Shown here: positions 1 through 64,000 of the stretch, piece after piece
Layout of the letters: each line of letters begins with the position of its first letter
Numbering within the stretch: position 1 is the stretch's first letter
Source: Cytophagales bacterium
GTDB taxonomy: Bacteria; Bacteroidota; Bacteroidia; Cytophagales; Thermoflexibacteraceae
DNA length: 64,000 nucleotides
Assembly: GCA_004294445.1 (NCBI GenBank)
Contig: REAZ01000020.1
Span: 1 to 64,000 of the forward strand
Direction: 5' to 3'
Program-made: the position numbers and the translations under genes
The notes under the pieces: generated by a model
Databases searched by the model: none
What the model was told of the DNA's origin: nothing
Seen by the model: only the letters and a program-made list of their open reading frames with translations

Positions 1-255
1 CATAAAGCTATGGATTTGAGTGATTTTTTGTGTTTCCAATTCAAAAATACACTTTTTTCATAGCTTTTTCTTGTATATTATCCCAAGTTCACGTTAACCA
101 AACAAAGTTTTAGGCTTTTCAATTTTATGATTTGTTTTAGTAAGCCAAGTATTTAAAATTCCACTTCTACCTACAAATTTGACAATTTTTTGCTACTCTC
201 CAAAATTAATCGTAGTTTTACACAAGCGTTAATAAAAACAGACACACCCAAAGCA

Positions 256-1161
256 ATGTCCATAGATTTAAGCAAAGTAAAAGAATATGGCAACATAGAA
301 ATGCTTGCCAAGCAAATGGTAGAAGGCTTTATTACGGGCTTGCACAAGTCGCCCTATCATGGTTTTTCGGTGGAGTTTGCCGAGCATCGCCTCTATAATA
401 CGGGGGAAAGCACTCGGCACATAGATTGGAAGGCGTACAACAAAACTGACCGCCTTTATACCAAACGCTATGAGGAGGAAACTAATTTGCGCTGCCAAAT
501 ATTGATAGACAACTCGTCTTCGATGTACTATCCTGAAAAGACGTATGGCAAAATCCGATTTAGCATTTTTGCGGCGGCTTGCCTATCGTATATGCTTCAA
601 AAACAGCGTGATGCAGTGGGTATTTCTACTTTTGCCGAAGAAATAGAATGGCAGTCGCAGGTCAAATCTACGCCTTCGCACATTCATAATTTATTCGTAA
701 AGCTCCAGCAGCTATTTGAGCAAGTCCCTCAAAACAAAAAAACCTCTGCCGCCCAAGTGATTCACCAAATAGCTGACAAGATTCACAAGCGTTCTTTGGT
801 GATTATTTTCAGCGATATGTTGGAAAATACCTCACAACAAGAAGAAGTTTTTTCAGCTTTGCAGCACCTCAAACACAATCAGCACGAAGTCTTGCTCTTC
901 CACGTACTCGACGAAAAAACGGAGCTAAATTTTGACTTTGCCGAACGCCCGTATGAGTTTATAGATTTGGAAACCAACGAAAAAGTAAAAATTAACCCCA
1001 CACAAATCAAAGAATATTATAAAGAAAACATTACCAATAAGTTCCAACGCCTGAAGCTAAGATGCGGTCAGTACAAAATAGACTTGATAGAGGCAGATAT
1101 TGGCAAAAATATAGACCAGATTTTGCTTCCCTATTTGATAAAAAGAGGTAAAATGACGTAG
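256..1161 (+). CDS. DUF58 domain protein (VWA-like, MoxR/BatA-associated)
   Basis: Protein of 301 residues of the DUF58 family, cytoplasmic proteins usually encoded with a MoxR-type AAA ATPase and Bat membrane proteins. The N-terminal half carries the typical stretch HGFSVEFAEHRLYNTGES and an RHIDWK segment, followed by a VWA-like MIDAS motif (ILIDNSSSM, DxSxS). The frame can be extended to a TTG at 190, but the ATG at 256 gives MSIDLSKVKEYGNIEMLAKQ, which matches how family members start, so I chose it. No MoxR gene lies in the window. A BatA-type gene lies 3.8 kb away on the other strand. Exact function is unknown in the family; a role in envelope stress or protein assembly is inference. 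Confidence 0.9.
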   Translation: MSIDLSKVKEYGNIEMLAKQMVEGFITGLHKSPYHGFSVEFAEHRLYNTGESTRHIDWKAYNKTDRLYTKRYEEETNLRCQILIDNSSSMYYPEKTYGKIRFSIFAAACLSYMLQKQRDAVGISTFAEEIEWQSQVKSTPSHIHNLFVKLQQLFEQVPQNKKTSAAQVIHQIADKIHKRSLVIIFSDMLENTSQQEEVFSALQHLKHNQHEVLLFHVLDEKTELNFDFAERPYEFIDLETNEKVKINPTQIKEYYKENITNKFQRLKLRCGQYKIDLIEADIGKNIDQILLPYLIKRGKMT

Positions 1162-1178
1162 TTTTTAAAATAAATTTC

Positions 1179-1186
1179 TACATTTG
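1179..1186 (+). promoter_or_regulatory. Probable -7 promoter box for the PBP1A gene
   Basis: TACATTTG matches the Bacteroidota -7 consensus TAnnTTTG and lies 21 bases before the ATG at 1208. I see no good TTG at the -33 position, so this is a weak call. Confidence 0.4.
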
Positions 1187-1207
1187 TCCTAACATTTTAA
1201 ACTGCTT

Positions 1208-3499
1208 ATGTACTTCAAATATATAAAATTGGCTTGGCTTGGTTTTTTTTCAGTTACATGCTTTGCCTTGCTTTGGTTCGTTTTAGTTGGTACTGACTTT
1301 TTAGGGCTTTTTGGGGGTATGCCCGACCTTACTAAGTTGGAAAATCCCGAAAGCGAAATAGCTTCCGAGCTATATTCTGCTGACGGAGTGTTGCTTGGCA
1401 AGCATTTCAGAGAGAACCGCAGTCCTATAGAGCATGACAAAATTTCTCCTAACTTGCTCAAAGCCTTGTATGCTACAGAAGATGTGCGCTTTGAAAATCA
1501 TTCGGGTATAGATGCCAAAGCTACTTTTGCGATTATCCCCTCCCTGCTCATGGGCAAGCGGAGAGGGTCAAGCACTATCACGCAGCAGTTAGCCAAAATT
1601 TTATTTAAGACTCGTACTGCCGAAGAATTAGAAGGTGGCTTGTCAGATACACCACTCATAGGTTTTCTTATTTCCAAAACAAAAGAATGGATTTTGGCAG
1701 TTCGCTTAGAGCGTTCTTATACCAAAAAAGAACTCGTTACCATGTACCTCAATACCGCAGAGTTCAGCCAAAATGCTTATGGTATTCAGGTGGCGGCGCG
1801 TACTTATTTTAATGTTTCTGCTGATAGTGTAAATTTGTTGCAGGCAGCCTTGCTTGTAGGAATGCTCCAGAACCCCACTACTTTTAATCCTGTTCGCCGT
1901 CCTGAAAAAGCGATAGTTAGGCGAAATACGGTAATAGAGCAAATGGAAAAGTACGATTTTATTAGCTCGGCAGAGGCAGACTCTATGAAACTTATGCCCA
2001 TCAAACTCAATTTGGGCGATGCGGGCGACCACAATGCAGGTTTGGCACCCTATTTTAGGTCTTACAGTGCCAAATATTTGCAAGCATGGTGCAAAAAAAA
2101 TGGTTATGATTTGTACTCTGACGGTTTGAAAATTTATACTACCATCGACTCGCGCATGCAACGCTTTGCAGAGGCAGCCATAGACACGCACATTCGTCAG
2201 TTGCAAAAAGAGTTTATTATTCATTGGAAAGGGCGAAATCCTTGGATAGACGAGAATGGCAGGGAAATCAAAAATTTCTTAAACATTGCGCAAAAGAAAA
2301 CTGAACGCTACAGAGATGCAAAAAGAATATACGGAGATGATAGCCTTAGCATCGCAAAAGTGATGAATACACCCGTAAAAATGAAAGTTTTTACTTGGGA
2401 TAACCCTAAATTTGAGAAAGATACAACCCTAAGTCCGATAGATTCTATCCGCTATTACAAACATTTTTTGCAAACGGGCATGATGGCAATGGAAGTAAAA
2501 ACAGGGCATATCAAGGCGTGGGTAGGTGGTATTAATCACAAATATTTCCAATATGACCACGTAAAGCAGGGAGCAAGGCAGCCCGGCTCTACGTTTAAGC
2601 CTATAGTTTATGCGGCTTCTATAGAGGAACAAGGCTACACCCCCTGCGAAAGAGTTACGGACATCCCGCGTACTTTTGTACTCCCTTCGGGCGGCACTTG
2701 GACGGCAAAAAATAGCTCTGGTGGCTACTCTGGCTCGTCTTATACCCTCCGACAGGCATTAGCTGCTTCCATTAATACTGTAGCAGCCTACCTCATGGAA
2801 AAGCTAAGAGACCCCAAAATAGTCATTAATTATGCCCAACGCTTGGGAATTACTACCCCTTTAGACGCTGTTCCAGCTCTTTGTTTAGGTTCGAGCGATG
2901 TTTCTGTTCATGATTTGGTCGGGGCATATTCTACATTTGCCAACAAAGGAACGTGGGTAGAGCCTAATTTTATTGTGAAAATTACGGATAAAAATGGGAA
3001 AGTTATTTTCCAAAAAGTACCACAGAAAAAAGAAGTGCTTAGTGAACAAACAGCTTATGTAATGACTTATCTGATGCGTGGTTCTAACGAAGATGGCAAC
3101 GGAACTGCTTGGGGATTAAATCGTTACAAATTTAAAAGAGAAAATGAAATAGCTTCAAAAACAGGCACAACGTCCAACTATTCTGATGGCTGGTTTATGG
3201 GCATGAGCAAAGATTTGGCGGTAGGAGTCTGGACGGGCGGCGATGACCGAAGTATTCACTTCCGCGACATCTATCACGGAGCAGGAGCGCACATGTCGAT
3301 GCCCGCCTTTGCAAAGTTTTTAGAGCAAGTCTATGCAGACCAAACCCTCCTCAAGCAATTAGGCTACAGCAAGGGTAAGTTTCCTCAGCCAGAGCAATTA
3401 TCTATAGAATTGGACTGCACAAAGTACGGAAGTCCTACGGCACGAGATTCGACAGAATATTTCGTTCCTACGGGAAATCCGTTACGGAACGATTTTTAG
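1208..3499 (+). CDS. Class A penicillin-binding protein (PBP1A-like transglycosylase/transpeptidase)
   Basis: Bifunctional murein synthase of 763 residues anchored by one N-terminal membrane segment (about residues 8-30). The GT51 glycosyltransferase domain shows EDVRFENHSG (from residue 91), GSSTITQQLAK (from about 120) and a KKELVTMYLN motif. The transpeptidase domain shows the SxxK motif STFK near residue 460, an SIN triad around 520, and KTGTT near 650. All catalytic motifs are intact and the length is normal for the family. The gene polymerises and cross-links peptidoglycan on the outer face of the inner membrane. The next gene begins one base after the stop, so the two are probably cotranscribed. 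Confidence 0.95.
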   Translation: MYFKYIKLAWLGFFSVTCFALLWFVLVGTDFLGLFGGMPDLTKLENPESEIASELYSADGVLLGKHFRENRSPIEHDKISPNLLKALYATEDVRFENHSGIDAKATFAIIPSLLMGKRRGSSTITQQLAKILFKTRTAEELEGGLSDTPLIGFLISKTKEWILAVRLERSYTKKELVTMYLNTAEFSQNAYGIQVAARTYFNVSADSVNLLQAALLVGMLQNPTTFNPVRRPEKAIVRRNTVIEQMEKYDFISSAEADSMKLMPIKLNLGDAGDHNAGLAPYFRSYSAKYLQAWCKKNGYDLYSDGLKIYTTIDSRMQRFAEAAIDTHIRQLQKEFIIHWKGRNPWIDENGREIKNFLNIAQKKTERYRDAKRIYGDDSLSIAKVMNTPVKMKVFTWDNPKFEKDTTLSPIDSIRYYKHFLQTGMMAMEVKTGHIKAWVGGINHKYFQYDHVKQGARQPGSTFKPIVYAASIEEQGYTPCERVTDIPRTFVLPSGGTWTAKNSSGGYSGSSYTLRQALAASINTVAAYLMEKLRDPKIVINYAQRLGITTPLDAVPALCLGSSDVSVHDLVGAYSTFANKGTWVEPNFIVKITDKNGKVIFQKVPQKKEVLSEQTAYVMTYLMRGSNEDGNGTAWGLNRYKFKRENEIASKTGTTSNYSDGWFMGMSKDLAVGVWTGGDDRSIHFRDIYHGAGAHMSMPAFAKFLEQVYADQTLLKQLGYSKGKFPQPEQLSIELDCTKYGSPTARDSTEYFVPTGNPLRNDF

Positions 3500-3500
3500 T

Positions 3501-4937
3501 ATGATTGAACGGAGAAATTTTTTCTTGTTTCTGAGTCTGTTTTTACAGATAAATGTTTACGCCCAATTCTCTCCAAATCAGTTACTTGTCTATCAAGAAG
3601 TATTGCAGTTAAAAACTCAAAGTGCTACAGTTCGTCTTTCCCAAGAAGATGAAAAAAGTGCTACTACTTCCTATCTTCAAAGTTATCTCTTTGTACTTCA
3701 ATTACTTGCTTCCCAAGACGATTCTCTATTTCAGGCAAATAAGCAGCAAGAAGATGAATTTTTGGAAAAAATAAGGAAAACGCCAAAAAAAACGCCAAAC
3801 TATTACTTTTTGCAGGCAGAGATAAAAATACAATGGGCTTTGGTAAAACTTATGTTTGGTGAAAATCTTTCAGCAGCATGGTCTATCAAGCAGGCTTACG
3901 ACTTACTCATTGAAAATCAAAGACTTTACCCCAAATTTCTACCTACTAACAAATCTTTAGGTTTAATCCATATTGGCTTGGGAAGCGTTCCCGAAAAATA
4001 TCAATGGTTTTTATATCTTGTTGGTTTGGAAGGCGATATAAGCAAGGGGATAAAAGAAATGCAAACTGTGATAGTAAGTGATTCCCCTTTTTCTTTGGAA
4101 ACACAAATGCTATTTATGTTAGCACAAACCTATATCTTGCATGAGCCAGAAAAAGCCTTAACTGAAATGCAGACTACTGACCCAAACTCTTTGCTATTCC
4201 AATTTATTCATACATTGGCGAGCATGAAGGCGGGAAAGCAAATTGGTATCGAGCATATTCCTAACAATAAAGAATATCTTTACAGCCCTTTATTTGATTT
4301 TCTGAAAGGAGAAATTAGCTTATTATCAGGCAATTACGAGCAGGCTATCAGTTTTTATCAGCTTTTTTTGAAAAACTATAAAGGCAGAAATTATATAAAA
4401 ACTGCTTATTATCGTTTATTTTTGGCGGCTTGGCTCTCAAAAAAAATAACTCCTACGAGCTACTTAGATTTATGCCAGCAAAAAGGACAAGCACAAATAG
4501 AATCTGACAAAAATGCACAAGATTTTGCTACGAAAAGACAGTTGCCAAACCCTACACTAATGCAAGCACGCCTATTTACTGACGGCGGAGCTTACGAAAA
4601 AGCATGGGAAATTATAGGGCTTTTAGAACCAGAAAATTTTGATTATCAGAAAGATAAAGTAGAACTTCTTTACAGAAAAGCAAGAATTTTGGATAAGCAA
4701 GGCAGCTATAAAGAAGCTATCAATTTCTATGATCAAACCATTTCTCTATCTGGAAATTTGCCATTTTATTTTGCCCCCAATGCCGCACTTCAGTTAGGTT
4801 ATCTCTATCAAAATATCTTCAAAAACAGGAAATTAGCTATTATTTACTTCAAAAAAGCACTTACTTACCCTATACACGAATACAAAAGTAGCATAGACCA
4901 CAAAGCCAAAACTGCATTAAAGCAATTAAGCAATTAA
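3501..4937 (+). CDS. Secreted TPR-like repeat protein
   Basis: Protein of 478 residues starting with a signal peptide (MIERRNFFLFLSLFLQINVYA, cleavage before Q). The rest is helical with TPR-like repeats, clearest in the last 110 residues (for example KVELLYRKARILDKQGSYKE, then a repeat ending in KNRKLAIIYFKKAL). It is likely periplasmic. It starts one base after the PBP1A stop and its 3' end overlaps the convergent BatA gene by 4 bases. No specific function can be assigned; translation coupling with PBP1A suggests an envelope role, which is inference. Confidence 0.8.
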   Translation: MIERRNFFLFLSLFLQINVYAQFSPNQLLVYQEVLQLKTQSATVRLSQEDEKSATTSYLQSYLFVLQLLASQDDSLFQANKQQEDEFLEKIRKTPKKTPNYYFLQAEIKIQWALVKLMFGENLSAAWSIKQAYDLLIENQRLYPKFLPTNKSLGLIHIGLGSVPEKYQWFLYLVGLEGDISKGIKEMQTVIVSDSPFSLETQMLFMLAQTYILHEPEKALTEMQTTDPNSLLFQFIHTLASMKAGKQIGIEHIPNNKEYLYSPLFDFLKGEISLLSGNYEQAISFYQLFLKNYKGRNYIKTAYYRLFLAAWLSKKITPTSYLDLCQQKGQAQIESDKNAQDFATKRQLPNPTLMQARLFTDGGAYEKAWEIIGLLEPENFDYQKDKVELLYRKARILDKQGSYKEAINFYDQTISLSGNLPFYFAPNAALQLGYLYQNIFKNRKLAIIYFKKALTYPIHEYKSSIDHKAKTALKQLSN

Positions 4938-7021
4938 TTTGCAGCAGTATGGGTATTCCAAAATCTCAACAATAAAATTTCAGCAAGCAAAAATAATAGT
5001 GCAGCAACGAGCATATACCTCCAAAGTGGGAAAGCTACGTTTTTCTCTTTGAACTCATTGCCAAACTTCTCATTGTCAATAGTTTCAAAAATTTGAATGT
5101 TTTTACGACCCGCAAAAATGCGTTTGAGTTCCTCTGCTGTATAGGTGTCAAAAGTAGATTCTTTTTTGTCATAGTTAAAGGCTACTGTGGTGATTTGCTT
5201 GCCATCACTTTTGCGGGTAATGATGTAATTTCCAGACTCCATATTAGTTTTCGGAATGTCTATAATCAGTTTTCCATCTGCTATGCGTTGGGGGGTAATA
5301 ATTTCCAAACCCGCTTTCCCTGTGCTATCAGTAGGAATAATTTTGAAAATATCATTTCGGCTACTTGCCTGTGCTACAGAGTCTTCCAATGTAATAGTTG
5401 CAATATTTTCGGTAAAATTATAAGACAATCTTTCGTTTCTATGGTGGCTTGAAAGAGCTATTTTATACATGACAGGTACAAAAAATGAATGTTTGGCAAA
5501 ATCTGTATATTTGCTATCCAAGGGCGATGCAAACAAATAGACCTTCCCACTTCCCGAACTTGCAGAGGTCAAAAAAGGTAGCTCATTTTTAAATCGCAAT
5601 ATCTGTGTCCCTATATTGCCCCAGTTAAGCATGGGTTGGGCTTGCGGCGTACTCATGCTCGAAGATATTTTCTCGAAAACACCCGCAAAAAATGGGTTTT
5701 GGGCTTGCGGTGCTTCCAAACTTAGCATTTGGGCAGTAGGTGCGGTCGGTGGCATACTCCGAATGGGCAAACCAAAAGCATTGCCATAGCTCTCTGCATT
5801 AGGATTTTCGGAAGGGAACAGCACTACAGTACCGCCCTTAGCCAAAAAATTTCGTAGTGTTGCCTGAAGAGCATTATCTATTTCCTTGATAGTCTGCAAA
5901 ATAACTAAGTTTGCAGTCGCAAATTGAGAATAATCTACGGCATTAATACTGAACTGCTTGACCTTAAAAAACGGTTCATTCCCATATACGTTTGGGATAT
6001 AGGCGGAGTTATCACCTGCAATATGAAGAATACGAATTTCAGGGGCTACACTTAGGGTAAAATAATAATCATTATCAAAAGTTACGGGGTAATCATCTAA
6101 GGTAATTTTACATTTTTTTGTCCCAGAGGTCGGGATAGAAAAGTTAAGCACAACCGTCTGCGAAGCTCCCGCATCAATCGTTACAGTGCTGCTCGATACT
6201 TGGTTGCCGTCAATGAATAATTTTACAATTTTGTCTGCTACCCCGTTTGTACCGAAGTGATTTATTTTCAGGTATATAGTATTATTTTCATTTACTTTAA
6301 TAAATGGATTTTCTAACCAAAGAGAGTCCACATAAATATTAGATATTTCATTGGGGCGGAGAGGAATCAGATAAAAATTATTAGTACTATCTATGTCTAT
6401 ATTTTCCAAATTGCCATTGCTTTTTTGGAAATCAGAGAACCAAAAAATATGATTATTTTTATCGCTTGTGTTATTTTCCAAATTGTTCCTTTGCTTGGCG
6501 TAAATATTTTTGAAATCTCTGCTCGTGTTGCTATAGTCTATCTTATTAAGCCTATCGCTTATTTTTCCTGCCTCAAAAAAGAAATTCAGACTCGATTCAA
6601 AACTATTGGTCAGAAGAGAAAAAACAGCAGATTTTGGAAATACTTTAAGCAGTTGGTCGGTATAGTTTAGCCCTAAGTCGAGTAGTTTTTTGTTGTCTTG
6701 CTCATTTTGCATACTGAACGAGTTATCTATATATACACTCACATAATTGCTTTGCTGTGTAGCATTCGCCGTTTTGTTGGGGATAATTGGCTGTGCGAAA
6801 GCAAGGGCTAAAGCAATAATAAAAAGGCAACGGGCAAGCAAGACCAATATGTTTTTCAGTTTATTTTTGGCATTAGAAACCGCTTTTACCTGCTTGAGAA
6901 ACTCAATATTGGTAAAATAAACCTTTTTTGGTCTTTGGAAATTGAAAAAATGAATAATAATCGGAATGGCAACAAAGCCAATAGCAAACAGAAATATTGG
7001 ATATAAAAAGGTCATTGACAA
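4934..7021 (-). CDS. BatA N-terminal domain membrane protein
   Basis: Membrane protein of 695 residues. It begins with the characteristic BatA domain: a first membrane helix, a conserved IHFFNFQRPKKVYFTNIEFL segment, and a second helix around residues 58-80. A VWA-like region follows with IDNSFSM (residues about 98-104), then a long soluble region with a class I glutamine-amidotransferase-like fold probable around residues 320-430, and a final membrane helix near the C terminus (RYMLVAALLFLLAEILLL). Family members are usually coded near DUF58 proteins, as is the case here, although on the opposite strand. The function is not established beyond a general aerotolerance or envelope-integrity association. 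Confidence 0.88.
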   Translation of the reverse strand: MSMTFLYPIFLFAIGFVAIPIIIHFFNFQRPKKVYFTNIEFLKQVKAVSNAKNKLKNILVLLARCLFIIALALAFAQPIIPNKTANATQQSNYVSVYIDNSFSMQNEQDNKKLLDLGLNYTDQLLKVFPKSAVFSLLTNSFESSLNFFFEAGKISDRLNKIDYSNTSRDFKNIYAKQRNNLENNTSDKNNHIFWFSDFQKSNGNLENIDIDSTNNFYLIPLRPNEISNIYVDSLWLENPFIKVNENNTIYLKINHFGTNGVADKIVKLFIDGNQVSSSTVTIDAGASQTVVLNFSIPTSGTKKCKITLDDYPVTFDNDYYFTLSVAPEIRILHIAGDNSAYIPNVYGNEPFFKVKQFSINAVDYSQFATANLVILQTIKEIDNALQATLRNFLAKGGTVVLFPSENPNAESYGNAFGLPIRSMPPTAPTAQMLSLEAPQAQNPFFAGVFEKISSSMSTPQAQPMLNWGNIGTQILRFKNELPFLTSASSGSGKVYLFASPLDSKYTDFAKHSFFVPVMYKIALSSHHRNERLSYNFTENIATITLEDSVAQASSRNDIFKIIPTDSTGKAGLEIITPQRIADGKLIIDIPKTNMESGNYIITRKSDGKQITTVAFNYDKKESTFDTYTAEELKRIFAGRKNIQIFETIDNEKFGNEFKEKNVAFPLWRYMLVAALLFLLAEILLLRFWNTHTAAN

Positions 7022-7120
7022 TATTTTATTAATAATGATTTTTTTGTTTGTGCCTAATAGCTTTTCTGTGTGCTAAATAACACAATTTTTTTGTCAAAAT
7101 CGATGAGATTGATTGTTTTC

Positions 7121-7546
7121 TTATTTTTGGCGTGAATCCCGCATTTTTTTCAATGCAAGGAGCATTTTTTTTTCGATAAAAGCAAATGCTGCTTTATCTT
7201 TGGCGACATAAGCAATACCGAGAACAGCGGGAGGAGAGTTCTTCTCAAAAATGAGTGATTTGTGCAGACGATATACTTCTTTGAGCTGCCTACGGATACG
7301 ATTTCGGTCTGTAGCCCGTTTAAAATTTCGTTTTGATACAGAAAAAAGAACTTGAGGATATATGAACGGAGGAATGGGAGCATTTGGAGTAACTTGCTCA
7401 TTATCAATTTTATCAATCCATATAATTTTGAAAGGGTACAAAAAAACATTCCCGCCGAGCTTTGCACTTTGAGCGGGATTAAAAAGTGTATCTATCAGTT
7501 TTTTACTGCGTAGTCTTTCAGATTTGGGAAAACGGTGCAGTTTCAC
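7121..7546 (-). CDS. rnpA: Ribonuclease P protein component
   Basis: Protein of 141 residues that binds the RNase P RNA and helps mature tRNA 5' ends. It is recognised by the N-terminal FPKSERLRSKKLIDTLF segment, the VSKRNFKRATDRNRIRRQLKE signature with the RNR motif, and a basic C terminus. There is a family-typical insertion between the first strand and the RNR motif. It is downstream of rpmH, the near-universal order, with one extra small gene in between. Confidence 0.97.
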   Translation of the reverse strand: MKLHRFPKSERLRSKKLIDTLFNPAQSAKLGGNVFLYPFKIIWIDKIDNEQVTPNAPIPPFIYPQVLFSVSKRNFKRATDRNRIRRQLKEVYRLHKSLIFEKNSPPAVLGIAYVAKDKAAFAFIEKKMLLALKKMRDSRQK

Positions 7547-7573
7547 TTAATAAGATGTTGCTGATAAGATGAA

Positions 7574-7705
7574 TTACTTAGCTGCTGCTTTCTTTGCTTT
7601 TTTACCTTCACGTCTCATTACCGTTTCAGCTTTTGTAATCTGTGCTTTGTGGTAATTGAGAATTTCCGAATTCTTTGTAATTTTCTTTGCTACTCTTGCT
7701 TTCAT
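7574..7705 (-). CDS. Small basic protein between rpmH and rnpA
   Basis: A 43-residue open frame starting MKARVAKKITKNSEILNYHK and ending EGKKAKKAAAK, with ATG at 7705 and TAA at 7574. It fills the gap between rpmH (25 bases upstream) and rnpA (27 bases downstream) on the same strand, so it is almost certainly cotranscribed. It is very rich in Lys, Arg and Ala and has no Cys or membrane segment, the composition of a ribosome- or RNA-binding protein. I do not recognise a named family. The spacing, start codon and composition argue for a real gene. Confidence 0.6.
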   Translation of the reverse strand: MKARVAKKITKNSEILNYHKAQITKAETVMRREGKKAKKAAAK

Positions 7706-7730
7706 AATGAACAATTTTAAATTGTGTTAA

Positions 7731-7889
7731 TTAACCTTTGTGGCTTTTTTCGTCGGAAACAGTAAGTTTCTTTCTACCTTTTTCCCTACGGCTTGCTATC
7801 ACGCGTCTGCCGTTTGCAGAACTCATTCTTTCTCTGAATCCGTGCTTATTTCTACGCTTCTTGTTAGAAGGCTGGAATGTTCTTTTCAT
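7731..7889 (-). CDS. rpmH: 50S ribosomal protein L34
   Basis: Protein of 52 residues: [20 protein letters not shown] at the start and [19 protein letters not shown] later, the unmistakable L34 pattern. It is first in a minus-strand operon with the small basic protein and rnpA. The C terminus has a short extra tail (VSDEKSHKG). Confidence 0.97.
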
Positions 7890-7959
7890 GACCTATCTAT
7901 TTTTTTGTTAATTGCTAATAATCACCACCTTTTTATTGAAAGGCTGTTTTTTCGGACTG

Positions 7960-7992
7960 CAAAGGTAGTGATTGTTTTTTATTCTTTCAAAA
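7960..7992 (-). promoter_or_regulatory. Promoter of the rpmH-rnpA operon
   Basis: Read on the minus strand, TTTTG ends at 7988, followed by 20 bases and then TACCTTTG (7967 to 7960). This matches the Bacteroidota -33 TTG and -7 TAnnTTTG elements. The -7 box is about 70 bases upstream of the rpmH start. Confidence 0.7.
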
Positions 7993-8098
7993 TTTGTTGT
8001 TTTTTTTTTTGATAAATCACTTCGCCAATCTGGTTGGAATAGATAAAATTTATTTATATTTACCAATAATCCCAAGAATAAACCATTATTATTTAGAT

Positions 8099-9406
8099 AT
8101 GAAAAACTCATTCGGACTGCTCATCATTATTTTAGCTTTTATGTATGCTTGCTCACCTGCACAGAAAGAGCAAGAGAGTGAAACGTTTAATCCAAAATTC
8201 AAACTTACTCCCGCCGACAAGATAAAGTTTAACTCCTTTGTGGATTGCAATATGGCAGAGGCGTGGATTGGCGACACTTTTCGCATTTTCCCCGGCAAAT
8301 ATGGAGAAGACCCGCTTTGGGGAGATGCCAAAGATTTGAAGTTTGCGGATGGCAAAAACGCAGACGAAGCCTTTCGTAGGGGCAAAGAAAGTTTTTTCAA
8401 TCCTAAAATGCCTTTAAATGCACCTATCGGGCAGGAAGGCTTGCATGGGGCGGTCTGGTTCGAAACGGTCTATCAGGATAGCAAAGACGCATCGGGGAAA
8501 ACACTTTATGCCGTTTATCATAACGAAAACTACCCCTCTACCTATCCTTATGACTCCCTGACGGGGCAAGGCTACAAAAATGCAAAATGGCCGCAAGGCT
8601 TGCAAGGTGCTAAAAGCCCTGCGGCAGTGTGCAGAATTGGCATAATGAAGTCTGCGGACGGCGGCAGAAGCTGGGAAAACAAAGGCATCTTTATAGAAGA
8701 CCTTGACACACGACTGATTTTGAAACCACACAATACTTCTAATACTTTTGCAGGAGGCGTAGGCGACCCTTCGGCAGTGGCAAATGGCGATTACCTTTAC
8801 TTATTCTACGGGGAATATGGCTATCCAGAAATATATAATGAAGCTACTTATGACAGGAAAACGGAATGGGCGGGGCAGTGTATAAGCGTGGCAAGAATTG
8901 CTTTGAAAGACTTGGATAACCCACAAGGCAAGGCAAAACGCTGGGACGGTAACGATTTTACTATTCCTTTTAACGGCATTGGCAAGCCTATCTCTGCTCT
9001 GCAAATCCCGACAGAGGCAGGCGGAGGCGCAGCATCTTCGCCCGAAGGTGGCTTTCATTGGGGACCCTCAGTGAGCTGGAATACGTACCTGAACTGCTGG
9101 GTAATGCTTATGGGCAAGGTAGTTGGCACATCTTGGAAGGGAAGTCAGGTATATATCTCTTTTAATAAAAATGCCGATTTTAGCGACCCCAAAAGCACGC
9201 AGGAGTGGACAAAGCCGCAACTTTTATTTGAGAAAGAAGGCTACATACTTTGGTACCCTTCCCTTCAGCCGCTCAATACTCCTGAGGACATCAAAGAAAA
9301 AAACACTTGTCTGCGTTTGGGTAAGAAAGCGAGATTTTTTGTCAAAAGGATTAAACCTAATGATGACGAATATGCATCAGAGCATACTATTGAGTTTGAA
9401 AAATAG
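8099..9406 (+). CDS. Secreted lipoprotein, sialidase/GH43-like beta-propeller
   Basis: Predicted lipoprotein of 435 residues. The signal peptide MKNSFGLLIIILAFMYACS has a lipobox-like cysteine at residue 18. An upstream non-ATG start at 7994 exists in frame, but only the ATG at 8099 puts the signal peptide at the N terminus. The mature part contains an Asp-box-like SADGGRSWE and sections typical of five-bladed propellers of glycan-acting proteins (GDPSAVANGDYLYLFYGEYG, GFHWGPSVSWNTYLNCWVML). Exact family and substrate are not clear. It converges with a GH140-like gene, so a role in glycan recognition or hydrolysis at the cell surface is plausible inference. Confidence 0.75.
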   Translation: MKNSFGLLIIILAFMYACSPAQKEQESETFNPKFKLTPADKIKFNSFVDCNMAEAWIGDTFRIFPGKYGEDPLWGDAKDLKFADGKNADEAFRRGKESFFNPKMPLNAPIGQEGLHGAVWFETVYQDSKDASGKTLYAVYHNENYPSTYPYDSLTGQGYKNAKWPQGLQGAKSPAAVCRIGIMKSADGGRSWENKGIFIEDLDTRLILKPHNTSNTFAGGVGDPSAVANGDYLYLFYGEYGYPEIYNEATYDRKTEWAGQCISVARIALKDLDNPQGKAKRWDGNDFTIPFNGIGKPISALQIPTEAGGGAASSPEGGFHWGPSVSWNTYLNCWVMLMGKVVGTSWKGSQVYISFNKNADFSDPKSTQEWTKPQLLFEKEGYILWYPSLQPLNTPEDIKEKNTCLRLGKKARFFVKRIKPNDDEYASEHTIEFEK

Positions 9407-9413
9407 TGGCTAA

Positions 9414-10772
9414 TTATTTTGGCACACTGTAGTTTTTGCTGGCATCGTCCAACATAAGTACCCAGTCATGCCCATAGCCCGAACTTGGCGGAGAGAATCT
9501 CTTCTTGCCTTTGTTATCCAATTTTTCCAAAAATTTGACCTCTCCATTGCGTGGGTTAAACCAATATGCATTAAGGTGATTTCCAGTTATTTTGCCCAGA
9601 TTTACCATAAATGGTTTGCCCGTACTGGCATAGACAAAGGCATAGTCATTGCCTCTGGTGGCTTGGATTCGCTCCCCTACGTATAAGTTGTTTTCCTCCA
9701 CCAAAGATTGGTCAGGGATGCGGTCAAGCAGGGGGCGTGCCTCCAAAAGTTGGCGTACAAACTTCATTTGGTTAGCGGCGGGCAGCTCCATCGCTTCCTG
9801 CCAATAAATGTGTGGGTTATTCACAGCCTCGTGATAAGGAGAGTAGAACTGCCAAATATCATGGCAGCCGTAAGTATGCCCGAAAGCACCTGCAAAAAGG
9901 TCTAAATAGGCATATCGTCTTACATCATACGAGTTAGAAGTTCCAAATTCTTTCGCATTAAAACAAACAGGGTGGTCTTCATAAATAGGCTCTGAGTCCA
10001 TCACAGGCTTTGTTGGCATTTTTTGATAGCCCCTTGAAATATAGTCATATACTGGCTTATCTCTGCAATGCCCAGTTTGGAACATATTAAAATCTAACCA
10101 CTCGTCTGTGTGGAACCATTCTGCGGAACTTTCCTCGTTGGGCTGTGGGTGAAAGCTAATCATTGCGTTTTCAGAACCTCCAATAGCTTCCTCAATGCCT
10201 GCCGCCATTGCCCGCCAAACTTCTATATCGGTTTGATTGCGTGGGTTGCGGTCGCCACCTAAAATCCAAACTATATTTTTTCGGTCTTTGTAGCGGTTGC
10301 CTATCCACTTCCCATAGATTTTGGCATTGTCTTTTGTAAATATTTCAGGTCCCTTTCCCCATCCTGCTTTGAATAGTTTATCGCCCCAAGTAGGCAAAAG
10401 CCCTATCACCAGCCCATACTGATTCGCTTTATCTATAATGTAATCAACGTGTTGGAAATATTTTTCTATAGGTTTGGTGGGGTCATCAAATGCCAAAGGT
10501 ACATCGCCGTAGGGGTTGGGTGCGTGCAAGCCATCAAACTCTGCCAAAACTACCGACTGAATGACAGTATAGCCTTGCTCTGCGCGTCTTTTCAGATAGT
10601 ATTCTGCTTGCTCGCGGTTCAGACGATGAAATAACTCCCAAGCGGTGTCGCCCAACCAGAAAAACGGCTTGCCATCTCTTAGGATAAAACGCTTGTTTTC
10701 ACTCACTCTGAATTGGGCAAGGGAGGCAAAATAGAGGCTCAAAAAACAAATTGATAAAAGTATTTTTTTCAT
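9414..10772 (-). CDS. DUF4038 / GH140-like glycoside hydrolase
   Basis: Secreted protein of 452 residues with signal peptide (MKKILLSICFLSLYFASLAQ). The N-terminal segment RFILRDGKPFFWLGDTAWEL and the following RAEQGYTVIQSVVLAEFDG are typical of the DUF4038 apiosidase-like TIM barrel (GH140). The last 90 residues, with a DYAFVYASTGKPF segment and WFNPRNGE, match the collagen-binding-like C-terminal domain commonly attached to it. It probably removes a terminal sugar such as apiose from plant or algal polysaccharide; the substrate is inferred from the family only. Confidence 0.85.
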   Translation of the reverse strand: MKKILLSICFLSLYFASLAQFRVSENKRFILRDGKPFFWLGDTAWELFHRLNREQAEYYLKRRAEQGYTVIQSVVLAEFDGLHAPNPYGDVPLAFDDPTKPIEKYFQHVDYIIDKANQYGLVIGLLPTWGDKLFKAGWGKGPEIFTKDNAKIYGKWIGNRYKDRKNIVWILGGDRNPRNQTDIEVWRAMAAGIEEAIGGSENAMISFHPQPNEESSAEWFHTDEWLDFNMFQTGHCRDKPVYDYISRGYQKMPTKPVMDSEPIYEDHPVCFNAKEFGTSNSYDVRRYAYLDLFAGAFGHTYGCHDIWQFYSPYHEAVNNPHIYWQEAMELPAANQMKFVRQLLEARPLLDRIPDQSLVEENNLYVGERIQATRGNDYAFVYASTGKPFMVNLGKITGNHLNAYWFNPRNGEVKFLEKLDNKGKKRFSPPSSGYGHDWVLMLDDASKNYSVPK

Positions 10773-10903
10773 ATTTTTTAATCATTTTTATCGTGTAAAA
10801 TATTGTCTTGAATAGATGTATTTACAAAAAAGTCTTTACTAGAAATCATTACATCTTGCTTAGATAATTGATATTCAAGAATAAACCGTTCTTTGAAAAA
10901 CAT

Positions 10904-10985
10904 ACGGTCTGACCGAAGGTCTGCACCGTACAGACCTTCGGTCAGACGGTACAGGAACGAATATTACGGTACAGGAACGAATATT
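10904..10985. repeat. Palindrome plus tandem 20-bp repeat
   Basis: Inverted repeat with perfect 17-base arms at 10907-10923 (GTCTGACCGAAGGTCTG) and 10931-10947, separated by 7 bases. It runs into two perfect tandem copies of ACGGTACAGGAACGAATATT at 10946-10965 and 10966-10985. The sequence GGTCTGCACCGTA at 10918-10930 is also found in the palindromic repeat at 52469-52481. The rest of the 10773-11022 gap shows nothing else recognisable. Confidence 0.85.
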
Positions 10986-11022
10986 TATTGAAACCCAATT
11001 ATCTAAGAGCATAAAATACCAT

Positions 11023-12012
11023 CTAATCGAACTGGAGGACAAGCGTACCTAAACTCAGTCCTGCTCCCGAACCTATGAGTAGGATGTTTTTATTTTCAAT
11101 GTGCTGATGGCTGTTATAAAAATGCTCCAACCCTAATGGAATGGAGGCAGAAATACAATTTCCGTACATAGCTAAAGTTTCAATGACTTTTTCAGGATTT
11201 AAGGAAAAGTGGTTTATAAAATACTCACTCCCAAATTTACTTGTCTGATGAGGTATAATCTTATCAAACTCATCGATTTTGTGCCGAACATTCTCCTCTA
11301 TATTTTTAACAAAGCTGTCTAAATGCTTTATAGTCAGCCGAATGAGGCTTTTGCCGTCCATCTTAAAATAATAGCCTGTATCTGTTGGGTCGCTTGTGAT
11401 GCCTCTGTTCATCACCCCGCCTATGGGCAGATTTGCCAACATTGCACCCGAAGGATAATTCACAAAATTTGCATACTGCGGTGTATATCCCCCTTTTTCA
11501 GTCGATTCTAAAATGATTGCTACGGCAGCATCTCCAAATAAGCCAAAAACTTTTTCGTCATCAGGAGTCAGTAATTTAGAGGATACCTCTGAGCATACAA
11601 TCGCTATCCGCTTGTAACGCCTTGCCGCCAAATAGACATGGGCAATATCTAAGGCATTTAAGAAACTCAAACAAGTAGAATCTACATCAAGGCAGGGAAA
11701 ATTAATTTTATCGTCAGCTATTTTTGATTTGATAATGACGGAATTGTGCGGCGTAGGGTAATCAAAAGAAGCCCCAGAAAATATAAGCAAGTCAATTTCT
11801 GAAACACTCATTTTTGCCTTGCTCAAGGCACTTTGCAAGACTGCTGCTCCCATCGAGCATACTGATTCTTGCCCCGAAATATGGTGGCGAAATTGCACGC
11901 CCGTATTTTTTTCAATCCTTCCTATCCTTCCCTTTGCAATTTGGTCTAAGGTTTCTGACTTGATTTGTTGCTTTGGAAGATATTTTTCAATCGCTCTGAT
12001 GCTAATTTTCAT
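11023..12012 (-). CDS. 3-oxoacyl-ACP synthase III-like enzyme (KAS III fold)
   Basis: Condensing enzyme of 329 residues, normal length for FabH-like proteins. The catalytic triad is visible: Cys114 in DVDSTCLSFLNAL, His in IIPHQTSKFG near residue 253, and Asn in MYGNCISASIPLG near 285; a GSGAGLSLG glycine loop is near the C terminus. It is the last gene of an operon whose upstream neighbour overlaps it by 4 bases (ATGA). It is probably a pathway-specific rather than the housekeeping FabH, because of the adenylating enzyme and SDR next to it; this is inference from context. Confidence 0.88.
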   Translation of the reverse strand: MKISIRAIEKYLPKQQIKSETLDQIAKGRIGRIEKNTGVQFRHHISGQESVCSMGAAVLQSALSKAKMSVSEIDLLIFSGASFDYPTPHNSVIIKSKIADDKINFPCLDVDSTCLSFLNALDIAHVYLAARRYKRIAIVCSEVSSKLLTPDDEKVFGLFGDAAVAIILESTEKGGYTPQYANFVNYPSGAMLANLPIGGVMNRGITSDPTDTGYYFKMDGKSLIRLTIKHLDSFVKNIEENVRHKIDEFDKIIPHQTSKFGSEYFINHFSLNPEKVIETLAMYGNCISASIPLGLEHFYNSHQHIENKNILLIGSGAGLSLGTLVLQFD

Positions 12013-13292
12013 ATATCCCGTTTAATTTTTCTTAATTTATTTCCTTGAATGGTGTTTAGCTTGCTTTTAAACTCAAGCGTTGTGCCTAAAATTCCTTGCT
12101 CCCTAAGCAGGTTATTTAGTGCATATTCAAACGCCTGCCTTGCTTGTTCCCATTCAGTTTCTTCGGTTTCAAGGCAAACTTCCAACTTGTTTTTGCCTAC
12201 CTGAGCAATCGTATATTTTTGAAAAGCGTTGGTTGCTATGGCAATCCTTCGAGCAATTAAATCGGGAAAAACTTTTTTATTGTCCAACAGAAGTACATCA
12301 TCATCTCGCCCAATAATTTTTTCTATGGCTAATAATTTTGACCCGCAAGCACACTCCGTTTTTCGTAGTTGCAAAATATCATTCAACTTATAATTGACCA
12401 TTGGCTGGCTCTGCCTTGAAAAATCCGTAATAATAGGATAAAACTTATCTTCATCAATCCATTCTTTGTCGAAGCGTATAAAATCTTCGTTTAGGTGCAT
12501 AGTTCCATATTCGCAACTTACCCCTAAAAACCCTTCCGTACATTGGTAAACCTCTGTTATTGGCACTCCAAAAACACTTTCTATACATTCTTTATCCTGC
12601 TGGTGCAAAACCTCTGCAAAAGAAATAAGTTGAATAGGGCAAATTGAAACAAATTTTTTACGTTTTGCATCTGCTATGTCCATAAGAATAGACGGTTGGG
12701 CAGCTAATATGTCAGGTGAATAATCGCTGAGTTCTTCGAGAAGCCCCGAAATAGGTTTGAAAATATCAAAATACCTAAATTCGAATAGGTTAGACGCTAC
12801 AGATGCGTACAAATTACTATTTGCCCGAAGAAAAAAAGCAACTTTCTGCTTTTTGAAAAACTTGGGCTTCATCACCCTCGCCATCACCAAAGCCACCCAC
12901 CATGCTCTTTCATTTTCCGAAACCAAAAACAAAGCTCGTTTTCCGCTTGTCCCAGTTGATAAGCCAACTGTTATTCCATTTATTTTATTTTTAAAATCTC
13001 TTGAAACTTCGGCTTCCAAAGCCAGTTTCATAGCCACATCTATTGAAATCTGACAAGTATTTATGGAATCAAATGCCTCCATAAATTCCGTTTTGGTGAT
13101 TTGAGGAACTGCCTGCCAATCAAATTGACCGTTTAGCATGAATGCCCGATAAAACTTAGATTTAGTGAGTATTTTTTTTGCAAAAACATTCATTCGCTTT
13201 TTCTGAAAATCATCAATCGCTTTCCTTGAGCGAAATTTTGGCAAAAGCAATATTTGAAGCCAATATATCAATATTTTTAATTTAAATCTCAT
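12009..13292 (-). CDS. Adenylate-forming enzyme, PaaK / F390-synthetase-related
   Basis: Protein of 427 residues of the CoA ligase/F390 synthetase superfamily. The P-loop-like A3 motif is GLSTGTSGKRALFLVS around residues 107-122, and later segments EVYQCTEGFLG and KIIGRDDDVLLLDNKKVFP resemble the A5 to A8 motifs of PaaK-like enzymes. It would activate a carboxylic acid as acyl-adenylate. An in-frame TTG lies at 13298; I chose the ATG at 13292. It overlaps the upstream hydrolase by 11 bases and the downstream KAS III by 4, so these proteins are translationally coupled. The substrate is unknown. Confidence 0.85.
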   Translation of the reverse strand: MRFKLKILIYWLQILLLPKFRSRKAIDDFQKKRMNVFAKKILTKSKFYRAFMLNGQFDWQAVPQITKTEFMEAFDSINTCQISIDVAMKLALEAEVSRDFKNKINGITVGLSTGTSGKRALFLVSENERAWWVALVMARVMKPKFFKKQKVAFFLRANSNLYASVASNLFEFRYFDIFKPISGLLEELSDYSPDILAAQPSILMDIADAKRKKFVSICPIQLISFAEVLHQQDKECIESVFGVPITEVYQCTEGFLGVSCEYGTMHLNEDFIRFDKEWIDEDKFYPIITDFSRQSQPMVNYKLNDILQLRKTECACGSKLLAIEKIIGRDDDVLLLDNKKVFPDLIARRIAIATNAFQKYTIAQVGKNKLEVCLETEETEWEQARQAFEYALNNLLREQGILGTTLEFKSKLNTIQGNKLRKIKRDI

Positions 13293-14106
13293 TGGCAATG
13301 TAATTTAGCGTTTTGGCACAATGCGTAAATAAGATAGAAAACTCTGCATGAGCCGTTTCAAATGCCCTAATTTTATTTTGAGTTTCGATAAAATCACCCC
13401 ACGAATCAAAAAATAATTTTACGATTTTACTTGGCAAAATACCTTGCTGATAGGTTTCGTAACTCCAAGAAGCGTCAGTAGCGTATAAAATGGCTTGTTT
13501 TTCATCTTTGTACAAAAAACCTAACATTCCTTTGGCGTGTCCGTCCAGTGAAATCAATTTGAAAGAGGAATGATTGAATACATCAAATTCGGTGATGCCT
13601 GCATCATTGACAAAAATATTTTTTGCAAAATCTTCCAGCAACACTACTCTATTTTCAAAATCATCGGGGAGTAATTTATGCAAAATTCCTTTGCTCACAG
13701 CCCTCACGCCTTTCGATGTCATTACTTCATGGTAGGCAAGTTTGCTGCAAATAATTTTAGCATTAGGAAAATCTTTTAAGCCCGCAATATGGTCGGCGTG
13801 AAAGTGTGAAATAATGACATACTGAATTTCATCAGCGTTGATGCCCTCATTGCCTAATAAGGCTTTAGCAGTTTGATGCGGCTTCAAATGCAAAGGGGTA
13901 GCCCACCTGTAGAATCTTTCTGGAAAACTGCTTGTTGCTTTATCAAATTCCTTGGTATAACCCGTATCAAAAAGTATATTGCCGAACTCAGGTAGGTAAA
14001 TTAAAGCCCAAACTGCATAGAATTTGGATACTCCTTTTCCGTTCAAAGGATTGACAATCTTTTCGTGTGCTTCACAATAGCCAGAGGCAAAAAAGCGTAT
14101 ATTCAT
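13282..14106 (-). CDS. Metallo-beta-lactamase-fold hydrolase
   Basis: Protein of 274 residues. The metal-binding HxHxDH motif is present as ISHFHADHIAG near residue 108, with further ligands in FKLISLDGHAKGMLG and LYATDASWSYE. There is no signal peptide, so it acts in the cytoplasm. I chose the ATG at 14106 because it makes a 4-base ATGA overlap with the upstream SDR gene; an earlier start at 14124 is possible. Lactonase or thioesterase activity is common in this fold, and either would fit an acyl pathway, but the substrate cannot be told. Confidence 0.85.
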   Translation of the reverse strand: MNIRFFASGYCEAHEKIVNPLNGKGVSKFYAVWALIYLPEFGNILFDTGYTKEFDKATSSFPERFYRWATPLHLKPHQTAKALLGNEGINADEIQYVIISHFHADHIAGLKDFPNAKIICSKLAYHEVMTSKGVRAVSKGILHKLLPDDFENRVVLLEDFAKNIFVNDAGITEFDVFNHSSFKLISLDGHAKGMLGFLYKDEKQAILYATDASWSYETYQQGILPSKIVKLFFDSWGDFIETQNKIRAFETAHAEFSILFTHCAKTLNYIANEI

Positions 14107-15107
14107 TGTTGAGTTTTGTACCATTTTATGTATTCATTGATGCCTTCATACGTTTTCATTACGGGGCGGTAGCTAAGTTTGGAAGTGGCTTTTGCAATAG
14201 CTAAAGTAAAATGATTCGCAAGCACGCCAACGCCGTAGCGGGTGAGTGGAGGCTCTTTTTTTTCTTGGAATAAATAGGCTTTCAACTCCAAAATAGTAGC
14301 GGCAAACATGGCAATTTGTTTTGGCACTCGCTCAGAAGGGGGCGTTAAACCCAATTCGGTCAGGGTATAATTTAATACTTCCCAAAAATTTACCTCGTCA
14401 TCATCTGTGATGTTATAAGCCTCGCCGTAAGCATCTGCGGGGGCATTGATACTGCAAATTATTGCCTCAATCACGTTGCGGACGCAAGTCATGTCGCACC
14501 TATTTTTGCCATCTCCAACAATTTTTAACTTCCCTTTATGATATGCCTCTAACACTCTGGGAACAATAACGGTATCTTCAGCACCAATGATGGCACGCGG
14601 TCTTAAAGCAATGGTTTGAATACCTTTGTTATTTGCCCTCAATACTAAATTCTCTGCCAACAATTTCGTTTTTGCATAATTATTCACCATTTTTTTTGGC
14701 AATTCCTCATTTTCGCTTACCTTAAATCTGTCGGCGTAATTGAAATAAATGCTTGGCGTTGAGATGAAAATGAATTTGCTCACCCTATTTTTGATACTTG
14801 CGTTTAGCAAAGTTTCTGTCGCTACGTAGTTTGATTGGTAAAATAATTTGTACGCACCAAAAGGTGCTGACAAAGCCGCACAATGAATGACTATATCGAT
14901 ATTTTGCGTGAGAGATTGGCAAAAAGAATCATGGCACAAGTCGCCCGCCACAAACTCCACCTGATGGGCTGCAAACTCTTCTGCTCTATTGGCTCGCCGC
15001 GATGTACCGATGACTTGGTAATCATCAAAATTTTGTGCTAAGAATTTAGCGGTACGCCCGCCCAAAAAACCCGCCGCTCCAGTTACCAAAATTCGTTTTT
15101 TCATCAT
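14103..15107 (-). CDS. Extended short-chain dehydrogenase (3-beta-HSD/OleD-like)
   Basis: NAD(P)-dependent enzyme of 334 residues. The Rossmann motif GAAGFLGG is at the N terminus (residues about 10-17), the active-site Tyr and Lys are in NNYAKTKLL near residue 148, and the RPRAIIGAEDTVIVPRVLEA segment is typical of the 3-beta-hydroxysteroid dehydrogenase and OleD branch. It starts 3 bases after the stop of the GNAT-like gene and overlaps the hydrolase gene by 4 bases. Together with KAS III and an adenylating enzyme it recalls, but does not equal, the OleA/OleC/OleD head-to-head condensation pathway. Confidence 0.88.
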   Translation of the reverse strand: MMKKRILVTGAAGFLGGRTAKFLAQNFDDYQVIGTSRRANRAEEFAAHQVEFVAGDLCHDSFCQSLTQNIDIVIHCAALSAPFGAYKLFYQSNYVATETLLNASIKNRVSKFIFISTPSIYFNYADRFKVSENEELPKKMVNNYAKTKLLAENLVLRANNKGIQTIALRPRAIIGAEDTVIVPRVLEAYHKGKLKIVGDGKNRCDMTCVRNVIEAIICSINAPADAYGEAYNITDDDEVNFWEVLNYTLTELGLTPPSERVPKQIAMFAATILELKAYLFQEKKEPPLTRYGVGVLANHFTLAIAKATSKLSYRPVMKTYEGINEYIKWYKTQQ

Positions 15108-15110
15108 TGT

Positions 15111-16229
15111 CTAAAGTTCATATTTATCGAGCAGTGGGACACCTATTTTATTGGAAATAAATTGGAGGACAGACCATGTAAACCTTCGTTTGAACGACAA
15201 ATGTTTTGCATACACTACAGAATACTCGATTGCGGGAATGCCCCCTCTGAACCTTTTAAATTTGGAAGCCCCCGAACTCAGGTTCAATAGCTTTTTGGTA
15301 TTAAACTTATGAATGACGGCTAATCTTGCTGCATGAATATACAAACCATCTTCTTGCGGTGCGGCGGTGTCGTAGCCGAGCAATGGCGAAGTGATGGTGT
15401 CCTCAATGATAAATAAGCCAGAAAAGGCTTTTAAAACGCCCGAATTGTCTTTAAACCCTTGAAAATGTATGATATTTTCATCATAGCAAGTATGAAAATA
15501 TTGATTGGTAAATTGTGGATTATGCTTGGAATATTTTTCCAAATACAATTTGTTGTAGAGCAAAAGTGCTTGGTCGAGGTAGTCTTTCATTTCTTCGTGT
15601 TTCAAATAAATAAGTTGCTGGGCTTTTATCATTTTATTGTCCAGTTTATTGTTCCTCCTTTTTAGCCACTCCTCTTCCGTACTATCAAAAATATACACTT
15701 GCCTACTTCCAATTTTCTGATACCCTAATGTTTCAAAATTTTCCAATAAATGTTGGTGCTGATATACATTTAAAGACCTAAAAATGATGGTATGCTCAGG
15801 ATATTCCGATTTAATAAATTCGGTAATTGCTTTTATTTGCGAACCGTCCCATTCGGGATAGGGGTTGGTAGAAAGCAAAAAATTATTTACGTGAATGTTC
15901 TTATCTATCTGTCCGTACTTAAGCCATTTATCAATGAGCCTAATAAGGAGCAAGAGCGGTAACTGAATCCATCTTTTGTCTATTTTCCGTAATAACTCCT
16001 CTTTGGAATAGCGCACGTAAGCCGTATGAGGGGAGCAAACAAATGAGTTTTCCATTTCAAAATCATTGATAGTTACAGGAAAAAACAAATCATCGGCAAC
16101 TTTTAATAGTTTAAATTTTGTAAAAACATTGGCGATAGCTTTTTTCGAACTATTTAGCGAAAATAATTTAGCAAAAGATTTTAACTGACCGTCTGCCAAC
16201 TCTTCCCAATTTATCCATCTAATTTTCAT
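15111..16229 (-). CDS. GNAT/FemAB-like protein of unknown substrate
   Basis: Protein of 372 residues without signal peptide or membrane helix. The central part contains EHTIIFRSLNVYQHQHLLEN followed by FETLGYQKIGSRQVYIFD, which reads like the first half of a GNAT-type fold. The C-terminal half (FSGLFIIEDTITSPLLGYD, then HAARLAVIHKFNTKKLLNLS) reads like the second acyl-transfer half seen in FemAB/BioF2-like double-GNAT proteins. No exact family is recognised. It overlaps the upstream ATP-grasp gene by 11 bases. Amide or ester bond formation in the same pathway is inference. Confidence 0.6.
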   Translation of the reverse strand: MKIRWINWEELADGQLKSFAKLFSLNSSKKAIANVFTKFKLLKVADDLFFPVTINDFEMENSFVCSPHTAYVRYSKEELLRKIDKRWIQLPLLLLIRLIDKWLKYGQIDKNIHVNNFLLSTNPYPEWDGSQIKAITEFIKSEYPEHTIIFRSLNVYQHQHLLENFETLGYQKIGSRQVYIFDSTEEEWLKRRNNKLDNKMIKAQQLIYLKHEEMKDYLDQALLLYNKLYLEKYSKHNPQFTNQYFHTCYDENIIHFQGFKDNSGVLKAFSGLFIIEDTITSPLLGYDTAAPQEDGLYIHAARLAVIHKFNTKKLLNLSSGASKFKRFRGGIPAIEYSVVYAKHLSFKRRFTWSVLQFISNKIGVPLLDKYEL

Positions 16230-17328
16230 ATCCGTTCCATTCTATATTGCGTGTTGTTGCCCCTAACCAGCTTGTTTTTTGAGTAAATTTGAGATAGGCA
16301 ACCTCAATTAAACTTATGAGTTGAAGGAAAAATGGAGCTAAATCGTTCCATTTGAAAATGATGTCTTTGGACTGCCATACTCGCTTTTTAGCAAAAGAAT
16401 GCAGGTGCAGAATTGCCATTGCATACTTAATAGAAAATTCCTGCTTGTCTGTATGTATGTATGTGTTGCTGCCCAAAAAAGCATCTGCCAAATCTTTGTT
16501 TATCAAATGCCCACCGCTCGTGCCTCTTGGGTTACATTCTATAAAGTAGGGCGTTCCGTCCTTGCTCAAAATGACATCAAAAGATAATTGACCTGTATAG
16601 TTAAGTTTACTACCTGCTGTTTTTACGTACTCAAAAATAACATCATTTGCCACAGGCTCAAAAAAAACGCCCGCACCTTTTCCTGCCCTATAAAGAGGTT
16701 GATAGGCGGCATAAGCCTTTAGCTTTCCGTTGTCCCAAATAGAATAAACACAGATTTCCTTGCCCGCAATAAATTCTTGGGCAACCCAACGGTGCTTGTC
16801 TGTTTCTTTAAAATATTGGCGGTTTATCTTTTTCCTGATGATGACCGAAGAGGCAAACCTCGAATAAATTGGCTTAAATACATAGCTTTCGCTACGCCCC
16901 CAATCATCAAAGTCAGTGAGAAGAATAGTTTTAGGAACAGGAAACCCGCATCTATTCGCACTTGCAAATGTATATTTATTGTGGAGATGAAGCATTAATC
17001 CTAAATCAGTAGTCCACACTTTGCAGGCAAAACGGTCTTTGTTTTGGGATACAAAAATAGCCTCCTCGCAGGTAGGGATAAAATGAGTTACATTTTCCAA
17101 GCGGATAATCTCCTGAATTTTTAAAACAAATAGTTCGTTTTGAAATCTTGGCGAAGGAACAAAATAATATTTGCACACACTATTAGACCATCTTGCTATG
17201 GTGAGGTGCAAACAATCAATCATAATGACTCGATGCCCCATAGCTTTAAAACTTCTGGCAAGTTCTAAGGCTATGGGCGCTCTTGCCCCGCTTATCATAA
17301 TCGTTTGCTGTTTATTGTTTATTTGCAT
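16219..17328 (-). CDS. ATP-grasp domain ligase
   Basis: Protein of 369 residues. It opens with a Rossmann-like pre-ATP-grasp segment (TIMISGARAPIALELARSF), has an ATP-binding YVFKPIYSRFASSV segment near residue 150, EFIAGKEICVYSIWDNGKL near 200, and the metal-binding core with DVILSKDGTPYFIECNPR (Glu-Cys-Asn-Pro-Arg) near 262-279. It would join a carboxylate to an amine or thiol with ATP. The start at 17328 (ATG) is preferred to an in-frame TTG at 17340. It overlaps the upstream 150-residue gene by 17 bases, showing coupling inside the operon. Confidence 0.85.
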   Translation of the reverse strand: MQINNKQQTIMISGARAPIALELARSFKAMGHRVIMIDCLHLTIARWSNSVCKYYFVPSPRFQNELFVLKIQEIIRLENVTHFIPTCEEAIFVSQNKDRFACKVWTTDLGLMLHLHNKYTFASANRCGFPVPKTILLTDFDDWGRSESYVFKPIYSRFASSVIIRKKINRQYFKETDKHRWVAQEFIAGKEICVYSIWDNGKLKAYAAYQPLYRAGKGAGVFFEPVANDVIFEYVKTAGSKLNYTGQLSFDVILSKDGTPYFIECNPRGTSGGHLINKDLADAFLGSNTYIHTDKQEFSIKYAMAILHLHSFAKKRVWQSKDIIFKWNDLAPFFLQLISLIEVAYLKFTQKTSWLGATTRNIEWNGYEN

Positions 17329-17764
17329 ACTCAAATACAAGTCTTATATTCTTGTTCTGCTTTGGGCGTTGGGGTAGCCGCCAAGCGAAAGTGTGATACG
17401 CCTTTTTTTCAACAAAACCCGAAGGAATACAAAAAATACGAATTGTATCTACTTTTGCATCTTCCAAAAATCCTAATAGCCTATAAATAATTTCTGCAAG
17501 TTCTAATTCTTTACTTTTGAATAAGTAAGCCTCGATAATTTGTCCAAAAGTTACCTTATTTTTGCTTTGGACTTGGCTCAAAATAGGCGAAAAAGAAAGC
17601 CCTATTTCGTTTTTTTCTTCATCGTAGCCCGCCCCTATTTTCCACTCGATTTCTGTCGCCTCCACAGGCAAGACACAAGAAAGTTGTGTGAGAATTTTAC
17701 TCTGTTTTTCGAGAGTTTGCCTCTCAAAAATAGCTTCTAAAAGTTCTATAATTCGTTTTTCCAT
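17312..17764 (-). CDS. Unknown 150-residue protein, first gene of the operon
   Basis: Soluble, slightly acidic protein of 150 residues (MEKRIIELLEAIFERQTLEK at the start). It has no Cys cluster, no signal peptide and no motif I know. It is the first gene after a promoter-like palindrome and overlaps the ATP-grasp gene, so it is probably coregulated with the pathway. It might be a small accessory or carrier-like protein, but there is no DSL phosphopantetheine site to support a carrier role. Confidence 0.6.
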   Translation of the reverse strand: MEKRIIELLEAIFERQTLEKQSKILTQLSCVLPVEATEIEWKIGAGYDEEKNEIGLSFSPILSQVQSKNKVTFGQIIEAYLFKSKELELAEIIYRLLGFLEDAKVDTIRIFCIPSGFVEKKAYHTFAWRLPQRPKQNKNIRLVFEYANKQ

Positions 17765-17771
17765 CTTCTAA

Positions 17772-17789
17772 TAACTTTGTGCAAAGTTA
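17772..17789 (-). promoter_or_regulatory. Palindromic -7 box before the seven-gene operon
   Basis: The sequence TAACTTTGTGCAAAGTTA is an inverted repeat with 8-base arms and a 2-base centre, and each arm equals a TAnnTTTG -7 box on one strand. The minus-strand copy (17789 to 17782) is 17 bases upstream of the ATG at 17764. The symmetry suggests either back-to-back promoters or an operator covering the promoter. Confidence 0.5.
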
Positions 17790-17948
17790 GCAAAAATGTT
17801 TGCTTTAGCCTTTTAAAATAGTTTTTGGGGTTTTATCAATATCCTTTATCTTGCTGTTGGAAGGAGTATTGCATTTCACACCGCTTGAATGGCTCAACTA
17901 TAAATGTCGGGTTGCTGTGGTCAATTCATTATTCGACTCAAATGTAAT

Positions 17949-17987
17949 AAAAAAATGAGCCGAGTAACTATTTTATTCGGCTCATTT
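17949..17987 (-). terminator. Terminator of the gapN-like gene
   Basis: Stem arms 17953-17963 (AAATGAGCCGA) and 17977-17987, followed on the minus strand by a run of T opposite 17949-17955. It lies about 50 bases after the gene's stop at 18040. Confidence 0.8.
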
Positions 17988-18039
17988 AGAAATTTTGTAG
18001 GGAAAAACTAAGAAAATATAGCCTAAGTTAATGACTACT

Positions 18040-19659
18040 TTAAAATATAAATCTGGTAGAGAGGAACTTAGATTCGTTATGCTCTACGATATGGTTCAAA
18101 ATCTCCTTATTTTCGGGGGTTAGCTTTGTGGCTACCATTGTTCTGATAGAAAAAGCCCTCAAAGCGTCAGTTACCGAAAGCGTAGTTTCTCCCGAATCTT
18201 TGCGACCTGCAAACGGAAAAGTATCAGGACCTCTTTGGCATTGGGCATTGATGTTTACCCTACATACTTGGTTTACAAGCGGGTCTATCAGGCTTGCTAT
18301 TTGTGCCGAGTCTGTGCCAAAAATACTTAGCTGCTGCCCATGCTCCGATTCTATCATGTATTGGATAGGCTCCTCTATGTCTTCGAAAGCCACAATCGGC
18401 ACGACGGGACCGAACTGCTCCTCTACATACAGTTTCATGCCTTTTTTGACGGGATAGACGACCGCAGGGAATACGAAAGAGTTAAAAGTATCGCCGCCGC
18501 CTTCGTTCATTACCTTCGCCCCTTGTGCTACGGCATCATCAATACATTCTTTGATATAAGCTGGTTTTTGAGGCTCTGGGAGTGGAGTAATCTGTACGCC
18601 TTTTTCCCACGGCATTCCTATTTTTAGCTTGCCAACTTCCTCACAGAAGCGTTTGATAAAGATGTCTTTGACCTTATGGTGAACAAAAATGATTTTCAGA
18701 GCCGTACAACGCTGACCGTTGAAGGAGAGCGAACCCAAAATGCACTCTTTTACGGTCATTTCTATATCGGCATTGTCCAAAATAATAGCTGCATTTTTGG
18801 CATCTAAGCCCAAAACAGCTTTCAATCTGTTGGATTTTGGGTGAGATTTTTTCAACTTATCAGCTACCTTGCTTGAGCCTATGAGCGTGAGTACATTTAT
18901 TTTGCCCGTAGCTATCATAGGGCCTACTATAGTATTTCCTCTGCCATATACGGTATTTACCACGCCTTTTGGGAAGCACTGTTTGAACGCCTCCAAGAGG
19001 GGATAATGTAATAAAGTTCCATGTTTTGGCGGTTTGAAAAGCACCGTATTCCCCATAATAAGGGCGGGAATGAGGGTGGCAAAAGTTTCATTTAGCGGAT
19101 AGTTAAAAGGACCCATGCACAGCACAACGCCCAAGGGTGCGCGCCTGATTTGCCCAATGATTCCCTGCTCGATGACGAAGCGGGAGTGAGTGCGGTCTAA
19201 ATCTTTGAGGGCATCGATGGTATCGTAGTTGTACTGCACAGTACGGTCAAATTCTTTCTCGGAATCAGCGTAAGACTTGCCAATTTCCCACATGAGTAGT
19301 TTTACTATTTCTTTCTTTTTTTCTACCATCATGTTGGTAAACTTTTCCAAGCAGGCTATTCTTTCTGGCACCGTCATCATACTCCATTCCCCTCTGCCGT
19401 TGTTATATGCCTTCACTGCAGCATCGAGAGCTTCCAACGCCTCTACTTCGGTAGCTATGGGGTAGCTGCCTACTACTTTTGGTTCTAAAACGCCGTCAGT
19501 ACGTACATATACGGGGGAAAGTACGGTGTGTGCATCACCATTCCAAGCACGCATTTCGCCATTCACCAAATATTCTTTTTGGTGCAGTGGGGCATCAAGC
19601 CTGAACTCCTCTGGAATTTGGGCTTCTGTAGGGAAAATTTGCTGTAGTTTCTCTTGCAT
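18040..19659 (-). CDS. GapN-like aldehyde dehydrogenase (non-phosphorylating glyceraldehyde-3-phosphate type)
   Basis: ALDH superfamily protein of 539 residues, closest in feel to NADP-dependent non-phosphorylating glyceraldehyde-3-phosphate dehydrogenases. The coenzyme-binding segment MGPFNYPLNETFATLIPAL is near residue 180 and the catalytic Cys is residue 318 in FNGQRCTA. In ALDHs the general-base Glu lies 34 residues before this Cys in a LELGGK motif. Here that position is Gly284 in LGLDAKN, so the usual base is missing, with Asp286 nearby. The enzyme would oxidise an aldehyde in central carbon metabolism; the exact substrate is uncertain. The gene is monocistronic with its own terminator. 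Confidence 0.82.
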   Translation of the reverse strand: MQEKLQQIFPTEAQIPEEFRLDAPLHQKEYLVNGEMRAWNGDAHTVLSPVYVRTDGVLEPKVVGSYPIATEVEALEALDAAVKAYNNGRGEWSMMTVPERIACLEKFTNMMVEKKKEIVKLLMWEIGKSYADSEKEFDRTVQYNYDTIDALKDLDRTHSRFVIEQGIIGQIRRAPLGVVLCMGPFNYPLNETFATLIPALIMGNTVLFKPPKHGTLLHYPLLEAFKQCFPKGVVNTVYGRGNTIVGPMIATGKINVLTLIGSSKVADKLKKSHPKSNRLKAVLGLDAKNAAIILDNADIEMTVKECILGSLSFNGQRCTALKIIFVHHKVKDIFIKRFCEEVGKLKIGMPWEKGVQITPLPEPQKPAYIKECIDDAVAQGAKVMNEGGGDTFNSFVFPAVVYPVKKGMKLYVEEQFGPVVPIVAFEDIEEPIQYMIESEHGQQLSIFGTDSAQIASLIDPLVNQVCRVNINAQCQRGPDTFPFAGRKDSGETTLSVTDALRAFSIRTMVATKLTPENKEILNHIVEHNESKFLSTRFIF

Positions 19660-20083
19660 TAGTTTTTGATATTTTGTTGGATTTATGAATTAATGCCGCT
19701 AATTTGCAGTACGAATATACAGATTTTAATTTTGTTTGCCTATTTATATCTCTTAAAAATGGTAAATGATTTTGTTTGAAGTGCTGCCATACCAAAGCAA
19801 AAAAATCCCATCAAGATAAAAAGTAGTCAGGAATTTGAATTGCGTAAATTTTTTTAATTTTTTAACGCTATTTTCAAAACCTTATTTTTACTTTTGCCCT
19901 CAGCAAATCTAAATCTGTATAAAAAGCCTCTATTTAGTGTAATAGTCAGAAATTTACTGCTTGATTGTATTGTAAAAATCCATCTATTCTATTACTGTTA
20001 CCCTTACTACTTGTACTTAGTTTAATGTATCCAATATTAACAAATTGTTAAGCGTATTCTTAATTTGTTAATCAAAATCACTA
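19660..20083. other. Non-coding region between gapN-like and TonB receptor genes
   Basis: AT-rich divergent intergenic region upstream of both flanking genes. Apart from the promoter at its right end I see no coding frame, hairpin or repeat. It may hold regulatory sites for the large TonB receptor. Confidence 0.6.
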
Positions 20084-20113
20084 TTGAATCTTAATTGTCT
20101 TAGTTTAATTTTG
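20084..20113 (+). promoter_or_regulatory. Promoter of the Oar-like TonB receptor
   Basis: TTG at 20084-20086, then 19 bases, then TAATTTTG at 20106-20113. This fits the Bacteroidota TTG-N19-TAnnTTTG pattern and gives a leader of about 25 bases before the ATG at 20145. Confidence 0.7.
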
Positions 20114-20144
20114 CACTTGAAATAATAATTCACATTTTTCCATT

Positions 20145-23100
20145 ATGAAAAAAATTATACTTGTATTTATTGGTGTATTGCTGTGCGTTTGTATGCAGCA
20201 GTACGTTCATGCACAGGGCGTTACTACAGCCTCTATGACGGGTTTTATCAAAGATGACAAGGGCGAGGGCTTGCCCGGAGCCAATGTGGTGGCAGTGCAT
20301 ACCCCTTCTGGTACGCGCTACGGTGCTTCTACGCAGGTAAGTGGTCGCTTTATCATTCCCGGTATGAGGATTGGCGGACCGTACAAAGTAACGGTGAGCT
20401 TTGTAGGCTACAAAGAAAAATCTCAAGAAGATATTTATTTGAGCTTGGGTAACTCCACTGATATCAATTTGGTGCTTGCCGAAGATGGCAAAGAACTTAC
20501 AGAAGTAGTGGTAACGGGCGAACGCAGTTCTGCTTTTAGCTCTGACCGCACAGGGGCTGATGCTACTTTTGGTAGGGATGCTATCAATAGCTTGCCTACT
20601 ATAGGTCGTAGTGTGAATGATATTGTAAAATACAATGCGTACAGCAACGGTCGCTCTTTTGCGGGTCAGGATAGCCGATTGAATAACTTTACGATTGACG
20701 GTGCGGTATTTAACAACGGTTTCGGTTTGGGCGGCTCCGCTCAGGCAGGTGGGCGTACTGGTACTTCGGCGGTTTCTTTGGATGCCTTAGACGAAGTTCA
20801 GCTCAACATTGCTCCGTATGACGTGCGTCAGTCTGGTTTTGCAGGGGCAAGTATCAATGCAGTAACTCGCTCTGGCACAAACGAAGTTTCTGGCTCTATT
20901 TATCACCTACGTAGAAATAGTAGCGGCTTGGCGGGTAACAAAGTAGATGGTGTAGATTTGCCTCCTGGTCAGTTAAAACTTCAGGAAAGCACAACAGGCT
21001 TCCGCATAGGTTTGCCTATCATCAAGAATAAATTGTTCTTATTTACAAACATAGAGCAGTTTACAAGTTCGCAGCCTGCTTTGGATTGGGTAGCAAATGC
21101 GCCAGGAGCTACAGGCAACGTTTCGCGTACTACTTTGGCAGATTTGCAAGACCTTGACCAGTTTATGCAAACGAATTTCAAACGTAGCTTGGGGGCATTG
21201 GATAATTTTAACAACGACTCAAAAAGTTTTAAGGCATTGTTTAGAATTGATTATAACATCAGCAATAATCATAAGTTGGCTTTGCGTTATTCGCATCATA
21301 ATTCTAATTCTGATGTCATTATCAGTAATAGTAACAGTAGCCAAACCGCAGGGAACGGAAACAGAACCAATCTTCCTTTGGCTATTTCTCCTCAGAATAC
21401 AGGCTATATTATTCAAGACAATACTCGCTCGTTTGCAGCAGAGTTAAACTCTACTTTTGCGGGTAAGTTTGCCAACCAACTTATCGGTACTTTCAATAGG
21501 CAGGTAGAGGATAGAGATTACAAGACCGATTTGTTTCCTTCAGTAGATATTTTGAGAGATGGAACTACTTATACTTCTATTGGTTTTGACCCTTTCACGC
21601 CAAGCAACAAGTTGAGATATTCTACTTTTAACCTGAACAACAACTTGACGTACTTTGCAGGAAAGCATACACTTACTTTTGGTTTGGCGTATGAGTATTT
21701 CAAATCTGACAACTTGTTTTTCCCTGTTTCCAACGGTTCTTATGTGTATAACTCTATTGCAGATTTCAAAACGGCAGCTTTGGCGTATTTGGCAAATCCA
21801 AATGCCACTACCTCGCCTGTGCCAGTGCAGCGTTATAACTACCGCTATTCTTTGCTACCCGGCGGAGCAGAGCCTTGGCAGACTTTGCAAGTTTCTACTT
21901 ATAGCTTCTACGTGCAAGATGAAATCCAAGTAAACCAAAATTTCAAATTGACAGCAGGTATCAGAGGTGATGTGTTTAGCTATAATGACGGCACTGCCGC
22001 AGACTTTGCGAACCCTATCGTTGGCAACTTGACTTTCAGAGATGAGAATAATGCAAACTATAAGATAAATACAGGGGCTTTCCCTTCTTCTCGTTTGCTT
22101 CTTTCGCCTCGCATAGGTTTCAACTGGGATGTAACGGGTAATAAGTCCACACAAATCAGAGGTGGTACAGGTATCTTCGTTTCGCGTATTCCGCAAGTAT
22201 TGGTATCTAATCAGTTAGGGAATAATGGAGTAAATACGGCAATTTTGAACGTTACAAATACAACTGCTTATCCATTTACACTTGACCCAACTCGTTTCAG
22301 ACCAGCAGATACAAACATTGCTAACTTGCCTCCTTACGTAATCAATGCAACTGACGATAAGCTGAAATACCCAACAATTTGGAAAACTAACATAGCGATT
22401 GACCAAAAATTGCCATGGGGAATGGTAGCTACTTTCGAAGTAATTTATAACAAAAATATCAATGCACTTCGCTATATAGATGCTAACTTGAAACCCTCAG
22501 ACCGCAATTTTACAGGAGCAGATACGCGTACTCGTTTCCCCGCATCGGGCGTAGCAAGCACAGGCACAGGGGCAGCAAACACAGTGAACGTTGCTCGTTT
22601 TGTGAACCCTGCTATTTCTAATGCCTTTGTGTTGAAAAATACAGACGTAGGCGATTCTTATACCATCACGACCAAATTGGAAAAAAATGCCTATAAAGGT
22701 TTAGGATTTATGATAGCCTATACTTACGGCATGGCAAGAGATATGCAGTCAGTAGGTAGCACAGTAGTTGCCAATATCGCTACTACGGCAGGGCAGAACT
22801 TTTTAGCAGCATCTTTTGCAGATAACGATTTGCGTCACAGATTTGTAGGCTATGCAAACTATCGTATTAACTACGGTGGCAAATTTGGTGGTTCTACCAT
22901 GTTTACTTTGGGCATGGTTTCTAATAGCGGTGGCAAAGTTTCTTACGTATATGGTAATGACTTCAACGGTGATGGACAAATAAACGACCTTATCTATATT
23001 CCTAATAAGGCTTCTGATTTGCCTTTCGCTCCGCTTACTGTTGGCTCTGGAGCTACAGCTCGTACTTTCACTGCCGAAGAGCAGCAAACTGCCTTTGATG

Positions 23101-23498
23101 CCTACATAGAAGGAAATCCTTATTTGAAAACTCGCAGAGGACAAACTGTAGAACGCAATGGTGCTTACTTCCCATGGCTCACTCGTTTTGACTTCACCGT
23201 AGTTCAGGAGGTTTATTTGAAAGTGGGTGCAAGTGGAAAGAGAAACGTGCTACAGTTCAGAGCAGACATTTTGAACATTGGTAACTTATTTAGAAATTCG
23301 GCAGGTTTGTTCTATGCAAATACAACAACTAACCCGCTCACTATAGCCTCAATAAGTGCTACAGGGCAGCCTACGTATCGCTTGGCAACTCAAGTAGTTG
23401 ATGGACAAACTATTTTGCTAAGAGATTCTTTCGTTACAAGCAAAACTCTTGATAACGCATGGCAGGCACAGATTGGTATTCGTTATACTTTTAACTAA
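20145..23498 (+). CDS. Oar-like TonB-dependent outer membrane receptor
   Basis: Outer membrane protein of 1117 residues. A signal peptide (about residues 1-24, ending HAQ) is followed by a carboxypeptidase-regulatory-like beta-sandwich ([20 protein letters not shown] to about residue 110). Next comes a TonB plug ([47 protein letters not shown]) and a long beta-barrel ending in the aromatic strand QIGIRYTFN. The IGRSVNDI and [20 protein letters not shown] segments are typical of Oar-type proteins. It probably imports or exports large substrates in a TonB-dependent way, substrate unknown. It is monocistronic with a strong promoter and terminator, consistent with an abundant protein. Confidence 0.9.
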
Positions 23499-23523
23499 GC
23501 CATTCCGAGAAAATAACATCACA

Positions 23524-23560
23524 AAAAAAGCGAACTCTTTTAACAAGGGTTCGCTTTTTT
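23524..23560. terminator. Bidirectional terminator
   Basis: Stem with arms AAAAGCGAAC and GTTCGCTTTT (about 23526-23535 and 23549-23558), A-rich on the left and T-rich on the right. It sits between convergent genes ending at 23498 (+) and 23582 (-). Confidence 0.8.
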
Positions 23561-23581
23561 ATTTTCACTCGTTTAGGACGA

Positions 23582-24766
23582 TTAGCCTCCTGCTATTCTT
23601 TCTACTATCCAAAAAAGGGCAGCAAAGGCAGCAAGGCAAGACATAAGTATTCGGAAATTTGCGTAAATCGGGCGTTTACTTAGCAGCATCAAAGGCGGAA
23701 GCACCAATAGCATGATACAAATTTGCATCAGTTCTATCCCCACATTAAAGCCAAAAATACTTAGCCCCATTTGCAAGGCATCGAGGTGCAGTTTGGAAAG
23801 CGTATCGGAAAATGCCAAGCCGTGAATAAGCCCAAAACCTGCCGCAATATAAATTTCCTTGCCAAAAAACAAAGGTCTGTAGGCGTGAAAAGCCGAAATG
23901 AGGATAGAAAAACCAATCATTACTTCTATGAGTTGGCTTGAAAAGGGTATCCAAGCAAGCGTGCCGAGCAGTAGCGTAACGGAATGACCCGCCGTAAATG
24001 CGGTAATGATACTAACAAGTTTACGAACCGTATATCGCAAACCGCCAAAGGAACTCCATTTTTTATTTTTTACCAACAAAGGAGCAGGCACAAGCAAGAT
24101 AAGCAAAAACAATAAATGGTCTGTTCCCTCCGCAATATGATTTGCCCCTAATACAAGCATTGTTTTAAAGCCTTTCCACAAGCTGCCCTCCCCCAAATTA
24201 ATTTCAAGTGGAAAAATCTTGCCCGTAGGAATATCCAATTTCACTACGCCAATAGGTAGCAGATTTTCATGCTGCCCACTTTCCCAATCCTGCACCACAT
24301 TGAGCAATGCCTCATGCGTAATTACCTGATGAATAATGACATCATAAAAAAGTAGGAAGTAACGAATATCACTATCAGTTTTCGGAAAAATTTGTATTCT
24401 TACCGCCAGTTCGCTATACTTCCCTACTATTTCGCTGTTTGTTTCTTGGATAGTAGCAGAGATAAATTTCACTTCCCACGTTTGTTTGTCTTTGCCTTGT
24501 AACCTGATGTGTTCCTGAAAATATCGCCTAAATTGCTCATTTTCATTGATATTACTACCTATTTTTTGCCCAAAAGCCAGTTCAAATTCACTCAAAGGCA
24601 TGAGTATATCCATCTGAATACTTTTGTGCTGTATGGTCAGTTCTATCACCGTATTGGGCATGGGGTGGGCGTAGGCAATCTCTCCGAAAAATAAGGTAAA
24701 AAATAGCAAGTAGCAAACCTGATGAAGGTTTGCTACTTTGGGAAAAGACTTAGAAACTGCCGCCAT
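23582..24766 (-). CDS. HupE/UreJ-family membrane protein
   Basis: Protein of 394 residues with a signal peptide ending AYAHPMP, an extracytoplasmic N-terminal domain of about 170 residues, and then six or seven membrane helices. The segment LGANHIAEGTDHLLFLLILL, with FTAGHSVTLLLG and AGFGLIHGLAFS following, is the hallmark of the HupE/UreJ_2 family and carries His and Asp residues that could bind metal. I chose the ATG at 24766 because it places the signal peptide at the start; a non-optimal start at 24811 is in frame. The start overlaps the DUF3500 gene by 17 bases, so the two are translationally coupled. A role in metal transport (Ni/Co for HupE) is a family-level guess. Confidence 0.82.
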   Translation of the reverse strand: MAAVSKSFPKVANLHQVCYLLFFTLFFGEIAYAHPMPNTVIELTIQHKSIQMDILMPLSEFELAFGQKIGSNINENEQFRRYFQEHIRLQGKDKQTWEVKFISATIQETNSEIVGKYSELAVRIQIFPKTDSDIRYFLLFYDVIIHQVITHEALLNVVQDWESGQHENLLPIGVVKLDIPTGKIFPLEINLGEGSLWKGFKTMLVLGANHIAEGTDHLLFLLILLVPAPLLVKNKKWSSFGGLRYTVRKLVSIITAFTAGHSVTLLLGTLAWIPFSSQLIEVMIGFSILISAFHAYRPLFFGKEIYIAAGFGLIHGLAFSDTLSKLHLDALQMGLSIFGFNVGIELMQICIMLLVLPPLMLLSKRPIYANFRILMSCLAAFAALFWIVERIAGG

Positions 24767-25811
24767 AATCGCCTGTTCTATCTCTCCAAACTGAGTGGGG
24801 GTGAGGTACATTTCTGATGACGATACCGCCTTGTACCGAATATTCTATCCAAACACTTGTGCCGTCTATCCTCACATAATCGTTTTGGACTGTCAGGTTG
24901 GCATTTCCCGAATAGGCAATGTAGGTATCGTCTATTTCTGCGGTATATTTCGCCATGATGATGGCTGCATTGGCATCGTCTATGTCGTTTACGTACGTTT
25001 TTATAGCATTCAATACGGCTGTTTTTTGTGCAGCATTAAGGTTGCCTACCTTCAATCCCGATTTTGCATTGGGGAACTGCCCGTCTTTGCCTGGTCCCAG
25101 CAAAATATCACTGAAAGTAGAGGAAAGTTTGGCTGTAGCAAGTTCGCTTGCGCTTAGGCTACCAAACATTGCCGCTAAAGCATCTCTGTCTTGCACTAAG
25201 GGCTGGTAGTTGCTACCGAAGGCAGCAAAAGGCTCAACAGCTCTGAATGAAGGAGTTGCCCCCTTCAAAACTCCATTGACGTAGGTATTGGAAACTGCCA
25301 AATGGTGTCCGCCTGCTTGCAACTGCCAAGTAGCAGTAGCGGAGGGCGTACCCAAAAAAGCCATATAATACTGTCCTGCTCCGTAGGTAGTTCCGCCGCC
25401 GTTGTTGCTTAGGTAGTCATCTGCCAACCAAAGTTGGGTAATTTCCTCATAACCTTCGTTAGCAGTGCTACCCGTAACTTCTTTGAGCAGAGCTTTGGCG
25501 GCGGTGAGTTGGGTTGCGTTCAAATCGCCAAACCGAATACCTATGCGTGGCACCATAGTAACGGGCAAATTCGACCATTTTTTTGCATTGGTGGCATTGT
25601 ACTCCAGCTGCAAAGTAGTAAGTTGCGATGCAGAAAGTGTGGCTTTCAGATTTTCTGCCAAGCAAACAATTTTGGCAATGCCTGTTTTTGAGCTGCAATC
25701 CGTTACCGTTCCCGAAGGCGTAACTGCCGCAGACGCATCATCACTGCTTTTGCTACAAGAAACAAAAGACACGCAAGCAACAAGAAATAAATTTAAAACT
25801 AATTTTCTCAT
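24750..25811 (-). CDS. DUF3500 lipoprotein
   Basis: Predicted lipoprotein of 353 residues with lipobox SFVSC (Cys20). The mature part has the DUF3500 pattern: a region with RIGIRFGDLNATQLTAAKAL, the YYMAFLGTPSATATWQLQAG segment, GGHHLAVSNTYV, and the C-terminal NDYVRIDGTSVWIEYSVQGG and HPHSVWRDRTGDYGGS. The conserved HH and the C-terminal HPHxxWRD could bind metal or be catalytic; the family has no established function. It overlaps the HupE-like gene by 17 bases and follows the esterase gene by 6 bases, so the three form an operon. Confidence 0.88.
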   Translation of the reverse strand: MRKLVLNLFLVACVSFVSCSKSSDDASAAVTPSGTVTDCSSKTGIAKIVCLAENLKATLSASQLTTLQLEYNATNAKKWSNLPVTMVPRIGIRFGDLNATQLTAAKALLKEVTGSTANEGYEEITQLWLADDYLSNNGGGTTYGAGQYYMAFLGTPSATATWQLQAGGHHLAVSNTYVNGVLKGATPSFRAVEPFAAFGSNYQPLVQDRDALAAMFGSLSASELATAKLSSTFSDILLGPGKDGQFPNAKSGLKVGNLNAAQKTAVLNAIKTYVNDIDDANAAIIMAKYTAEIDDTYIAYSGNANLTVQNDYVRIDGTSVWIEYSVQGGIVIRNVPHPHSVWRDRTGDYGGSF

Positions 25812-25817
25812 ACTGTT

Positions 25818-26756
25818 CTATTTCAAATATTTGTCTAAAAATGTAAATACTAAATTCAAGTTTTCTGTGGTTTCAAATTCACTGCCGCCATGGTTTGCTC
25901 CTTTTAATAGTTTGAGGGTTACTTTTTCACTTCCCAATGTTTTTTCTAATTCTTTGGCAAAATCAATAGACTGTTCTGTAGGCACAAGGCGGTCTTCTGT
26001 ACCATGTTGGATAAAAAAAGCTGGCTCATCTTTACTGATATAAGTGGTAGGATTAGCCACTTTTACCAAGTCTTTTGCCTCTGTAATTTTCTTACCTATC
26101 AAAAGAGATTCAGGCGAATCTGCTGCATCGTGGTCGGCTTTGCCTTTCCCTGAAGCCTTAAACTGTAAGTCCATGGTATTAAAATCAATAGGAGGAAACC
26201 AAGCTACTACTGCTTGTACCCGACTTGATACTTTTTCATTCCCTAAGCTAAGGTCTTCTAATGCCGCTACATCTGCGGAAGTGCCAGCCATGGCAGATAA
26301 GTTTCCACCTGCGGAGCCTCCCCAAGTCGCTATTTTGTCAGGATTGAGTTTGTAAGTTTTAGCATTTGCCCTAATGAAACGAATTGCCGCTTTTACGTCT
26401 TGAATTTGAGCGGGATAAATTGCTTCGCCACTCAAACGGTAATTTATGCTCACTACTGCGTATCCTCTTTTTAACCCTTCGAGCATAGGATTAAGTTGCC
26501 CGTCGGCTTTGTCTCCAAACTTAAATGCACCACCATGGATAGAGATAATGACAGGAAAATTGCCTTCCCCTTCATTGGGCAGGTAAATATCTAATTTTTG
26601 CGATACTGATAACTTGGCATAAGGCACATCAAGCCATTTGCGGCTGATATTTTCTGTATTTGCTTTTTTCATGCCGCCCCCTCTTGGTTGGCAAAAGGCA
26701 AAATGGCTTGAAAATAGCCACAGGAGCAAGTATAACAATATGGTTGATTTTTTCAT
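25818..26756 (-). CDS. Secreted alpha/beta hydrolase (BD-FAE-like esterase)
   Basis: Protein of 312 residues with signal peptide (to about residue 23, FAFCQ). The oxyanion segment ISIHGGAFKFGD, the nucleophile elbow WGGSAGGNLSAM, the acid in HGTEDRLVP and the His in GANHGGSEFE are all present, so it should be active. The closest known type is the BD-FAE/carboxylesterase group acting on acylated polysaccharides or small esters. It is first in an operon with the DUF3500 and HupE-like genes and is divergent from an AraC regulator, which may control it. Confidence 0.88.
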   Translation of the reverse strand: MKKSTILLYLLLWLFSSHFAFCQPRGGGMKKANTENISRKWLDVPYAKLSVSQKLDIYLPNEGEGNFPVIISIHGGAFKFGDKADGQLNPMLEGLKRGYAVVSINYRLSGEAIYPAQIQDVKAAIRFIRANAKTYKLNPDKIATWGGSAGGNLSAMAGTSADVAALEDLSLGNEKVSSRVQAVVAWFPPIDFNTMDLQFKASGKGKADHDAADSPESLLIGKKITEAKDLVKVANPTTYISKDEPAFFIQHGTEDRLVPTEQSIDFAKELEKTLGSEKVTLKLLKGANHGGSEFETTENLNLVFTFLDKYLK

Positions 26757-26781
26757 AGTTCAAAAAAACATTTATTTCTCG

Positions 26782-26789
26782 CAAATTTA
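26782..26789 (-). promoter_or_regulatory. Possible -7 box of the esterase operon
   Basis: Minus-strand TAAATTTG matches TAnnTTTG, 26 bases before the ATG at 26756. A TTTTTG ends 16 bases further upstream, a shorter spacing than usual. Confidence 0.4.
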
Positions 26790-26853
26790 CGTAGTTAAGC
26801 TGTTACAAAAAGACACTTTTTAGCGTATAAAGGATAATAATCAAACCTATTCT

Positions 26854-27753
26854 TTGATGAAACATAAAAAAATAAGGCAATATGACGGTTTATACGGAGA
26901 AAATCAGACTCCTTTGCCTACCAACTACATTTTTTTAGAACACATAGAAACACGCAGCAAAGGCTTTAATTGGCTTATTCAACCGCATATCCACGTACAT
27001 TTATTTCAGCTATTTTTCATTGAGTCAGGGAGTTTGGAGTTTCAGACAGATACAACACCTCAACGGCTGTGCGCACCTTGCATTCTGATAATTCCTCCCA
27101 CTATATTACATGGTTTTACCTACTCTCCAGACGTTTCAGGGCGAATACTTACCCTATCGGACACTGTGGTAGAAAGTATTTTGCAAGAGTTGCATACGGT
27201 TTCTTTGTTCTTTAATTCTTTGCAAATTCTTTGTTTTTCTGCCGATAAGCAACATTGTTTTGAATCAATTATGAAACAAATAGTGCAGATAAATGACGAA
27301 CTTTTTACTGACCAAGTAGAGAAACAAGCAATGCTAAAAGTCTATTTTAGTCAATTATTTTTGTCTTTGTATCGTTTGGCATTGCACAAAAAAGACCAAC
27401 CAAAAATAGAAGATTTGACATTAAAACATTTTAGAACTTTCCAAAAGAATATCAGAAATGCTGAATATCCTAAAAGTGTTCCTCAGTTTGCCGAAGAATT
27501 AGCAGTTAGTCCTGTGCATTTGAATCGGATTTGCCACGCTGTAGTTGGGAAATCTGCCTCTCTATTGGTGAAAGAATACCTCATGGAGCAAGCCCAAAAA
27601 TATCTTTTGCATACTTCTTACTCTGTGTCAGAAATAAGTTATCTGATGCGGTTTGAGTACCCGAATTACTTTGCCAAGCTATTCAAAAAGCACACGGGGC
27701 TTTCCCCCAAAGAATTTAGAAAAATGAATGTTTATGAATATCGTCCAGATTAA
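26854..27753 (+). CDS. AraC-family transcriptional regulator
   Basis: Protein of 299 residues. The N-terminal cupin-like ligand domain includes QPHIHVHLFQLFFIESGSLE and a PTILHGF segment. The C-terminal double helix-turn-helix has FAEELAVSPVHLNRICHAVV and VSEISYLMRFEYPNYFAKLF followed by the KKHTGLSPKEFRK signature. The cupin pattern resembles PobR-like regulators of aromatic acid use. It is divergently coded from the esterase operon with a 97-base gap, so local regulation is likely. Confidence 0.92.
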   Translation: MMKHKKIRQYDGLYGENQTPLPTNYIFLEHIETRSKGFNWLIQPHIHVHLFQLFFIESGSLEFQTDTTPQRLCAPCILIIPPTILHGFTYSPDVSGRILTLSDTVVESILQELHTVSLFFNSLQILCFSADKQHCFESIMKQIVQINDELFTDQVEKQAMLKVYFSQLFLSLYRLALHKKDQPKIEDLTLKHFRTFQKNIRNAEYPKSVPQFAEELAVSPVHLNRICHAVVGKSASLLVKEYLMEQAQKYLLHTSYSVSEISYLMRFEYPNYFAKLFKKHTGLSPKEFRKMNVYEYRPD

Positions 27754-27807
27754 ATTAGGTATTTATCAAATTTTCATCATCCTAATAGCTGTTGGCTTAT
27801 AAAGTAC

Positions 27808-27915
27808 CTCATGCAGGTATAGCAAATTTGTTTTAAGATGAAATTAAGTTTTTCATACAAAAATATCGTTTTTTGGTGTAGAAAAATTTAATTTGCACCG
27901 TTTCATCTGCATGAG
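27808..27915 (+). promoter_or_regulatory. Nested inverted repeats before a TonB receptor gene
   Basis: Outer arms CTCATGCAG (27808-27816) and CTGCATGAG (27907-27915), inner arms AGATGAAA (27836-27843) and TTTCATCT (27901-27908), and a small GGTG/CACC hairpin (27875-27878 with 27896-27899). They lie 43 bases before the ATG at 27959. They could be a structured leader or paired operator sites. I do not recognise a known riboswitch. Confidence 0.4.
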
Positions 27916-27958
27916 TGGGCTGGTTTTTCCCTCCTTCTCCAAATCCAAAAGATAGATT

Positions 27959-30322
27959 ATGAACAAAATCATCAAATTATTTTTAGTTTTCTCTGTCATT
28001 GCTTTTTTTTCACAATATGCTCATTCTCAAATAATTAGCGGTCAAATCACAAATAATTTGGGGCAAAAAGTGGCTTTGGTCAATATAGCATTGCAGCCAA
28101 CAAATATTGGTACTACCACCGACTCTTTGGGAAATTATAGCCTCAGAGTACCCGAAGGAACTTTTACACTGCTTTTTACACACATTAGCTACCAAGCAAT
28201 CTCTAAAAAAATCACGATTGGCAAAGGTGAGAATAGCAAAATAGATGTGGTGCTAAACGTAAAAACTGAAACACTAAAAGCCGTAGAAGTAATTGATAAT
28301 GAGAAAGCTGTACGCACACAAGTAAGCACTATAGAGGTAAACCCAACGGCTCTGAAAAATATGCCTTCTCCTTTTGGCGACTTCAATCAGGCAATTAGTG
28401 CGGTCGGCTTAGGGGTGAATAACAATAGCGAGCTATCGAGTGCCTACTCTGTAAGGGGTGGAAATTTTGAGGAGAACTTAGTCTATGTCAATAATATAGA
28501 GATTTACAGACCGTTTTTAGTACGGGCGGGGCAGCAAGAAGGCTTGAGTTTCGTCAATCCCGAAATGGTCAAAGGCGTAGAGTTTTCTTCGGGCGGTTGG
28601 CAACCTAAGTATGGCGACAAATTGTCCTCTGTGCTGAATATTACCTACAAGAAACCTACAGAATTTCATGCTGTTGTTTCCGCAGGCTTGCTTGGCGGGG
28701 CGGCACACATAGAGGGCAGTTCCAAAAGTCAGAAAATGAGCTATATGGTCGGGGTTCGCCAAAAATCGGGGCGTTATCTCTTCAATACTTTGCCAACAAA
28801 AGGGCAATACTTCCCCAATTTTACTGACGTACAAGGCTTTTTCAACTTTTCATTGGGCAAGAAAACAGATGTTTCTGTATTGCTTTCTTACGGCAGAAAT
28901 CGCTACCTCATAGTTCCCGAAACCCGCCGAACTGATTTTGGTACTTTTAACCAAAGTTTGCGGCTCACCGTAGATTTTGCAGGGCAGGAATCGCTCAACT
29001 ACGATACTTGGCAGGCAGGAGCAAACCTGACGCATCATTTTTCTTCAAAATTTACTTCTCATTTCATCTTTTCGGGTTTGAAAACCTTTGAACGTGAGTT
29101 CATTAACACAGAAGGCACGTATCGCCTCTGTGATGTAAATACTGACATGAGTTCTCCTGATTTTAATACTTGCCTATTCGTTAGGGGAACGGGCAGTCTG
29201 TACAATTACGGTAGGAATTTCTTAGATGCACAGATTCTTTCGGCAGAAAATAGGAACGAATTTCGCCCAAATGAGAGAAGAAAAATAGAAATGGGTTTGC
29301 GGATTTCCAACGAAAACATCAATGACAAAATCAATCAATATAACTTCAGCGATTCTTCGGAATACGTAAAAATTACGGAAAAACTTAATACAGAAATAAG
29401 TTTAAATTCCACCAGATTAAGTGCTTACGCACAGCAAACGCATTTCATAGGAGAGCGGCAAACGCTTACTTATGGTTTTCGCCTCAACTATTGGACGCTC
29501 AATCAGCAGCTGCTTTTTAGCCCAAGAGTCCAATATTCCATCAAACCAAATTGGAAAAAAAATATACTTTTTAACGCCGCCTTGGGCTTGTATCAGCAGC
29601 CGCCGTTCTATAGAGAACTCCGAGATTTCAATGGCGTTATCAATAAAGACCTCAAAGCCCAATCTTCTATTCACGCAATTATGGGTATGGATTGGAGTTT
29701 CAAACAGTGGGAAAGACCGTTCAAATTCATTGCAGAAGTATATTATAAATACCTTACAAACGTCATTCCTTACGACATGGACAACGTAAGATTGCGTTAT
29801 TATGCCAACAACAATGCGGTTGCATATACCGTAGGGGCAGATTTTAGGGTAAGCGGGGAATTCATCAAAGGAACAGAATCTTGGTTTAACTTGGGGCTGC
29901 TTTCCACCAAAGAGGACGTACAAGGCGATGAACGTGGCTATATTCGCCGCCCAACTGACCAACGCATTACCTTGACTATTTTCTTTGAAGACCATATCCC
30001 CGATAATCCTTCTATTCGGGTGAATATGAGAATGATGTACGGTTCGGGCTTGCCTTTTGGCGTACCAAATCTGCCCAACTACCGCTCGGTATTTAGCGGC
30101 GGCGACTACAAACGTTTGGACATTGGCTTTTCAAAAATTATCAAATTCAAAGACAAGAAGTTCTTAGAATCTGTTTGGCTTGGATTGGACATTCTGAACC
30201 TATTTGGTGCAGATAACAAGATTTCTTATTTGTGGATTCCTGATTTTATGGGCAACCAATATGCCGTTCCTAATGGGCTTTCCCAACGCTTTTTTAACCT
30301 AAGAGTGGTATTGAGAAAGTAA
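27959..30322 (+). CDS. TonB-dependent receptor with carboxypeptidase-regulatory domain
   Basis: Outer membrane protein of 787 residues. A signal peptide ends near HSQ (residue 24). A carboxypeptidase-regulatory-like domain (IISGQITNNLGQKVALVNIA to about residue 105) precedes the plug (VSTIEVNPTALKNMPSPFGD, YSVRGGNFEENLVYVNNIEI, PEMVKGVEFSSGGWQPKYGD) and a beta-barrel to the end. The substrate is unknown; the domain order is that of Bacteroidota receptors for small ligands such as siderophores or vitamins. No partner lipoprotein of the SusD type is nearby, so it is not a SusCD pair. Confidence 0.88.
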   Translation: MNKIIKLFLVFSVIAFFSQYAHSQIISGQITNNLGQKVALVNIALQPTNIGTTTDSLGNYSLRVPEGTFTLLFTHISYQAISKKITIGKGENSKIDVVLNVKTETLKAVEVIDNEKAVRTQVSTIEVNPTALKNMPSPFGDFNQAISAVGLGVNNNSELSSAYSVRGGNFEENLVYVNNIEIYRPFLVRAGQQEGLSFVNPEMVKGVEFSSGGWQPKYGDKLSSVLNITYKKPTEFHAVVSAGLLGGAAHIEGSSKSQKMSYMVGVRQKSGRYLFNTLPTKGQYFPNFTDVQGFFNFSLGKKTDVSVLLSYGRNRYLIVPETRRTDFGTFNQSLRLTVDFAGQESLNYDTWQAGANLTHHFSSKFTSHFIFSGLKTFEREFINTEGTYRLCDVNTDMSSPDFNTCLFVRGTGSLYNYGRNFLDAQILSAENRNEFRPNERRKIEMGLRISNENINDKINQYNFSDSSEYVKITEKLNTEISLNSTRLSAYAQQTHFIGERQTLTYGFRLNYWTLNQQLLFSPRVQYSIKPNWKKNILFNAALGLYQQPPFYRELRDFNGVINKDLKAQSSIHAIMGMDWSFKQWERPFKFIAEVYYKYLTNVIPYDMDNVRLRYYANNNAVAYTVGADFRVSGEFIKGTESWFNLGLLSTKEDVQGDERGYIRRPTDQRITLTIFFEDHIPDNPSIRVNMRMMYGSGLPFGVPNLPNYRSVFSGGDYKRLDIGFSKIIKFKDKKFLESVWLGLDILNLFGADNKISYLWIPDFMGNQYAVPNGLSQRFFNLRVVLRK

Positions 30323-30333
30323 TTTGTTTATGA

Positions 30334-30377
30334 GTGTCAGATTTTGGGAATCTGACACCACATCAATCTGACACCAC
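30334..30377. repeat. Hairpin and 13-base direct repeat
   Basis: Inverted repeat with 10-base arms GTGTCAGATT (30334-30343) and AATCTGACAC (30349-30358), then the sequence AATCTGACACCAC occurs twice (30349-30361 and 30365-30377). It lies between convergent genes; there is no T-run, so it is not a classic terminator. Confidence 0.7.
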
Positions 30378-30387
30378 GCTGGGAAGG

Positions 30388-31248
30388 CTATACTATCATT
30401 TTCTCGATAGGCACTACCAATATTCCCTCTGCACCTGCCTCGCGCAGGGCTTCTATTACATCCCAAAAGTCGTTTTCATTGATAACAGAGTGCATTGATA
30501 CCCAATTTTTGTCTGCCAACTCCATGATAGAAGGGCTACGCATTCCGGGTAGTAGTTTTTTTATTTCTTCTACTTTATGCTTGGGGGCGTTCAGCAAAAT
30601 GTATTTGTTTTTTCGAGCGTTCTGAACGGATTTAATCCTAAACAAAAGTTTATTCAGAAGTACTAACTTGCTCTCTGACAGATTTTTCTGTCTAATCAGT
30701 ACAGCTTCTGACTTAAAAATTGTTTCTACTTCCTTTAGTCCATTGGTAAATAGCGTACTGCCCGAACTAACAAGGTCGCAAATAGCCTCTGCCAAGCCAA
30801 TGCTCGGAGCTATTTCTACGGAGCCACTTATTTCGTGAATATTTGCAGAAACCAGATTTTCAGCCAGATAGTTTTGTAAAATTCTCGGATAGGAAGTCGC
30901 TATATTTTTACCTTCCAAGCCTTTGATTCCCTTATATTCCTCATTTTTGGGAATAGCAACAGACAATCTGCATTTGCTAAACCCTAAGCGGTGCGCTATT
31001 TCTACGCTTTTGCCCTTCTCTGCCATTACGTTTTCCCCTACAATGCCAATATCTGCCACGCCGTCAGCTACATAGCCAGGAATATCGTCATCTCTGAGCA
31101 GTAAAAATTCGGCGGCAAAATTAGTAGCTTGTGCTTTGAGCTGCCCAATGCCATTCTGGAAGTCAATGCCACATTCTTTGATGAGGGCAAATGAATCCTC
31201 GCTTAATCTTCCTGATTTCTGAACAGCTATTCTTAGTATTTCATTCAT
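30388..31248 (-). CDS. hisG: ATP phosphoribosyltransferase (long form)
   Basis: First enzyme of histidine synthesis, joining ATP and PRPP. At 286 residues it is the long form with its own C-terminal regulatory domain (LLPGMRSPSIMELADKNWVS, then VIEALREAGAEGILVVPIEK). The N-terminal AVQKSGRLSEDSFALIKECG and the ADIGIVGENV segment are typical. I chose the ATG at 31248 because the extra 25 residues of the longer frame match no family sequence. No other his genes adjoin it here. Confidence 0.95.
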   Translation of the reverse strand: MNEILRIAVQKSGRLSEDSFALIKECGIDFQNGIGQLKAQATNFAAEFLLLRDDDIPGYVADGVADIGIVGENVMAEKGKSVEIAHRLGFSKCRLSVAIPKNEEYKGIKGLEGKNIATSYPRILQNYLAENLVSANIHEISGSVEIAPSIGLAEAICDLVSSGSTLFTNGLKEVETIFKSEAVLIRQKNLSESKLVLLNKLLFRIKSVQNARKNKYILLNAPKHKVEEIKKLLPGMRSPSIMELADKNWVSMHSVINENDFWDVIEALREAGAEGILVVPIEKMIV

Positions 31249-31340
31249 TTGTTTTATGCTAAAGTGAATTGCCGATAGGTAAATAAAATTTGACACACGG
31301 CAGTTTTTTTTAAGGAAACGCAAAGGTAATGTTTGGAGGG

Positions 31341-32294
31341 CTAATCAAGCATGAGAATTTTTATATTTTTTAGTTTACGTGCCAATTTCATCCCTTTTTT
31401 TCGCCCAAGTACACTCACGGCGGAAGCCAACACATCTGCCGCTGTTCCATTTGGAGCTATGACAGTTACTTGCCTATTTTCAGTAAGTCCTATTCCCGTT
31501 TTTGGGTTGATGATGTGAGAGTAGCGTTTTCCCTCGAAAGATACAAATTGATACAAATCACCACTTGTCGCTATGGCACAGTTTTTCAAAAAAAGTTCTC
31601 TGTTACCCAATTGTGTCATTTGATTGTTGTATCCTATTTCTATTCGCCAGCCCTCTGCTTGCAGCATCGGGGCATCACCAATCGAAATATCTCCCCCTAA
31701 GTCCACCAATGCCGCCCTGATGCCCATTTCACTCAAAAGTTTCAACACTTCGTCAGCAATAAAGCCCTTGCCAATACCACCAACATCAAGCCTCATACCC
31801 TTAGTTTCGAGCCGAATAGCTTGCATTTTGGGATATAGGTGTATTTTTTTGTAGCCCGTAGCTTTTTTAGCCTTCGCCAACTGCTCTTTGGTAGGGAAAA
31901 TATTTTGCCGCCTTGCCCTCCGCCAAAGTAGTACATAGTTGCCAATAGTAATATCAAAAGCACCCTGAGTCAATTTGGCATAATAAACAGCCCGATCCAC
32001 TATAGCATAAAGCGTTTTGCTCACCCGAATAGGTCTGCCAACGCCCGAACTATCCGAAAGTTTGCGTATTTCGCTATTTTCGTTGTAGTCGCTCAAAATC
32101 TCATTCATTTCATCAATTTTTTCCCATGCTTTTTGGCTTGCTTGCTGTGCCTTAGCCGAGTCGGAGGCGTAGAAAACAAGTTTGCAAACGGTGCCTAACT
32201 TGCCCGCCGAAAACTCATAACGCTGCTGCGCGCGCGCATGGAAAGGGATACAAAATAATAAAAAATAGAAGAAAAAAATCTTTCTTTGATTCAC
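31341..32294 (-). CDS. apbE: FAD:protein FMN transferase
   Basis: ApbE-family flavin transferase of 317 residues that attaches FMN to Thr residues of extracytoplasmic proteins such as Nqr/Rnf subunits. Motifs seen: DYNENSEIRKL, GAFDITIGNYVLLWR, LDVGGIGKGFIADEVLK, VDLGGDISIG, SGDLYQF and YSHIINPKTG, all family signatures. The signal peptide MNQRKIFFFYFLLFCIPFHA would start at a GTG at 32294; the frame has no ATG in a suitable place, so this is my start. A TTG at 32348 is possible but gives an odd N terminus. Confidence 0.9.
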   Translation of the reverse strand: MNQRKIFFFYFLLFCIPFHARAQQRYEFSAGKLGTVCKLVFYASDSAKAQQASQKAWEKIDEMNEILSDYNENSEIRKLSDSSGVGRPIRVSKTLYAIVDRAVYYAKLTQGAFDITIGNYVLLWRRARRQNIFPTKEQLAKAKKATGYKKIHLYPKMQAIRLETKGMRLDVGGIGKGFIADEVLKLLSEMGIRAALVDLGGDISIGDAPMLQAEGWRIEIGYNNQMTQLGNRELFLKNCAIATSGDLYQFVSFEGKRYSHIINPKTGIGLTENRQVTVIAPNGTAADVLASAVSVLGRKKGMKLARKLKNIKILMLD

Positions 32295-32376
32295 ATTGCT
32301 AACGATAAAGCACGTAGATTTTGTTATAACATAGATTAGAAGTATCAAAATTAATGGTTTTGAAAAAATAAATAAC

Positions 32377-32384
32377 TACTTTTG
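32377..32384 (+). promoter_or_regulatory. Possible -7 box of the map gene
   Basis: TACTTTTG matches TAnnTTTG, with TTTTG 14 bases upstream (a short spacing). It lies 40 bases before the ATG at 32425. Confidence 0.45.
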
Positions 32385-32424
32385 CAGACATATTCAGAGA
32401 AGTAAACATTTTGTAGGGAAAATT

Positions 32425-33270
32425 ATGGGATTCAATAAGGAAAAATTACCTATTTTTTATAAAACAAAAGACGAGATAGAAGCCATAAGAGAGAGTTCTT
32501 TGTTGGTTTCTAAGACTTTGGGCTTGGTAGCCAGCCACATAAGAGCAGGGGTTACGACTGCCTATCTCGATAAGATTGCCGAAGAATTCATCAGGGACAA
32601 CAAAGGCGTGCCAGCCTTCAAAGGCTACGAAGGCGGTCCCGACTCTCCTCCCTTTCCCGCTACTTTGTGTATGTCTTTGAATGAACAAGTAGTACATGGC
32701 TTCCCCAATGACCGCGAACTCCAAGACGGGGATATTCTGTCGGTGGACTGTGGCGTAGTAAAAAATGGTTTTTATGGCGACCATGCCTATACTTTCCCTA
32801 TTGGGCAGGTACGTGCAGATGTGCTGAAACTTCTCAAAGTTACCAAAGAGTGCTTATATTTGGGCATTGAGCAGGCAGCAGTAGGCAAGCGAATTGGCGA
32901 TATTGGCTTTGCTATTCAGCAACACGCCGAAAAAAATGGTTTTACTATTGTGCGGGAGTTGGTAGGGCATGGCGTAGGGAAAATGCTCCACGAAGCCCCC
33001 GAACTGCCCAACTATGGCAAAAGAGGCAAAGGAACACAACTCCAAAATGGTTTGGTGCTTGCGATAGAGCCAATGATTAATTTTGGAAAAAAAGATGTAA
33101 AACAACTCGCTGACGGCTGGACTATAGTAACTGCTGACGGCAAACCCTCTGCTCACTTCGAGCATGATGTTGCTATTATCAATGGAAAACCTGTGATTTT
33201 ATCTACTTTTGATTATGTAGAGGAGGCTTTAGCGAAAAATAAAAATATTTTGCAGCCTGAAGCTCAATAA
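32425..33270 (+). CDS. map: Methionine aminopeptidase, type I
   Basis: Cytosolic metalloenzyme of 281 residues that removes the initiator Met. Metal ligands are visible in VDCGVVKNGFYGDHAYTF (two Asp), GHGVGKMLHEAPELPNYG (His), LAIEPMINFG (Glu) and HFEHDVAII (Glu). The length is slightly above the usual 250-260 because of a short C-terminal tail (EEALAKNKNILQPEAQ). Its 3' end overlaps the convergent membrane-protein gene by 42 bases. Confidence 0.95.
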   Translation: MGFNKEKLPIFYKTKDEIEAIRESSLLVSKTLGLVASHIRAGVTTAYLDKIAEEFIRDNKGVPAFKGYEGGPDSPPFPATLCMSLNEQVVHGFPNDRELQDGDILSVDCGVVKNGFYGDHAYTFPIGQVRADVLKLLKVTKECLYLGIEQAAVGKRIGDIGFAIQQHAEKNGFTIVRELVGHGVGKMLHEAPELPNYGKRGKGTQLQNGLVLAIEPMINFGKKDVKQLADGWTIVTADGKPSAHFEHDVAIINGKPVILSTFDYVEEALAKNKNILQPEAQ

Positions 33271-34509
33271 ATATACCCAAAATGGCAAAAAGCCTGCCTT
33301 ATAGCGTACCAAAGTGCCTACGCTTGGCATCGAAACTGTCATCATTATCGAGAGAGAAATGACATAAACAAGGCAAGCTAAAAGCAATAAAAAATACTGA
33401 TTTTTTTCTGTAAGTATTTGTTTATAAGGCAATAAGGGATATTTTACCGAAGTGAAAATAAAAATTGCATAAATAAATAAATTTTCAAGCCCTGCAAATA
33501 GTTTGAAAATATTTTTCGTGTCTGTTTGCCAAAATATAGGCTCAAACAAGCCACCTAAAATGGCAGCAGGTGCGTTTTTGAACAGACTGAATAAGTTAGG
33601 CTGAAAATCGTCAAAAAAAATCAAATTGTCCGCATCAGTAATCTTAATAGTATCGTAATAGCTATCAGTAAGGGTGATGAGGAAATAATCGGCTTGCAAA
33701 CTTGGGTGAATAAAAGAAGCTAAAAAGCCTGAAACAAATATGATGGTAAAAAAAGCAAAGACTTGCCAAAGGAGTGAAATCTCATATTTCTTGCGCAAAA
33801 AGTCCACTACTGAATAAGCAAAAAGAATGGGCAGCAAAGCCGCTAAGTAGAAATATTTTATTTTCCATATCAGAAAAAGGCAAGCCAAAAATACAAGGCT
33901 TTGAAAGTAATTTCGCTTGAAGAAGTGCATATTCAAAAAAACGCCTACACTCCCACAGATAGCTCCGCACAGCAAACTTTCTTTGAGGAGTCCAGAACTC
34001 CAGAAAACTACAGAAGGCAGCAGGAAAAAAGAAAGGACAATGCCCTGCTCACTTCTTGGGAAAAGCCTTGCTAATACATTGGCTACATACCAAAACCCAA
34101 CAAAACTAAATAAGGAGAACCAAAGAGAAGTAAGCCACAAATTATTGAATGTCAGTGTGTTGATGAGTGCAATGATTTTGACAAAAAATAGAAGACGGCT
34201 ATTTAAGTCCTTGAAATCTCCAAAATAATATCCCGCCAAAGGGGTGCCTGTATGCGGAAACTTCCAAAAATCAATAGGATTTTCAAGTAGAAGTTGTCTT
34301 AGCAACTCTCCCTGATGAAAGGTATAGAGGACATCTCCTTCTTTGTAGTAATATTGATAGATAAAAGCGACAGCCGTACCTGCCAATAGCTTGATAACCA
34401 ATCCAATAAAAAAATATTTTTTCAAAGGCGAATCTCTGCTTCGGCTATAGAGTAGGTAAATAGCACAGGTTAAAAGTAAACTGTTGAGAGATAAAAAGAA
34501 AATGGACAT
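33229..34509 (-). CDS. Polytopic membrane protein, possibly glycosyltransferase-like
   Basis: Protein of 426 residues with roughly ten hydrophobic helices. The first loop (KEGDVLYTFHQGELLRQLL) has acidic residues and the arrangement resembles GT-C-fold membrane glycosyltransferases, but I see no decisive motif. It starts 9 bases after the stop of the 261-residue gene, so the two are an operon downstream of tRNA-Ala. Its 3' end overlaps map by 42 bases on the other strand. Confidence 0.75.
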   Translation of the reverse strand: MSIFFLSLNSLLLTCAIYLLYSRSRDSPLKKYFFIGLVIKLLAGTAVAFIYQYYYKEGDVLYTFHQGELLRQLLLENPIDFWKFPHTGTPLAGYYFGDFKDLNSRLLFFVKIIALINTLTFNNLWLTSLWFSLFSFVGFWYVANVLARLFPRSEQGIVLSFFLLPSVVFWSSGLLKESLLCGAICGSVGVFLNMHFFKRNYFQSLVFLACLFLIWKIKYFYLAALLPILFAYSVVDFLRKKYEISLLWQVFAFFTIIFVSGFLASFIHPSLQADYFLITLTDSYYDTIKITDADNLIFFDDFQPNLFSLFKNAPAAILGGLFEPIFWQTDTKNIFKLFAGLENLFIYAIFIFTSVKYPLLPYKQILTEKNQYFLLLLACLVYVISLSIMMTVSMPSVGTLVRYKAGFLPFWVYLLSFRLQNIFIFR

Positions 34510-34518
34510 ATCGGCAAA

Positions 34519-35304
34519 CTATACAAAAAAATCATTGAGTTGCTTTTCGATTTTTGCAATGAGATTTACCTTTTCCGAACGGTTCATCAGCGACTGACCT
34601 GCTTCGTACCAAAATTCATCACCAATATTGATAAAAAAGCCATTCTGCGAGATAGGTTCGTCAGTTTGTGCTTCTTCTACAAAATAATCGGGCTTAAAAA
34701 CCAATTCGAGGAAATCTTTGCCCTCCTGCCATGAAAGACTTACCTCCTTAGCTACGGCGTTCTTTGCCTTGCTTTTAATAAGTACGCTACGCTTGCTAAA
34801 CTCGGTAATAAATTGAAATTCAGCATACTCATTCGGAGAAATTTTTTTGAAACGAAGCAACAAAGGGCGTTCTACTTGCCTCACTTCCAACAGTGCCTGA
34901 CTTAGCTCCTCACACAAATATTCCCACTGTTCGTGATTTACGGGGCTAAAAGTGCTTTTTTCACCCAACTCATTTACAATATCTATTTCCAAGAAATTTG
35001 CATTTGAGTTTTCGGTACGTTTAGTCGATATTTTGGTCTTTTTTAGTAGCTGTGAGAACTGCTCTGTCCACAAGGCACTGACCTCGCCGTCCAAATCTAT
35101 GTCGTCATTGAGCGAAAAACCCTGCCCAACAATTTCATCTACGCTTAGGTCATCTCGGAGCGTATATACTATCTGATAATCGAGGGCTAAATGTTGCTCT
35201 TTGGGCGTGCCTTTTAGAATATAAGTGTAGCTATACGGCGGTGGCGTATTTTCGGAAGTTTCGAAACGAATTTCGAAGGATTGTATGTTACTGTTATTGA
35301 TCAT
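34519..35304 (-). CDS. Unknown soluble protein of 261 residues
   Basis: Acidic protein with no signal peptide or membrane helix. Two similar parts each hold beta-rich segments (PPPYSYTYILKGTPKEQHLA and later PLLLRFKKISPNEYAEFQFI). I do not recognise a family. The gene starts only 4 bases after the 3' end of tRNA-Ala and is probably cotranscribed with it, and with the membrane protein behind it. Confidence 0.65.
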   Translation of the reverse strand: MINNSNIQSFEIRFETSENTPPPYSYTYILKGTPKEQHLALDYQIVYTLRDDLSVDEIVGQGFSLNDDIDLDGEVSALWTEQFSQLLKKTKISTKRTENSNANFLEIDIVNELGEKSTFSPVNHEQWEYLCEELSQALLEVRQVERPLLLRFKKISPNEYAEFQFITEFSKRSVLIKSKAKNAVAKEVSLSWQEGKDFLELVFKPDYFVEEAQTDEPISQNGFFINIGDEFWYEAGQSLMNRSEKVNLIAKIEKQLNDFFV

Positions 35305-35308
35305 TTTG

Positions 35309-35382
<74 letters not shown>

Positions 35383-35402
35383 TTTCGGAAAAGACTACGC
35401 TG

Positions 35403-35410
35403 CAAAGGTA
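35403..35410 (-). promoter_or_regulatory. -7 promoter box of tRNA-Ala
   Basis: Minus-strand TACCTTTG followed by GCAG, the same box as before rpmH and rpmB. It lies 20 bases upstream of the mature tRNA 5' end. A -33 TTG is not evident. Confidence 0.6.
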
Positions 35411-35485
35411 GTATATTTTTTAAAATATTGTCCTAAAAAAAATACTTTTTACTTCGTATATTGCCTACAAAAAATATAATTACCA

Positions 35486-36298
35486 ATGATAAATCCAAAA
35501 GACGAAAAATATAGCCTCGCTTTTCAGCGTATCTTGCAAATAATGAATGAGTTGCGCGAGCAATGCCCTTGGGATAGAAAGCAAACGATTCATTCTCTCC
35601 GCCATCTGACTATCGAGGAAACTTACGAGCTTTCTGATGCGATAATGAATGAGGATTGGCAGGAAATGAAAAATGAGTTGGGCGATATTTTGCTGCATCT
35701 TATTTTTTATGCCAAAATAGCCTCTGAAAATCAGGCATTTGACATTGCAGACGTGATTCACTCGCTTGCTGAAAAGCTCATTCGCCGCCACCCGCACATC
35801 TACGGAGATACGAAGGCTGAGGACGAAGATGCCGTAAAGCGAAATTGGGAACTCATCAAACTTCAGGAGAAAAATACTAAAAATCAAGAAAATACGGTCT
35901 TGGGCGGTGTGCCAAAGTCGCTCCCTGCAATGGTAAAAGCTATGAGAATCCAAGAAAAGGCGAGAGGTGTAGGCTTTGACTGGGACGACCGCAAGCAGGT
36001 TTGGGAGAAAGTAGAGGAGGAAATGCAGGAGTTCAAAGAAACTTACCAAGATATTCCTGATGAGCAGATTGACAGGGAACACGCAGAGGAGGAGTTTGGC
36101 GACTTGATTTTTGCCTTGATAAATTATGCCCGCTTTATGAATATTAATCCAGAAACTGCCTTAGAAAAAACTAACCGAAAATTCATTTATCGCTTTGGTT
36201 ACTTGGAAAGTGAAAGCAAGAAAGATGGCAAGCGAATGGAAGAAATGACGCTGGCAGAAATGGACGAATATTGGAATAGGGCAAAAAGTATGAAATAG
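35486..36298 (+). CDS. mazG: Nucleoside triphosphate pyrophosphohydrolase MazG
   Basis: House-cleaning NTP pyrophosphatase of 270 residues with two MazG domains. In the first, metal-binding acids are in TIEETYELSDA and ELGDILLHLIFYAK, and WDRKQTIHSLRHLTIEE is diagnostic. The second domain has KVEEEMQEFKE and HAEEEFGDLIFALINYAR, then NRKFIYRFGYLE. The length equals the family's norm. Confidence 0.95.
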   Translation: MINPKDEKYSLAFQRILQIMNELREQCPWDRKQTIHSLRHLTIEETYELSDAIMNEDWQEMKNELGDILLHLIFYAKIASENQAFDIADVIHSLAEKLIRRHPHIYGDTKAEDEDAVKRNWELIKLQEKNTKNQENTVLGGVPKSLPAMVKAMRIQEKARGVGFDWDDRKQVWEKVEEEMQEFKETYQDIPDEQIDREHAEEEFGDLIFALINYARFMNINPETALEKTNRKFIYRFGYLESESKKDGKRMEEMTLAEMDEYWNRAKSMK

Positions 36299-36303
36299 AA
36301 ATT

Positions 36304-36345
36304 AAAACGCTTATCTGGAAAAAATAGCTCCAGATAGGCGTTTTT
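36304..36345. terminator. Strong bidirectional terminator
   Basis: Sixteen-base stem between 36304-36319 and 36329-36344 (one G-T pair), with A-run on the left and T-run on the right. It ends mazG (+) and the GNAT gene (-), whose stop codon lies inside its right edge. Confidence 0.9.
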
Positions 36346-36871
36346 ACCCTTTCTTCAGTACCAATTTCATCATGATGTCTGTTTGCTCATCATCTCCTAA
36401 TTTGAAAATGTGCTTATCAAATGCTACAAAACCATTTTTTTTATAAAAACTGATGGCTCTCGGATTTTCTTCCCAAACTCCCAGCCAAACGTAATCTGCA
36501 TTTTTCTGATTTGCTACTTGCATGGCTTTGTCGTAAAGCAACTGCCCGACACTTTTTCCATGAAATTCTTTTAAAACATAAATGCGTTCGATTTCAAGGG
36601 CTTTATCGTCTCGAATTTCTGTTTGTGATTGCCCAAAGTTTAGCTTTAAATAACCAATTGCATTATCATTGAGTATTGCAAAATAAAATTCAGCGTTCTT
36701 ATCATTCAGTTCGGAAGTCAATTTTTCAGTAGAAAACCCCTCTTCCAAATAGGTTTTCATATTTTCTTCGGTATTTCCCTCTGAAAATGCTTCTAAAAAC
36801 GTATGTCTGCCAATTTTTTGTAATTGGTCTATGTCGTTAAATGCTACTTTTCTGATACTAATATTTGTCAT
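36344..36871 (-). CDS. GNAT acetyltransferase, PaiA-like
   Basis: N-acetyltransferase of 175 residues. The acetyl-CoA site is seen in IERIYVLKEFHGKSVGQLLYDKA (Q/R-x-x-G-x-G/A-like) and the final fold in WLGVWEENPRAISFYKKNGF. These segments resemble PaiA-type polyamine acetyltransferases. The ATG at 36871 gives MTNISIRKVAFNDIDQLQKI, a normal GNAT start; the frame extends further upstream without family likeness. Confidence 0.88.
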   Translation of the reverse strand: MTNISIRKVAFNDIDQLQKIGRHTFLEAFSEGNTEENMKTYLEEGFSTEKLTSELNDKNAEFYFAILNDNAIGYLKLNFGQSQTEIRDDKALEIERIYVLKEFHGKSVGQLLYDKAMQVANQKNADYVWLGVWEENPRAISFYKKNGFVAFDKHIFKLGDDEQTDIMMKLVLKKG

Positions 36872-36908
36872 TTCTTTACGGTTTATTCCCCGTAAATTTC
36901 GTATATTT

Positions 36909-37253
36909 TTACCTAATTCCAATCAATAATTTTTTTAGATTTCCATTTTCTTTTGCCAATACATACAGCACGTAGGGTGCAAAAAAGATAATTCCCAATA
37001 TCATCGCAACAATTCCAATCAAAATGGAAGTGGGTGAAAATTTGCTACGCCACATTATCCAAAGCCCTGATAGCGTGAGATAACAACTGAAATCGAGATT
37101 GAATTGTCCGCTCCAGTTGAGTGCCGCCATATTGTTCAGAAAAACTTGAAACAAGGTTACTCCTTCGGCTTGGAAGGCTACGAAAGTATAAATTAAAACA
37201 GCTATTGTTTGGGTTAAAAGCAAACCTTTGAATAAAAATAATTTGTTGTCCAT
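36909..37253 (-). CDS. DUF2834-like small membrane protein
   Basis: Protein of 114 residues with three hydrophobic helices (KGLLLTQTIAVLIYTFVAF, then around residues 55-70 and 75-100). The FLNNMAALNWSGQFNLDFSC segment resembles DUF2834 proteins. The function is unknown. It is 28 bases after the 144-residue membrane gene and upstream of the GNAT gene, probably in one operon led by the TetR gene. Confidence 0.7.
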   Translation of the reverse strand: MDNKLFLFKGLLLTQTIAVLIYTFVAFQAEGVTLFQVFLNNMAALNWSGQFNLDFSCYLTLSGLWIMWRSKFSPTSILIGIVAMILGIIFFAPYVLYVLAKENGNLKKLLIGIR

Positions 37254-37281
37254 ATAAAAAAATTATAATTTAAGTTTAATT

Positions 37282-37716
37282 TTAGTTTTGTTTGGCTGGT
37301 GTCCAAAGAGGGCCAATGGCTAATAAAAGTACAAAAATATTAAAAATAGCGTTTGAGGCATTACCTGAGGCAATAGACCCCGCACTATCCAAGACAAACC
37401 AAGCAAGCACCCCCGCCAAGACAGATTTCCTTACTCCTTCGGGGGCAATGTCATACACCCATTTTTGCAAGCACCAAATGCATACCCCCCAGCCAAAAAG
37501 GAAGCCTCCTGTAAGGGCTGATAAAAATCTCGTTGTAGGTGCTTCATAATTTTGCACTCCGTCTATTGGGAAACTCAAAAAGTCTAATGTCCATCTTGCA
37601 GGTTCAGAGGTAGGGAGCATCGTCCCTAAGAAAAAGATTGGACCGAAAGAACCTATCACAAACGCCGTAACTCTTAGGTACGATTTGTGAAACTTTGTTG
37701 TCGTCATAGCATTCAT
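37282..37716 (-). CDS. Small membrane protein, unknown
   Basis: Protein of 144 residues with four predicted helices (around residues 14-31, 60-85, 95-112, 118-138). It has no motif I recognise. Its place between a TetR regulator and a DUF2834-like gene suggests a regulated membrane gene pair, a common arrangement for accessory gene sets exchanged among Bacteroidota. Confidence 0.65.
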   Translation of the reverse strand: MNAMTTTKFHKSYLRVTAFVIGSFGPIFFLGTMLPTSEPARWTLDFLSFPIDGVQNYEAPTTRFLSALTGGFLFGWGVCIWCLQKWVYDIAPEGVRKSVLAGVLAWFVLDSAGSIASGNASNAIFNIFVLLLAIGPLWTPAKQN

Positions 37717-37794
37717 TTTGTTTTTTTAAGTAAGTATTACAACAAAATTAGCTCTATGAGATGCAATATTTTAGTCGGTACCGTCCAATTTCAT

Positions 37795-38328
37795 TTATGT
37801 GAAGTTTTTTGCAATTTGCCTTAAGTTTGTAAAATATTCGGATAGCCAGCGTGCATTCAAGTTGTCTTGGGTAATTTGCAGATAAAAATTTTCAAGCCCC
37901 AACTCAAATAAACCCTCCAACTGTTTGATTGTCAGTTCCATTTTCAAATCTTTTACCCAAAGCATCACAAATGAGTTGCCGATAATCTGGTTTGAGAGTT
38001 TTAAGGTTTCTGCATACGCTTCATTATCTCTATTGATTCGTAATTGTCTATTGAATAGCAAATCTGTCTTGTGGTACACAAGAATATCAATTAGTTCTGG
38101 GTCGATATTCTTGGCATTTTGTTCCTTGTCTGCAATTAGGTAGGACTGTTTGAGATGGTATTTTAGCAAATGGTCGGTAAAAATATCAACATCTACAAAG
38201 TGGTGGTAAAATGAAGATTTGCTGATACCTACTTTTTTGGCAAGCAGGTCTATTTTTAGACCACTTTTACCTGTTTGGGCAAAAATTTTGTAGCCCGTTT
38301 CTATCCAAATCTCTTTGCTGTCTGTCAT
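37795..38328 (-). CDS. TetR-family transcriptional regulator
   Basis: Protein of 177 residues with an N-terminal TetR helix-turn-helix (AKKVGISKSSFYHHFVDVDI, residues about 29-48) and a variable helical ligand domain. It is upstream of the two membrane genes and the GNAT gene on the same strand and is probably their repressor. Confidence 0.9.
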   Translation of the reverse strand: MTDSKEIWIETGYKIFAQTGKSGLKIDLLAKKVGISKSSFYHHFVDVDIFTDHLLKYHLKQSYLIADKEQNAKNIDPELIDILVYHKTDLLFNRQLRINRDNEAYAETLKLSNQIIGNSFVMLWVKDLKMELTIKQLEGLFELGLENFYLQITQDNLNARWLSEYFTNLRQIAKNFT

Positions 38329-38520
38329 TGTCTATATAATTGTTTGGAGTTATACTATTTTGATTTATATAACTTTGATTTACATAACCGTATAGTTACC
38401 CTTATTAAAAAAACACTTTGCTCATTTCTTTTCCTCAAATATAAGAAAAATCAGTAATTTAGCAATCTGAATGTCGCTTCAAAGCGAAAAGTAAATATGA
38501 TGTTCTAACTGAAATAATCT

Positions 38521-41178
38521 ATGAAAAAGGCTCCTTACCTCCTCTCTATTTCATTGCAGGCTTTTCTGCTATTTCTTAATTTTTCTCCTATGCCTAAAAA
38601 AGGAGGGAGCAACCCTGACGAAAATCGCTTTTCAAAAATTGTGTTGGCAGATAGTCTTTCCGAACCTATGGAATTGGCGGTCATGAAAAGTGGCAACGTA
38701 TTGTTTTTGGAAAGAAAGGGAAAAATAAAACTCTACAATAGCCAAAAAGATAGGCTCAAAACTATAGCAGAGTTTAACGTTTTTTCTCGATTTAATGACG
38801 GTATGCTCGGCTTAACGCTTGACCCGCTATTTGAGAAAAATGGTTGGATTTATGTCTATTATTCCCCCAATGATAGTATTCCTCGCAATAGATTATCACG
38901 TTTCCTAATGATAGCGCAGGATAGTTTGGTAATGAGTTCGGAAAAAGTGCTGTTAGAAGTGCCTGTGCAGCGTCAATCTTGCTGTCATTCGGCGGGTTCG
39001 CTGGCTTTTGATAAAAATGGCTTGCTTTATCTTTCTATTGGCGACAACATCAACGCCTACGAGTCAGATGGTTTTAGCCCTTCTGACGAAAGACCAAACC
39101 GCAGTATGTACGATGCCCAAGGCTCCTCTGCAAATACCAATGATTTGAGAGGCAAAATATTGAGAATCAAGCCACAAGCCGATGGCACTTATTCTATTCC
39201 TTCGGGAAATTTATTTCCAAAAGACGGTAGCAAAGGCAAGCCCGAAATTTATGCTATGGGTTGTCGCAATCCATTCAGAATCAGTATAGACAACAAGAAA
39301 AACTTACTGTATTGGGGAGATATTGGACCCGATTCAGGCAAAGATAGTGTCCAAGGTGTAAGAGGCTATGACGAAATAAATCAGACAAATAAAGCGGGCT
39401 TTTTTGGCTGGCCTTATTTTATTGCCAATAACAAAGCGTATAATGAATATGATTTTGAGAAAAAAGTAGCAGGGCAGAGCTATAGCCCACTTCGCCCAAC
39501 CAATTATTCGCCCAATAATACAGGAGATACGCTTTTGCCTCCTGCACAGCCTGCTTTTATTTGGTATCCTTATGGCGATTCCAAAGATTTTCCTTTTGTG
39601 GGCAAGGGCGGCAGAAATGCTATGGCGGGACCCGTTTTCTATGCAGATGAGTATGCCAATTCTTCACGCAAATTCCCAATATATTATGATAAAAAATTGT
39701 TCATTTACGATTGGATGCGTGATTGGATTTTTGCGGTAAGTTTGGACGAAAAAAATAAATTTAAAAGTGCCGAACGCTTTTTGCCAAATACCAAATTTGA
39801 CCACATTATAGATATGGAAATGGGCAAAGATGGGGCAATGTACCTCTTGGAATACGGACAAACGTGGTATTCGAGCAATGCTGATGCCCGCTTGGTGAGG
39901 GTAGAATATGCAAGAGGGAATCGTGCGCCTTTGGCAAAAATAGAAATAGACAAATCAGTTGGCAAACTTCCGCTTACCGTCAAATTTTCGGGGGAAAATT
40001 CGGTAGATTATGACAAAGACGAATCGCTGACTTATCAGTGGTTTGTGGGCAAAGAAGTTAAACCTTTTTCCACAGAAAAAAATGCAATTTATGCTTTCCA
40101 AAAGGCAGGAATATATCAAGTAAAGCTAAAAGTAACGGACAAAGGTGGCAAAAGCGGCGAGCAGTCTGTAGAAATAGCCGCAGGAAATGAGCCTCCGCAG
40201 ATTAGTGTTGAGCTGAAGGGAAACCAAACTTTTTACTTTGATGCCACAGAAATTCCCTACCAAGTGAAAATAACAGATGCGGAAGACAAGGAAATAGTGC
40301 CTGAAAATATCAAGGTTTCTTTTGCCTACCAAGCTACTAATGCGGTGCAAGGTCATCAGCAAGATGCCCTCACGCTGATAGAAAAAAATAACTGCAAAGC
40401 CTGCCATTCGCTTGATAAAAAGTCGGTGGGTCCCGCATACGTAGAGATAGCAAAGAAATACGCTGATAATGAGCAAAATACAGCGATGCTTATTAGCAAA
40501 ATCCGCAATGGCGGCAATGGAAATTGGGGAATTTATGCCATGTCGGCTTTCCCCGATGTGCCTGAAAACGAAATTAGAGCAATGGTGAAATACATTTTAG
40601 GGCTAAATAGTGGCAAAAATATGCCCGCACAAGGGAATTTATTGTTAGACAAACACAAGCCAAGCGAAAATGGAAAATACACACTTTTAGTGAGTTACAA
40701 AGACAAGGGAACACCCGAAACCAAAATGCTTACCACGCAAAAAAATATTATTTGGCGCAGCCCGAAGTTAGAGGCAGAAAATTACGATTTGATAAATGGT
40801 AGCGGGCAGAAGCAAAATATGCACCAGCCTGTTAGTTATCAGTTTGTCAATAATCTTAAAAATGGTTCTTGGCTGATGTTCAAAAATATTGATTTGCAGG
40901 GAATTACAAAACTAAAAGCAAATGTAACAAGCACAGGTGCGGGCTATGTAATGGAAATGAGGATTGGCAAAGCAGACGGAGCATTAATTGGGAGTGTGCA
41001 AATTCCTGATAAACAAAAATTTGATTGGGCTACGCTTCGAAGCTGGGAAGAAGTAGAAATTCCAATCAATTTACCAGCTAATTTACTGATAATTAATGAT
41101 TTGTATTTTATTTTTTCTCATCAAGAAAAAGACATCAAATACGATTGCAAAGTAGATTGGGTGCAATTTGTAAAGTAA
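38521..41178 (+). CDS. Sugar dehydrogenase-PKD-cytochrome c-CBM protein
   Basis: Secreted modular protein of 885 residues. After the signal peptide comes a glucose/sorbosone-dehydrogenase-type beta-propeller (about residues 40-465; EPMELAVMKSGNVLFLERKG, then GMLGLTLDPLFEKNGWIYVYY, RGKILRIKPQ, GCRNPFRISID). A PKD domain follows at 468-555, a class I cytochrome c with heme motif CKACH at about 623-627 and a likely Met ligand in YAMSAFPD, and a CBM6-like module from 746 to the end (LEAENYDLINGSGQ). It would oxidise a sugar in the periplasm or at the surface and pass electrons to its own heme. The TRAP permease gene follows 65 bases later. Confidence 0.88.
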   Translation: MKKAPYLLSISLQAFLLFLNFSPMPKKGGSNPDENRFSKIVLADSLSEPMELAVMKSGNVLFLERKGKIKLYNSQKDRLKTIAEFNVFSRFNDGMLGLTLDPLFEKNGWIYVYYSPNDSIPRNRLSRFLMIAQDSLVMSSEKVLLEVPVQRQSCCHSAGSLAFDKNGLLYLSIGDNINAYESDGFSPSDERPNRSMYDAQGSSANTNDLRGKILRIKPQADGTYSIPSGNLFPKDGSKGKPEIYAMGCRNPFRISIDNKKNLLYWGDIGPDSGKDSVQGVRGYDEINQTNKAGFFGWPYFIANNKAYNEYDFEKKVAGQSYSPLRPTNYSPNNTGDTLLPPAQPAFIWYPYGDSKDFPFVGKGGRNAMAGPVFYADEYANSSRKFPIYYDKKLFIYDWMRDWIFAVSLDEKNKFKSAERFLPNTKFDHIIDMEMGKDGAMYLLEYGQTWYSSNADARLVRVEYARGNRAPLAKIEIDKSVGKLPLTVKFSGENSVDYDKDESLTYQWFVGKEVKPFSTEKNAIYAFQKAGIYQVKLKVTDKGGKSGEQSVEIAAGNEPPQISVELKGNQTFYFDATEIPYQVKITDAEDKEIVPENIKVSFAYQATNAVQGHQQDALTLIEKNNCKACHSLDKKSVGPAYVEIAKKYADNEQNTAMLISKIRNGGNGNWGIYAMSAFPDVPENEIRAMVKYILGLNSGKNMPAQGNLLLDKHKPSENGKYTLLVSYKDKGTPETKMLTTQKNIIWRSPKLEAENYDLINGSGQKQNMHQPVSYQFVNNLKNGSWLMFKNIDLQGITKLKANVTSTGAGYVMEMRIGKADGALIGSVQIPDKQKFDWATLRSWEEVEIPINLPANLLIINDLYFIFSHQEKDIKYDCKVDWVQFVK

Positions 41179-41243
41179 AAAAAACAAATGGATTCTCAAA
41201 TTAAGGTTTTTTCATTATACTTGTAAAATGAATATATTTTAAA

Positions 41244-42554
41244 ATGGTAGCACTACTTCTTTTTATTACCCTTTTTGTCCTACTCCTGTTAGGTTTTCCT
41301 GTCGCATTTACGCTGGCAGGAGTTTCCATTGTTTTTGGGCTTTTCACTTTTGGCTTAGATTTGTTCAACCTGTTGCCCCTCCGAATTTATGGCACAATGA
41401 CAAACTATGTCCTTATTTCTGTGCCTCTTTTCGTCTATATGGGCGTGATGCTGGAGAAGTCGGGCATTGCAGAAAGGCTCCTCAACACAATGGCATTACT
41501 TTTCGGAAGGCTCAAGGGCGGCTTGGCGGTTTCGGTGGTTTTGGTAGGGGCATTATTGGCGGCTTCAACGGGCGTAGTAGGGGCTACAGTAGTTACTATG
41601 GGCTTACTTAGCTTGCCTGCAATGCTCAAAAGAGGCTACTCTCCCGCCCTTGCTACAGGGACAATTGCCGCTTCGGGAACACTGGGGCAAATTATTCCGC
41701 CGAGTGTGGTGCTTGTTTTATTAGGAAGTGTAATGAATGTTTCCGTAGGAGATTTATTTATTGGGGCGGTCATTCCTGGATTTACATTGGTGGCTCTTTA
41801 TCTGGTTTATGTCATTGGTATTGCGATAATTAAGCCCAAACTTGCGCCTGCTATTCCCGATGAGGAAATCAAAATTTTTAGAGGTGAGGGCTTTGGCTTG
41901 CGAGTATTTAGGGCGTTTGTATTACCTATGTTGCTGATAGTGGCGGTATTAGGGGCTATTTTTGCGGGCATTGCCTCTACTACAGAGGCGGCGGCAGTAG
42001 GGGCATTCATGGCTACTGCCTTAACTGCTTTTGAGAAAAAACTTACCTTGAAAGTCCTTCAAGATGTGATGAAAGAAACTACTTGGCTAACCTCTATGGT
42101 ATTTATTATTTTGGTGGGGGCTACTGCTTTTGGCTTGGTTTTCAGAGGCATACGTGGAGATGAGGCTTTGGTAAATTTTATAGAACATTTGGAGATGAGT
42201 CCTTATATGTTCTTGGCTTTTGTGATGATGGCTATTTTCATTGCAGGTTTTTTTATAGATTTCATTGAGATTATTTTTATTTTTATGCCTGTGGTAACGC
42301 CAATTTTTGCTAAGTACGGAATGGATTTGCTGTGGGTAGCTATTTTGGTTTCTATGAACTTGCAAACCTCTTTCCTTACGCCGCCCTTTGGCTTTTCGCT
42401 TTTCTACCTCAAAGGCGTTGCCCCGCCCGAAGTTACTACAAATCAGATGTATAGGGGCATTGTACCGTTTATCATCATGCAGCTACTGATGCTCACGCTG
42501 ATGATTATATTTCCCGAATTTGCTACTTGGCTGCCTAAATATCTGAAGGACTAA
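41244..42554 (+). CDS. TRAP transporter large permease (DctM)
   Basis: Integral membrane protein of 436 residues with about twelve helices, of the DctM family. The GFPVAFTLAGVSIVFGL start and the ATGTIAASGTLGQIIPPSVV segment are the signatures. It normally works with a small permease (DctQ) and a periplasmic binding protein (DctP), but neither is coded near it. The 3' end of this gene is duplicated at 48437-48518. The carried solute (a carboxylate or sugar acid in most relatives) is unknown; the upstream sugar dehydrogenase may be connected. Confidence 0.92.
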   Translation: MVALLLFITLFVLLLLGFPVAFTLAGVSIVFGLFTFGLDLFNLLPLRIYGTMTNYVLISVPLFVYMGVMLEKSGIAERLLNTMALLFGRLKGGLAVSVVLVGALLAASTGVVGATVVTMGLLSLPAMLKRGYSPALATGTIAASGTLGQIIPPSVVLVLLGSVMNVSVGDLFIGAVIPGFTLVALYLVYVIGIAIIKPKLAPAIPDEEIKIFRGEGFGLRVFRAFVLPMLLIVAVLGAIFAGIASTTEAAAVGAFMATALTAFEKKLTLKVLQDVMKETTWLTSMVFIILVGATAFGLVFRGIRGDEALVNFIEHLEMSPYMFLAFVMMAIFIAGFFIDFIEIIFIFMPVVTPIFAKYGMDLLWVAILVSMNLQTSFLTPPFGFSLFYLKGVAPPEVTTNQMYRGIVPFIIMQLLMLTLMIIFPEFATWLPKYLKD

Positions 42555-42571
42555 CGTATTTTGCCGAGCAG

Positions 42572-42614
42572 TTTTGCCTCTTCAAAACTGCCATTTCCCT
42601 ACTTTGAGGCAAAA
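42572..42614 (+). terminator. Probable hairpin terminator of the TRAP gene
   Basis: Arms TTTTGCCTC (42572-42580) and GAGGCAAAA (42606-42614) with a 25-base loop. There is no T-run after it, so efficiency is doubtful. A similar GCCTC/GAGGC pair follows the second copy of the gene end at 48524-48546. Confidence 0.5.
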
Positions 42615-42646
42615 ATACCATAGAAATAAATATTATAATTTTTATT

Positions 42647-42661
42647 TGCAACATTGTTGCA
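42647..42661. promoter_or_regulatory. Perfect 7-1-7 palindrome, putative Zur/Fur-family operator
   Basis: TGCAACATTGTTGCA is a perfect palindrome with 7-base arms and one central base, the geometry of Fur/Zur boxes. It lies 14 bases before the ATG at 42676, at the head of an operon that holds a COG0523 GTPase, a frequent Zur target. The regulator itself is not in the window. Confidence 0.55.
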
Positions 42662-42675
42662 TTTATATTAATACT

Positions 42676-43113
42676 ATGAGTATCATCAAAAAAATAAGTT
42701 TCCTTTCCCTTTTCCTTTTTATAAACATATTAGCAGCTTATTCTCAGCTACTTACATGGAAAACGCTGGCGGATGTGAAATGGGAAAAAAAGTACAACAA
42801 GGAGTTTGAGGAATACATAAACTACCCCAAGTTCGGTGAAAAAGTAAAAGCTTTTAAAGATAAAGAAGTGATTATCAATGGTTATTTCTTACCTGTAGAA
42901 GTTGATGGAAATTATATTGTCATTTCTGCTGTGCCTTACCAATCTTGCTTTTTTTGTGGTGGTGCGGGCGTAGAAACGGTAATGGAAGTTTTTTTGAAAA
43001 AGAAAAAGAAAGTCAAATCACTGAAAATCAGCGTCAAAGGCAAGCTATATCTCAACTATGACGATGTAGAGCATTTGGTTTATTTGCTCAAAGACGCTGA
43101 AATTGTGGAATAA
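42676..43113 (+). CDS. Secreted protein, DUF3299-like, with a Cys pair
   Basis: Protein of 145 residues with a signal peptide (to about residue 23, AYSQ). The core IINGYFLPVEVDGNYIVISA and PYQSCFFCGGAGVET (Cys91 and Cys94) resemble DUF3299-type envelope proteins. Two cysteines three residues apart could bind a metal. The ATG at 42676 is chosen because the longer frame from 42574 has no signal peptide at its start. The COG0523 GTPase follows 22 bases later, so it is first in the metal operon. Confidence 0.72.
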   Translation: MSIIKKISFLSLFLFINILAAYSQLLTWKTLADVKWEKKYNKEFEEYINYPKFGEKVKAFKDKEVIINGYFLPVEVDGNYIVISAVPYQSCFFCGGAGVETVMEVFLKKKKKVKSLKISVKGKLYLNYDDVEHLVYLLKDAEIVE

Positions 43114-43135
43114 ATAATTTAAAAAAATAAAAAAG

Positions 43136-44335
43136 ATGAGTAAAATAAAAAAACTACCTGTTACTGTCCTTTCTGGCTTTCTTGGCGCAGGAAAAACCAC
43201 ACTTCTTAACCATATTTTGCACAATAAAGAAGGGCTAAAAGTCGCTGTGATTGTCAATGACATGAGTGAGGTAAATGTAGATGCGGAGTTGGTAAAACAG
43301 CAAAACACACTCAGCCGTACCGAAGAAAAGTTAGTGGAAATGAGCAATGGCTGCATTTGCTGTACCTTGAGGGAAGATTTGATGCTCGAAGTAGAACGCC
43401 TTGCCAAAGAAAACCGCTTTGATTATTTACTTATAGAAAGTACAGGTATCAGCGAGCCTATTCCTGTGGCACAGACTTTTACGTTCAAAGATGAAAAAAG
43501 TAATATTGATTTGAGTCGCTTTGCTACCTTAGATACGATGGTTACGGTAGTAGATGCCTTTAACTTTTGGAAAGATTTTGGCTCGATGGAAACCATTTTT
43601 GACCGCAAGCTCAATGATGATGCCCAAGACCAAAGAACGATTGTGAACCTACTTACTGACCAAATAGAATTTGCCAATGTGATTATCCTTAATAAAACAG
43701 ATTTAATTGATAATGAAAGTCTTAATTTACTCAAAAACTCCATTCATAAACTTAACCCCGAAGCAAAAATTATCAATAGTGAGTTTAGCAAGGTCAATCC
43801 GAAGGAAATTTTGAATACAAAATCTTTTGATTTTGAAAAAGCCTCACAGTCAGCGGGTTGGATAAAAGAATTGGAAAACGAACACGTCCCTGAAACCGAG
43901 GAGTACGGTATCGGTTCTTTTGTTTTTCGCAGCAAAAAGCCCTTTCACCCCGAGCGCTTCTGGAGTTACCTTGCCAACGGTTTTCCTGCGAGTGTCATTC
44001 GCAGTAAAGGACTTTTCTGGCTCGCCTCTCGCCCTAATGATGCGATAAATTGGTCGCAGGCAGGTGGCTCTTTGCGAGCTGAAATGGCGGGGGTTTGGTG
44101 GGCAAGTATGCCTTTTAAGGAAAGAATGAACTATGCAGCTTTCATAGAAAATCAGAAATTAATCGAATCTCGCTGGGACAAACGCTTCGGAGATAGAATA
44201 AACGAATTGGTTTTTATAGGTCAGGACTTAGAAAAAGACTACATTATCAGCGAGTTAGAGAATTGTCTTTGTACTGAAAGTGAAATCTTGGCGATGGAAA
44301 ACAAAAAGAAATTTAAAGACCCTTTTCCCATATAA
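43136..44335 (+). CDS. COG0523 (CobW/ZagA-type) GTPase metallochaperone
   Basis: G3E GTPase of 399 residues. Walker A is GFLGAGKTT (residues 14-22), the metal-binding CxCC motif is in [14 protein letters not shown] (about 73-77), the G3E Glu is in [17 protein letters not shown], and the G4 motif is NKTDL. The C-terminal CobW_C domain starts with [20 protein letters not shown]. Such proteins load zinc or cobalt into targets under metal shortage. Gene position under the palindrome and ahead of an ABC system supports a zinc/metal job, which is inference. Confidence 0.93.
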
Positions 44336-44350
44336 AAAAACTATTTTATC

Positions 44351-45760
44351 ATGATACTTCACATTGCCAAAAAAGAATTTACTGAAATCCTTCGGGAGAG
44401 GAGATTTCAGTATGCCACACTTATTATTGCTATCTTAATGATAGTGAGTGTATTAGTGAGTAAAAATTACTACGAAAAAATCCGTACCGAGCATGAGCTT
44501 GCTATGCAAACTTCTCGGCAGCAGTGGGAAAATCAAGGGGAGAAAAACCCTCATTCAGCAGCCCATTACGGTACGTATGCTTTTAAGCCTATCTAACCTT
44601 TATCCCTAATAGACAATGGTTTAGAGAAGTATTTAGGCGTTTCTATTTTCTTGGAAGGACACAGGCAAAACGATGCACAATACAAACTCATTGCCGACCA
44701 AAATAGCTTTGCTCGCTTTGGCGAAATGACTCCCGCCTTTGTGATGACGTATCTCTTGCCTTTACTCATTATTTTAATTGCATTTGCCTCATTATCAGGT
44801 GAAAAGGAAAGAGGAACATTGAAACTTTTGCTTAGTCAGGGCGTTTCCAAAACTTCTGTAGTTTTGGGCAAAATTGCGGGAGTTTGGCTAAGTGTGGGTC
44901 TATTTGTTTTGCCACTTTTTTTGGTGGGTTTGGGCTTCGTTTTCTCTACTAACTATCAAGCCGATGATTTGAGTAGATATGCACTTATTTTTCTCACTTA
45001 TTTACTTTACTTTGGTGTTTTTATCAATGTAAGCGTCTTATTTTCAGCATTTTCTAAAAATTCGAATGTAGCTTTGGTAGGACTCATTGGATTCTGGATA
45101 ACAAGCTGCCTGCTCATTCCTAAGTTCACAGCCAATCTCTCCAAATATCTGCACCCTACGCCCAATGCGGTGGAATATCAAGCATCCTTGAAAGAAAGTT
45201 TGGAAAAAGGACTTGACGGACACAATCCTTACAATGAGTTTGCCAAAGCATTTGAGGATAGCGTATTGAAGGCAAATAAGGTAGATAGCATACAAAAACT
45301 GCCTTTTAACTATTCGGGCTTAATCATGCAAGCAGGGGAAGAACACGAACGTTTTGTCTATGACAAGCACGTACAGCAGCTCAATGACGTTTATCTGGCT
45401 CAACTCCAAATGCACCAAATAAGTGCTATTTTTTCGCCTACTGTGCTTACCAAAATGCTCTCTATGCAGTTTGCGCACACCGACCTACAAGCGCACTTTC
45501 ACTTTGCCAAAAAAGCGGAAGATTATCGCATAGATTTGGTGCGACAGCTCAATGGCAATCTACAAAATAACTCCAAATATGGCGACTGGGACTATGCCGC
45601 CAAGCCTGAATTTTTTAAGAATACAGTCAAATTTGAGTATGTGCCTACTTCTTTGGCAGAAACAATACAAGTAGCTGTAAGCGGTCTTCTTTTTCTAATG
45701 CTTTGGTTTTTAGCGAGTTTAGGTATTACTACAGCAATGGCAACTAAATTAAATGTATAA
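44351..45760 (+). pseudogene. DUF3526 ABC permease with an in-frame TAA
   Basis: A single continuous reading frame of 470 codons broken only by TAA at 44594-44596 (codon 82). The part before ends in HSAAHYGTYAFKPI; the next codons read PLSLIDNGLEKYLG, continuing the DUF3526 sequence without frame change or other damage. The second part has the helices LLPLLIILIAFASLSGEKER and later membrane spans. DUF3526 proteins are NosY/ABC-2-type permeases with an extracytoplasmic domain. A TCA to TAA change or a sequencing error would explain it; read-through is also possible. A TTG at 44651 could restart translation. The partner permease and ATPase are intact. Confidence 0.85.
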
Positions 45761-45764
45761 ATCT

Positions 45765-47192
45765 ATGTTTCATATTTTGCGATTTGAGTTCAAACAATTA
45801 TTAGGTACTCGCCTGTTTTGGTGGGTGAGTGCGATATTGGCGGTGAGTATCTTTTTTGCGATATACAATGGAAAAGAAGCAATGACAGCCAAGAAAGACC
45901 TCGTCAAGAAGTTAAAAGAAGAAGAGACAAAGCGGTATGGTAAGTTTATGTTAGATTTTGATAGCCTAAATGCAGGTACAAAAAAAGTAAAATTGCCATG
46001 GTTTCAAGACCCACGAACACCACTTACAGTAGGAATGTTTCGTAATTCGGGGAAGTATGCGATTTTAGAACCTGCGCCCCTATCTCTCATCTCTACGGGG
46101 CAAAGCGATATTGAGATTTTTTACAGCAAAGTGAGCTATCTGACCGATATTTTGCAAGCAAATAATATCAATTTTGAAAATCCCTTTAATATTGCTACGG
46201 GGCAGTTTGATTTGGCTTTTGTGTTGGTTTTTCTCTTGCCTTTACTTGTTATCGCTTTGGCATACAATATTTTATCGGCAGAAAGAGAGCAAGGAACGCT
46301 ACCTTTGTTACTCTCCCAACCTATGCAAATTAGGCATTGGCTTGTGGCAAAATTAGCTTTTCGATTTGTTTTTTTATTAATGGCAATGCTTACCTTGCTC
46401 ATGCTTGCTTTTACTATTTTGGGTATCGATTTTATTAACTTTGGCTTTTTCCAACTCATTTTAGTCATCACTTTTTATACACTTTTTTGGTTTGCTTTGT
46501 CCTTTTTTATCAATCTATTGGGGAAAAGTTCGGCGATGAATACGCTACTTCTTCTCTCGGTTTGGCTACTTTTTGTTTTCATCATTCCAAGTGTGGCTAA
46601 TATGATAGCTACAAGCATTTTCCCTGTGCCTTCGAGGGTGGAACTGGTCAATGCCAAGCGACAAGCCGAGCAGGAAACAGAACGCAACAAGCAAGCGATT
46701 TTGAAAAAATTTTATCAGGCACACCCGCAGTTGGTGCAGAAATCTGAAAAGGAACAGACCGACCAAGACTATTATAGAGAGTATATTAGCCTACATGAAG
46801 TTATCGAGGAAGAGGTCAGCAAGGTACAGCAAGCCTTTGATTATCAGCTCGAAGGGCAGCAGGCTTTTGCCAATCAGTTCCAATATTTTTCACCTGCGGT
46901 ACTCATGCAAAATGCTTTGAATGAAATCGCCCAAACAGATAGCAAGTTTTATAAAACTTTTCAAAAAAATATAACTAACTATCAGCAAAAATGGAAGGCT
47001 TTTTTTAAACCAAAATTCATCAATGATAAAAAAATGACAGTAGAAAGTTTTGCCCAAATTCCTGTTTACGAGCCTACTACAAAGGTAGGTAGCAGTTTTT
47101 TTGGTCAGTTCAGCGGCTTAATTTTGTTTAGCCTTGTGCTTGGTTTGCTCGCTTTTGCTCGGCAAAGTAAGTATCAGAATATCATTGCTTAG
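45765..47192 (+). CDS. DUF3526 ABC permease
   Basis: Membrane protein of 475 residues paired with the previous gene. It has an N-terminal helix (LFWWVSAILAVSIFFAIYNG), a large extracytoplasmic region rich in charged helices (residues about 295-440), and membrane helices around 165-285 (FVLVFLLPLLVIALAYNIL, then SAEREQGTLPLLLSQPMQIR, the ABC-2 coupling motif). The ATG at 45765 is chosen over an ATG at 45753 that overlaps the preceding stop. It forms an ABC exporter-like complex with the ATPase behind it. Confidence 0.88.
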   Translation: MFHILRFEFKQLLGTRLFWWVSAILAVSIFFAIYNGKEAMTAKKDLVKKLKEEETKRYGKFMLDFDSLNAGTKKVKLPWFQDPRTPLTVGMFRNSGKYAILEPAPLSLISTGQSDIEIFYSKVSYLTDILQANNINFENPFNIATGQFDLAFVLVFLLPLLVIALAYNILSAEREQGTLPLLLSQPMQIRHWLVAKLAFRFVFLLMAMLTLLMLAFTILGIDFINFGFFQLILVITFYTLFWFALSFFINLLGKSSAMNTLLLLSVWLLFVFIIPSVANMIATSIFPVPSRVELVNAKRQAEQETERNKQAILKKFYQAHPQLVQKSEKEQTDQDYYREYISLHEVIEEEVSKVQQAFDYQLEGQQAFANQFQYFSPAVLMQNALNEIAQTDSKFYKTFQKNITNYQQKWKAFFKPKFINDKKMTVESFAQIPVYEPTTKVGSSFFGQFSGLILFSLVLGLLAFARQSKYQNIIA

Positions 47193-47243
47193 TCATCAGA
47201 TTTTCTCCAAAAACGAAGTTTTTTTAACTCAAAAAATAAAGAT

Positions 47244-47945
47244 ATGCTTAATTCGACACAACTTACCAAAGAATACGGAAGTTTTTTAGCACTTAACGCC
47301 TTAAATATCAGCGTAAATACAGGAGATATTTACTGCCTTTTAGGGGCAAACGGGGCAGGAAAATCTACAACTATTAATCTTTTTTTGGGCTTTATAGAGC
47401 CTACGAGGGGAAAAGTAGAAATCAATGGCTTGGACGTAAGCCAAAAAGCCATCGAAACCAAACAATATATTGCTTATATTCCTGAAAATCTGATGCTTTA
47501 TCCTCAGCTGACAGGCTTAGAAAACTTGGAATATTTTGCAGGCTTGGCAAAAAAGAAATATAATAAAAAACAGTTCGTTGGTTTTTTGAATGAGGCAGGT
47601 TTGCAAGCAGATTTTCACGAAAAGCGAGTTTCCCAATATTCCAAAGGCATGAGGCAGAAGGTTGGTATTGCTCTTGCCCTCGCCAAAGATGCAAAGGCTT
47701 TACTTTTGGACGAGCCTACTTCGGGGCTTGACCCCCAAGCAAGTAACGAATTTTCTAATTTATTACTCAAACTCAAAAGCAAAGGAGTCGCTACGCTGAT
47801 GGCTACGCATGACCTTTTCAGGGCAAAACAGGTCGGCACGCATATAGGTATTATGAAACAAGGTGTTTTGGTCAAGTCTTTCAGGGCAGAAGAAGTGAGC
47901 TTGGCAGAATTAGAAAAAGTGTACTTGGAAACGATAAATACATAA
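47244..47945 (+). CDS. ABC transporter ATP-binding protein (NosF/CcmA-like)
   Basis: ATPase of 233 residues. Walker A is GANGAGKST (about residues 33-41), the signature is SQYSKGMRQKVGIALAL, Walker B is ALLLDEPTSGLDPQ, and an H-loop is in MATHD. It powers the two DUF3526 permeases coded just before it. The gene is the last of the operon, with a hairpin terminator behind it. Confidence 0.93.
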   Translation: MLNSTQLTKEYGSFLALNALNISVNTGDIYCLLGANGAGKSTTINLFLGFIEPTRGKVEINGLDVSQKAIETKQYIAYIPENLMLYPQLTGLENLEYFAGLAKKKYNKKQFVGFLNEAGLQADFHEKRVSQYSKGMRQKVGIALALAKDAKALLLDEPTSGLDPQASNEFSNLLLKLKSKGVATLMATHDLFRAKQVGTHIGIMKQGVLVKSFRAEEVSLAELEKVYLETINT

Positions 47946-48025
47946 AAATTTGTAGGCATAAGGACTTGTTATTACACTTACAAAATTCTCATTATCAATA
48001 ATTTATTTTTTTAGGTAAATGTACG

Positions 48026-48052
48026 AAAAAGCTATCGGTAAGGTAGCTTTTT
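48026..48052. terminator. Bidirectional terminator
   Basis: Arms AAAAAGCTATC (48026-48036) and GGTAGCTTTTT (48042-48052), one G-T pair, five-base loop, with A-run left and T-run right. It ends the metal operon and the haloperoxidase remnant from the other side. Confidence 0.8.
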
Positions 48053-48440
48053 ATTTCTTCGTAATCACCTTCTCATTGATATATTTCCCTATTTTCTCCC
48101 CCATATTTTGCCCTTCCCTACAGCCCGAAGTGTAGTGAATCCCACCGTAAACTCTGCTAATGGAACTTTCTGCTGCTGCTTTTCTGAATGAGTCAAAACT
48201 TCTTACGCCATGATTGTATTGGAACTCTGTCGAGTCGGTAAAAGCAATATTTTCTCCTATGGTATAGGAAAGAGCCTCCGCAGAAGCCGCAGAAATGGTG
48301 CTGTGTCCACTCGTGTATTCGGGGAAAGGGGGCGACTGCAAAAATGGAGTCCATTTAGAATCAAGGAATTGGTTTATCGCTGTTTCTGGTCGTATTTTTT
48401 CATACTTATATTTTTCATTCCAGCACGCAATAAATCCATC
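48051..48440 (-). pseudogene. 5'-truncated vanadium-haloperoxidase/PAP2-like gene
   Basis: The frame keeps the last 129 codons of a vanadium-dependent haloperoxidase-type protein: DGFIACWNEKYKYEKIRPET, then PPFPEYTSGHSTISAASAEA and the C-terminal GGIHYTSGCREGQNMG with the vanadate-ligand His. Nothing resembling the first two thirds (helical N-terminal part and the first Lys/Arg phosphate-binding residues) is present. Reading upstream, the frame runs into a TAG inside the duplicated TRAP sequence (about 48447-48449). Translation of the remainder could begin at an internal ATG near 48341, but an active enzyme is not expected. Confidence 0.8.
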
Positions 48441-48518
48441 ATGCAGCTACTGATGCTCACGCTGATGATTATATTTCCCGAATTTGCTACTTGGCTGCCT
48501 AAATATTTGAAAGATTAG
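48437..48518 (+). repeat. Duplicate of the 3' end of the TRAP permease gene
   Basis: Bases 48437-48506 are identical to 42473-42542 (70 of 70). The last 12 bases to the stop differ at four places, all silent (Leu, Lys, Asp and stop codons). The encoded tail is MQLLMLTLMIIFPEFATWLP followed by KYLKD, as in the full gene. There is no upstream TRAP sequence: the preceding DNA is the haloperoxidase remnant on the other strand. Confidence 0.92.
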
Positions 48519-48591
48519 CACTTGCCTCGTCTCTTTATTTTGAGGCTTACTGATTTTTTCAATGAATGTTATGTGAGACATTTTTTCAAAC

Positions 48592-48643
48592 AAAAGAAAC
48601 TGTTCGTAAGTCAAACTATGACAAATTTCGAACAGTTTCTTTT
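48592..48643 (-). terminator. Terminator of the GMC oxidoreductase gene
   Basis: Perfect 15-base arms at 48592-48606 and 48629-48643 with a 22-base loop, A/T-rich at the outer ends. It is 15 bases beyond the gene's stop at 48658. Confidence 0.8.
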
Positions 48644-48657
48644 TACACTATTTTTTT

Positions 48658-50379
48658 TTACAATACATTCTGTTTTTTCTGCTCCATAATGTACTCTGAA
48701 GTTCTCATTGCCAACGCCAAAATAGTCCAAGTTGGGTTCTTGTCTGCTTGGGAAACAAAAGAAGCCCCATCTACAACAAAAACATTTTTTGCATCATGTG
48801 CTTGGCAAAATTGATTAAGTGCAGAAGTTTTGGGGTCGTTGCCCATGCGAGCAGTCCCTACCTCGTGAATAATCTCACCCGGTTTGGAAATGCCGTAATT
48901 TTGCTCTTTGGTTGGCGTTGGGCTTAGTTGGATAGCTCCCATCTTATGGATAATCTCCTCGAAAGTTTCGTGCATATGCTTTGCCTGCTTTAGTTCGAAA
49001 TCAGACCATTTGTAGTTAAATCGTAGCGTAGGAATACCATATTTATCTACCATTTTGGGGTCTATTTCGCAGTAATTTTCTTTGAAAGCGATGCCTTCGC
49101 CTCTTCCTGCCATGCCAATTGTAGCTCCGTAGAGTCTGCGGTAATCATTTTTGAGTTGCAAACCGTAGCCACCGCCGCCCTTTGGGCGATTGTCGCCAAG
49201 TTTACTATTTAGCTCGTGAATGTCCGACATAAATCCGTAGCCCGGCATTCTCATTCCGCCATTGTACTCTATGTGGTAGCCTCTTGGGAAGTCCAGCTTC
49301 TTGTTGTCCAACCACCAAGGCGAATAGATGTGTCCACCGCCTACGCCGTCTTCGTTGTAGCGGGTGCGGTCTATGAGTGCGGGAATGATAGCAGATTGCC
49401 TCGCCCCTACTGTATCCATGAGGTACTTACCTACTACATTGCTGGAGTTTGCCAAGCCGTTAGGGTGGGCAGAAGATTTAGAATTTAACAGCAAACGAGC
49501 TGATTCGCAGGCACTTGCTGCTATTATTACTATCTTCGCATTAATCTGATGTTCGCTCAGGTCTTGCGTATTTACATAAGAAACGCCTGTAGCATTTCTT
49601 TCTTTGTCAGTGAGTACCTCCCTCGCCATAGCGTTCAGTACCATGTCCAATTTGCCCGTTTCCATAGCAGGTCTTATCAGAACTGACGGAGAAGAAAAAT
49701 TAGAATGAGTAGAGCAACCACGATTGCACTCCGAACAGTAATGACAAGCAGCACGCCCGTTCATCGCTTGGGTAAGGATAGAAAGTCTTGAAGAAGAGAT
49801 TTTTACACCTGCTTTTTCTGCTCCTTTTTTTATCAGAAGTTCATGCGCCCTCGCTTTGGGCGGAGGCAAAAATATGCCATCAGGCTCGTTATACATGCCT
49901 TCTTTTTGCCCAAAAACGCCAATGAGCTGGTCGACTTTGTCGTAGTACGGCTTTATATCGTCATAGCTAATAGGCCAGTCATCACCAATGCCATCTATAC
50001 TTTTTCTCTTGAAGTCATTAGGACCAAAACGCAAAGAGATGCGCCCCCAGTGATTCGTTCTCCCGCCTAACATTCTCGCTCTGAACCACATAAAATCAGT
50101 ACCTTCCTTATTGGCGTATGGCTCGCCCTCTATCTTCCAACCGCCCTCGCAGGCATCAAAGTCGCCAAAAGGTTTGTACGTACCCGCCCCTCGTCTGGGT
50201 GATTCGTAATTCCATTTGAACATATCACCTTTGGCAGAGTCAAAATCCCCACCTGCTTCCAGCATCGCCACGTTTGCACCTGCTTTGGTAAGCATATAAG
50301 CTGCCATGCCGCCACCCGCTCCCGAGCCGATGATGCACACATCATAAACTTTATTCTGTTTGATATTAAAAACTCCCAT
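48658..50379 (-). CDS. GMC-family oxidoreductase
   Basis: FAD enzyme of 573 residues. The dinucleotide-binding motif is IIGSGAGGGMAAYMLTKAGA (from residue 16), the second FAD site is RARMLGGRTNHWGRISLRF, and the C-terminal active-site region is GTARMGNDPKTSALNQFCQA followed by VDGASFVSQADKNPTWTI. A Cys-rich segment (CHYCSECNRGCSTHS) near residue 215 is typical of the Bacteroidota subgroup related to gluconate/sugar dehydrogenase large subunits. It oxidises an alcohol or sugar group. There is no obvious Tat signal and no partner subunit adjoining. Confidence 0.9.
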   Translation of the reverse strand: MGVFNIKQNKVYDVCIIGSGAGGGMAAYMLTKAGANVAMLEAGGDFDSAKGDMFKWNYESPRRGAGTYKPFGDFDACEGGWKIEGEPYANKEGTDFMWFRARMLGGRTNHWGRISLRFGPNDFKRKSIDGIGDDWPISYDDIKPYYDKVDQLIGVFGQKEGMYNEPDGIFLPPPKARAHELLIKKGAEKAGVKISSSRLSILTQAMNGRAACHYCSECNRGCSTHSNFSSPSVLIRPAMETGKLDMVLNAMAREVLTDKERNATGVSYVNTQDLSEHQINAKIVIIAASACESARLLLNSKSSAHPNGLANSSNVVGKYLMDTVGARQSAIIPALIDRTRYNEDGVGGGHIYSPWWLDNKKLDFPRGYHIEYNGGMRMPGYGFMSDIHELNSKLGDNRPKGGGGYGLQLKNDYRRLYGATIGMAGRGEGIAFKENYCEIDPKMVDKYGIPTLRFNYKWSDFELKQAKHMHETFEEIIHKMGAIQLSPTPTKEQNYGISKPGEIIHEVGTARMGNDPKTSALNQFCQAHDAKNVFVVDGASFVSQADKNPTWTILALAMRTSEYIMEQKKQNVL

Positions 50380-50437
50380 CGCTAAAAGAATAGATTAATA
50401 TTAAGGTAAATGATTTGAAACTAAGGAAAGACTATCT

Positions 50438-51394
50438 CTATCTTGTTTTGAAAAGCGAATCTACAAACTCTTTGCGATTAAATATCTGTAAATCGTCTAT
50501 TTTTTCGCCTACACCTATATATTTTACTGGAATTTTGAATTGGTCGGAAATTCCTATGACTACTCCACCTTTTGCCGTACCGTCTAACTTAGTGATAGCC
50601 AAAGCAGTAACTTCTGTAGCTTGTGTAAATTCTTTGGCTTGGATAAACGCATTCTGCCCTGTGCTACCATCTAAGACTAATAAAACCTCGTGAGGCACGT
50701 TGTCAGCTACTTTTTGCATCACTCTTTTTATTTTGGAGAGTTCGTTCATAAGCCCTATTTTGGTGTGCAGCCTACCTGCCGTATCTACGATTACCACATC
50801 TGCCCCCATTTCTACACCTTTTTTTACAGCATCAAAAGCTACAGAGGCGGGGTCTGCGTTCATGCCATGCTCTATTACAGGTACGCCTACTCGCTCTCCC
50901 CAAAGTTTGAGTTGCTCCACTGCTGCCGCCCGAAAGGTATCGCCTGCCCCCAATACCACCTTATTGCCTTTTCTGAGGAACTGTGCCGCCAATTTGCCAA
51001 TAGTAGTTGTTTTCCCTACTCCGTTCACCCCAACAACCATGATTACATACGGTTTTTTAACATCAGGTATCCCAAAATCATCTATGTCATAGCTTTTATT
51101 TTCCATGAGCAATTCAATAATTTCTTCACGCAAAATCAGGTCTAACTCACCTGTAGTGAGGTATTTATCGCGTGCTACCCTATCTTCTATTCGGCGAATT
51201 ACCTTCAAAGTAGTATCTACCCCGACATCTGCGGTAATGAGTATGCCTTCCAGTTCATCTAATACGTCCTCATCTACTTTTGATTTACCAGCAATTACCT
51301 TCGTAAGTTTGGTAAAGATGTTCTGATTTGTTTTCTCTAACCCTTTGTCTAAGGATTCTTTTTTCTCTTTGGAGAAGAAACTGAAAATGCCCAT
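50438..51394 (-). CDS. ftsY: Signal recognition particle receptor
   Basis: SRP GTPase of 318 residues that docks ribosomes at the membrane. Walker A is GVNGVGKTTTIGKLA, the DTFRAAAVEQL and DTAGRLHTK motifs, and TKLDGTAKGGVV are all present. The N-terminal acidic A domain is short, as usual in Bacteroidota. The ATG at 51394 (MGIFSFFSKEKKESLDKGLE) is the normal start; the longer frame adds nothing known. Confidence 0.97.
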   Translation of the reverse strand: MGIFSFFSKEKKESLDKGLEKTNQNIFTKLTKVIAGKSKVDEDVLDELEGILITADVGVDTTLKVIRRIEDRVARDKYLTTGELDLILREEIIELLMENKSYDIDDFGIPDVKKPYVIMVVGVNGVGKTTTIGKLAAQFLRKGNKVVLGAGDTFRAAAVEQLKLWGERVGVPVIEHGMNADPASVAFDAVKKGVEMGADVVIVDTAGRLHTKIGLMNELSKIKRVMQKVADNVPHEVLLVLDGSTGQNAFIQAKEFTQATEVTALAITKLDGTAKGGVVIGISDQFKIPVKYIGVGEKIDDLQIFNRKEFVDSLFKTR

Positions 51395-51423
51395 ATCGTT
51401 TTTTTGTTTACCTACGCACAAAA

Positions 51424-51455
51424 ATAAAAAAAGTCCCTAAAAAAATGGGGACTTT
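51424..51455 (-). terminator. Terminator of the rpmB-rpmG-DUF4295 operon
   Basis: Arms AAAGTCCC (51430-51437) and GGGACTTT (51448-51455), followed on the minus strand by a T-run. It separates the DUF4295 gene from ftsY. Confidence 0.75.
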
Positions 51456-51500
51456 AACATAAAAAACCTTAAAAGAATCAAAAAATATAGGGAACAAAAT

Positions 51501-51655
51501 TATTTTGCAGCCATGATTTTCTTTGCTTCATCTTCCGTTACAATTTCCTCTTTGAAAGTATAAGCACCTGTTTTAGGTGATTTTACCGCCCTGATAACCT
51601 TAGCGTATTTGATACCGCCTTCTGTTTTTAACGTCGCAACTACTTTCTTTGCCAT
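51501..51655 (-). CDS. DUF4295 small basic protein
   Basis: Protein of 50 residues, MAKKVVATLKTEGGIKYAKV at the start and EDEAKKIMAAK at the end. This is the Bacteroidota-restricted DUF4295 family, nearly always behind rpmG and rpmB, so a ribosome-associated role is likely but unproven. It begins 21 bases after the rpmG stop. Confidence 0.9.
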
Positions 51656-51676
51656 AGTTCAATCCTTTTTTTAAAA

Positions 51677-51859
51677 TTACTTAATTTCTTTGTGAACTGT
51701 GTACTTCCTCATGATAGGATTAAATTTCTTTAATTCTAATCTTTCAGTTGTGTTTTTCCTGTTTTTGGTAGTGATGTACCTTGACATACCAGACAAGCCC
51801 GAATTTTTGTGTTCGGTACACTCCAAAATTACTTGTACTCTATTTCCTTTCTTAGCCAT
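51677..51859 (-). CDS. rpmG: 50S ribosomal protein L33
   Basis: Protein of 60 residues with the L33 pattern: [34 protein letters not shown] and [16 protein letters not shown] single Cys remains and the zinc-binding CxxC pairs are absent, so it is the zinc-independent form. It lies between rpmB and DUF4295. Confidence 0.97.
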
Positions 51860-51913
51860 GATACTTTAACAGTTAAATCGGTTAAAAATTCAATAATTGC
51901 CCTAAAAGCAACC

Positions 51914-52150
51914 TTAGTTTAAGAAGCCTTTTAATTTTGCTTCCTTTATTACGGCAGTGATGCCCTTTTTGTTAATCGTCTTGATAGCAGAAGTAGATAA
52001 TTTCAAAGTAACCCACTCTCCTGTTTCAGGCACGAAGAAACGCTTTGTTTGCAAATTAGGTGCAAATGTACGCTTCGTTTTGTTGTTGGCATGTGAAACA
52101 TTATTACCAACTTGCACTCTTTTTCCTGTGATTTGACAAACCTTAGCCAT
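51914..52150 (-). CDS. rpmB: 50S ribosomal protein L28
   Basis: Protein of 78 residues starting [20 protein letters not shown], with [17 protein letters not shown] and the C-terminal [18 protein letters not shown]. The ATG at 52150 is the standard start; the frame upstream is not conserved. It is the first gene of the rpmB-rpmG-DUF4295 operon. Confidence 0.97.
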
Positions 52151-52200
52151 GTTTATTAATATTAATTGCTCAGAACGTTTATTTTTCTTAATTTGGACTG

Positions 52201-52231
52201 CAAAGGTAATGATGATTTGGAAAATATCAAA
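52201..52231 (-). promoter_or_regulatory. Promoter of the rpmB operon
   Basis: On the minus strand TTTG (ending at 52228), 19 bases, then TACCTTTG (52208 to 52201). This is a textbook Bacteroidota promoter, 50 bases before the rpmB start. Confidence 0.75.
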
Positions 52232-52261
52232 CAAATATCTAAATTAAATTTTTTTAAGTAA

Positions 52262-52361
52262 CTAACGTAAGTTGCGTTTGCCATTATTTTGGTCTGCACC
52301 GCAGGTCTGACCTGCACCTTAAGGTGTTTTAAACGGTCAGACCTGCGGTGCAGACCGCCTT
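52262..52361. repeat. Nested palindromic repeat, copy A
   Basis: Copy A begins with CTAACGTAAGTTGCGTTTGC like copy B. It holds perfect 22-base inverted arms at 52291-52312 and 52335-52356; the loop contains another perfect palindrome, CACCTTAAGGTG (52315-52326). The right outer arm of copy B is missing here. No transposase or target-site duplication is seen. Confidence 0.9.
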
Positions 52362-52438
52362 AACTTTATGCTCAAAAAATGATATAATTTGTAAAAAATA
52401 AATTAGATTTGATTAGTTCTTTTCAGCTAATTTGTATC

Positions 52439-52555
52439 GCTAACGTAAGTTGCGTTTGCCATTATTTTGGTCTGCACCGTAGGTCTGACCTGCATTTTAA
52501 GGCGTTTTAAACGGTCAGACCTGCGGTGCAGACCGTCTTTGCAACTTAGGTTAGC
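52439..52555. repeat. Nested palindromic repeat, copy B
   Basis: A 117-base element framed by near-perfect 15-base inverted ends, GCTAACGTAAGTTGC (52439-52453) and GCAACTTAGGTTAGC (52541-52555). Inside are 22-base arms at 52469-52490 and 52513-52534 that differ at one base (a T-G pair). It is about 90% identical to copy A over 100 bases. The 52209-52610 gap holds only these two copies and about 77 bases of AT-rich spacer. Confidence 0.9.
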
Positions 52556-52610
52556 TACTTGAACAGAGCGTCTAAAAGTAAAAAAAAATCAAATAAGCCC
52601 CTTTATACCT

Positions 52611-53453
52611 ATGGAATCTGTATGTTTTTACTTTAGGGTACATCAGCCTTTTCCGTTGAGGGAGTATGACTTTTCCATGATTGGAGAAGACCATGTCTAT
52701 GAGGCAAAGGATACTTCTTTGCTCGACCAAATAGCAGACAAATACTATCTTCCTAACAACAAATTGTTGCTGAAACTAATACGAAATAATAAGAGCAACT
52801 TAAAAATCGTCTTTTCTATGTCGGGCTGTGCCGTAGAACAGTTTGCACTTCACCGCCCAGATGTATTGGTTTCTTTTCAGAAATTAGCCAAAACTGGGAA
52901 AATTGAGTTTTTAGAGGAAACCTACTATCACTCTTTGAGTTTTTTGTACTCTGCGACTGAGTTTGAAAGGCAAGTAAAAAAACATCACGATAAGATGAAA
53001 AGCCTTTTCGGAAAGAAACCCAAAACTTTGCACACTCCAGATACTACCAATATATACGCTGACTATGAAGCCTTTGCGGTACAGTGTCAGGGCAAAGACT
53101 TGCCAAATGTAGAGGCACTCATTCGCCATATTTATGAAGAAAAACAAATGATAACACAGTCAATACGGGACACCTTTATGACTAAAGACGGGGTAGAATG
53201 GTTAGACAACACTATGCAGAAAGAGGCTATAAGGCGAATATATAGTTTGGAAGAAAAGGTTTTGAAAAGTAAAAATGAAAACGTAATAGATACTTGGGGG
53301 CGACTACAAACCTCCGATTATTTTTACTATATGTCCACCAAAACATTCAAAGAGAATGATCTATGCAAGAAGTATAATCCTTATAGCTCGCCCTTTGATG
53401 CCTATATAAACTATATGAATATCATCAGTGATTTTGAAAATACCCTACCTTAA
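52611..53453 (+). CDS. GH57-like protein with the central catalytic part missing
   Basis: Protein of 280 residues resembling both ends of GH57 amylase-type enzymes. The first motif HQP (11-13), SMSGCAVEQF (69-78) and YYHSL (105-109) are present, as is the C-terminal LQTSDYFYYMSTK (232-244) and NPYSSPFDAYINYMN. After KPKTLHTPD (137-144) the sequence jumps to NIYADYEAFA (147-156), where family members have about 100 residues including the nucleophile Glu segment (FRNTEL-type). The acid-like DYEAF is kept. Relatives have about 400 or more residues. The frame is intact, so it is either a degenerate gene or a non-catalytic paralogue. Confidence 0.7.
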   Translation: MESVCFYFRVHQPFPLREYDFSMIGEDHVYEAKDTSLLDQIADKYYLPNNKLLLKLIRNNKSNLKIVFSMSGCAVEQFALHRPDVLVSFQKLAKTGKIEFLEETYYHSLSFLYSATEFERQVKKHHDKMKSLFGKKPKTLHTPDTTNIYADYEAFAVQCQGKDLPNVEALIRHIYEEKQMITQSIRDTFMTKDGVEWLDNTMQKEAIRRIYSLEEKVLKSKNENVIDTWGRLQTSDYFYYMSTKTFKENDLCKKYNPYSSPFDAYINYMNIISDFENTLP

Positions 53454-53696
53454 CAATAATTTTTTACAATTTTATGGCGAGAATTTGCAAAATAAAATAA
53501 ATAAATTGCTTTATTTTGCGATAATATCCGAAGGTTATAGCCAATTCAGAAATTAATTGCTGTGTATAACTTTAGGTATATTGTAAACTAAGGAAACAAA
53601 ACCGTTTTTTATCCTTAGCTTGTCTGATCCGTTATAAAAGCTGACTAACCATGTCTTACTAACTTCTTAAAAAAAATTTATTACTATTTACAAAAA

Positions 53697-54050
53697 ATGA
53701 CCATGCTTACAATCGGAGTGAAAATTAAAAAGTTGCGAGAGCTACGCGGATATACTCAAGAGTTTATGTCAGTAAAACTACAAATGTCTGCAAACGGCTA
53801 CGGGAAAATAGAAAGAGATGAAACAGACATATCTTTCTCGCGAATAGAACAGATAGCAGAAATAATTGGGCTTACTCCAATAGAAATCATTAATTTTGAC
53901 GACAGTATTATTTTTTCTCCCAATACTGTAGAAGCACCAAAAAAAATGATGCAAGATTACGAGCGCACTCTCCTTGAGCAAGAAATTAATCATCTAAAGC
54001 AAGAAAACGGCTACCTCAAAGAGATTGTTAGTTTATTAAAGAAGAAGTAA
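53697..54050 (+). CDS. XRE-family regulator with C-terminal coiled coil
   Basis: Protein of 117 residues. A helix-turn-helix of Cro/CI type occupies residues about 5-62 (IKKLRELRGYTQEFMSVKLQ, then SANGYGKIERDET). The tail (residues 82-115, MMQDYERTLLEQEINHLKQE) is a coiled coil that may dimerise it. It stands alone before the rpsF operon; no toxin or phage gene adjoins. Its target is unknown. Confidence 0.85.
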   Translation: MTMLTIGVKIKKLRELRGYTQEFMSVKLQMSANGYGKIERDETDISFSRIEQIAEIIGLTPIEIINFDDSIIFSPNTVEAPKKMMQDYERTLLEQEINHLKQENGYLKEIVSLLKKK

Positions 54051-54116
54051 AGCAGGGAATAGAGCAAATTTGCGGAAAATCTTGTATTAAAATTTTTCTT
54101 TCATAAAAAAAGTTCG

Positions 54117-54124
54117 TACCTTTG
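54117..54124 (+). promoter_or_regulatory. -7 promoter box of the rpsF operon
   Basis: TACCTTTG followed by CACC, 40 bases before the rpsF ATG. The -33 region is only T-rich. Confidence 0.55.
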
Positions 54125-54164
54125 CACCTCAAAAAATTTTTAAAAGTAAACCTTTTACAAAAAA

Positions 54165-54536
54165 ATGGTTGGATACAATTATGAAACCGTATTCATTTTA
54201 ACTTCCAATTTGTCTGAAAAAGAGGCAAAGGATGCGGTACAAAAGTTTAAAGATATACTTGTCCAAACAGGCGCAAATGTATATCATAGTGAGGAGTGGG
54301 GTTTGCGAAAGTTAGCCTATACGATTCAGAAAAAAAACACAGGTTACTACGCACTGTTTGAGTATAGTGGTAGCAAGGATACTGTAAAGCAGTTAGAAGT
54401 AGAGTTTAGACGCGATGAAAGAGTCGTACGTTTCCTAACTACAGCACTTGATAAGTTTTCGTTGGAATATAACGAAAGAAGACGCAGAGGCGAATTTAAT
54501 AAAGGCAAGGAAACTAAAACAAAACAAGAGGGCTAA
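54165..54536 (+). CDS. rpsF: 30S ribosomal protein S6
   Basis: Protein of 123 residues: [20 protein letters not shown] at the start, [20 protein letters not shown] and [16 protein letters not shown] follow. The C terminus is a charged tail ([11 protein letters not shown]). It is the first gene of rpsF-rpsR-rplI. Confidence 0.97.
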
Positions 54537-54541
54537 TAACT

Positions 54542-54793
54542 ATGACGCTGATTAACGAATCTGTAACAAGGGTAGAACAAAGAAAAAAGTACTGCCGCTT
54601 CAAGAAAAATGGTATTAAGTACATCGACTACAAAGATGAAAACTTTTTGTTGAAATTTATCAACGAACAAGGTAAGATTCTCCCAAGAAGACTCACAGGG
54701 ACAAGCGCAAAGTATCAGCGCAAAGTATCGCAAGCGGTAAAAAAAGCAAGACACTTAGCTTTATTGCCTTATGTGGCTGACAACTTGAAGTAA
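54542..54793 (+). CDS. rpsR: 30S ribosomal protein S18
   Basis: Protein of 83 residues. [39 protein letters not shown] and [15 protein letters not shown] are diagnostic. It begins 5 bases after the rpsF stop. Confidence 0.97.
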
Positions 54794-54853
54794 TCTCTTG
54801 TTTGTCTGTGTATCTAAATTTTGAAGTATTTAATTTTTAAGTATTTAATTACC

Positions 54854-55297
54854 ATGGAAATCATATTAAAAGAAGACATTACAGGGCTTGGCTACAAGAA
54901 TGACGTTGTGAAAGTGAGAAACGGCTATGGTAGAAACTTTCTCATTCCGAGAGGACTTGCGCTTATGGCTACTGATTCTGCAAAAAGAGTTGTAGCTGAA
55001 AACATAAAGCAGGTAGCTCACAAAGCTGAAAAACTCAAAACTGACGCTCAAAACTTGGCTGATAGAATAGGTGATACTGTACTTAACCTATACACAAAAG
55101 CGGGTGAAAGTGGCAAAATATTTGGCGCAATCACTACTTTGCAAATAGCCGATGAGCTAAAAAGCAAAGGCTTTGATGTAGATAGGAAGAAAGTTTCCTT
55201 CAAAGGCGAAGTAAAAAATGTAGGGCAGTACACTGTGCTGATAGATTTGCACAAAGAAGTGAAAAAAGAAATCATCTTCAATGTAATTGCTGAGTAA
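54854..55297 (+). CDS. rplI: 50S ribosomal protein L9
   Basis: Protein of 147 residues starting MEIILKEDITGLGYKNDVVK, with GYGRNFLIPRGLALMAT and a C-terminal GEVKNVGQYTVLIDLHKEV. An ATG at 54854 matches the family start; the upstream extension is not conserved. Confidence 0.97.
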   Translation: MEIILKEDITGLGYKNDVVKVRNGYGRNFLIPRGLALMATDSAKRVVAENIKQVAHKAEKLKTDAQNLADRIGDTVLNLYTKAGESGKIFGAITTLQIADELKSKGFDVDRKKVSFKGEVKNVGQYTVLIDLHKEVKKEIIFNVIAE

Positions 55298-55311
55298 TTT
55301 TTAGGCAAAGC

Positions 55312-55350
55312 AAAAAACCGTTAGGGTGTAAAAATCCTAACGGTTTTTTT
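55312..55350. terminator. Strong bidirectional terminator
   Basis: Perfect 14-base arms AAAAAACCGTTAGG (55312-55325) and its complement (55336-55349), with T-run. It ends the rpsF operon and aroC. Confidence 0.9.
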
Positions 55351-55352
55351 GT

Positions 55353-56441
55353 TTAAAACCCTTGCATTGCTTGGCTTGCTTTGTTTCTCAAATAAAAATC
55401 AAGTAATACTACCGCCGTCATAGCCTCTACTATAGGCACAGCTCTTGGCACTACACAGGGGTCATGCCGTCCTTTGCCCGAAACAGTAATGCTCTCGCCT
55501 GCTTCATTTACACTTTCTTGGTCTTGCATAATAGTAGCTACAGGCTTAAAAGCTACTCGAAAATAAATATCTTCGCCATTGGAAATACCTCCTTGGATAC
55601 CTCCTGAGTAGTTTGTTTTGGTCTTTATTTTCCCATTTTCATCACTGTAGAAAATATCATTATGCTGCGAACCGTACATTTTTACTCCCTCAAAGCCACT
55701 GCCATACTCGAAGCCTTTGACCGCATTGATGCTTAACATTGCCTTGCCAAGCTCGGCGTGAAGTTTGTCAAAAGCAGGCTCTCCCAATCCTACAGGCGTT
55801 CCCTGCACTACACAAGTAACTACTCCGCCAATAGTATCTCTGTTTTTACGAGTTTCATCTATCAAATCTATCATTTTTTCAGCTACTTCGGGCAGGGGAC
55901 AGCGTACTATGTTCTGCTCTATTGCTGCAAAATCAAATTTGGAATAATCTTGAGGGACTTGGATATGCCCTACCTGAGAAACATAAGCCGTAATCTGAAT
56001 ACCAAGAGTAGCCAAAAACTGCTTGGCTACTGCTCCTGCTGCTACTCTGGCAAGGGTTTCTCGTGCCGAACTTCTGCCTCCTCCCCTATAATCCCTCGTT
56101 CCGTATTTTGCCTGATAGGTATAATCGGCATGAGATGGGCGAAATTTGTCTGCAATATGAGAATAGTCCTTGCTTCGTTGGTCTTCATTGAAAACGACTA
56201 ATGTGATAGGCATTCCTTGCGACTTTCCCTCAAAAATGCCCGAAAGCACTTGTACTTTGTCGCCTTCCTGCCTCTGTGTAGTGATTTTGGATTGCCCAGG
56301 TCGGCGGCGGTCAAGCTCTGTTTGTATAAAGTCCACGTCTATCGAAATACCTGATGGGAAACCGTCTATCACCACGCCCACTGCCGTTCCATGAGATTCG
56401 CCAAAAGTGCTGATTTTGAATAATTTGCCGTATGAGTTCAT
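55353..56441 (-). CDS. aroC: Chorismate synthase
   Basis: Final enzyme of the shikimate pathway, FMNH2-dependent, 362 residues. Signatures: [18 protein letters not shown] at the N terminus, [20 protein letters not shown], and [20 protein letters not shown] near the C terminus. The gene is apparently monocistronic. Confidence 0.97.
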
Positions 56442-56878
56442 TAGTTATATATGATTATTAATTCTTATGATTTCCATTCCTTGTCCTACCTTTTTGTTGG
56501 TTTTGTTTCCAAATTTGGTATTTATTCATCTGTAAATCAATTTTTTAGCAAATATAATCATTTTTGTTAAATATCTATTATCCAAACTATCACAAAGAAT
56601 CTGTGAATAAAAAAACACTCAGAATCAAGAAGACACCAAAAGCAAATTCATTTTGGAGTTCAATTTTTTCATTATTCCTAATTAGTATCAGCAAAGGAAA
56701 AAATTGACATCGTCATTTGCTTACCTGAAATATTTTCTTTAACACCGCACTTATGACGACTGTTCTCTCTATAAAAGCATTGCTTGCCTTTTTATAAGTA
56801 TGAATCAACGCTTTTATCTCTTAAAAAAAATTGCATTTTGCGTAGATTTGTTTCACAAGTAACTTACTGCTTATTAGT
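56442..56878. other. Long AT-rich non-coding region
   Basis: No convincing coding frame, tRNA or repeat is seen over these 437 bases. A TAnnTTTG-like box, TAGATTTG at 56843-56850, lies 28 bases before the gene fragment at 56879 and may be its promoter. The region upstream of aroC is also here, so it includes that gene's promoter. Confidence 0.6.
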
Positions 56879-57151
56879 ATGTTTACTCGATGTTTGGCTT
56901 ATTTTTTTTGCTTGTCCCTGTTCCCTTGTACGGTTATAGCTCAAGATGCTACGGACAGTCTGATTCGTGTGCTTAAACAGACCAATCAGGATACCAATTA
57001 CGTTAATCGGGCAAACGACATCGCTACAAAGTTACGCAACAAAGAATGTTGTATTGAGCCTCCAAAGTTCGAAAATAGCGAATGTATTTGCAAAATATTT
57101 CTTGCTTTCAAAATAAAATACTTGCGAGATGGGGTGTTAAGTTTTCTTTAA
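56879..57151 (+). pseudogene. 5' fragment of a TPR/sensor-type gene
   Basis: Frame of 90 codons: signal peptide to about residue 21 (VIAQ), then DATDSLIRVLKQTNQDTNYV and NRANDIATKLRNK. This is how many Cytophagales two-component sensor or cyclase proteins with periplasmic TPR repeats begin. The likeness stops after residue 53; the rest (ECCIEPPKFENSECICK and on) is low-quality and ends early. The TPR array and the catalytic part are absent. Most likely a remnant with promoter and signal sequence retained. Confidence 0.6.
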
Positions 57152-57284
57152 GTTTTGTTTAGCTTTTCCTTCATAAACATTTTCCTGCTCTTTTGCGAAT
57201 ATTGTATTGTAAATCAAACACAAAATTTATATGAAAACAATTTGAAGAGCAAAAAATACGTGTATATTGCTTTGTAAAGTTTAA

Positions 57285-57326
57285 GGCAACTATTCTCTTA
57301 AAATCTTGTTTATGAGAATAGTTGCC
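57285..57326. repeat. Perfect 13-base hairpin before the S41 protease gene
   Basis: Arms GGCAACTATTCTC (57285-57297) and GAGAATAGTTGCC (57314-57326), 16-base loop. No T-run follows. It may be a terminator-like or regulatory structure, 51 bases before the ATG at 57378. Confidence 0.7.
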
Positions 57327-57377
57327 CTACATATAAAAGGCAAATAAAATTATTTCAAACCTAAAATATAAAAGTGT

Positions 57378-58721
57378 ATGTCTTTTTTAAGAAAAAAAAT
57401 TATTTATCTATCAGTAAAACAGTTCGTGCTGTTTTTGATTGTGGTTATCTCTTTTACTGCTTGTAAAAAAGATGCAGATAATGTCTTGGACACGCCACCG
57501 CCCACAGACGATTTGAGCAAAGCCAAATTAGCCCTGCTCGATACGATGCGTGAAATTTATTATTGGAACGAACGAGTACCCGCTGCAAGTCAAGTAAACG
57601 TTCGTAACTATGCTTCAGTGCAAGCTACTTTAGATGCCTTCAAACACCCGACAGATAGGTTTAGCATCATTGCCGATTTGGAGAAAATTACCAAAGAGTT
57701 TTCGGGAACGCCACAAGACTATGGCATAGGGGCATTCAGAGCCGATGCTCAGGGGAATGTTCGCATTGGCTATGTATATGAAGATTCTCCTTTGGGCAAA
57801 GAAGGCGTGATGCGAGGGAGTATTTTGCAAAAAATTGGGGGGCAAGTACCTTCTAATAATAATTTGGGAGCGGAGTTAGGGAAAGCACAAAATACCTTTG
57901 AAATCAGACTCTTAGATGGTACAGTAAAAACAATTAATGCCTCACAAGCGACCTACAAGGTGAATCCTGTGATGACAAAAAATATTATTACTGTTGGAAA
58001 TAAGAAAATTGCCTATTTAGCTTATAATTCTTTTTTGGGAAACCCTACGGAGGAGCAAACAAGGTTAAGTGCTATTTTTGGAGAGTTTAGGCAGGGAGGC
58101 GTGAGCGAATTGGTGCTTGATTTACGCTATAATGGCGGCGGCTACGTAAGTACGATGGGGCATTTGGCAAACCTGATAGCTCCTGCATCTGCTAATGGGA
58201 AAATCCTCTCTCAGCAAAAATGGAATGCAACTATCCAAGCACAATTCGGGCAGCAGATTCAGCAACAAGCACTAAGAATAAGCAGACAGCCAAACTCATT
58301 GAGTTTGCAAAGGGTAATTATAATTACTACACAGGGCAGTGCCTCTGCAAGTGAGCAAATTATTAATAATTTGAAACCATACATGAATGTAGTTACCGTA
58401 GGAAGTACCACGTATGGCAAGCCCGCATTTAACAGTCTGTTTGGTTATAAGCCTTTTGGTTTCTACCTCACCTTAGGCGTAATGGCAAATGCAAACGGAG
58501 AAGGCGACTTTTTCAATGGTATCTCGCCCACAATTACCGCTAATGATGACGTAACGAGGAACTTTGGAGATGTGCAGGAACTTTCGCTCAAGCAGGCTTT
58601 GAACTATATAGAAACAGGTTCGCTTTCGCCTATTAACGGCAGAGTAGAATCCAAAAATCAGTCGCCTATCATCGGGATAGAAAACCTAAGGACTTGGAAT
58701 ATCTTAAATGAGCTGAAATAA
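57378..58721 (+). CDS. S41-family C-terminal-processing-type protease, lipoprotein
   Basis: Predicted lipoprotein of 447 residues (lipobox ISFTAC, Cys29). A CTP-like N-terminal helical part is followed by a PDZ domain (YEDSPLGKEGVMRGSILQKI) and the S41 catalytic domain: VLDLRYNGGGYVSTM, the catalytic Ser in TQGSASASEQIINNL and the Lys in TTYGKPAFNS. It probably cleaves proteins in the periplasm or outer membrane. The DUF3267 gene follows 29 bases later. Confidence 0.9.
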   Translation: MSFLRKKIIYLSVKQFVLFLIVVISFTACKKDADNVLDTPPPTDDLSKAKLALLDTMREIYYWNERVPAASQVNVRNYASVQATLDAFKHPTDRFSIIADLEKITKEFSGTPQDYGIGAFRADAQGNVRIGYVYEDSPLGKEGVMRGSILQKIGGQVPSNNNLGAELGKAQNTFEIRLLDGTVKTINASQATYKVNPVMTKNIITVGNKKIAYLAYNSFLGNPTEEQTRLSAIFGEFRQGGVSELVLDLRYNGGGYVSTMGHLANLIAPASANGKILSQQKWNATIQAQFGQQIQQQALRISRQPNSLSLQRVIIITTQGSASASEQIINNLKPYMNVVTVGSTTYGKPAFNSLFGYKPFGFYLTLGVMANANGEGDFFNGISPTITANDDVTRNFGDVQELSLKQALNYIETGSLSPINGRVESKNQSPIIGIENLRTWNILNELK

Positions 58722-58750
58722 TTTTAATTAAGAAATTTTGAATTAAAGAC

Positions 58751-59377
58751 ATGAATCTAAAAATCAATGAGTTAGAAAATGCTCAAAAGTACCAACTTCT
58801 GTACGCACTTGACCATAGCGAAATCACAAGTTTTGCGCAGGCGGAATTTAAGAAACGCAATATTTTTACCATCTTCTATTTTCTTGTCAATGGGGCTTTT
58901 TTAGGTTCTCTTGGTTTTTTTGTAGCTTTGGATTTGCTTTCAGAAAAAGTAAATTGGATAGATATGTTTGGAGGCTTGTGCTTAGGCATTTTGGTCTGCT
59001 TTTCTGTAGTCATTCTCTTGCACGAACTCCTGCACGTATTGGCTTACAAAATAGTAGGGGCAGAGGAAACCGCTATCAAGGCAGATTGGAAAAAATTTGT
59101 CTTTGTGGCTGTGGCAGATAAGTTTGTAGCTGGGAGCAAAGCGTTCTATTTCATTGCTCTGCTACCTTTTACAGTTTTTACTATAGCTTTTCTTTTGGGC
59201 TTAAGCCTTACGAGTGGCTTTGTATTTTACATGATTTTGGGGGCTGCTTTTATGCACACAGCCTGTTGTGGCGGAGATTTTGCCTTAGTGAGTTATTTTT
59301 GGGAAAACAGAAACAAGCAAATTATTACCTATGATGACGTACCTCAAAAGAAATCTTATTTTTATGAGGTGCTTTGA
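58751..59377 (+). CDS. DUF3267 zincin-like membrane protein
   Basis: Membrane protein of 208 residues with four hydrophobic helices (about 35-57, 71-95, 130-155, 158-180). The HELLH motif (HExxH) in the second helix and a late CCGGDFALVSY segment are typical of DUF3267, predicted membrane zinc peptidases. It may form an operon with the S41 protease gene. Confidence 0.85.
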   Translation: MNLKINELENAQKYQLLYALDHSEITSFAQAEFKKRNIFTIFYFLVNGAFLGSLGFFVALDLLSEKVNWIDMFGGLCLGILVCFSVVILLHELLHVLAYKIVGAEETAIKADWKKFVFVAVADKFVAGSKAFYFIALLPFTVFTIAFLLGLSLTSGFVFYMILGAAFMHTACCGGDFALVSYFWENRNKQIITYDDVPQKKSYFYEVL

Positions 59378-59420
59378 CACTGTTTTTTATTGAAATTGTG
59401 TGCTTGTATAGAGCTAATAA

Positions 59421-59462
59421 AAAAAGAGGCTACTTTTTATATGAGAGAAGCCTCTTTTGTTT
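59421..59462. terminator. Bidirectional terminator
   Basis: Arms AAAAGAGGCT (59422-59431) and AGCCTCTTTT (59449-59458) between the convergent DUF3267 and accD genes. Confidence 0.8.
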
Positions 59463-59464
59463 TT

Positions 59465-60304
59465 TTATCGCAACATTTTTATCAGCAAAGTCAATTTTTC
59501 TTTTAGCCGTCTTCTATCCACAATAAAATCCAAAAAGCCATGTTCTAACAAAAATTCTGCTGTTTGGAAATCTTTGGGAAGGTCTTTACCGATGGTTTCA
59601 CGGATAACTCTTGGTCCTGCAAAGCCAATAAGGGCAGCAGGCTCCGCAATATTAAAATCACCAAGCATAGCAAAGGATGCAGAAACCCCGCCCGTAGTCG
59701 GGTCAGTCATGAGGGAAATATAAGGTACTTTGGCTTCGGAAAGTAATGCCAATTTAGCAGAAGTCTTTGCCATCTGCATCAGTGAAAAGCCTGCTTCCAT
59801 CATACGTGCGCCACCCGAACGCGAAATAATGAGCAGGGGATAGCGATGAATGCGAGCAAAGTCTATGGCTCTTGCTATTTTCTCCCCTACTACCGAACCC
59901 ATAGAGCCGCCAATAAAGTCGAAGTCCATACAAGCAACTACCATATCCAACCCATTTACTTTGCCATAGCCTGAGCGAAGTGCATCCTTGAGTCCCGTTT
60001 TGGCTTGGCTATCCTTAGTGCGTTTTGCATAAGGCTTACTATCAACAAATTGTAGCGGGTCGGCAGAAGACATCTCTGTGTCCAATTCAGTAAATTCATT
60101 GTCATCAAACAAAATCTCAAAATATTCTTTTGAGCCTATAGTAAAGTGATAACTATCATTTGGAGAAACATAACAGTTGTTCCGTAGTTCCTTGATATGC
60201 ACTATATGCCCCGCAGGTGTCTTTTTCCATAAGCCTGAAGGCGTGTCTTTTTTCTCCGTTGTTGGGGTTGTGATGCCTTTACTTTGCCTTTTAAACCAAC
60301 TCAT
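59465..60304 (-). CDS. accD: Acetyl-CoA carboxylase carboxyltransferase, beta subunit
   Basis: Protein of 279 residues, catalysing carboxyl transfer to acetyl-CoA at the start of fatty acid synthesis. The segment [37 protein letters not shown] and [17 protein letters not shown] are clear. The N-terminal zinc ribbon has lost its ligands: the usual CPxC pairs read KKTPAGH and YVSPNDSYH, leaving one Cys. The ATG at 60304 ([10 protein letters not shown]) matches relatives; ATG 60313 is also possible. Confidence 0.95.
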
Positions 60305-60340
60305 ACTATCCATTTTGGTATTTTTTTTACGAGTGTATAA

Positions 60341-60381
60341 AAAAAATGGCAAACGCATAGCACAGAGTCAAGCGTTTGCCA
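60341..60381 (-). terminator. Terminator of the class I aldolase gene
   Basis: Arms TGGCAAACGC (60347-60356) and GCGTTTGCCA (60372-60381), followed on the minus strand by T opposite 60341-60346. It is directly upstream of accD, so it may act as an attenuator between the two genes. Confidence 0.8.
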
Positions 60382-60392
60382 GCTATATTGTT

Positions 60393-61469
60393 TTATGCGA
60401 TATCGACTTTTTTAGTCAGATAAACGTCTTGGATTGCGTTCAGAATGCCAACTCCGTCTTTCATTGGGCGTTGAAAAGCTTTTCTGCCAGAGATTAAGCC
60501 CATACCACCTGCTCGCTTATTGATAACGGCTGTTTTTACTGCTTCTGCCATGTCCGATTCGCCCGAAGAAGCACCGCCAGAGTTGATAAGCCCTGCCCTG
60601 CCCATGTAGCAGTTCGCTACTTGGTAGCGGCATAGGTCTATGACGTGGTCAGAACTCAATTCCGAATAGATACGCTTATCTGTTTTTCCATAAGAAGAGC
60701 CGCCCATATTCAAAGCCAAATAGCCACCATTATTTTCAGGTAGTTTCTGCTTGATGATGTCAGCTTCTATGGTTACGCCTAAGTGATTTGCCTGTCCTGT
60801 AAGGTCAGCAGAAACGTGATAGTCCACGCCATCTTTTTTAAAAGCACTGTTTCGAGTATAGCACCACAGAATAGTAGCCATACCTAACTCATGTGCTTCG
60901 TGGAATGCCTGAGCCACTTCTACGATTTGGCGAGTAGAGTTTTCAGAGCCGAAATAAATAGTAGCTCCGATAGCCGCCGCACCCAAGTTCCATGCCTCAC
61001 GCACCGAGCCAAACATGATTTGGTCTGCCTTGTTTGGATAGCTAAGAAGTTCGTTATGATTTACTTTTACTATCAAAGGAATTTTGTGTGCAAATTTGCG
61101 AGCCACCATGCCCAATACACCGTAAGTAGTAGCTACCGCATTGCAACCACCCTCGATGGCAAGTTTTACAATATTTTCAGGGTCAAAGTAAGCAGGATTT
61201 GGGGCAAAAGAAGCACCCGCACTATGCTCAATCCCTTGGTCGATAGGCAAAATAGACAAATAACCTGTGTTTGCCAATCTGCCCGTCCCAAATAGCTGTC
61301 CTAAACTTCTCAAAACCTGTGGGTTACGGTCTGTATAGGTGAACACTTGCTCAAGATATTTTGGATTTGGCAAATGAAGACTCTCTTTGGCGATAGTCTT
61401 AGACTTGTGGTTTAACAAACTGTCTGCATCTTTACCGAGCAATTCAGCGATTTTATCGTAGTTTAGCAT
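60393..61469 (-). CDS. fbaB: Class I fructose-bisphosphate aldolase (FbaB/DhnA type)
   Basis: Glycolytic/gluconeogenic aldolase of 358 residues. The segments [45 protein letters not shown] and [19 protein letters not shown] are typical of the archaeal-type class I family used by many Bacteroidota. It is followed by a terminator and accD. Confidence 0.93.
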
Positions 61470-61772
61470 TTTTGTAAGAATATGATAAGTGTTGTTAATA
61501 AATTTTCGAATATTTTGTTATTGGCTATTGGCTTATTCGATTATCTTAACTATATTATGCTTTGGTTTTTTTTGAAGTTAAAAAACTGAAAAACAATTAA
61601 TTATAAACAAAAAAAACAACTATTTAATACCTTTAAGGCTTTCAAACCCTCAAATATAGCTAATTTTTACAGATTACATTTTCTATTAAAAATTAATTAA
61701 TTTGTAATATCTTTGAATTCTCATTAATTTTACATTATATAGAGGGACTGAAGACAAAAAACGACTTTTCAA
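61470..61772. other. AT-rich intergenic region with a -7 box
   Basis: About 300 bases upstream of both fbaB (-) and the peptidoglycan-binding gene (+). TATCTTTG at 61708-61715 fits TAnnTTTG for the plus-strand gene set. I see no coding frame or repeat. Confidence 0.55.
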
Positions 61773-62402
61773 ATGAAACGAATTCTTATTTTATTGGTGG
61801 TAATAAGCCTAATAGTGATTGCTATTTTTCAGTATCTGAATTATAGAAAATTTAATGAAGATGGAAGCTATGATTATGTAGTAAGCGAAAAAATAGATGC
61901 CAACTACCACGATAAAGCTATCTTATCCGATTACTACAGTACAGCATATCAGATTGGTAGTTTGGCAAGAGAGGTCTGGTTTAACCACAGAATAGACGTA
62001 AAAGCTGTTGATAAGGGAGATGTAAATAGTGTAAATGCTTCTTTGGCGTACAGCCAACTGCGCATCAAAGCAAAGTCTTTGGAAAGCAAATTAATGGAAT
62101 CGAAAAGGCTGAAAGATTTGGGTTTTGATAATGAGGCGATTCGTTTCATAGAGGAAAAGGGAATTTCTGAGAAAAATTATCATGCCTATAAAATTTTGGG
62201 AGATAATGTCTTAAAAAAAGGAGATAAAAATGAAGCTGTTTGGGAACTGCAAAGACTTTTGGTAGCGGCGGGTTTCGAAATTCCTATCGACTGTATGTTT
62301 TCTGACCAAACGGAAACCGCATTAAAAGAATTTCAAAAATCTAAAAATATATTTCCATCGGGCATAGCGGGAACGCAAGTACTCAGGTTGCTAATGCAAT
62401 AA
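61773..62402 (+). CDS. Membrane-anchored protein with peptidoglycan-binding domain
   Basis: Protein of 209 residues with an N-terminal membrane anchor (RILILLVVISLIVIAIFQYL, residues 3-22). The middle part (residues 45-140) is charged and helical. The C-terminal 60 residues are a PG_binding_1 domain: LKKGDKNEAVWELQRLLVAA, then DCMFSDQTETALKEFQKSKN. It could hold the envelope complex suggested by the following genes to the wall. It heads a co-directional set of at least four genes. Confidence 0.8.
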   Translation: MKRILILLVVISLIVIAIFQYLNYRKFNEDGSYDYVVSEKIDANYHDKAILSDYYSTAYQIGSLAREVWFNHRIDVKAVDKGDVNSVNASLAYSQLRIKAKSLESKLMESKRLKDLGFDNEAIRFIEEKGISEKNYHAYKILGDNVLKKGDKNEAVWELQRLLVAAGFEIPIDCMFSDQTETALKEFQKSKNIFPSGIAGTQVLRLLMQ

Positions 62403-62437
62403 CTAAAAAATCTATATTTAAAATTTCATAAACTAAA

Positions 62438-62758
62438 ATGGAAAACATCGACAACTACACTAACTCAAGGATAGAGGCAGTACGCGACCTTATCTTTGGG
62501 CAGAATCTGAAAGAATACGAGGAAAAATTGCAAGCCATCTATAGCAAGATGAGTCTGCAAAATAGCCAAATTCAAAATGAAATGAATAGCCTGCGCGCCC
62601 AACTGATGGACAATATTGCAAGCATGGAATCTAAAATGCTTACGCAGATAGAAGATGTACGCAAAGCAACTGAAACAGAGCTTAACCGCCAGAACAACAC
62701 GCATTTGAGCAAAGATGCGGTAGGGAGCATACTAAGCCAAATTGCAAGGAATATTTAA
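62438..62758 (+). CDS. Coiled-coil protein with a VRxLIxG motif
   Basis: Soluble protein of 106 residues, almost entirely helical coiled coil (residues 25-95). Residues 11-30, RIEAVRDLIFGQNLKEYEEK, form a motif that occurs twice more in the next protein. It has no Cys or signal peptide. The family is not named to my knowledge. It starts 35 bases after the PG-binding gene. Confidence 0.75.
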   Translation: MENIDNYTNSRIEAVRDLIFGQNLKEYEEKLQAIYSKMSLQNSQIQNEMNSLRAQLMDNIASMESKMLTQIEDVRKATETELNRQNNTHLSKDAVGSILSQIARNI

Positions 62759-62775
62759 AAAATTGACCTATTTTT

Positions 62776-63423
62776 ATGGAAGAAATAAAAACATCATCAC
62801 AAGAGGAAATCTCGAAAGTGGAACTGGTAAGGGAGCTGATAGTAGGGCGAGACCGCAAGGAAATAGATGCACAGATGACGGGAATGAAAGACTTGTTTGC
62901 CTCGATGCTTGTCGAAAACAAACGAGAGTACGATAAGCAGGTCAATGACATGAAACATCTTTTTGTGAATATCTTAGAGGAAAACCGAAATGTATTTAAG
63001 CAACAACTTGACGAAATACAGAGAGCCATTCCACAGATGATTAACAAGACAGTTTCTAAGCAGCAGCAAGAAGAATTTATCTTGGTAGCCAACGAAAGTG
63101 AAAGGAAAGAGCAAATTCGCATGAGCAAAATAGATGCGGTTAAGGAAATTATTTTGGGGATGGATATGCACGAAATGGACGAAAAAGCTCAGAAAGTAAC
63201 CCAACAGTTAAATAATGACTACGACCAGCACCTCAAAAATTTGCAAACAATAGCCCAAGACGTAAGTGATGAGCTAAAAGCGTCTATCAATAGATTAAAT
63301 GACGTACTGCAAAGACTTAGTGATGAAATAGCAAATGCCCTGTCTAAAAATGATCGTCATCAGGCACATAGGCAGGTATTTAGCAAATATTTAGAAGAAA
63401 TGAGTGAAAAAATAAAGGCTTAA
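62776..63423 (+). CDS. Coiled-coil protein with two VRxLIxG motifs
   Basis: Soluble coiled-coil protein of 215 residues. The 20-residue motif of the preceding gene product recurs at 14-33 (KVELVRELIVGRDRKEIDAQ) and 118-137 (KIDAVKEIILGMDMHEMDEK), each followed by a heptad-rich helix. So it looks like two fused units of the previous gene. It begins 17 bases after that gene. A scaffold or filament-like role is possible but not shown. Confidence 0.75.
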   Translation: MEEIKTSSQEEISKVELVRELIVGRDRKEIDAQMTGMKDLFASMLVENKREYDKQVNDMKHLFVNILEENRNVFKQQLDEIQRAIPQMINKTVSKQQQEEFILVANESERKEQIRMSKIDAVKEIILGMDMHEMDEKAQKVTQQLNNDYDQHLKNLQTIAQDVSDELKASINRLNDVLQRLSDEIANALSKNDRHQAHRQVFSKYLEEMSEKIKA

Positions 63424-63463
63424 CTTAACACTGCTAAGTCTATAATGGCTAAAACCAAAATAT

Positions 63464-64000
63464 ATGGAAGATGAGATACTTCAGCAGCTAAAAAGTATTT
63501 TTCTTGAAGAGGAAACCCAAAAAAGAACTCTTTTAGAAAAAGAAGTGAAGATTTTGCAGAATGAAATATCGCCTGAGCAAATCTCTTTGCGACTTGAACC
63601 TATTGTGAATCAGAAAGTTGATGAAATAAAAAGCAACATGAGTGCGCTTTCAGGTGAGGCTCTCGGAGTAGCTATTCGCACACAAATACAGAACAACAAA
63701 GAGGATATTATTGACGCACTTTACCCAATTATGGGTAACCTGATACAGAAGTTTATTCAGGCAGAACTTGAAAAACTTGCCGATAATATCAATAAGCAAA
63801 TAGATGATACGCTATCTTGGCAGTCTATAAAGCGCGAGTTTTTAGGGCTTTTTGGTATCAAACAAAATAACCAACTCATGACCGCCGCCATGAAGCCACA
63901 GATAGAGGAGGGCATGGTTATCTACCAAAATTCAGGCTTGCTCATTGGGCATTATACCAGCAAAGGTACTTTAGACCAAGACATGATTGCGGGAATGCTT
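63464..64000 (+). CDS. Envelope protein with OmpA-family-associated N-terminal region (partial)
   Basis: Open at the right edge; 179 residues are visible. An N-terminal helix (residues 5-30, ILQQLKSIFLEEETQKRTLL) is a degenerate form of the VRxLIxG unit. Residues 81-179 (DIIDALYPIMGNLIQKFIQA, DDTLSWQSIKREFLGLFGIK, GMVIYQNSGLLIGHYTSKGT, DQDMIAGML) resemble the region that comes before the OmpA domain in certain proteobacterial and cyanobacterial proteins (pattern DALxPVMGxxI, LSWxxLKWRxEA, GLLLAHV). The OmpA part would be outside the window. Start ATG at 63464, 40 bases after the previous stop. Confidence 0.7.
   Translation, partial: MEDEILQQLKSIFLEEETQKRTLLEKEVKILQNEISPEQISLRLEPIVNQKVDEIKSNMSALSGEALGVAIRTQIQNNKEDIIDALYPIMGNLIQKFIQAELEKLADNINKQIDDTLSWQSIKREFLGLFGIKQNNQLMTAAMKPQIEEGMVIYQNSGLLIGHYTSKGTLDQDMIAGML

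Follow-up and report, generated by a model that had tools for sequence, protein, structure and literature searches.

A conserved four-enzyme core with exchangeable add-on modules in an operon of a Cytophagales bacterium, possibly specifying a fatty-acyl-derived amphiphile

A 64,000-nucleotide stretch of contig REAZ01000020.1 from a Cytophagales bacterium (here termed the window) harbors seven closely packed genes which together would specify condensation, acid activation, hydrolysis, reduction and, possibly, amide ligation. This combination raises the question of whether the genes represent a single biosynthetic pathway and, if so, what that pathway produces. The initial annotation had read them as a complete route to an uncharacterised small molecule, recalling in part the Ole beta-lactone/olefin pathway.

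Organization of the operon

All seven ORFs are located on the minus strand between positions 11023 and 17764 (Table 1), and their coordinates bear out the head-to-tail arrangement with six junctions which had been described for this locus. Computed from ATG starts, the genes overlap by 4 bases between KAS III and the adenylating enzyme (12009-12012), 11 bases between the latter and the metallo-beta-lactamase (MBL) enzyme (13282-13292), 11 bases between the GNAT-like and ATP-grasp genes (16219-16229) and 17 bases between the ATP-grasp and 150-residue genes (17312-17328), and a gap of 3 bases separates the SDR and GNAT-like genes. The overlap between the MBL and SDR genes is 4 bases from the ATG at 14106, as initially annotated, or 22 bases from the upstream ATG at 14124.

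Table 1. Features of the operon and its flanks (positions in the window)
Feature	Coordinates	Strand	Basis or remark
KAS III (beta-ketoacyl synthase III), last gene	11023..12012	-	PF08541/PF08545; PRK07204-like
TIGR02304 adenylate-forming enzyme (PaaK/F390 synthetase-like)	12009..13292	-	403.3 bits vs cut-off 251.9
MBL-fold metallohydrolase, AHL-lactonase-like	13282..14124 (start may be ATG 14106)	-	PF00753; AttM-like
Extended SDR, OleD/3-beta-HSD-like	14103..15107	-	Family matches, residues
Predicted double-GNAT (FemX/MprF-fold) transferase	15111..16229	-	AlphaFold2 and Foldseek
ATP-grasp ligase, PRK06849-like	16219..17328	-	PF02655
150-residue protein, first gene, overlaps ATP-grasp gene	17312..17764	-	DUF4240 only at E 0.011, below cut-off
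Candidate Bacteroidota-type -7 element (presumed)	17783..17790	-	TAACTTTG
Terminator-like hairpin past last gene	10907..10947	-	19 pairs, loop 3, T-rich tail CGTATGTTTT; also listed as inverted repeat

The terminator-like hairpin lies approximately 75 bases beyond the last stop codon of the operon. Approximately 19 bases upstream of the first ATG is a weak and short match to what we take to be the Bacteroidota-type -7 consensus. A search against Rfam returned no RNA family at positions 10000 to 19000 of the window. Base composition was also considered as a sign of recent acquisition and was set aside, as the GC content of the operon (38.2%) is not distinctive when compared to that of the window (39.2%).

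Conservation of the core and exchange of add-on modules

Across bacteria, the genes for KAS III, the SDR, the metallohydrolase and the TIGR02304 enzyme are kept together in 55 of the 60 loci with full context, being adjacent in relatives rather than scattered, and this four-enzyme core, with intact active sites, spans Bacteroidota, Bacillota, Pseudomonadota, Bdellovibrionota and Melainabacteria. It is likewise present in 671 of 5,426 complete E. coli genomes (12%). Four-, five- and six-gene versions of the cluster all exist, and the gene order of the window is repeated in loci L044, L045, L102, L122, L135 and L142. The six genes are found together again in phyla far removed from one another, so their arrangement is not due to chance, and the operon is a real, coherent biosynthetic unit, in agreement with its initial description. 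In Paenibacillus sp. OVF10 (L112), the ATP-grasp and MBL reading frames are split, which was taken as a sequencing error or decay.

The seven-gene extent first assigned to this unit stands for six of the genes, which recur adjacent to one another; the 150-residue gene falls outside this conserved group. Relatives of its product were detected in none of 90 cluster loci, and among 148 genomes of the order the gene was matched in 3, including that of the window itself. The 150-residue protein yielded no match in PHROGs or NCBIfam and none above cut-off in Pfam.

The core carries exchangeable add-on modules, and that of the window consists of the ATP-grasp enzyme and the transferase of predicted FemX/MprF fold. 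These two genes are a recurring addition to the core, and the GNAT gene is accompanied by the ATP-grasp gene in 20 of 22 loci. A sulfotransferase gene was found in 0 of 44 loci possessing ATP-grasp/GNAT genes versus 12 of 42 lacking them (Fisher P = 7e-5, relatedness ignored), and the corresponding figures for Bacteroidota alone are 0 of 8 versus 11 of 20 (P = 0.0097, relatedness again ignored). The modules are not wholly exclusive, since DUF3419 and GNAT genes are both present in locus L041. Lipid-type neighbours are common in related loci (fatty acid hydroxylase, fatty acid desaturase, PAP2, DUF3419 and sulfotransferase), mostly in subtypes other than those with the ATP-grasp/GNAT module of the window.

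Catalytic features of the core enzymes

The TIGR02304 enzyme retains the adenylation motifs (the STGTSG loop and the C-terminal Lys419, as judged from an alignment), and its weaker matches include BagE/FevW and FlxY. The HxHxDH motif and zinc ligands of the MBL enzyme are intact (H107, H109, D111, H112, H196, D217 and H268), its structural relatives by sequence being 4-pyridoxolactonase and AiiA. The SDR possesses the catalytic residues Y144 and K148, with OleD models representing its best full-length match (186 bits, well short of the 580 required for OleD).

The KAS III of the window harbors the intact triad Cys114-His255-Asn285, and the triad is conserved in every one of the 80 cluster KAS IIIs. 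It scores 165 bits against the fabH model, below the cut-off of 292, and its best model, PRK07204, falls below cut-off in the window and above it in a Paenibacillus relative. The nearest solved structures are FabH (4ryb), MxnB (4v2p) and CorB (4yuc), with PqsD (3h76, E 2e-15) ranked well below these. The initial annotation had called for a tree against FabH and OleA; in that tree the cluster enzyme falls outside both, being separate from four FabH sequences, including the paralogue encoded by the same genome (L001), and from OleA (PDB 3row, with the sequence taken from the PDB alignment). The alpha-pyrone-forming ketosynthases MxnB/CorB, which are its nearest characterised group in the tree and share the CLSF and GNCI.AS motifs with it, appear as the sister group with a support of 88/96, under the 95/80 mark, and on long branches.

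Glu117, the catalytic glutamate of OleA, is missing in all 80 cluster KAS IIIs. Its position, corresponding to position 87 in FabH numbering, is occupied by Ile, Leu or Val in 79 of these sequences and by Thr in the window. MxnB/CorB are likewise hydrophobic where OleA possesses Glu117 and PpyS possesses E105, V94 having been reported in these enzymes (PMC4578411). The bulky Phe at position 87 of E. coli FabH, which fixes the preference of that enzyme for acetyl-CoA (PMC3734052), does not occur in any of the 80 sequences.

Fold predictions for the add-on enzymes

The GNAT-like protein of the window has no Pfam or NCBIfam match of its own, its profile has no meaningful match among PDB sequences, and, of 23 members of its family, Acetyltransf_6 is detected in 6 and FemAB_like in 2. 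Its AlphaFold2 model (mean pLDDT 94.8) is predicted to adopt a double-GNAT fold of the FemX/MprF type, and Foldseek pairs it with MprF, FemX and the aminoacyl-tRNA-dependent peptide synthases Sbb17/Sba18, at E values of about 1e-7 to 1e-6, TM values reaching 0.69 by target length and identities of about 10-14%. The earlier designation "FemAB-like" therefore holds at the level of predicted fold and weakly by sequence. The donor may be other than aminoacyl-tRNA, since the similarity to PDB structures is moderate (TM about 0.4-0.7) and extends to acyl-CoA transferases, glycine N-acyltransferase being one of these.

The ATP-grasp enzyme is best matched by PRK06849 (325 bits, below its cut-off) and has no relatives in the PDB by sequence. 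Its AlphaFold2 model (mean pLDDT 91.8) resembles PylC, the top Foldseek match, and L-amino-acid ligases, which would place it in the carboxylate-amine ligase group, with an identity of about 16-20%.

Proposed product and alternative readings

From the enzyme families encoded, we infer a chemistry and product for this conserved and modular unit. With a confidence just short of even, the operon is proposed to produce a small amphiphilic fatty-acyl-derived metabolite, its core building the backbone and its exchangeable modules the head group, here of an amino-acid type. KAS III would join an activated acyl group, probably of medium or long chain, to malonyl-ACP or to a beta-ketoacyl thioester, and the MBL enzyme would cleave the thioester to release a free beta-keto acid, which the SDR may reduce in the manner of OleD, an enzyme acting on such free acids. 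The resulting hydroxy acid is presumed to be adenylated by the TIGR02304 enzyme, whereupon the ATP-grasp and FemX-like enzymes might add amino-acid-type groups through amide bonds, thus forming a polar head. In related clusters, a different head may be supplied by the sulfotransferase or by a DUF3419/BtaA-like transferase. This reading is supported by the conservation of the core, the fold matches of the two add-on enzymes, the mutual exclusion of sulfotransferase and ATP-grasp/GNAT genes, the lipid-type neighbours of related loci and position 87 of KAS III, where the bulky Phe is missing.

An acyl chain of another kind than a fatty one is also conceivable, since PaaK-type ligases often accept aromatic acids. 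PQS synthesis, which combines adenylation, a KAS III and an MBL-fold thioesterase (PqsA, PqsD and PqsE), offers a precedent for a route in which an aromatic starter acid, once activated by the PaaK-type enzyme, receives a single malonyl extension from KAS III, the MBL enzyme acts as a PqsE-like thioesterase, and reduction by the SDR and addition of amino groups follow. The PaaK/F390 affinity of the TIGR02304 enzyme, its BagE/FevW and FlxY matches and the presence of PqsD among the solved KAS III relatives are consistent with such a route, which we nevertheless regard as unlikely: PqsD ranks low, a sequence search of solved structures returned no PqsE for the MBL enzyme, the genes for a fatty acid desaturase, a hydroxylase and PAP2 located near related clusters indicate lipids, and the operon employs other subfamilies throughout, in addition to an SDR, an ATP-grasp enzyme and a transferase. 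The affinity of KAS III to MxnB/CorB, with the shared motifs and a hydrophobic side chain in place of the OleA Glu (Thr in the window), would fit a fusion as in myxopyronin/corallopyronin, in which two activated chains are coupled head to head without decarboxylation and then trimmed and decorated by the remaining enzymes. This appears rather improbable, as the grouping falls under the support mark on long branches, and as MxnB/CorB act on PKS-bound chains, whereas the operon encodes neither PKS nor carrier proteins to supply them.

Membership of the Ole pathway, as entertained initially, is not borne out. The four-step logic is similar, with a KAS III-fold condensing enzyme, ATP-dependent acid adenylation and a full-length OleD-like SDR, but the score of the latter, the position of KAS III outside OleA and the loss of Glu117 argue against it, and neither an OleB nor an OleC homologue is encoded. 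The role of OleC would fall to the PaaK/F390-type enzyme and that of OleB, an alpha/beta hydrolase, to the MBL enzyme, and the ATP-grasp enzyme and FemX-fold transferase are additional; the Ole reading is best treated as an analogy, and a true Ole-type pathway seems distinctly improbable. We give still less credence to the decoration of a surface polysaccharide or an existing membrane lipid in place of a free small molecule. Such a function would be in keeping with the activity of FemX/MprF-fold enzymes on cell-wall or membrane lipids, the occurrence of PaaK-like CapK proteins in capsule loci and the BtaA-like nature of DUF3419, but no glycosyltransferase, flippase or polymerase was found in the operon, among the window neighbours tested or in the recurrent neighbour families identified.

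Distribution and implications

The open papers searched (by TIGR02304, F390 synthetase-related and gene-name combinations) yielded neither a description of this cluster nor a match to a characterised one, and those consulted that name "F390 synthetase" concern other contexts or list a gene without study. Although the core is intact and occurs widely, its proteins bear placeholder names, the NCBIfam entries TIGR02304 (F390 synthetase-related), PRK07204 (KAS III) and, for the add-on ligase, PRK06849 (hypothetical ATP-grasp) being names without function. Genome-mining tools that rely on NRPS or PKS signatures would be expected to miss such an operon.

Returning to the amphiphile proposed above, we suggest tentatively, and with some doubt, that it might belong to an undescribed class of bacterial amphiphiles, specified by the four-enzyme core of several phyla and many E. 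coli, bearing interchangeable heads (amino acid, sulfate or 3-amino-3-carboxypropyl) and lacking a carrier-protein, NRPS or PKS signature. With head-group genes swapped around a constant core, these clusters would then amount to a natural experiment in lipid-like diversity. The product of the core should be accessible to ordinary genetics, given that 12% of complete E. coli genomes carry the core, as do culturable Paenibacillus, Brevibacillus and Runella.

Organization of the operon

The seven ORFs reported in the initial annotation were present on the minus strand of the window sequence, and their six junctions, read from ATG starts in transcription order, were reproduced as overlaps of 17 and 11 bases, a 3-base gap, and overlaps of 4, 11 and 4 bases; use of an upstream ATG as the MBL start extends the MBL-SDR overlap to 22 bases. 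A 19-pair hairpin with a T-rich tail is located approximately 75 bases past the last gene, and TAACTTTG, approximately 19 bases upstream of the first ATG, might tentatively fit a Bacteroidota -7 element. A near-perfect 24-nt inverted repeat, the 20-mer ACGGTACAGGAACGAATATT in two identical tandem copies and outer arms of 33 nt (76% complementary) also follow the operon, together resembling a small mobile or repeated element. The flanking glycosidase and dehydrogenase genes have no evident link to the pathway.

Coordinates of the operon, its surroundings and selected comparison loci
Sequence	Position	Strand	Feature
Window	9414-10772		Apiosidase-like glycosidase
Window	10859-11007		Repeats past operon end
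Window	11023-17764	-	Operon: 150-residue protein, ATP-grasp, GNAT-like, SDR, MBL-fold hydrolase, adenylating enzyme, KAS III (transcription order)
Window	18040-19659		Aldehyde dehydrogenase
Window	23582-26756		HupE/UreJ-like, DUF3500 and BD-FAE hydrolase genes, closely spaced on the same strand; probable separate operon
L037 (E. coli; also L148)	5152-12033		Seven-gene island, narI to tyrT/purU
L042 (Pseudomonas amygdali megaplasmid pMPPla107)	7872-11490		TIGR02304 and ATP-grasp relatives
L112 (Paenibacillus sp. OVF10)	5829-9001		ATP-grasp and MBL genes, each broken across two frames

Family assignments and conserved residues

The components are known families under placeholder names. The adenylating enzyme falls clearly within TIGR02304 (F390 synthetase-related; 403 bits versus a cut-off of 251.9), while the best models for KAS III (PRK07204) and ATP-grasp (PRK06849) scored under their cut-offs, those for the SDR (OleD) scored far under theirs, and the MBL-fold hydrolase was best matched by AHL lactonases. 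Pfam and NCBIfam searches returned no match for the GNAT-like protein, Acetyltransf_6 and FemAB_like being touched by 6 and 2, respectively, of the 23 members of its family. When alignment columns conserved at ≥95% in each family were compared with the window proteins, the SDR, MBL, adenylating and GNAT-like proteins retained all of them, and KAS III and ATP-grasp deviated, unremarkably, at just one or two. The KAS III triad Cys114-His255-Asn285, the MBL zinc ligands, SDR Tyr144/Lys148, and the STGTSG loop and Lys419 of the adenylating enzyme are intact; the operon is, therefore, not decaying.

Conservation of the gene set

A GTDB genome scan identified at least 552 relatives, of which the 80 best-scoring loci were retained, and the following proportions thus describe close family members: the four core genes (KAS III, SDR, MBL and TIGR02304) were held together rather than scattered, all being present in 55 of 60 loci with full flanks, among which ATP-grasp occurred in 35 and GNAT in 22, 20 of the latter also carrying ATP-grasp. 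The window order (ATP-grasp, GNAT, with or without Rieske, SDR, MBL, adenylating enzyme, KAS III) recurs in six loci (L044, L045, L102, L122, L135 and L142), and Bacillota display the order KAS III, ATP-grasp, SDR, MBL, adenylating enzyme, GNAT. The proposed seven-gene unit stands for six genes; the 150-residue protein had no match across 90 loci carrying the cluster and only weak matches in two other genomes of the window's genus, and its gene is probably cotranscribed with the operon while lying outside the conserved system. In Paenibacillus sp. OVF10, the ATP-grasp and MBL genes are each broken across two frames, reflecting decay or sequencing error.

A tblastn search of plasmids with the adenylating enzyme returned 64 records from many genera. 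The core was found on plasmid records of Ketogulonicigenium, Paracoccus, Pseudomonas, Rhizobium and E. coli, and the core plus ATP-grasp and GNAT on those of Paenibacillus and Paraburkholderia, the encoded proteins being homologous to those of the window (approximately 26 to 39% identity by BLASTP).

Exchangeable neighbor functions

Recurrent neighbors elsewhere encode a sulfotransferase, fatty acid hydroxylase, fatty acid desaturase, Rieske oxygenase, DUF3419 (BtaA-like) protein and cupin, to which Paenibacillus loci add a second SDR. The sulfotransferase, which accompanies the hydroxylase or desaturase, never occurred alongside ATP-grasp/GNAT (0/44 versus 12/42, Fisher P = 7e-5; Bacteroidota only, 0/8 versus 11/20, P = 0.0097; relatedness ignored in both), and all 11 Rieske-bearing core loci also carried ATP-grasp/GNAT or DUF3419 (relatedness likewise ignored). 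This pattern of exclusion and association suggests that the core stays constant while the head-group chemistry can be exchanged.

The AlphaFold2 model of the GNAT-like protein, a confident one (mean pLDDT, 94.8), matched, by Foldseek, the double-GNAT aminoacyl-transferases MprF, Sbb17/Sba18 and FemX, with a TM score of up to 0.69 (by target length) to Sbb17/Sba18, which are aminoacyl-tRNA-dependent peptide synthases. Glycine N-acyltransferase was likewise among the matches, and acyl-CoA is therefore a possible donor. The ATP-grasp model (mean pLDDT, 91.8) had PylC as its closest match, and L-amino-acid ligases ranked near the top as well. These predicted folds point to amide bonds to amino-acid-like groups.

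Proposed pathway and alternatives

The data establish the gene set and its conservation, the intactness of the active sites, the predicted folds and the modularity. On the likeliest reading the product is a fatty-acyl-derived amphiphile, and the substrates and order of steps are, like the product itself, proposed here. KAS III would perform a condensation, MBL hydrolysis would yield a free keto acid, the SDR would reduce it, the resulting hydroxy acid would be adenylated, and ATP-grasp and the FemX-fold enzyme would attach the head group through an amide-type linkage.

Rival readings are a PQS-like route beginning from an aryl starter, chain fusion of the MxnB-like kind, a true Ole route, which failed when its defining features were tested, and surface polymer decoration. 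In an IQ-TREE analysis of 80 cluster KAS IIIs, OleA, four FabH rows, MxnB, CorB and another KAS III paralogue from the window's own genome, the cluster sequences were separate from FabH and OleA and adjoined MxnB/CorB (support, 88/96, below the star mark), with OleA and one own-genome paralogue on very long branches. The position of OleA Glu117, a Glu used by OleA and PpyS and replaced by Val in MxnB and CorB (Kresovic et al., PMC4578411), is I, L or V in 79 of the 80 cluster KAS IIIs and T in that of the window, which, this residue being a defining one, rules out an OleA-type enzyme. In FabH this position is occupied by Phe87 (E. coli) or Thr87 (M. tuberculosis), and small residues at it accompany long-chain substrates (PMC3734052); the residue in the cluster KAS IIIs therefore favors a longer acyl substrate but is no proof of one. 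The gene combination is similar in logic to both Ole and PQS, yet it is a member of neither. No description of the operon or cluster was present in open-access full text, to which the search was confined, and one may exist in MIBiG or subscription journals.

Distribution

TIGR02304 scored above its cut-off in 6 of 395 sampled Bacteroidota genomes and in 10 of 148 genomes of the window's order; its distribution is patchy, such a hit being absent from two genomes in the window's genus and from eight others in its family. The E. coli island, apparently uncharacterised so far, encodes the core together with a PAP2 phosphatase, a sterol desaturase-family protein and an acyl-CoA desaturase, and is present in 671 of the 5,426 complete genomes of this species. 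The "plasmid" record examined from E. coli carries narGHJI, rssAB and galU beside the cluster and is probably a piece of chromosome.

On pMPPla107, the TIGR02304/ATP-grasp pair is surrounded by genes of unknown function, with no KAS III, SDR or MBL. Six Bacteroidota loci (L139, L140, L141, L146, L147 and L062) contain mostly strong TIGR02304 relatives with no core partners nearby, possibly reflecting a second role for the family.
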